Source of the DNA: a virus
DNA length: 26,453 nt
Strand: one strand, 5' to 3'
IMG/VR virus record: IMGVR_UViG_3300010885_067916
Span: 1-26,453 of that record
The notes beneath the pieces are model-generated. The model was not told the origin of the DNA. It searched no databases and saw only the letters and a list, made by a program, of their open reading frames with translations. Positions 1 through 26,453 of the stretch are shown here, piece after piece. A program made the translations under genes and the position numbers. Every line of letters begins with the position of its first letter. Position 1 is the stretch's first letter.

Positions 1-3000
1 ATTCTCTTCTGGAGCATAGCTGGTTTCTGGTGTTACGAATCCATCACCTTCTAAAATAATATCTGATGGTGCTATTCCCACTGCTGATCCAAAAAGACCG
101 CCACTGATCAATGAATCTAGTGTGCGATCATCCGTGGGTGTTAGAACTCCATCATCATCAAAAGGTATAAACTGTACTTCATCACCATTGCCAACCACCG
201 AGCTGTCATCGGGTATAACTGTGAAAGTTTTGGTAGATCCATCGCCTCTAAATACTAGTGATGTTTGTCTCACACCATTAATGTACACTGTATAAACATC
301 TGTTGCTGATGGTGCTGTTGAGAAAGTAAAATTGACAGTGCTTCCATCGCCATAGAATGTTTTTACTCGACTCAATCCATAATTGTCCCAAGGAGCGTCA
401 TACCATAACGATCTGTCCCATCCTTGGCCGCTATCAAATGCTAGCCCAGTTACCATAACTCCGCCGTAATCCACTCCGGTCATTAACTGTGACAACTCAT
501 TGCCCGGCATTCCGGCATCAGGAGCATATAATCCCAGTGTTCGTTCAGCAGCAGTGATATAAGGCTCATCTCCTCGCAATTTTGTTAGATATGTTGCCCC
601 ATCATCAAAATCTTCTGTGCTGGTAAAACTGCTATTAACTTTATAGAAGCCATCTTCGTATCTGATCAAATCATTGTAAGCATAGGTTGTTCCAGCTGTC
701 CAATCCAGCACCGTGGCTGTGGATTGCACTCGGTCGAATTTGATCGTTGTTGAAATATCTCTAACCAGGTCGTTTTGAAGATTGGCATAAGCTCGAGCAG
801 TATCGATTGGTGTGACTCCTCCGGCACCCCCACCTATCAGCACAACTCTGGGTGTTGCTGTGTAATTGGATCCTGGCGTTAAGACTATGATTTTACTCAC
901 GGATCCATTTTTAATAATGGCTTTGGCTGTGGCCTGTGTTGTGTCTGACAACGAATAGATGATGTAATCCATAGGCCTGTCAGATATTGCTGTATTTTGT
1001 ATCGACGATGGCATGTAGAATTCTATGTCTTCGTATTCATTGAACGTGAATAATTCGCTGGTCCCAGACCCTCCCGCCTGGCTGTCTGCTAGATTAGCGT
1101 CAGCAGATGCAGTATACAATGGATAAAAATATCCAAATTCTCCCGAGGTCGTTCCTCTGTTGCTTCGTCCCAACACAGCAAAAGGTCCTACGGTTGTTGT
1201 TGTGCCACCGACCAGTTTGACCGTCGGTGCGGTGATGTAACCACTGCCTCCCTTGGTGACCGTGATGCTGGACACATATTTTTTATAATTGTCTTTCCAA
1301 AAAAGGTAAGGATAACTCGCCATCACTCCAACGTCTTCTGCTGGGTCCACATTTCTTATGCGGGTTCCATCATAGAATGCCGGCAAGTCAAAATCTGTAT
1401 AGATTCCATCCTCATTATCCAATCCCGTGTAACCCAATTTGTATTCCCTGATCTTGGTGTGGAAAGGTTTGACCTCATTGATGTAACTTTCTATGTAGTC
1501 GTCTGTGTTGACCTTGTATGTTTTTCTTTGGTTCAAAGGTCTTACGCTGTTGTTTACATTTATGAATGACGTTTTGAATAACCAATCGACGTATAGTTGT
1601 TCTTCCAACACTCTTCTCAATCCTATCAAGAATATGTTATTGTATTCTATGTTTAAATCCCCTACGAAAATATCATCTCTCAATGCCGTTAATATTTTTT
1701 TGGTCTCTGTCGTCGGAGATTGATCAAAGAAATTATCATCGAAAGTGTCTGTGCCTTCAAAACCCGAACTAGTGGATTGATAGTTGTAAAGTCCTGTGGA
1801 CAATTGTATGGTGCCGTTTTGCGTGGCCACATTTTTAAATCCGTTCGTGGTCTTTTGGAATATTTTCCATCCCCCTGTGTCAGACTTTAAAATTTTAACA
1901 TATTTTTCCACTTCTAGATCCGTCAGTGTATCTAATTCGTATTGATATGTCAATTGTTTGTCTATAACGGTATCTATATCCACACCTTCATCATACCAGT
2001 CAATTAAATTATAATAGGCACTGGTCTTGTAAGTTTGCACCTTGAATCTATTCCATGATGCGCCATCCCAATTGTATATCGCCCAATAGCCATTGCTATT
2101 TTCTTCATCGGCTCTCACAAGTGCGTTCACTGTGCCACTGATGTCTTGTGTGTTGATATAGGTCAAATCTGCATATGTATCCAAGACGATATCCCATTCT
2201 CCCGATTGCTCCGTTGGTTCTGGATCTGCAGAATTTAAATTAGTGTAGCTGATAGTATTAGCCAATTGATTTTTTTTCAATATATCATTGCTATAATCTA
2301 TTATTTGTTTCAGAGCAGCAAATCTATCCACATACCAACTTTGACGTGGTCTTATTTTGTTTCCGTATCTTTGATTTGTGGGTAGATTTAGATCCGGCAC
2401 CTCGTTTCCTAGGTCGTCTACTCCTATCAAGCTATCCCACCATTTTTTCTCTAATACTTCATTAGGACGATCGTTCTTATCTCCTTCTTTGAAAATTTTC
2501 CATACCGCATGTATGTCTGATTCGTTCTCATTTTTTCTGTATGTAATGTTTAGAACCGTGTTTCCATTGACTAGACTGTCTTTGACATTGAAAGTTATGA
2601 TTCCATTTTTTTCTGATATTGTAAAATATTTAATGCCACTGCCGATGGGATTTGTTATAATATTAGATATGTAGGATGTGGTATTTTTTCTTGTCGTAAC
2701 GCTTTCATTTATTGCAGGTAGAAAAACAGAATTTTTAACCCAATAATAATAATAATTTAAAAATCCATTAGACCTAGAGTCATATTTTTGTTTGACTGTA
2801 AGCACGGTGTTGTCTGGATGCAATGGAGTGCCCGATATTCTTTTAGATAATCCATCTGCTGTGTCAGCTTTTGCGGCCCACTCCGATGGTAGATAGGTTG
2901 ATTCTATCCACTCATAGATGTCCACTGTTGATCCAGGAAATAGTTTACCCCAATTTTTTGTTTTGTATTCCTGTCCATCTTGTTCATACCATAACCATCT

Positions 3001-6000
3001 CACGGTGCTCATGTCCCACCATACTTCTCCGATGTGTTCTTCTCCCCACGCAATGTTGGGACTGACTGTTTTTCCTGCTGTTCCTACGTTGTATACTGCT
3101 GGATCCCATTCGGTCTTGTAATTGATCTCTCTGTCCGCTATGCCCAATATTCTGCCCTTGATTGGATCATAATAATCCAGATAATCAGTAATTTGATTTT
3201 TAGAGGTATCAAATATAAATGCTGATTCTATCTTATTGTTATCAACAAGATTTTCTTCAACCGCTCTTTCCTGCCATGCATATTGTTCTGGAATTGTGAG
3301 GTCGAATATCGTTGTCAATCCAACATTTGTGCCTAAAACATCTTCTCCCGTATCTCCTGGTGCTCCTATAAAAATTGAAGTATCTGTTATAAACACGCCT
3401 TTTCCAAAATCGTCGTTGGTGTTAACTTTGGATGTTATCAATTTATCATCAATTACGAATTTTGTGTTGTATCTTGTGGCAGTGAAAGCGCCTCCAGAAC
3501 CTATGTTGAGATCTACTATTTCGGTGTCTTGCAGATCGAATGTGGTCAGTCCGTTATCAAATTTTATGATTCTTTTATTAGCAAATTTTTCTGCTCCTAT
3601 TACTAACCTATCACCAGTTTGATTTATAGAGATGCTGGATCCAAATCTCATATTGGTGTCTGTTTCCGGAGCTGATATGGTCTGTTCTAATGTGTAAATT
3701 GGTGTGGACGCATCTGCGTTCCATTTATAATAATACACTGCACCGGCATCATCTTGTTCTCCGTTGTCAACTCCTGGCGAAGAAATCACTAAAGTTTCTC
3801 CATCTTTGCTCATTGCGATACTTTCGCCAAAACTATTGTTGAGTGTGCTGCCATCGGCACTGATTCCATACAACGTTTGCCTATGAACAAAATTTAAGGT
3901 GGTGCTGCCATCATTTTCTGTGTGATTGCTTGTGAATATTTCTACTTTTCCTGCCGTGCCTGGGCTGACAGAACTGATTGCTACTATGTCTCCATTGTCG
4001 TTTGTTGATATTCTGTGTCCAAATCTTTTATTCGATCCTGGATCGTTGCTCACTATGGATGATTTTTGTGACCAAGTCTCCAGTGTACTGCCATCCAGTC
4101 CTGCCACCCAAGAATATACATATACTATACCATTGTTATTATCATAACCTGGGGCACCAACAAAAAGGTATTTTGGTGCAATTTCTTGTGTGCTATCTAG
4201 GGTTGGTTCGGACACCGAGGTGGACCAACCAAAATTTAAATTCTCTAACAGCGAGCTGTTATCCGATGGTGGTATGATCGTCTCTAACAGATCATAATTT
4301 TTGGTAGAATTATTCCAAAGATAAACCTTGATCAATCCTGCTTTGTCATGTCTGGTACTTCCGTCTGGGGATATTGTATTGGTGTAAGGAGCTCCTGCAA
4401 TAATAAAGTTTTCATCAGTACTAATCGATAGACTCTCTCCCAGTCTAGAATTGTTATTGTTATTATCAGTCATAGAAATACTGCTAAGAATATTAAATGA
4501 TGCTCCTGGAGAATTTTCTTGTCTATAGAAAAAATTTATTGTGCCTTGCCCTAGACCCGGAGAAGAGACAGCCATAAATTTTCCATCATTGCGAGCCACT
4601 ATCTTGTAACCAAAATATTGATTGTTGTCAAAATCCGGGGATGATAAAAATATAGATTGATAAGGATCTACTTTTTCATAAATTTTCCATTTACTTCCTA
4701 CATTATCTACAAATATTTTATCTCCTGTTATTTGATTTGTTTCGTCTCTTTTTCGATAGATATTATAAGATATCAGCTCATTGATATTATCCATAGTGTC
4801 CACTCTCACACTGATAAAATTATAAACATTACCATAGGTGTTCAGTGTTGAATCATCTGCTGCTATCACATTAGTACTCGTTGACAATGTATTAATTTGA
4901 TCAAACTCAATAATGAAACTTTTATTAGATGGCACGGAAGAAATTTTATAGACTCCATTTAAATTTATAAATTGGCTATTTGATATCGCAACGTAATCTC
5001 CACTTGACAAAGAATGAACTTTTGACAAATTAATTAATAATGCTCCTGTATTGCTTATGATCGATATTGAGATAATTTTTGATCCTGTAAATGTTAATCT
5101 TTTTACGTCCCAATCGTTGTTGGATTTTTTTGCTATCCATATGAGATCATCTTTTTTTAATTGATTGACATCAAGATTTAAAATTTCTTCTTCGTTTAAT
5201 GCCGTATGCTGAACATCCGATAATCTAGGATATCCTGCCGTTTTAAATTTTTGTACGGTGTCTCTATCAGTGCCTTCATTGGCATAATCATATTTTAAAA
5301 AAGTTTCCGCTGCAGTATATTCTAAAGGTTTTTGATATAGATCGTCTTTTATCACAGCGACCGATCTTGACCAACTGACCTCGTCAACTGGGTTGTCTAT
5401 CAATTCAATGCTTTGTATGTTGTTCGTAAAAACGTCATTTGGCATTCGTATTTGAATGGCACTTCTTCCTTCTATGTTCCCAAATTCTCCAACTTTTATC
5501 ATCCATTCTGGATAGATGTTCAAAGAAATGTCTTCATCTAAAAATTTAGATTTGATTAATTTGTTTATGGCATTTAATGTGCCTTTTTCTCTGATAAATC
5601 CTTGATAAAATTTATATTGAGAAACTTTGTTCACCAAAAGATTTTCTAAATAATCCCTTGATTGATATCCTATCAAATGTTGAGCTAATTTTTGTTGGCT
5701 CTCATCAAAGTTATTGCTCTCTAGATTATAAAAATCATTAAATTGTGAAATTTTATAGTCAAAGTTAGGTATTAATTGTGCCGCTGGTTTATCGTTTTTA
5801 TTCTGCCAATATTCAGCATTAAATGTATCTCCCGAATTGTGATTAATTTTTGACACATAAAATTTGGCATTGTATTCTACTGTGTCACCGATTTGATAAT
5901 CTGTATTTGAGTTCCATATGCTAATCTTTGCTTCGTCGAATATGAATCCTGGGGAGTAATAATCACCATTCCAATCACCGGTCTTCCATCCAATTAATTT

Positions 6001-9000
6001 CAGTCTCTGTTGTCGGAATCCTGTTGCCAATTGTAATATGATATCTGCGAACACCGTTATGTTATCAAACAAGAGAATATGTTCTTTCTGTATGGTATTC
6101 ATAGTAATATTGTAAATTCCTATCTCTGGGTCCTTGCTGACTATTTCAAACAGTGTGCCTATCCTTTTGGTGCTGATCAATTTAACATCAACAGTTCTTC
6201 CGCCTGCATCTAATACAGTGTATTCTCCTTGTAAGTTTTGTAATTTTCCCACAACACTGTCCACTGTTCTTAAATTAAATCCTTCTGCTCCCGGACTTAA
6301 TGTGATCGCAGAACCAGGCGCCCATCCTTGACGGGTCCAATATAGAAATTCTTTTGCCGACATTTCCCAGTTCGCTGTTTCTTGTAGTTCTTTGCTGAAT
6401 CTATCAAAAACAAACCCCTCCGATTCAAGATATTTGCCATATCCTATCAAGAAATCTACTACCGATTGCACATCTTTGAACACTGTGCCATAGGTAATTA
6501 TTTTCTCTTTATTTTTCCAATCTTTATAGATTATGGCTCTAGCGTTGCCGGCATCGATCGTATAGTTGTTGCTATTTTTTGAAGGTTCAAAAATTTTAAA
6601 ATATGGTCTAATTGTATTATAACCGATAACCTTGTAACCACCTTCCAATGTGCTGCCATCACCTGTGGTGGCTGTGTTCAGCTCTACTAGCACTCCTGAA
6701 TATTCAAAAGTTTTGATAGGATTGCTTGATCTAAATAAAATTTTATAATTTTCATCAGGTATAAATTGTGAACCTGCTGTGGATCCTGGACTAACGCTGT
6801 CTGTTAAAACTTTTAAATTTTGTTTGTCAGTGAATCCTCCTAATTTGTATGCTAATTGTACATTGAGATTCTTCATTTTGTCATAAAAGAATACTGCAGG
6901 ATCTAGATTATTCTTTATAAGATAGTTGACCACAAAAGGTTGATATCCTGCTGTCATATAACGTGTGGTTACTCCTGTTGCAGGATCAGTAACAATTTCT
7001 AAATGATATTTTGCTCTTCTCAATGTTTGGGCAACTCGAGTATCTTTGTCTATGACGTTTCCTGCCAAATTATTGGTTAATCTACTATTATCTAAAAATA
7101 ATCCAAAAAATTTCGCTGGTCTTGTTAATGCTAATAATTTTACTACAGAAAAAGGATATTGAGAACTTCTACGCCAAGCTGTTTCAACAGGAGACTGGTC
7201 TCCAAATTTCCAAATTTTATTAATACCTTTTTCGTTATATCCATCGATTATGCCTATTTCTATGGGAGATCTAAGATTTCCGTTTTCATCCACAGGCAAA
7301 TAATTTAAAAGATCGGCTCTTATGTATCTTTCTACAGTTTCATTTTTTCCAGAATCAAATCCTGTCGCAAGGTCATTCCATAGTAATTCATTGCCTGAGC
7401 TGTATGGTCCTGGACCATAAGTATCTTCCCACCATGCTGGTTGCTCGCTATATCCCAACATTTCCCAAGGATGAGTATGTGGTCTATCGGTGTCATAGAA
7501 ATATTTAAATATACCTCTCCAATGCCCGGGAAGATATTCTCCATCTAATATATTTTTGTTATCGCTGTAATTGTAAGTGAATGGATCTGATTCTTCATAG
7601 TTGTCATTATTTTGATAATCTAATCCATTTCTTCCTGCCCAGATATAAAAATCATAACTTAAAATATTATCAACTTCGGATAACTTATATTCTCCGGCAA
7701 CAAATGCCGATGGTTTAACTTCGTGCTCTGTTAATAATTCTGTATTGTACAAAGTTTTACAATTGTTGTAAATCCTTTTTTCCAGTTCCAACAATAGGTC
7801 ATCTCTGTAGTCTCCATAAGCCACCGTCCTGCTGCCATCGTGTCCCACTATCACATACGTGGGCTCTAAATATGTGTCGTCAAGAACTTTTTCTGGTTTG
7901 AATCGGGGATAAATTCCTAATTTTGTTGGCGTTGGTGGTACGAAACTGCCTGTGGTATTGTTATAATCTTTGATTGTTATTTTATCACCTTCGGACAAAG
8001 ACGTTGTAATGTTTATACTGTCATCTGTATCACTAAATGTATAATCTTGTCCTAATATCAATTGAACATCGTTAAGATAAACATATATTGCTCTATTACT
8101 AATTATTGTGATATCAAATTGAGAATCAATAGCATATTGTGTTTCTGAACTGTCTTGGACAGTGTAATTTCTAATTGTAAAATTTTCTCCATATCCTATC
8201 ATGTCTTCATAAAAAAATGGAAAACTATTATCTTTATCTCCAATTATATTTTTAATAATGTTGTCTACTTGATCAGGGATAATTATATCATACGACGAAT
8301 TAGAAGAATATTTTAAAAAATTTTCTTTAAATTTTTGATATTCTGTATTGCAATATTCTATAGCACTAATGGCATTGCTATTTTTGTCTATCAAACAAAA
8401 AATTGCCTGTGGCAGAGGAGCAGAATGTTGTAATATAGTTCCTCCTCTCAATCTAACATCAGGAACGTCTCTTAAATTACTGTTGCCAGGAGTATTTCCA
8501 ATAAAATTATTATTTTTTTCATTGATATCATGCAGATGATTTAAAATTTGTCCAAATGTTAATTCTGATATCTGCTCGTTAAATGGATTGGTTTCAAGAT
8601 TTTCCGGAACTTCGTACAATCCTTTGTTTTTAATTTTCTTCGAAGAACTATAACATTGTATTTTTACTAAATCGTTAACTGCAAGATCATAAGTGAATTT
8701 CACATATCTATTTGTTGCTCCATTAACTAATTCGTAATCTATATCTACATCCTGTGATTGATAATTTACATCTACATGTATTTCTAAATCCGTTAAACTA
8801 GCACTGTTAGCATAAACATCTATAGGAAATCTTCTTTTTTCATCAGCAGTGACAATAAAGGTTCTGATTACTCTTTGTCTGCTTGTTTCTTCTCTTTTTA
8901 TCCATGAAGTTTTAAATTCTTTGCTTCCATTCTTTCTGTTATAAGCTACCTGTGCAGTAGCAAAATCTCTAGTAATAAATTCTTCTCCACTTTTATAACT

Positions 9001-10926
9001 GAAAGAACCCGATGATATATCTGTTGAGAATAACATATTGCCAACATTATTAATTGTGCTATATTTGATTTTTAATCCTAGCACAGTATCTGTCGGCGAA
9101 GAATCAGATATTGTGTAAGCAAAAACAGTGGCTCCATGGAAAGTAGAATTAGGATAAGTTGCTGGATCATGCAATGGTATAAGATCGTCATCATATAAAT
9201 TGAATAGTGGTTGTTGATTCAATTTAGTTTTTTGTTGACCTGTCGTCCATTCTCCTTCTACAGAACTATAAAAAAAAGTTTTTCCTTGATTTTGAGCTCC
9301 GAGTTCTACAAATACAGAATCTCCATCTGTTGGAGTAACTTCATTATCTGCCGTTAATTTTAATGTTGATACTTCTTCTCCTGCTACTGTAACAAAATTT
9401 ACTTGGTATATTTTGTTATTCACTAAAGGATCATTATCATTTGTTATTAATACTCTCATTCCGTCGGATACAGGAACACCATCAATAATATAACCTGTTT
9501 TATTCACTATGTCTGAAAAAGCATCTTGTGTAACTGTGTCTATTAATGCCACTGATTTTTTTGCTCTTATTCCATGATCATATAATCCTAACCCGGAATC
9601 AAATTCAATAATGGGTCTTTTTGCTCTATCGGCTTCTAATAAATTTGGAGTGTATCCTGTAGCTTCGGCTGTGGCCTCTATTACATCTCTGTGGAACCAA
9701 CGATTATATCGACTCCATGCATTACCATCTAGGCTATCTCTTTTGATTGTAATATAATCTGGTGTTTCTGGTCTGTAAAAACTGATCGCATATGGTCTGG
9801 TATCATAGACTACTGTGTCATATAATTCTGTTGTTTCTGTAGCATAAGATTCTGGCGTAATTAGTGTTGAGGTATCTGTTAAGGTGATTAAATCTCCTAC
9901 ACCTTCAACGTAAAATTCTTTCTTTTTATATGTTTCACTGGTTACATTTTCATCAAATCGTAATTTCATTCCATTGCTCAATTTAATTCCTGATGCCAAA
10001 GTATAATTTTTTGTTCCAACAATTTCGTGTAATACATCAATCTTACTGGTTTCAGAAATTGTCTTAATTAATAATTCTCCCTGCATCTGACTATGACTAC
10101 CACACTGATAATATAATACATCAGGAGCATCTGATGGTATTGTAAAAATTAAAGTTCCTTTTTCTGTTCCATTGCCTGTGATCCCTGAAGTATAGATAAC
10201 TGACGTGATGCCATCTTCGGCTATGCCTGTTTCAAATGGTTCTGTCATTATGTAAAAAGGGTGTCCCGGAGCATCTATGATAAACTTATAGGTGTTGCCT
10301 TTATACAAGGTTATTGTGGGGTTGTTATTCTCTTCGTATGTACTAAAGATATATGCAGTTTGTCCCACATGGTTTACTTTTATTTCAGTTACTGTGTTAG
10401 GTCCACTGCTGTTTATTAATATTGGATTTGGTCCTTCTGGCAACCAATAATATTCTCTATAATTAATCAATTTGTCAAAATCTATTGCTGGATTCCAGCT
10501 ATATAATTCTTCTTTGTTCAATCTATCGTGATTGTCTGTGTTGCCTCCTAGGAAATTGATTTGATTGATATAATCATCATAGGTTCCTGTAAATTTAACT
10601 TGGTCCTCTGGATTGATCGAAGAAGTATCTTTATCAGTATATGTGACTGTGGGTTCAAGTTGATAATCACTTCTATCTTTGCTTGGAGATTCAATGTATT
10701 TGTCCGCAGGTATTCTTGTGTATGCATAAGTTCTTCCTATGTATCCGTCTAGTCTTGTTAAACTACCTGGTTGTATTAATTGATCTAATGTGCTGGATAA
10801 AAATCTATGATTTGAATCGGTTCTATAAAATGTAGGAAGATGTGCTATTGATCTTCTTAATATCACTCCATCTTTGTTAGTGACTTCTTCATAGTTTGTC
10901 TTTGTATTAATCGGCGAGTCTACCAT
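1..10926 (-). CDS. Giant baseplate-associated structural protein, gene-7 position (C terminus beyond the window)
   Basis: Reading the minus strand from the ATG at 10926, the frame stays open to base 1, giving 3642 codons with no stop; the C terminus lies outside the window. The gene starts 2 bases after the gp6 stop, with AGGA eight bases before the ATG, so it is the next gene of the baseplate operon and occupies the place of T4 gene 7 (wedge protein, 1032 residues). Visible parts: cupredoxin-like domain about 185-290; CBM5/12-like motif 1669-1710; seven FG-GAP repeats about 2090-2560; a tryptophan-rich block 2630-2730 (W2636, W2637, YYYYW ending at 2729); GSGY-type repeats near 3227 and 3353; GDGST repeats near 3526. 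I find only about five cysteines. Known: marine T4-like phages often carry very large uncharacterised structural proteins here. Inference: a wedge or peripheral baseplate protein that also carries host-contact domains. Homology to gp7 itself is not shown. Confidence 0.85.
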   Translation of the reverse strand, partial: MVDSPINTKTNYEEVTNKDGVILRRSIAHLPTFYRTDSNHRFLSSTLDQLIQPGSLTRLDGYIGRTYAYTRIPADKYIESPSKDRSDYQLEPTVTYTDKDTSSINPEDQVKFTGTYDDYINQINFLGGNTDNHDRLNKEELYSWNPAIDFDKLINYREYYWLPEGPNPILINSSGPNTVTEIKVNHVGQTAYIFSTYEENNNPTITLYKGNTYKFIIDAPGHPFYIMTEPFETGIAEDGITSVIYTSGITGNGTEKGTLIFTIPSDAPDVLYYQCGSHSQMQGELLIKTISETSKIDVLHEIVGTKNYTLASGIKLSNGMKLRFDENVTSETYKKKEFYVEGVGDLITLTDTSTLITPESYATETTELYDTVVYDTRPYAISFYRPETPDYITIKRDSLDGNAWSRYNRWFHRDVIEATAEATGYTPNLLEADRAKRPIIEFDSGLGLYDHGIRAKKSVALIDTVTQDAFSDIVNKTGYIIDGVPVSDGMRVLITNDNDPLVNNKIYQVNFVTVAGEEVSTLKLTADNEVTPTDGDSVFVELGAQNQGKTFFYSSVEGEWTTGQQKTKLNQQPLFNLYDDDLIPLHDPATYPNSTFHGATVFAYTISDSSPTDTVLGLKIKYSTINNVGNMLFSTDISSGSFSYKSGEEFITRDFATAQVAYNRKNGSKEFKTSWIKREETSRQRVIRTFIVTADEKRRFPIDVYANSASLTDLEIHVDVNYQSQDVDIDYELVNGATNRYVKFTYDLAVNDLVKIQCYSSSKKIKNKGLYEVPENLETNPFNEQISELTFGQILNHLHDINEKNNNFIGNTPGNSNLRDVPDVRLRGGTILQHSAPLPQAIFCLIDKNSNAISAIEYCNTEYQKFKENFLKYSSNSSYDIIIPDQVDNIIKNIIGDKDNSFPFFYEDMIGYGENFTIRNYTVQDSSETQYAIDSQFDITIISNRAIYVYLNDVQLILGQDYTFSDTDDSINITTSLSEGDKITIKDYNNTTGSFVPPTPTKLGIYPRFKPEKVLDDTYLEPTYVIVGHDGSRTVAYGDYRDDLLLELEKRIYNNCKTLYNTELLTEHEVKPSAFVAGEYKLSEVDNILSYDFYIWAGRNGLDYQNNDNYEESDPFTYNYSDNKNILDGEYLPGHWRGIFKYFYDTDRPHTHPWEMLGYSEQPAWWEDTYGPGPYSSGNELLWNDLATGFDSGKNETVERYIRADLLNYLPVDENGNLRSPIEIGIIDGYNEKGINKIWKFGDQSPVETAWRRSSQYPFSVVKLLALTRPAKFFGLFLDNSRLTNNLAGNVIDKDTRVAQTLRRAKYHLEIVTDPATGVTTRYMTAGYQPFVVNYLIKNNLDPAVFFYDKMKNLNVQLAYKLGGFTDKQNLKVLTDSVSPGSTAGSQFIPDENYKILFRSSNPIKTFEYSGVLVELNTATTGDGSTLEGGYKVIGYNTIRPYFKIFEPSKNSNNYTIDAGNARAIIYKDWKNKEKIITYGTVFKDVQSVVDFLIGYGKYLESEGFVFDRFSKELQETANWEMSAKEFLYWTRQGWAPGSAITLSPGAEGFNLRTVDSVVGKLQNLQGEYTVLDAGGRTVDVKLISTKRIGTLFEIVSKDPEIGIYNITMNTIQKEHILLFDNITVFADIILQLATGFRQQRLKLIGWKTGDWNGDYYSPGFIFDEAKISIWNSNTDYQIGDTVEYNAKFYVSKINHNSGDTFNAEYWQNKNDKPAAQLIPNFDYKISQFNDFYNLESNNFDESQQKLAQHLIGYQSRDYLENLLVNKVSQYKFYQGFIREKGTLNAINKLIKSKFLDEDISLNIYPEWMIKVGEFGNIEGRSAIQIRMPNDVFTNNIQSIELIDNPVDEVSWSRSVAVIKDDLYQKPLEYTAAETFLKYDYANEGTDRDTVQKFKTAGYPRLSDVQHTALNEEEILNLDVNQLKKDDLIWIAKKSNNDWDVKRLTFTGSKIISISIISNTGALLINLSKVHSLSSGDYVAISNSQFINLNGVYKISSVPSNKSFIIEFDQINTLSTSTNVIAADDSTLNTYGNVYNFISVRVDTMDNINELISYNIYRKRDETNQITGDKIFVDNVGSKWKIYEKVDPYQSIFLSSPDFDNNQYFGYKIVARNDGKFMAVSSPGLGQGTINFFYRQENSPGASFNILSSISMTDNNNNNSRLGESLSISTDENFIIAGAPYTNTISPDGSTRHDKAGLIKVYLWNNSTKNYDLLETIIPPSDNSSLLENLNFGWSTSVSEPTLDSTQEIAPKYLFVGAPGYDNNNGIVYVYSWVAGLDGSTLETWSQKSSIVSNDPGSNKRFGHRISTNDNGDIVAISSVSPGTAGKVEIFTSNHTENDGSTTLNFVHRQTLYGISADGSTLNNSFGESIAMSKDGETLVISSPGVDNGEQDDAGAVYYYKWNADASTPIYTLEQTISAPETDTNMRFGSSISINQTGDRLVIGAEKFANKRIIKFDNGLTTFDLQDTEIVDLNIGSGGAFTATRYNTKFVIDDKLITSKVNTNDDFGKGVFITDTSIFIGAPGDTGEDVLGTNVGLTTIFDLTIPEQYAWQERAVEENLVDNNKIESAFIFDTSKNQITDYLDYYDPIKGRILGIADREINYKTEWDPAVYNVGTAGKTVSPNIAWGEEHIGEVWWDMSTVRWLWYEQDGQEYKTKNWGKLFPGSTVDIYEWIESTYLPSEWAAKADTADGLSKRISGTPLHPDNTVLTVKQKYDSRSNGFLNYYYYWVKNSVFLPAINESVTTRKNTTSYISNIITNPIGSGIKYFTISEKNGIITFNVKDSLVNGNTVLNITYRKNENESDIHAVWKIFKEGDKNDRPNEVLEKKWWDSLIGVDDLGNEVPDLNLPTNQRYGNKIRPRQSWYVDRFAALKQIIDYSNDILKKNQLANTISYTNLNSADPEPTEQSGEWDIVLDTYADLTYINTQDISGTVNALVRADEENSNGYWAIYNWDGASWNRFKVQTYKTSAYYNLIDWYDEGVDIDTVIDKQLTYQYELDTLTDLEVEKYVKILKSDTGGWKIFQKTTNGFKNVATQNGTIQLSTGLYNYQSTSSGFEGTDTFDDNFFDQSPTTETKKILTALRDDIFVGDLNIEYNNIFLIGLRRVLEEQLYVDWLFKTSFINVNNSVRPLNQRKTYKVNTDDYIESYINEVKPFHTKIREYKLGYTGLDNEDGIYTDFDLPAFYDGTRIRNVDPAEDVGVMASYPYLFWKDNYKKYVSSITVTKGGSGYITAPTVKLVGGTTTTVGPFAVLGRSNRGTTSGEFGYFYPLYTASADANLADSQAGGSGTSELFTFNEYEDIEFYMPSSIQNTAISDRPMDYIIYSLSDTTQATAKAIIKNGSVSKIIVLTPGSNYTATPRVVLIGGGAGGVTPIDTARAYANLQNDLVRDISTTIKFDRVQSTATVLDWTAGTTYAYNDLIRYEDGFYKVNSSFTSTEDFDDGATYLTKLRGDEPYITAAERTLGLYAPDAGMPGNELSQLMTGVDYGGVMVTGLAFDSGQGWDRSLWYDAPWDNYGLSRVKTFYGDGSTVNFTFSTAPSATDVYTVYINGVRQTSLVFRGDGSTKTFTVIPDDSSVVGNGDEVQFIPFDDDGVLTPTDDRTLDSLISGGLFGSAVGIAPSDIILEGDGFVTPETSYAPEEN
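800..1270 (-). repeat. Two GSGY-type repeats near the visible C-terminal end of the giant protein
   Basis: Two related units appear: SSITVTKGGSGYITAPTVKL around residue 3227 and SVSKIIVLTPGSNYTATPRV around residue 3353. Both follow the pattern V-x-x-I-x-V-x-x-x-G-S-x-Y-x-x-x-P-x-V seen repeatedly in marine phage tail and fibre proteins. They suggest that the C-terminal part is fibre-like. Further to the left, residues 3526-3529 and a second copy soon after carry GDGST, another common phage fibre repeat start. Confidence 0.5.
3250..4660 (-). repeat. Seven FG-GAP repeats: predicted beta-propeller inside the giant protein (residues ~2090-2560)
   Basis: Seven units each begin with FG or LG followed by a Ser/Ile-rich strand, then a polar turn (often with DG), then a hydrophobic strand ending in GAP, SPG or a similar triplet, then an aromatic strand such as VYVYSW or VYYYKW. 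The first unit residues are F2105, L2162, F2232, F2302, F2366, F2428 and F2507, so spacings are 57, 70, 70, 64, 62 and 79. Seven units of about 65 residues fit a seven-bladed integrin-type propeller. The repeats have diverged as protein and are not DNA repeats. The function as an adhesin or ligand-binding platform is inferred. Confidence 0.75.
5795..5922 (-). other. CBM5/12-like (chitin-binding type 3) motif in the giant protein (residues ~1669-1710)
   Basis: The segment shows W1671, then Y-x-x-GD-x-V-x-Y, then FYVSK, and closes with a YW pair at W1707. This is the short tryptophan/tyrosine pattern of carbohydrate-binding modules of families 5/12. A similar but weaker unit with W3409 and a TTY...NDLIRY...FYKV pattern lies near nucleotides 575-705. 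Such modules in phage tails often contact surface polysaccharide. Family membership is judged by eye only. Confidence 0.4.
10055..10375 (-). other. Cupredoxin-like domain in the giant protein (residues ~185-290)
   Basis: This segment reads as a beta-rich domain with a GHPFYI motif (H222) and, 53 residues later, YYQCGSHSQM (C275, H278, M281). The order His, then Cys-x-x-His, then Met is that of type-1 copper sites such as plastocyanin, where the first His and the Cys are 47 apart. The Met is two residues closer to the His than in plastocyanin. Domains of this look occur in other marine phage tail proteins. Copper binding is inferred from the ligands only; the domain may be purely structural. 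Boundaries are approximate. Confidence 0.6.
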
Positions 10927-10928
10927 GA

Positions 10929-13900
10929 TTAGTATCCTGTTCCACTGCTACCTGTATCGGATCTTGATCCTGTTTTTGAATTGGTTATTGAAGATACTGC
11001 TGATGTTGATCTATTGCTGGTAGTTGTACCTGTGGTGCTGGTCACTACTACGCCATTAGCTACTAATTGATTGGCTCCAATAGCATCAATAATTTCAACA
11101 TTATCAACGGTTGCACCACTGATAAAAATTTCATCTGCAGCACCACTGATCTGGAATAATGATCCGAATGATTGTCCTGCTTGATTTGGTACTATTACAA
11201 CTGTAAGAAGATCTGGTGCTAATTCATTATGAATGTATGCTGCTAATTCCGTAAAATAAAAAGTATCTCCAAAATCAAAATTATTTAGAGCAAAAAATTC
11301 GTTAATAGCTCGAATAACTCTAGTTTTGATTACAGCATTAGTGACATTTGTAGAACTATTTTTAACCACTTTGAATGTGGCTTGAAATTCTTCGGCAGCT
11401 TGATTTCCAAATAAAATTTTGTATTTTACTGGATGATAAATTATTTGATCTGATAAACCTTTTAGAGGATCTAACATTCCTGAATATGAAATTCTCAATT
11501 GATCTGCTGTGGAAGGCAATGGTTCTTCTCCTCCTTGAGATAGCCATGTTCTGTATAATTGATCGTATGCTCTTTCCAACATATAAACATCCATGATATT
11601 GGTTTGAGACGGATCAATTCTTATTCCTTGTCCAGCATTGTGTTTGTATTGAAATTCTATAGATCCTCTGCCTTTTCTAGCATAATAATCAGTAGTAGTT
11701 TCTAATAATCCAGAATCTGTGCTGTATTTTTTAATAACATTTTCTTCTTCGGAATAAAAATAAAATAATTGTCCATCACTGTAAGTTCCTGGAAGTGTGA
11801 TATCATTTTCATTCTCGGTTACTATAAAATTACTCGAAGCATATGGTCTATATCTTTCTATGTTATCGTAACTGTTATATTTCTCAAAAAAAACAAATTT
11901 TGTAGAGACATTGATATCAGGCTCTACCACAATATCAAAAATGTCCGGATTATCTACCACGCCATCGTCATCATCATCATAGAAACCCACTTTGACTTTT
12001 CTATTGTCTTGATATCCATCAGATTCTTCCACTGTATCCACCACCTGCCAAGCGATTGGATAACCCACGGGCAATCCCGTACTAGGTATGATACTGCTTC
12101 TGAGAATTTTTACCGTATCCTTAACTGATTTTCCAGAAATGTAATCATAGATTCTTTCGGTCTTATCATAATGAAATTTATTATCGCCTTCTGATTCGAA
12201 AATATAATCAAGTTTTCTATAGCTGACTGTGTAGGTATTGCCGTCATTTTCAAATTTAAACCACCAACTAGCATCTTGATTGCTGAGAGTTATGTCGCCA
12301 GCATTATCAAGTGAAAAAATAGACCCTGTGTCTAGATTGGCTGCTGTTATTACTTTCCATTCTGCATCTTGTTCATCGTATCTCAATCCAAATTCTTCAA
12401 AATTCTCTATTCTGTCCTGTAGATCTGTTTTTAATACCGAATCAAATATGGTGACAAACTTAGGAAATATAGCATTTAATACAGCTCCTTCTGGTACGAT
12501 ATCATTTAATGTGATTGGTCCTTCTCCAGATTCAAGATTTCCTTCTCCACCGTTGGCTCCATCTCCTACCACTGCTGAAATTTTAGCCCAGGCTCTGTCC
12601 TCTGCTAGATCTGTGCCAGCGGTTACTAATTTTCCATTTAAAAATTTTCTTGTGTCTGGAGATGTAAATTTGATCAAAGATCCCGCTTTGGCATATTTTA
12701 AGTTGCTTGTGGCAAAATCTCCCACCACTAGTGGACCCCCGGTCGCAAAATACCCAGTATTGGTGTTTGTGCCTGTTGTTGTGCTGACCCAATTGGCTGA
12801 TAATGTGCTTAGATCTTTAGTTCCGTATTTTATATAATAGAATTGTCTTGAATATGCTTCCGTGAGTTTGCTTTCTACCAATCGATTTATCACATCTAAT
12901 ATTTCATTCCTGTTTGCAAATGTAAAGGTAAATTGAGGTGAGCTCTCTTCTCTGTACAATATTCCGTCATCCGCAAACACTGAAACATTGCTGTAGGCTC
13001 CTGTAGGATCCAAAATTTCTTTAGACCTGCTGATACCGCTGGCGCTCCTGTTCACTGACTTGACCTTGATTATTTCTTGAGAAACCGATAATGGCACTAT
13101 GTTATAATCTTCTGCTGTGATCATTCTGTTCTGCGAATAGTATACCTGTGGCGCTTTAGTTCTAATGCTGTCATCACTCTCTGTGGCGGCAGAATTGTAT
13201 ATAGATTGTTGTAAAGATGCTGTGATAGTCAACGTTTGTAGAGATCCATTAACATCTTGATACTGCATACTAAATTGTATATTTTGCATGTCAGATGGTT
13301 GTATAGAATATTTTGCATTGTCACTAATTCTGTAATAAGATCTAAATGTTCCCGAAGGTATGTTGGCAAAGTTTCCATCTCCAAAAACAAGATCTATTGC
13401 GTCGTTATTTCTGGTTACTACAGTATAGATATCTCTTACATTCGCTGACAACGAATTATAGATAGTGTTGTTGCCCACTAGGTCGGGCACACGTGTCCAT
13501 AATTTTTCTATCTGTCCAAAGTCGTCTAATTTGTATAACCACACATCATCGTTATTAATATTATTAACTGATATATTTTTAACATAATTTGTGGTAGGTT
13601 GATTTATCGAGAAAGTATTGTTGGACAAAGATCCTTGTTTGAATAAGAAAAAGAATCCAGAATTAGGACTAGAATCTCCTGCGCCATCATTCCTGTAGAC
13701 ATAATTCATTGCTCCTCCTGGTATAGGAGATAATTCGTATATTGATTCTGAGTCTGATACTGAAGCCGGTACTATTTCAAAACCTCTAGTTATACCACTG
13801 ATATTTTTTGTGAATTGAAAAATAGGCACATCTACATTTGTGGTATTGGCTGTATAAATTTCTGTTTTGATTCCTCCGATATTTTTTGATTCTAGTGGTT

Positions 13901-14414
13901 TGCCGAAACGTTGTCCATCTGGACAAGCAGCATTCAATATATTGATAATTTGTTCTCTATAATTGGCATTGGTACTGTCATTCCAAACAATTGTGGAGTT
14001 AGATAAATTAAATCCTGAGCTGTCGGTGACTGCTTGCGTGGTCCTAACAGATACTAATTTTAATAATCCTGTAGCAGGTTTGTTTCTCTTGGCATTATAA
14101 TTGATCAGCCGAGCCAATCTCAGAATAGAATCTCTCCTGCTGGCAGTCTCGATAAAATTTTCTCGAGCATTGAGGTCCACTCTGAAGCTCAATGATTGTG
14201 CGATATAAGCGATAAGGTCTATCAGTGCCACATATTCTGATGATTCTACAAAATCATTGAAATCATCTGGATAGTTTTCTCTGAGATAGGCGATCATGGT
14301 CCTTCTCAGCGTCTCGAAATCGTAGGATTTGAAATCTGCCTGTTGGAAAGCAGTGTAAATTTTGCGCCAATCTTCGGCTACTAGCAAGCGATTTTGTCTG
14401 TCAGTGGTGGCCAT
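10929..14414 (-). CDS. 6: Baseplate wedge protein gp6, enlarged
   Basis: The 1161-residue product has the typical marine gp6 N terminus (W16 to about residue 120: SYDFETLRRTMIAYLRENYP, then a SLSFRVDLNARENFIETASRRDS-like helix region and LINYNAKRNKPATG). It ends with the baseplate J-like part (about 1010-1110, AINEFFALNNFDFGDTFYFT). T4 gp6 has 660 residues, so roughly 400-500 extra residues are inserted, mainly within about 500-950. In T4, two gp6 and one gp7 form the wedge trunk that closes the inner baseplate ring. Residues 813-824 read DDDDDGVVDNPD, a thrombospondin type-3-like calcium loop. The last 35 residues are a Ser/Thr/Gly-rich tail. A CATAAATA late-promoter-like box lies just before the start; there is no clear Shine-Dalgarno. 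The gene follows gp25 in the operon, as expected. Confidence 0.9.
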   Translation of the reverse strand: MATTDRQNRLLVAEDWRKIYTAFQQADFKSYDFETLRRTMIAYLRENYPDDFNDFVESSEYVALIDLIAYIAQSLSFRVDLNARENFIETASRRDSILRLARLINYNAKRNKPATGLLKLVSVRTTQAVTDSSGFNLSNSTIVWNDSTNANYREQIINILNAACPDGQRFGKPLESKNIGGIKTEIYTANTTNVDVPIFQFTKNISGITRGFEIVPASVSDSESIYELSPIPGGAMNYVYRNDGAGDSSPNSGFFFLFKQGSLSNNTFSINQPTTNYVKNISVNNINNDDVWLYKLDDFGQIEKLWTRVPDLVGNNTIYNSLSANVRDIYTVVTRNNDAIDLVFGDGNFANIPSGTFRSYYRISDNAKYSIQPSDMQNIQFSMQYQDVNGSLQTLTITASLQQSIYNSAATESDDSIRTKAPQVYYSQNRMITAEDYNIVPLSVSQEIIKVKSVNRSASGISRSKEILDPTGAYSNVSVFADDGILYREESSPQFTFTFANRNEILDVINRLVESKLTEAYSRQFYYIKYGTKDLSTLSANWVSTTTGTNTNTGYFATGGPLVVGDFATSNLKYAKAGSLIKFTSPDTRKFLNGKLVTAGTDLAEDRAWAKISAVVGDGANGGEGNLESGEGPITLNDIVPEGAVLNAIFPKFVTIFDSVLKTDLQDRIENFEEFGLRYDEQDAEWKVITAANLDTGSIFSLDNAGDITLSNQDASWWFKFENDGNTYTVSYRKLDYIFESEGDNKFHYDKTERIYDYISGKSVKDTVKILRSSIIPSTGLPVGYPIAWQVVDTVEESDGYQDNRKVKVGFYDDDDDGVVDNPDIFDIVVEPDINVSTKFVFFEKYNSYDNIERYRPYASSNFIVTENENDITLPGTYSDGQLFYFYSEEENVIKKYSTDSGLLETTTDYYARKGRGSIEFQYKHNAGQGIRIDPSQTNIMDVYMLERAYDQLYRTWLSQGGEEPLPSTADQLRISYSGMLDPLKGLSDQIIYHPVKYKILFGNQAAEEFQATFKVVKNSSTNVTNAVIKTRVIRAINEFFALNNFDFGDTFYFTELAAYIHNELAPDLLTVVIVPNQAGQSFGSLFQISGAADEIFISGATVDNVEIIDAIGANQLVANGVVVTSTTGTTTSNRSTSAVSSITNSKTGSRSDTGSSGTGY

Positions 14415-14429
14415 AGTTTAATACACGGA

Positions 14430-14437
14430 TATTTATG
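14430..14437 (-). promoter_or_regulatory. Late-promoter-like box before gp6
   Basis: The minus strand reads CATAAATA here, one mismatch from the T4 late consensus TATAAATA. It lies in the 43-base gap between gp25 and gp6 and ends 15 bases before the gp6 ATG, so a transcript would have a very short leader. It could boost gp6 and the giant gene independently of the upstream promoter. Support is only motif plus position. Confidence 0.45.
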
Positions 14438-14457
14438 GATATTATTATGTGCGTAGA

Positions 14458-14865
14458 TTAAGAAAGGCGCAGAGCAGCGTTTTCATCGAAACTCAACACC
14501 AATTTCTCGGTAATATTGTAGGGCACATAGACTATTGTGGCCTGCACCGATATGCCGTGTTCTGTCTCGCTGACTAAGATTTCCTTGGTGTTCAATCGAG
14601 GATCTGCGTTGAGATTCTGTGCAATGTCATCCGCTACTGCTTGTTTTACGGCATCTGTCAGTGGCTCGAACAGCACATCGTATATTATCGTGCCAAATTC
14701 GGGATTCTCTATCCTCTCCCCTTTGCGTACACTGAGACGATTGATCAGATCCTGTTTGATCAACTCAAAATCATAGAGTTTGAAATTGGTGTTCTCGGAT
14801 CTAGAGCTAAATCCTTTAAAAATTTGCGTTTTGATGCCGGCTGAATTTTTATTTACGTATGCCAT
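14458..14865 (-). CDS. 25: Baseplate wedge protein gp25 (GPW/gp25 family)
   Basis: The 135-residue protein is close to T4 gp25 (132 residues). It carries the family's central signature: an RLSVRKGERIENPEFGT block around residues 44-64, followed by YDVLFEPLTDAVK and the C-terminal strand pair VQATIVYVPYNITEKLVL. In T4-like baseplates gp25 sits near the hub, contacts the gp6 core bundle and helps to start sheath assembly; its EPR-type core resembles one found in type VI secretion. It begins three bases after the gp5-like gene stops and is followed by gp6. A TATAAAAT stretch directly before its ATG resembles a late promoter but is not convincing. Confidence 0.92.
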   Translation of the reverse strand: MAYVNKNSAGIKTQIFKGFSSRSENTNFKLYDFELIKQDLINRLSVRKGERIENPEFGTIIYDVLFEPLTDAVKQAVADDIAQNLNADPRLNTKEILVSETEHGISVQATIVYVPYNITEKLVLSFDENAALRLS

Positions 14866-14868
14866 ATT

Positions 14869-17352
14869 TTATAAGTCTATGTAACTTCCCCCTCCTCCAA
14901 ATCCAAATAAACTACCTATCGCAGATCCTATGCTGGCTAACTGTGAACTGATAGCACTGCCAAAATCTGTCACTAGACTACTTATTTGGGTTACTGAGGT
15001 GATGTCTGACCCCATCACGTTTTTATAAACATCGTTCACTATGTTATAGGTACCTATCGCCTGGTTGATTTGCCCCAGCCCTGGTATCTGTCCTATGATT
15101 TGTCCTGGAATCTGTCCTAATATCTGTCCTACTCCGGGTATCGTGGGTATTACTATTCCTCCGGTCGGAGAGAATATATTTCCAAATATATTTCCGCCAC
15201 CAAATGGTCCGTCTGTGGAGATGAAACTGCTCACGGATGTGTTGTCTCCATAATTGGTATACACGGCATCTCCCGCGGTTGCGGCTCCGGCTGGAACTCC
15301 ATAGTCGGTGTACTCTCGATCTCCTGCATTTTTTGTAAAAAATTTATCTTTCACTGTGTTATAGGTTTTTAATACATTACCCGCCGTGCTTGCTATGTTC
15401 TTGACAGAACTCAAATTTCCACTCGCCGACTTTAATGGTGTTGATATGGCCTGTCCTAGATTCCCCGCAGAATATAACAATCCTGCCTGACTGACGAATA
15501 CCTGATCTTTTAAAATATTGACGTTGGCTCCTGTCAAAGAGGTCACAGTTTGTTGAATTACCGAACTCACTCCCTCTGCGATTGGAGATATGTTGAATGG
15601 GCCGTTGTCTCGTAAATTATATAATTTTGCATAATCTGTCGCGATATCGTTGGCTGCCTTTTGTATTTTTTGTATGTCTCCTGTGGGTTGATTTGCCGCT
15701 CCGGCAACCTTGTTCACTGCTGTTGGTACCTGTCCCAAACCGTCTTTTTGTAATCTATATTGAAGGTCCGCGGCAAACTGCATAATCCTTCTAGAAGGAT
15801 CATCGCTTAGCCTGTTCCTGTGGGCTATGAATTCTGGTGTTCCCGGGGTGTTGCTCAAAACGCTGTTGTAATCACCTCCAACAAAAGTTACTATCTTATC
15901 AAAATGATATGGGAAAGGTTCATGTGTACACACCCGCATACCCGACATAGAGATATTGGAATTCTGCTCAACCTTCAATGGACCATAGGTATATTTGTTC
16001 GCCGGATTCACATCAGGTATCGCCTCTCTCAGGGTGCCTGTGCCGGATGGATCTTGTACCGAGGTCCTTTCATAGGTCGCTATTATGTTGGGACTGGTCC
16101 CTATGCTATTAAAATGTATCTGGCTGCCTGTTAAATGTGTTTGTCCCGATGCCATGTGCAATTGTGTCTCGGCTGCATAGGACACGATCGATCCGTTGGG
16201 TGCTTTATTGGTAATGCTGCCGTATCTTGCCTGTGATTGTATATCGGTATCGGAATATGTCTGAATCGCTCCTCCATCGATGACCAATTTTCCCACGGCA
16301 CTCATTTTTATTTGTTTTCTGGCAAACATGTTTATGTTGTTGTCACTGTGTAGATTCATGTCTCCTCTGGATCTAATATTAACCCCACCACCTGAATAAA
16401 TGTCTATGGATCCGTTGGCAGAAAATTCCATCCATACGTTGCCGGACCCATTTGCTATATAGACTACGCCATACGTATCATTCAACAATAATTGATGTCC
16501 CGAAGCAGATCTCAGTCTTATCAATTGGTTGTCTCCTGCGTTATCTCCATCATCCATTACGAAGGTGTGTCCCGTCAATCTATCTATGATCTCCTGCTGT
16601 TTTGAATCTTCTACTCCGACCACCTTTGGAGAAGAACTATTATCTCTCCTTCCAGGGGTGCTTATACCAAAAACATTGCTTGGGCTTTCTCTTCTGGCCG
16701 ATGATGTAGTGGTTCCTCGGACTGTGTCCTGCACCAACCCTTGCTGTCGGAGAGTCTCAGCAAATGGATGTATAGGATGTTTTAATATTGGATCCACAGG
16801 ACTGCTGCCTATCACATCTAGTGTAGCTCTGTTGATTTCACCTGCTGGTAACTTTTCCGTGCCATACATGCTCTGTTTGCTGTCGGTTTCTGAGCCGGTA
16901 TCCATTAATCCTGTTTTTTCTGTAGCAGCTATACCAGGAACCATGTGATTCGTTAGGGGTTCTTGAACACACCCTATCCAAAAGGCCTGATCTACTTTTC
17001 CTTCGACAAATATGACCAAAACTTTTGTGTCTATGTCGGGTGGTACCATCCACATACCATAGGAATGCTGTGATGATTTATAATTGTAGGGATCATCCTG
17101 TCCTAGATATTTTGTGGTTTTGGCTCCATAAAAAGGAGCCAGATACTCGCAAGTGACTAATTTCCCTGTTGATGGTTCAGCATAACCTGCGATGGAAGGT
17201 ATGTACACTCCCAATCTTCCCATTCTTAGAGGATCTTGATTGGATTTTACTATTCCTATGTATGGGCCAAATAGCAAGCTGCCCTGTTGTGTGTCAACTA
17301 TCGGCAACGATGGTGTTGCTGCATCTCCTCCTAGGTGTGTCTTTAGACTCAT
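14869..17352 (-). CDS. 5: Baseplate central spike protein, gp5-like, without a lysozyme domain
   Basis: The 827-residue product starts with an OB-fold-like region (about 25-140: GPYIGIVKSNQDPLRMGRLG, later MWMVPPDIDTKVLVIFVEGK and AFWIGCVQEP), as in gp5/VgrG spike proteins. From about 260 to 430 it shows short repeating beta-helix units (for example SANGSIDIYSGGGVNIRSRG), the needle. In T4 a lysozyme domain of about 160 residues lies between these parts. Here residues 140-260 are a low-complexity, Ser/Thr/Pro-rich linker with no lysozyme motif. About 400 residues follow the helix, including a proline-glycine repeat (about 730-765) and a glycine-rich end; I cannot assign these. The ATG overlaps the previous gene's stop (TAATG). 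Role: membrane-piercing spike trimer at the tail tip. Confidence 0.8.
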   Translation of the reverse strand: MSLKTHLGGDAATPSLPIVDTQQGSLLFGPYIGIVKSNQDPLRMGRLGVYIPSIAGYAEPSTGKLVTCEYLAPFYGAKTTKYLGQDDPYNYKSSQHSYGMWMVPPDIDTKVLVIFVEGKVDQAFWIGCVQEPLTNHMVPGIAATEKTGLMDTGSETDSKQSMYGTEKLPAGEINRATLDVIGSSPVDPILKHPIHPFAETLRQQGLVQDTVRGTTTSSARRESPSNVFGISTPGRRDNSSSPKVVGVEDSKQQEIIDRLTGHTFVMDDGDNAGDNQLIRLRSASGHQLLLNDTYGVVYIANGSGNVWMEFSANGSIDIYSGGGVNIRSRGDMNLHSDNNINMFARKQIKMSAVGKLVIDGGAIQTYSDTDIQSQARYGSITNKAPNGSIVSYAAETQLHMASGQTHLTGSQIHFNSIGTSPNIIATYERTSVQDPSGTGTLREAIPDVNPANKYTYGPLKVEQNSNISMSGMRVCTHEPFPYHFDKIVTFVGGDYNSVLSNTPGTPEFIAHRNRLSDDPSRRIMQFAADLQYRLQKDGLGQVPTAVNKVAGAANQPTGDIQKIQKAANDIATDYAKLYNLRDNGPFNISPIAEGVSSVIQQTVTSLTGANVNILKDQVFVSQAGLLYSAGNLGQAISTPLKSASGNLSSVKNIASTAGNVLKTYNTVKDKFFTKNAGDREYTDYGVPAGAATAGDAVYTNYGDNTSVSSFISTDGPFGGGNIFGNIFSPTGGIVIPTIPGVGQILGQIPGQIIGQIPGLGQINQAIGTYNIVNDVYKNVMGSDITSVTQISSLVTDFGSAISSQLASIGSAIGSLFGFGGGGSYIDL
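15060..15165 (-). repeat. IPG/GQIPG repeat tract in the gp5-like protein
   Basis: On the minus strand this stretch encodes about 35 residues built from IPG and GQ units (IPTIPGVGQILGQIPGQIIG, then QIPGLGQI). On the DNA level it gives several near-copies of ATCTGTCCT on the plus strand. It is hydrophobic and flexible, and lies C-terminal to the beta-helix. Its role is unknown. Confidence 0.7.
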
Positions 17353-19532
17353 TAGAAAGGGTCTCCATTATTGTTTGTATTTGTGGTATTTTCGTCCTGC
17401 GCCGATAAAAAATAATCCGAAAGTTGGGGCACCGGAACGATACGTCCATCTGCCAAAATATAATATGTGTCTTTCAGTGTCTTTGTTTTTGATGTGTTTG
17501 ACTGGTTATTGAATCTGGTCATATGCAAAACTTGAGTAAATGCTCCATTAGAAAAATTGCTTTCTACTTTATATACTTGATACAGTCCTGAGAACACGGC
17601 ACTTTGGGTTCTGCCTAATTCGTACACACCTTTTACATCATCCAAATCTGCAGGCATTTTAAAATTTAAACGTGCTATAGGGTCTGCAACATCGGTATTG
17701 AACGATTTGAATTGATCATTCCACTGTCCTTCCAGTCCTAGATCTTTGATATTTTTATCAGTGCCTGTTCCGCCGCCAGAGGATTGAACGTTAGCTGGAA
17801 GGAATTGACTGATTCCTATCCAGGCTGGATCTCCTATTATTTTTAATTGTACTTTTACCATATCTGCTGTAGGATTGGTCAGGATGTCCATGAAAAGATC
17901 GACTTCTTGTTTTTTTTCGCTGCCAAATATTCCGCTGCGAGTACTTCTAACAGTTCCCGGGGCTGTCTGCACAGGGAGCAAATCTTCCACGTTGTCTTCT
18001 GCTCCCGTCAACGCTGAGAATTGATTGTCCTGTTCAAAACTAATTCTATCCTTGTTGTGAGGATTAACAGGAGGCAATTTTGTCTGATACCAGGCCACCT
18101 TATAATTAATATCCAGATCTAATATATCTGTGTTGTTGCCTGTGAATATGTAATCATACAATTTCTTTACTCTAATTTTATTTTGATTTCCCAAAGTCAA
18201 TCCTGGCTTGACCAATCTAAAAATATGAAGAGCATATGGTTGTATATGAAATATTATTTTTTTTGGATGTTGTTTGGTTAATCTATCAAATCTTTTTGTG
18301 TCGGTTTCTATTGCTGTTCTAATTTTGAACCATTGTACTTTGAAATCATCATCGGATAAATTTGCTATGTCTTTATTGGATAATATCTTATTACCGGTTG
18401 TTTCTCTTAGTTGACCTGTTACTTTCTTAAACCAGTTCTCCCAGACATCCTGTATTGGTTGTAGACTGGTCATTGCTTCTTCCAATACTTTTATAATGGC
18501 AGTGTTGGCATTTATTTCTCCAGCTGCATTAAATTTATAGGAAGTTGAAGATTCAGCGGCGTTATTAACAAGATTACTATCAGGATCAATTTCATAATTA
18601 TTGAGAGGGACATTTCGACTGTTTTTTATCTGATCACCATTAACTTTTAAGGGAACATCTGCAAAAGAAGGATCCACTGTTATTTTATAAGTGTCTTCCA
18701 TTCCTAAAGAAAAAACTCCTTTGTCTGCCTCGTCAGAAGTCATTTTGTTTAATTTGTTGGTAAAATCTTCTAAGAAAACTCTAAGTCCTGACGCTCCTTC
18801 GAGTTTCATATTAGTTCTGATAAAATTATATCTGTTAAGATATGCCACTTCATTATAAGGTATGCAATCTAGATCATAGACTGCTCCGGCGGTGTTTACC
18901 CTGATATTCATTTTCACTATTTTGATGGGTATAAGTCTTTTAGTTAAAGCTGGATCTTTGGTGGCTATCCGACCGTGCTCGTCAAATCCTCGAAATTGTA
19001 CTGTCAATAGATATGGTGCAGCAACATGATCTTTATAACCACAATTATTTGCGGCAGCTTTAAATTTTTCTAATATGGTCACTCCTGCAGGTTCATTGAG
19101 TCTCATGGTAATTTTTGTCACTGATCCTGATCGTCTTTCCGAGTTAAATCCGTGTATCGAATCCATATTAACGCTTTCAAAATATATGTCTCTGCCTTGT
19201 CCTAGTATGGTTTTGGCTCTTTCTATCGATGACTGTTCTCTTTCGTTGAGTAAAATTTCTGTTGTTGGCGTGTCTTTGGTTGAGGACTGAGGATTACCTA
19301 TTCCTCCCGACCTAGCAATGATGTTATGCGGTGCGGCATTCAAATATTCTTTGGGATTTCTAATTTGTGTTTCTGTCAGTCCACTCAATGTAAAGATATA
19401 GTTATAAGAAGCAAATTGATGTAGTTGATTTTTTTCTACCGAATCCAACACTGTTTGTTGTGTTGTCAAAGTATCTTGCTGATATGTGTCTACGATTCCT
19501 CTAGCAGTGTCTAAACTAATGGTGTCTGACAT
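17352..19532 (-). CDS. Large virion protein in the baseplate hub position
   Basis: The 726-residue protein lies between gp53 and the gp5-like spike, where marine T4-like phages keep a large structural protein. Visible features: SYNYIFTLSGLTETQIRNP near residue 45, an ITMRLNEPAGVTILEKF block near 150, an IPIKIVKMNIRVNTAGAVYD segment near 210, and an extended, mixed alpha/beta remainder. The order (tube cap, gp53, this gene, spike) and tight coupling (one base after gp53; TAATG overlap with the spike gene) argue for a hub component, possibly doing the job of T4 gp27, which binds the gp5 trimer. I see no sequence motif that proves homology with gp27. There is no signal peptide or membrane segment. 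Confidence 0.6.
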   Translation of the reverse strand: MSDTISLDTARGIVDTYQQDTLTTQQTVLDSVEKNQLHQFASYNYIFTLSGLTETQIRNPKEYLNAAPHNIIARSGGIGNPQSSTKDTPTTEILLNEREQSSIERAKTILGQGRDIYFESVNMDSIHGFNSERRSGSVTKITMRLNEPAGVTILEKFKAAANNCGYKDHVAAPYLLTVQFRGFDEHGRIATKDPALTKRLIPIKIVKMNIRVNTAGAVYDLDCIPYNEVAYLNRYNFIRTNMKLEGASGLRVFLEDFTNKLNKMTSDEADKGVFSLGMEDTYKITVDPSFADVPLKVNGDQIKNSRNVPLNNYEIDPDSNLVNNAAESSTSYKFNAAGEINANTAIIKVLEEAMTSLQPIQDVWENWFKKVTGQLRETTGNKILSNKDIANLSDDDFKVQWFKIRTAIETDTKRFDRLTKQHPKKIIFHIQPYALHIFRLVKPGLTLGNQNKIRVKKLYDYIFTGNNTDILDLDINYKVAWYQTKLPPVNPHNKDRISFEQDNQFSALTGAEDNVEDLLPVQTAPGTVRSTRSGIFGSEKKQEVDLFMDILTNPTADMVKVQLKIIGDPAWIGISQFLPANVQSSGGGTGTDKNIKDLGLEGQWNDQFKSFNTDVADPIARLNFKMPADLDDVKGVYELGRTQSAVFSGLYQVYKVESNFSNGAFTQVLHMTRFNNQSNTSKTKTLKDTYYILADGRIVPVPQLSDYFLSAQDENTTNTNNNGDPF

Positions 19533-19533
19533 T

Positions 19534-19833
19534 TTAAAAACCTAGATCGTTTCTTAAATTGCTTAACTTGGGCAACTGAATGGTTTTGCCTGGAGAAAAA
19601 TCATATATGGGGTCTTCCAATACATTAGGATTCCGTTGCACAAACACCCACCATAGTCTGGGCGTGCCATATAAATCGTAGGCCAACAGGTCCGGTCTAT
19701 AAGCATAAATTCTATCAATGGTATAACTGACATCATCTTTCTCTGCAGTTATTGTTCTAGGTTGCAATAGATCTAAACTGATATTGTTTTGTGTGGTTCC
19801 AAAATAAGGACTGGTATTGCTATATGTAGCCAT
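19534..19833 (-). CDS. 53: Baseplate wedge protein gp53
   Basis: The 99-residue protein matches the conserved part of gp53: a Tyr-rich N terminus, then AYRPDLLAYDLYGTPRLWWV and FVQRNPNVLEDPIYDFSPGK, ending in an IQLPKL strand. This is the LysM-like core that in T4 clamps wedges together around the gp6-gp25 junction. T4 gp53 has 196 residues, so this is a short form. Its ATG overlaps the stop of the tube-cap gene (TAATG) and it ends one base before the hub-position gene, so translation is probably coupled. Confidence 0.85.
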   Translation of the reverse strand: MATYSNTSPYFGTTQNNISLDLLQPRTITAEKDDVSYTIDRIYAYRPDLLAYDLYGTPRLWWVFVQRNPNVLEDPIYDFSPGKTIQLPKLSNLRNDLGF

Positions 19834-20714
19834 TAGATATATCCTATACCTCTCTCATCTTTTCCAATTAATCTGCCATTAACAAAATCTTTCATGCTGA
19901 ATTTTTTCACAGAATCTCTAGAATAGATTGGTTGTAATTGTATCGTTACCTGGCTCAACGTTGGTGCCCATGTCTTGTTTTGATCCACATTTAATACTAT
20001 GTTAGGGTTGATATCATTTCTTCCTTTTGAACTTTGCGAGGTACAGATGTAATCCACATCGGCTCTCAAATCAACGTTAAAATTTGTTACCACTACAGGC
20101 ACATTATTAAAAACATAATCTCCATAACCGGATAGATGTAATATTGGTGGCGGGTTGCCTTTCAAGGGATCATTTTCCTCTCCTCCAAAAAACATTTTGG
20201 TCACAGATCTAAAAAAATGTAACATGGCCACCCAGTATCTGGCATCTTCTTGATTTTGCACTGGAAATTCTCCTGTTACTGTGAATGACGGCACTTCACT
20301 ATGACCATAGGCATAATGAGGATAATTGCTGTGTGGCATGTTCAGTGGAGAATAGCTAGCGGAATGTTGAATAATTATCGATGGTGTCAAAGGAAATATC
20401 ACTCCTCCTGCGGTGCCCAGTGGTTCTAAAATATTGTTGGTCGCTCTTCCCTCTCCCGAATCTATCGTTCCTTTGTACACTCCAAAAAAGACATTCCAAA
20501 GGTCACTCTTGGGCGGTAATACTACTCTGACTCTATAATCTGTCTGTCCGTTCCTGCTGGAAAATCTTGCCGATGCACGTAATTTGTCGTTCGCTTCCGC
20601 TCCTTTAGACAATCCTGCACCAAACAAACGACTCAGTGTGGGATTGGAAGAAATAACGTTGCCGACAGCACTAACTGTGCCTATAATTTTACCTGCTGTA
20701 TCAAATAATCCCAT
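19833..20714 (-). CDS. 48: Baseplate tail-tube cap/initiator protein (gp48/gp54-like)
   Basis: The 293-residue product is the first gene of the baseplate operon. It has a short hydrophobic N terminus (GLFDTAGKIIGTVSAVGNVI), a tube-like beta domain with VRVVLPPKSDLWNVFF, a GGVIFPLTPSIIIQHSASYS segment, and a FPVQNQEDARYWVAMLHFF helix followed by KMFFG. In marine T4-like phages the gene before gp53 is usually called gp48, which with gp54 caps the hub and starts the tail tube. T4 gp48 and gp54 have 364 and 320 residues. I cannot tell gp48 from gp54 by eye. A perfect late promoter lies about 60 bases upstream of the ATG. Confidence 0.65.
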   Translation of the reverse strand: MGLFDTAGKIIGTVSAVGNVISSNPTLSRLFGAGLSKGAEANDKLRASARFSSRNGQTDYRVRVVLPPKSDLWNVFFGVYKGTIDSGEGRATNNILEPLGTAGGVIFPLTPSIIIQHSASYSPLNMPHSNYPHYAYGHSEVPSFTVTGEFPVQNQEDARYWVAMLHFFRSVTKMFFGGEENDPLKGNPPPILHLSGYGDYVFNNVPVVVTNFNVDLRADVDYICTSQSSKGRNDINPNIVLNVDQNKTWAPTLSQVTIQLQPIYSRDSVKKFSMKDFVNGRLIGKDERGIGYI

Positions 20715-20773
20715 TGTTAAATCCGTTTATTAATAGGTTGTTTTTTCATATAAAATTCAGTATACTTGTACAA

Positions 20774-20781
20774 TATTTATA
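20774..20781 (-). promoter_or_regulatory. T4-type late promoter for the baseplate operon
   Basis: The minus strand reads TATAAATA, the exact T4 late -10 element that gp55-bound RNA polymerase recognises without a -35 box. It faces the baseplate operon and ends 59 bases before the ATG at 20714, giving a leader of about 50 bases. The gene for gp55 lies directly on the other side, which supports use of this element. Confidence 0.75.
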
Positions 20782-20808
20782 GGCATCATAATAGGCGCAC
20801 TTTATAAT
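20780..20808 (+). promoter_or_regulatory. Sigma70-type promoter for gp55-gp47-gp46
   Basis: A perfect -10 box TATAAT (20803-20808) lies 17 bases after TAGGCA (20780-20785), a 4-of-6 match to the -35 box. It points to the gp55 start 41 bases downstream. It would be read by host RNA polymerase early in infection. The -35 box overlaps the minus-strand late promoter by two bases. Confidence 0.6.
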
Positions 20809-20837
20809 CTCCGGGCAGCAAACAACCAACAAAAAAT

Positions 20838-20842
20838 AAGGA
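20838..20842 (+). promoter_or_regulatory. Shine-Dalgarno of gp55
   Basis: AAGGA seven bases before the ATG at 20850 fixes this start for gp55. It is one of the few clear Shine-Dalgarno sites in the window. Confidence 0.7.
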
Positions 20843-20849
20843 ATTTTTT

Positions 20850-21779
20850 ATGAAAAGAGTGAATTATCTGAATAACCGCGATCTGCTGGCGGAGATACAC
20901 AAGAGCAAGAATACCTATTGCTCGTATGTCAATCCTGAAGACAGCGATTACGATATGATTGTTAATGACATTAAAAAAATTAACAATGCCAATATTGCCA
21001 AAGCAAGAAAAATACAAGCCAAAAGATTAACAGCACGAGCTTGGGAGGCTGCTAAAAAACTAGGCAACAAAAGAATTAAAATGAGCGACTATGAAGTCTC
21101 TCCAAGAAAAGTAAAAAAAACTGATTTAGTGTTTCGAGTGATGATGTTTGATCATATCACTATGGACAGCGAAAGAAAGAAGAATCCCAAAACTCGAGCA
21201 GATCATCACACCAAAGTTAATTTTCCTCCATTCCAACATTACAGAATCAATGAAAAAGGACAATTGGTCTGTGTGGGTAAATCACATTGGGTAGGTGGTA
21301 TGAACAATGGACATTTCAGCAATGATCACGGCAAGATCACTCCTAATCTAGCAAACATGTTTTTAAAATTAGCAGAGAGATACAGCCAAAGGAGCAACTG
21401 GAGAGGATACACTTATGTGGACGAGATGCGATCACAAGCACTGATGCAATTGAGTCAGATCGGTCTACAGTTTGACGAATCCAAATCTGAAAATCCTTTT
21501 GCTTATTACACAGCAGCCATCACAAACTCATTCACAAGAATTCTAAACATTGAAAGGAAAAACCAAAATATTCGTGATGACATTTTAGAAATGAATGAAA
21601 TGATGCCGAGTTATACTCGACAAGCCAAAAATGAGAGTGAGACTGTGGCAGCAAAGAAAAGACAAAAAGAATTGCACGGTGAAGTCAAAGTCTACAGTAA
21701 AGCAGCTATTAAAGAATTAAACAAACAATTAAAAGATTCTGGTAAATTGTCACTTGCAAATGATAACAAAACAAAATAA
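20850..21779 (+). CDS. 55: Late-transcription sigma factor gp55
   Basis: The 309-residue protein has the sigma region-2-like core of gp55 at about residues 165-240: PNLANMFLKLAERYSQRSNW, then TYVDEMRSQALMQLSQIGLQ and ENPFAYYTAAITNSFTRILN. Gp55 directs RNA polymerase to TATAAATA late promoters, together with the sliding clamp and gp33 in T4. T4 gp55 has 185 residues. Here about 160 residues precede the core and include DLVFRVMMFDHI and a HYRINEKGQLVCVGKSHWVG segment; the C terminus is lysine-rich. Long forms occur in marine T4-like phages. The gene opens the plus-strand operon with gp47 nine bases downstream, so early expression of the late factor together with recombination genes is expected. 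Confidence 0.88.
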   Translation: MKRVNYLNNRDLLAEIHKSKNTYCSYVNPEDSDYDMIVNDIKKINNANIAKARKIQAKRLTARAWEAAKKLGNKRIKMSDYEVSPRKVKKTDLVFRVMMFDHITMDSERKKNPKTRADHHTKVNFPPFQHYRINEKGQLVCVGKSHWVGGMNNGHFSNDHGKITPNLANMFLKLAERYSQRSNWRGYTYVDEMRSQALMQLSQIGLQFDESKSENPFAYYTAAITNSFTRILNIERKNQNIRDDILEMNEMMPSYTRQAKNESETVAAKKRQKELHGEVKVYSKAAIKELNKQLKDSGKLSLANDNKTK

Positions 21780-21788
21780 TATCTAACT

Positions 21789-22811
21789 ATGGCATTTTTT
21801 AAAAAGGCTGCTTGTTTTACTGATATACATTTTGGATTAAAAGGCAACAGCCGAGTTCATAATGATGACGGAGAAGCATTCTGTTATTGGTTTATTGAAC
21901 AGGCACGAGCACACGGCTGTGAAACCTGCATATTCTTAGGAGATTGGCATCATCACAGATCTGCTACCAATGTTAGTACCATGAACTATACTGTGAGTAA
22001 CATGGAAAGATTAGGACAAACATTCGAACGAGTTTATGTGATCATGGGCAATCACGATCTATTCTACAGAGACAAGAGAGAAATCAACAGTATGGAATAT
22101 TGTAGAAATATTCCCAACATACAGATTGTGAATGATTGGTTATTAACAGACGATGTAGCTATTGTACCATGGATCGTACATGATGAATGGAGAAGAATAC
22201 AAGATCTAAAACAGAGATATATTTTTGGACATTTTGAATTACCTTATTTTAAGATGAACGCCATGGTAGACATGCCAGATGTGGGCACTATTAAAGCAGA
22301 ACACTTTGTGAATCAAGAGTATGTGTTTACAGGACATTTCCATAAGAGACAAATAAGAAACAATATACACTACATTGGCAATGCATTTCCACACAACTAT
22401 GCCGATGCTGGTGATGATGAGCGTGGCATGATGGTTTTGGAATATGGCGGTCAACCCAAATATATCAACTATCCTAATATGCCAAAATATCGAAATGTAA
22501 AAATATCACAACTATTGTCTGATGCTGACAGTATACTTGCACCGCGAATGTATGTGCGTGTGGGATTGGATATTAAAATTTCTTACGAAGAAGCTAATTT
22601 TATTAGAGAAACATTTATGGAAAAATATCAGTTGAGAGAATTACAATTGATACCAGAACAATTGGATCAAGCAGATCAACCTATGGTCAAAGTAGAAAAG
22701 TTTGACAGTGTGGATCAGATTGTGATTAAACAATTGGAAGCAGTGGATTCACAAACTTACGATAAAAAAGTATTAATGGCAATTTATAATAATTTAGATG
22801 TTAACAATTAA
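21789..22811 (+). CDS. 47: Recombination endonuclease subunit gp47 (Mre11-like)
   Basis: The 340-residue protein has all metallophosphoesterase motifs in order: D12-x-H14, GDWHH with D52, GNHD with N88-H89-D90, GHFE with H148, and GHFH with H183 and H185. T4 gp47 has 339 residues. With gp46 it forms the phage Mre11-Rad50-type complex that trims DNA ends for recombination-dependent replication and degrades host DNA. The C-terminal third (about 225-340) is the expected Rad50-contacting part. The last 14 bases overlap gp46, a sign of coupled translation and matched subunit amounts. There is no clear Shine-Dalgarno before the ATG; the start was chosen because the first beta strand and motif I follow directly. 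Confidence 0.93.
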   Translation: MAFFKKAACFTDIHFGLKGNSRVHNDDGEAFCYWFIEQARAHGCETCIFLGDWHHHRSATNVSTMNYTVSNMERLGQTFERVYVIMGNHDLFYRDKREINSMEYCRNIPNIQIVNDWLLTDDVAIVPWIVHDEWRRIQDLKQRYIFGHFELPYFKMNAMVDMPDVGTIKAEHFVNQEYVFTGHFHKRQIRNNIHYIGNAFPHNYADAGDDERGMMVLEYGGQPKYINYPNMPKYRNVKISQLLSDADSILAPRMYVRVGLDIKISYEEANFIRETFMEKYQLRELQLIPEQLDQADQPMVKVEKFDSVDQIVIKQLEAVDSQTYDKKVLMAIYNNLDVNN

Positions 22812-24591
22812 AGATCTCACAGTAAAAAATTTCATGAGCGTGGGTAATCATACCCAAGCAGTAAACTTTGCTGGCAAAAATCTAGTGCTGGTTATTGGTG
22901 AGAACATGGATTTAGGAGGTGATGATGCTGGTGCTCGAAATGGTACTGGTAAGACCACTATTATAAATGCTATCAGTTATGTGTTCTTTGGAGAAGCACT
23001 CACACAGATTAGAAGAGACAATCTAGTGAATAAAACCAATAGCAAAGACATGTTGGTCACTGTAAATTTTGAGAAGAACGGTGTAAACTACAAGATCGAG
23101 CGAGGCAGAAAACCACAGGTATTGAAATTTTTTATTAATGAAGTGGAACAAAACTCAGGAGCAGACGGCACTGAAGATAATAATGAAGCCCAAGGAGAGA
23201 ATAGAGAAACACAAGAAGAGATTAATAAATTAATTGGCATGAGTCATGCTATGTTCAAGAATATCATAGCTCTTAACACTTACACACAACCATTTTTAGC
23301 AACCAAACAAGCCGAACAGAGAGAAATTATAGAACAATTATTGGGTATAACTCTATTGAGTGAAAAGGCAGAGCTATTAAAAGAACAAATGCGAGTGGCC
23401 AAACAGGAACTGTCTGAAGAAAAAATGCGACTAGATGCTGTGTTGGTTAGCAATAAAAAAGTAGAAGAATCTATTAAGACATTTGAATTAAGGAGTGCTG
23501 CTTGGCAAACACAAAAAAATCAAGATATTGCAAAATTTGAATCTGCTATAGAAGAATTAGAGCGAGTAGATATTAAAACAGAATTAGAATCTCATAAACG
23601 ATTGGCAAAACATACAGATGATTCTAAAACTTTAAGAAATTTAGAAAAAGAGAAGAGTTATCACGAAGATTCTTTAACCAAAGCTACCAAACAAAAAGAA
23701 CAAATCATAAAAGATTTAGAATATGCTGAAAAAGCCACTTGTCCTACTTGTGAACAAGATTTACACGGAGAAAAACACCAACATCTTGTGGATGAGCTTA
23801 AGAAAGATCTTGAGGAACAAAATCAATACGAACAAACGTTATCTGCAAAATTAAAAGAAATACAGAATAGTATAACAGCTATTGGAGATTTGGGTTCTGT
23901 GCCGGATACGTATTATGATTCTATCGATGAAGCATATAATCATAAAGGGTCTGTGGAAGATTTAAAAAGACAATTGGAACAAACTCGTTCTAAAGAGAAT
24001 CCATATCAAGAACAAATCGATGAATTAACCAAAACAGCAGTGCAAAAAATAGATTATACCAAAGTTAACGAAATGGAAGACCTATATAGACATCAAGAAT
24101 TCTTATATAAACTATTAACTGCTAAAGATTCGTTTATAAGAACTAGAATTATAGAACAAAATTTAACTTATCTTAATCAAAGATTAGCATTCTATCTAAC
24201 ACAGGTTAAATTACCTCATACAGTGGTATTCTTATCTGACTTGAATGTGAGAATTGAAGAGTTAGGCAGAGAATTAGACTTTGATAATCTAAGTCGCGGC
24301 GAAAGAAACAGATTAATTTTAAGTTTGAGTTGGGCATTCCGAGATGTATGGGAAGGTCTTTATCAACAGATCAACTTATTGTTCATTGATGAATTAATTG
24401 ATGCTGGTATGGACGTGTCTGGTGTGGAGAGTTCAATGGCTGTGTTAAAAGAGATGAGTCGAACACAATCAAAAAATATATTCTTAATTTCTCACAAAGA
24501 CGAATTGGTATCACGAGTAAATTCTGTATTAAAAGTAGTGAAAGAAAATGGATTTACGAGTTATGCTAATGATGTTGATATTATTGTTTAA
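22798..24591 (+). CDS. 46: Recombination endonuclease subunit gp46 (Rad50-like ATPase)
   Basis: The 597-residue protein is an SMC/Rad50-type ATPase, close to T4 gp46 (560). Walker A is at residues 45-54 (GARNGTGKTT, K52); the central part is charged coiled coil with a zinc-hook CPTC at C315 and C318. The ABC signature begins at L498 (LSRGERNRLILSLSW), and Walker B is LLFIDE with D531-E532, followed by the D-loop. An SHKDEL segment near the end is the switch His. The ATG lies inside gp47, so the pair is coupled. The stop shares four bases (TTAA) with the stop of the convergent oxygenase gene. Function: ATP-driven DNA end binding that controls the gp47 nuclease. Confidence 0.94.
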   Translation: MLTIKDLTVKNFMSVGNHTQAVNFAGKNLVLVIGENMDLGGDDAGARNGTGKTTIINAISYVFFGEALTQIRRDNLVNKTNSKDMLVTVNFEKNGVNYKIERGRKPQVLKFFINEVEQNSGADGTEDNNEAQGENRETQEEINKLIGMSHAMFKNIIALNTYTQPFLATKQAEQREIIEQLLGITLLSEKAELLKEQMRVAKQELSEEKMRLDAVLVSNKKVEESIKTFELRSAAWQTQKNQDIAKFESAIEELERVDIKTELESHKRLAKHTDDSKTLRNLEKEKSYHEDSLTKATKQKEQIIKDLEYAEKATCPTCEQDLHGEKHQHLVDELKKDLEEQNQYEQTLSAKLKEIQNSITAIGDLGSVPDTYYDSIDEAYNHKGSVEDLKRQLEQTRSKENPYQEQIDELTKTAVQKIDYTKVNEMEDLYRHQEFLYKLLTAKDSFIRTRIIEQNLTYLNQRLAFYLTQVKLPHTVVFLSDLNVRIEELGRELDFDNLSRGERNRLILSLSWAFRDVWEGLYQQINLLFIDELIDAGMDVSGVESSMAVLKEMSRTQSKNIFLISHKDELVSRVNSVLKVVKENGFTSYANDVDIIV

Positions 24592-25154
24592 GAATATCTT
24601 ACATAGATACTTTTTCTGAATCCTGTTCTTACAGCAGAATCTAAACTATGCCAACTTTTATCATTATTCAATAAAGAATATCCATTATTCTTTTTATATA
24701 ATACCTGATGTATTTTTTTATGATTTTCTGTTGCATCATAGAAGGCTGTTCCTGGCTGCTCTTGATCTCCCAAATAAATTTGTAAAGCTAATTTAATAGA
24801 TGGATTATCCACATGTGGTGTTAATTGATAACCAAAAAAATCAAACCATATATCCGTAATACCTGGATTCAAAGATAGATTAAATTTTTCTTCTAATGCT
24901 TTGGTTATTTTTGTTTTTTTAAAAAACATGTTAAGTTCTTTGCTGATATTTTCTGAATACATTACTTTAAATCTTTGCTCATTTTCTTGTTTTTCTAATT
25001 TGTCTGTTTTTATATCATTAAAATCAAAATTTAATTTTTCCAACCAGACATCATCAAAAAAGTCCTGGTATTCTTGGTAAATTAAACCATTTAAGTTTAC
25101 CAACGGCGTTTTTTGTATTGACTTGACCACGAAGTCTACGCTAGAATTGTACAT
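24588..25154 (-). CDS. 2OG-Fe(II) oxygenase-like protein
   Basis: The 188-residue protein ends in a double-stranded beta-helix domain with the iron triad H114-x-D116 (in LTPHVDNPS) and H169 (KSWHSLD). A downstream R180 suits 2-oxoglutarate binding; R176 is an alternative. The GTAFYD turn between them is also typical. Marine T4-like phages commonly carry such genes near gp46/47; targets are unknown and could be protein side chains or nucleic acid. The N-terminal 90 residues are not recognisable. The gene is convergent with gp46 and divergent from the Hc1-like gene, whose promoter lies within its first codons. No Shine-Dalgarno is visible. Substrate and function remain open. Confidence 0.75.
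   Translation of the reverse strand: MYNSSVDFVVKSIQKTPLVNLNGLIYQEYQDFFDDVWLEKLNFDFNDIKTDKLEKQENEQRFKVMYSENISKELNMFFKKTKITKALEEKFNLSLNPGITDIWFDFFGYQLTPHVDNPSIKLALQIYLGDQEQPGTAFYDATENHKKIHQVLYKKNNGYSLLNNDKSWHSLDSAVRTGFRKSIYVRYS
25118..25147 (+). promoter_or_regulatory. Sigma70-type promoter of the Hc1-like gene
   Basis: TTGACT (25118-25123) and TAGAAT (25142-25147) each match 5 of 6 consensus bases and are 18 bases apart. Start of transcription would be near 25154, giving a leader of about 39 bases. The promoter lies inside the 5' end of the oppositely oriented oxygenase gene. Confidence 0.6.
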
Positions 25155-25177
25155 GTGTTAATTAATTAGCATCTAAC

Positions 25178-25184
25178 AAAGGAG
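25178..25184 (+). promoter_or_regulatory. Strong Shine-Dalgarno of the Hc1-like gene
   Basis: AAAGGAG eight bases before the ATG at 25193 is the strongest ribosome binding site I see in the window. It suggests abundant translation of a small protein. Confidence 0.75.
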
Positions 25185-25192
25185 CATAAAAA

Positions 25193-25384
25193 ATGTCAAA
25201 TACACATGACTCTATAATGGCTGCGATTCAGACTTATTCTGAAGAGAACCAAAAGTTCACAGAAAAAGGAATCAAAGCGTCAGCGACAAGAGCTAGAAAA
25301 GCCCTAGCAGAACTTGGCAAGCTGATCAAAGCCAGAAGAAAAGAAATCCAAGAAACTAAGAACGCTGAAAAAAACGCAGCCTAA
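25193..25384 (+). CDS. Small Hc1-like (histone H1-like) DNA-binding protein
   Basis: The 63-residue, strongly basic and helical protein has the pattern E-K-G-x-K-A-x-A-x-R-A-R-K-A, then LGKLIKARRKEIQE, as in the Hc1 histone-like family of chlamydiae and in small proteins of marine T4-like phages. It should bind DNA non-specifically and might compact or protect phage DNA or interfere with the host nucleoid. It has its own promoter, a strong Shine-Dalgarno and a strong terminator, so it forms a separate, probably highly expressed unit. Codon use is somewhat more GC-rich than in the neighbouring oxygenase. Hc1 membership is by pattern only. Confidence 0.6.
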   Translation: MSNTHDSIMAAIQTYSEENQKFTEKGIKASATRARKALAELGKLIKARRKEIQETKNAEKNAA

Positions 25385-25402
25385 TTTAGTATAACGGAAT
25401 TT

Positions 25403-25438
25403 AAAAAGCCTGTGCATGAAAGTGTGCAGGCTTTTTTT
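25403..25438 (+). terminator. Rho-independent terminator after the Hc1-like gene
   Basis: A 14-bp stem (25403-25416 with 25423-25436, two G-U pairs) closes a TGAAAG loop and is followed by a T run to 25438. The G-U pairs become mismatches on the minus strand, so it works best for the plus-strand transcript. It still has an A/T run on both sides and ends in the stop codon of the convergent 86-residue gene, so it may end both transcripts. Confidence 0.9.
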
Positions 25439-25697
25439 ATGCACCAAACCATCGTCGTGCTATGGGTGTTCTATGTTTTAAACACCATAGAGTCCATTCT
25501 CGGTCGGTAAATTTTGCTCGTACCACAATGCGATCTTTCTCAAAAGCAATATCACATAGATTCTTTATGTATAATTCCTGCAGATGTGGGAAATGTGCTA
25601 TCCACCCTTCAAATAATAATTGTGCTTGAAAAGTGTCTTCGTATGATCCTACAGTTTTTAGTTCGCCTATGATTCTAAGTGTTCCGTGTTGTTTCAT
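25437..25697 (-). CDS. Hypothetical protein, 86 residues
   Basis: I do not recognise this protein. It is mixed alpha/beta with a basic, Trp-rich C terminus (DREWTLWCLKHRTPIARRWF) and no signal peptide or membrane segment. Its ATG overlaps the stop of the GIY-YIG gene (ATGA), so the two are co-translated. This pairing with a nuclease, and the absence of other genes in the unit, are the only hints to function. The stop lies within the downstream T run of the terminator. Confidence 0.75.
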   Translation of the reverse strand: MKQHGTLRIIGELKTVGSYEDTFQAQLLFEGWIAHFPHLQELYIKNLCDIAFEKDRIVVRAKFTDREWTLWCLKHRTPIARRWFGA

Positions 25698-26158
25698 ATA
25701 TCTTTACCAATAATAAGTGAACCATGCACTCGCACACGAATATGTCCATTGTAGTATTGATCTGATTCTAACACTTTCCTTGAGAATTGTTCCCGAGCTT
25801 CTATGTAATTTAATTCTGCTTTGCTACGACAATAATAAAGTATTTCTCTACGAAATTTTTCCTTGCCCAAAGATTCTATATCGCGGTTCAATTGATCACT
25901 GCTGCCGTAGTAGTCCTGCCAATCGCTGTCCACAGCGCCCTTAATTTTTTTACGTATTTTTTTTCCGTTTTTTTGCGTGTGCATTTTATATCGCGTAGTC
26001 TTGAATCGAGCCAATTTCTTGCCCACATACATTCTACCCGACTCTGTGTTGGTAATAAGATAGACGAATCCTGCACAATCAGTTGGTAATTCGGTCACCG
26101 GTTCATTCTTATAAATCCACTGCATGTCATTATTTAAACTCAAGAAACTGCCAATCAT
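25694..26158 (-). CDS. GIY-YIG-type nuclease
   Basis: The 154-residue protein shows a variant GIY-YIG core: GFVYLI (30-35) in place of GIY, and MYVGKK (43-48) for YIG. A Lys/Arg-rich stretch (51-76) follows, then SDWQDYYGSS, a RREILYYC strand, the likely catalytic E120 in AELNYIEARE, and N137 in DQYYNG. Similar single-domain proteins are found in marine T4-like phages and resemble the nuclease part of Seg homing enzymes, but no DNA-binding tail is present. It could cut host or competing phage DNA or act as a housekeeping nuclease. Two starts are possible: M1 at 26158 and M12 at 26125; neither has a clear Shine-Dalgarno. Confidence 0.75.
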   Translation of the reverse strand: MIGSFLSLNNDMQWIYKNEPVTELPTDCAGFVYLITNTESGRMYVGKKLARFKTTRYKMHTQKNGKKIRKKIKGAVDSDWQDYYGSSDQLNRDIESLGKEKFRREILYYCRSKAELNYIEAREQFSRKVLESDQYYNGHIRVRVHGSLIIGKDI

Positions 26159-26453
26159 AATATACGCATATTATATACAGTTACAAAAGGCACACTAGAC
26201 ATAATCAAAATTTCTAATAGGCTCTATAGCATCTTTGGTAAAACAGTGAACTACTCCTATTCAGTTAGGCGGCGAATCACTTGATGCAACAGGCAAATGA
26301 TGGAGCTCTGGGAAACAGGTCCAACTCCAGGTCCGTGCGAGATTATCATACAAAGATCGCACAGGCTCGCGTTGTAATGAATGAGCTAACGGGTACAGCA
26401 CAACCGCCCGGCGACAGCAGCGATGTATGGAGACTGCGAACTCACCACATGCG
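26159..26453. other. Right-end region without a convincing gene; GC-rich part from ~26215
   Basis: Bases 26161-26220 hold 16 G/C in 60, but 26281-26340 hold 32 in 60 and the last 53 bases hold 33. Inverted repeats are AATAGG/CCTATT (26216-26221 with 26256-26261), TGGAG/CTCCA and GTGCGA/TCGCAC (within 26331-26368). Two short open frames overlap as TAATG at 26375-26379: one of 26 codons from 26297, and one open from 26284 (or 26377) to the edge. Their products look like no protein I know. The region may hold a structured RNA, the start of a mobile intron, or the edge of another gene. Confidence 0.4.
26170..26175 (-). promoter_or_regulatory. Possible -10 box of the GIY-YIG unit
   Basis: The minus strand reads TATAAT eleven bases before the first ATG, without a good -35 box at 17 bases. 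If used, the transcript would be almost leaderless for the M1 start and have a leader of about 38 bases for M12, which slightly favours M12. Confidence 0.35.

Follow-up and report, generated by a model that had tools for sequence, protein, structure and literature searches.

The window, by which we mean the entire 26,453-base stretch of viral DNA from IMG/VR analyzed here, carries on its minus strand an operon in which genes for a 293-aa structural protein, gp53, a 726-aa structural protein, a gp5-type hub protein, gp25 and a gp6-type protein are followed by a giant gene, the 3' end of which lies beyond the window. The genes are as follows, from the giant gene back to the first gene of the operon:

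1..10926, minus strand: giant gene, family PHROG 10938; 3642 codons in the window, 3' end missing
10929..14414, minus strand: gp6-type baseplate wedge protein, 1161 aa (phrog_10646, E 8e-289; phrog_219, E 8e-18)
14458..14865, minus strand: gp25-type wedge protein, 135 aa (PF04965, E 8e-8)
14869..17352, minus strand: gp5/VgrG-type hub protein, 827 aa (phrog_13211, E 5e-34; PF04717, E 6e-7)
17352..19532, minus strand: virion structural protein, 726 aa (phrog_11190, E 8e-33)
19534..19833, minus strand: gp53-type wedge protein, 99 aa (phrog_7145, E 1e-28; PF11246, E 2e-5)
19833..20714, minus strand: virion structural protein, 293 aa, first gene of the operon (phrog_12050, E 1e-49)

Only 2 bases separate the stop codon of the gp6-type gene from the start of the giant gene. 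The gp6-type protein is up to 38-40% identical to its counterparts in jumbo phages, and the 726-aa structural protein is possibly also a hub protein. On the opposite strand before the operon lie genes that match gp55, gp47 and gp46 of PA5oct and RaK2 by order. Two small open reading frames (24588-25154 and 25694-26158, both minus strand) are candidates, based on likeness by eye, for a 2OG-oxygenase-like protein and a GIY-YIG nuclease.

The order of genes from the 293-aa protein through the giant equals that in PA5oct; the same operon order is found in RaK2, PBECO4 and Munch, and part of it in CBB, XaC1, Atu_ph07 and Phosso. The giant gene follows gp25 and gp6 in PA5oct, Atu_ph07, Phosso, CBB, XaC1, PBECO4 and Munch, and it follows gp6 in RaK2. 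In the Salicola phage SCTP-2 (MF360958.1), the gp6-type gene is located ~95 kb from the giant gene and on the opposite strand and, therefore, the linkage between the two genes is not universal. Immediately upstream of the SCTP-2 giant gene is another frame, at least 9.1 kb long. In the Vibrio phage 2.275.O (L089:8055-11918), the protein in the gp6 slot is enlarged and annotated with a CBM5/12 module.

The giant frame starts with an ATG at 10926 and runs on the minus strand to position 1 as a single frame of 3642 codons with zero stops; the original prediction had described it in these terms, and on re-reading we found neither an in-frame stop nor a frameshift. By comparison, when the mononucleotides of the window were shuffled 100 times, the longest frame reached 185 codons. 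In the two nearest relatives (L002 and L003; 82-83% protein identity), the whole gene comprises 4311 codons to the stop, so that the window holds ~84% of a gene with an expected full length of ~4300 codons. A pattern scan of IMG/VR returned 149 stretches encoding relatives, and the median length was 4293 codons among the 53 closed frames of marine homologues in the loci that were kept. Compared with L002, dN is 0.104 and dS 1.264 over the giant frame (dN/dS ~0.08), with values of 0.05-0.14 in each scorable 300-codon block and synonymous saturation in one block. Thus, purifying selection acts on the whole length of the frame, and the giant frame is a real, intact gene; plus-strand open reading frames of 98-128 aa lie inside it, in keeping with the antisense shadows mentioned in the original prediction. 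In one relative (L037), the gene looks split at positions 7060-7150; we rejected a natural split, because the cause is a one-base deletion relative to the neighboring sequence L018, apparently a sequencing error or a defective copy. In another relative (L073:15465-15893), the frame stops early, after 4162 codons, and is followed by an overlapping 142-aa open reading frame, possibly reflecting another indel.

The giant belongs to a family that is already known in very large phages and has no assigned role in those records or papers. The whole protein matches the PHROG 10938 profile with E=0 and 1234 bits, and all of its pieces from residue 1 to ~3200 match this family. Blocks of 24-35% identity align it collinearly with jumbo-phage homologues through approximately residue 3216. 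The jumbo-phage giants RaK2 gp465, CBB_236, PA5oct gp355 (3857 aa) and Atu_ph07 gp180 are members of PHROG 10938, and phAPEC6 gp245 is assigned to them by its neighborhood; collinear similarity, the place after gp6 and a similar size are common to them and the giant of the window. The window phage is uncultured; the giants of the isolates have been seen in virions: PA5oct gp355 is marked ESI-MS/MS in its record, 21 peptides of CBB_236 were found in virions by mass spectrometry (PMC5259590), and 17 virion peptides were reported for the 382-kDa phAPEC6 gp245, which adjoins the wedge protein gp244 (PMC7247149). Pattern queries of the PA5oct and Phosso type returned no relatives from IMG/VR. The genome collection contains a single relative, an 8.5-kb contig (L295, CAJQJC010000008.1) with 57% identity; it is part of a Candidatus Pelagibacter metagenome-assembled genome and weakly hints at SAR11 as the host.

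Along the giant, we distinguish the following modules and conserved blocks, all on the minus strand:

10411..10926, minus strand: N-terminal block, residues 1-172 (LPxFYRTD..., YSWNPAIDFDKLINYREYYW), kept in all jumbo-phage homologues
10045..10401, minus strand: cupredoxin domain, residues 176-294, from a fold match and a type-1 copper ligand pattern
8614..8880, minus strand: beta domain, residues 683-771, resembling phage fibre or portal-tail attachment domains
5803..5916, minus strand: CBM5/12-like carbohydrate-binding module, residues 1671-1708 (PF02839, E 1.8e-6, above the Pfam cut-off)
5452..5775, minus strand: candidate gp7/gpI wedge core, residues 1718-1825 (LIPNFDYKISQF...RDYLENL...FYQGFIREKGTLNAINKL...PEWMIKVGEFG)
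3352..4614, minus strand: FG-GAP repeats, residues 2105-2525 (PF14312, E 2e-14)
1417..1674, minus strand: conserved block VDWxFKTSFI...INEVKPFHTKIREYKLGY, residues 3085-3170, from a 22-row alignment
844..1248, minus strand: GxGYTxxPxV-type repeats, residues 3227-3361 (phrog_701, E 3e-7; phrog_2885, E 2e-5)

Residues 1-912 were modelled with a mean pLDDT of 74; confidence is low (pLDDT ~30-55) up to approximately residue 140 of the N-terminal block and ~70-94 in the cupredoxin region. In BFVD, the N-terminal part of the giant has whole-length structural neighbors, including the Atu_ph07 protein. The cupredoxin domain matches rusticyanin (Foldseek E 4e-5; VIA Z 8.2, rmsd 2.3 over 95 residues, with matches spanning 90-97 residues), and the type-1 copper pattern consists of H222 and C275-x2-H278-x2-M281, with all four ligands present in 53 of 57 rows. 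The cupredoxin of the marine branch is apparently intact, with a predicted copper site. The C-terminal cupredoxin of cyanophage gp9 (PHROG 677) is ~35-40% identical to residues 171-289 of the window giant, and in the cyanophage S-SSM5 it has the same H...C-x2-H-x2-M pattern; however, it ends a fibre-connector protein in gp9, while it is located near the N-terminus in the giant. The beta domain at residues 683-771 aligns over 64-71 residues with 9efk_AE, 8i4m_M and 7rfv (VIA Z 8.4, 8.2 and 7.7), which is near chance level, and gives a weak signal with the gp10 profile (P 0.0085). The CBM5/12-like match is also found, weakly, in PA5oct and Phosso. By pattern, there are six FG-GAP repeats, with a seventh recognized by eye at ~2230, and the region is predicted to form a beta-propeller. 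In the block at residues 3085-3170, D75, W76, K114, P115, K119 and R121 are invariant in 22 rows. The marine giants, mostly 4264-4579 aa in length and divergent at the C-terminus, differ from the ten isolate homologues compared in their cupredoxin, which is absent from all ten based on an alignment gap, and in their FG-GAP repeats, which a pattern scan found in the marine proteins examined and in 0/10 of the isolate homologues. In the literature searched, we found no paper linking FG-GAP with phage and baseplate, or cupredoxin with phage and tail fiber. Based on the CBM5/12-like stretch, the FG-GAP repeats and the fibre-attachment-like domain, it is plausible that the giant makes contact with the host.

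Is the giant the gp7 of these phages? The original prediction had put it in the gene-7 slot, and the position bears this out, with the giant placed directly after gp25 and gp6, while direct homology to gp7 is suggestive only. T4 gp7, P2 gpI, Mu gp48 and TssG are regarded as related and form a heterotrimer with two gp6-type subunits (PMC6300606). T4 gp7 (1032 aa, the figure also given in the prediction), P2 gpI (176 aa), Mu gp48 and TssG of the T6SS all occupy the slot after gp6/gpJ, as does the giant, which, however, is four to twenty-four times longer than T4 gp7 and P2 gpI and has no significant T4 gp7 match. Searches with the profiles of T4 gp6, gp7, gp8, gp9 and gp10, both with the whole family and segment by segment, gave no significant match to the giant. 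Similarly, Tail_P2_I and Baseplate_wedge from Pfam and phrog_26741 found nothing in the window or the marine relatives, while in Atu_ph07 and Phosso the hits of phrog_26741 were limited to weak matches in repeats; PF09684 and PF23786 were not found in the giant; and when the full protein and profiles were used to search PDB sequences, only weak CBM or chance matches were returned.

Using a profile built from nine diverse proteins of the P2-gpI family, residues 1681-1890 of the giant ranked first among 100 sliding segments (P 4.4e-4; next region, 0.014). We regard this match as suggestive only, because P is ~0.04 after correction for the 100 segments and the site had been suspected by eye beforehand. 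For calibration, the accepted homologues gpI and T4 gp7 score just P 0.13 in the same test. In the alignment, KGTLNAINKL is matched with KGTIGAIRRV, and an E-W pair comes after it; both the KG(T) helix motif and the E-W pair of the giant resemble gpI, a weak shared core motif. K-G is invariant and E-W near-invariant across 22 diverse rows. When the KG motif was scored with an ungapped matrix, the result was no better than for shuffled sequence. For the gp7 core fold, a three-helix bundle and a trifurcation domain, residues 1420-2490 of the RaK2 homologue were modelled with AlphaFold, but the quality was too low for a usable match (pLDDT 51, core below 40). Matches to this region were confined to a small barrel (model residues 273-370); no gp7 fold came up among the fold matches, an outcome that does not argue for its absence. 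The N-terminal LP motif, considered as a gpI start, was rejected because it has no profile support.

No separate gene 7 was found that could compete for the role. Downstream of the giant gene, the relatives encode a 226-241-aa PHROG 11259 protein and fibre-like proteins and no gp7; specifically, the flanking sequence in L002 and in L039, a 196-kb relative, holds no separate intact gene 7 of the kind that had been named as evidence against the prediction. A search with the T4 gp7 profile detected no other gp7 in PA5oct, Atu_ph07, RaK2 and SCTP-2, each over its whole record, or in L002 or L039.

A second family of giants provides a precedent. In S-SSM5, the gene right after gp6 (SSSM5_094, L122:562-19077) codes for 6171 aa, and residues ~640-760, which come after ~600 residues of N-terminal repeats, match T4 gp7 with an hhalign probability of 96 (P 1.3e-9, residues 731-760); the protein also matches Baseplate_wedge from Pfam (1.8e-9) and the T4 gp7 family phrog_964 (1.7e-5, at gp7 residues 731-758). 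A survey of pelagimyophages and cyanomyophages stated that gp7 is absent and proposed VrlC as its substitute (PMC7029224). Contrary to that survey, the profile matches place the gp7 core inside the giant in at least S-SSM5. S-SSM5-type giants (PHROG 701, 2885 and 18802) share with the window giant the slot, the giant size and the GxGYT-P-V repeats, and the repeat region of the window giant aligns with the S-SSM5 giant at P 2e-5 (hhalign); however, they belong to another family, their inserted modules differ (YHYH, laminin-G-like), and in the S-SSM5 giant the gp7 core is recognizable.

The original prediction also held that the giant may merge the wedge, peripheral and host-contact functions that T4 divides among genes 7 to 10. 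We found no support for such a merger, and it did not hold for gp10: with the window itself being a fragment, we looked in relatives, and gp10-type proteins (phrog_958) are encoded by separate open reading frames in PA5oct (582 aa) and in the L039 record (650 and 578 aa; N-terminal part only), arguing that gp10 is not merged into the giant. The giant has no profile similarity to T4 gp8, gp9 or gp10. The profile that recognizes gp8 in T4 and S-SSM5 detected no gp8 gene in PA5oct, RaK2, SCTP-2 or L039, a result that does not establish a fusion of gp8 to the giant.

Altogether, we conclude that the giant is very probably a baseplate protein of the virion and assign a probability of roughly 0.68 to its being the equivalent of gp7. 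Alternatively, the giant could be a peripheral baseplate or adhesion protein that took the place of gene 7, with the core role of gp7 resting in another protein or in gp6 alone. The lack of significant similarity to T4 gp7, the carbohydrate-binding, FG-GAP, cupredoxin and fibre-attachment-like modules, and a gp6-type protein that is larger than T4 gp6 (1161 versus 660 aa) would all fit this alternative; however, most distant jumbo phages retain the giant immediately behind gp6, no other candidate for gp7 was found, and the giant itself has the KGT...EW motif, and we therefore consider it unlikely that a protein of this kind has replaced gp7.

We deem it improbable that the giant is a polyprotein that a phage protease cuts into several baseplate proteins, i.e., a functional fusion. 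T4-like phages have a prohead protease, and the giant is a very long multi-domain chain; however, the peptides from CBB and phAPEC6 were assigned to one full-size product, which alone cannot exclude cleavage, and no natural split form was found, the one split relative examined having a one-base deletion. That the giant is the longest gene in the window could also suggest a tape measure protein, an idea to which we give very little credence in view of the beta-rich modular content, the place after gp6 and gp25, the family annotation and the lack of any match to a tape-measure family. We regard an artefact, either a chance open frame or an assembly joint, as refuted: we found no evidence in its support, the low dN/dS extends along the frame, and the same frame recurs in dozens of independent contigs.

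In the mechanism that we infer for the gp7 equivalent, which comprises gp7 orthology, stoichiometry, gp6 pairing, host contact and signalling, the giant would fill the place of T4 gp7 in the virion baseplate by means of a small wedge core, for which residues 1718-1825 are the candidate, perhaps aided by the N-terminal block and the block near residues 3085-3170. This core would bind a pair of gp6-type chains, the product of the gene immediately upstream, so that each wedge would contain a single giant and each virion six. The remaining ~4,000 residues would be modules added before, inside and after the core. We speculate that these modules protrude from the wedge, make the baseplate more rigid and provide binding surfaces for fibres and for glycans of the cell surface, and that contact with the cell surface would be relayed to the gp6 ring and trigger sheath contraction.

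Contractile tails need gp7 to assemble their wedges. More broadly, we tentatively propose, at somewhat short of even odds and from sequence comparisons, that the gp7 that was reported absent from marine T4-like phages and has no annotation in jumbo T4-like phages may be present as unrelated-looking giants, in which a gp7/gpI core of ~100 residues is accompanied by thousands of module residues, and that the marine baseplates may carry a copper-binding cupredoxin, perhaps as a redox- or metal-dependent lock or as a structural metal site. We found no description of the equation with gp7 or of the marine cupredoxin and FG-GAP modules in the non-subscription literature searched. It is unusual for a tail protein to have a conserved type-1 copper motif, which is directly testable, and the giants are a clear target for structural biology in the cultivated phages PA5oct, RaK2 and phAPEC6. 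If the giants are gp7, then a single wedge gene has expanded four- to six-fold in several lineages, and published claims that gp7 is absent from marine T4-like phages need correcting.
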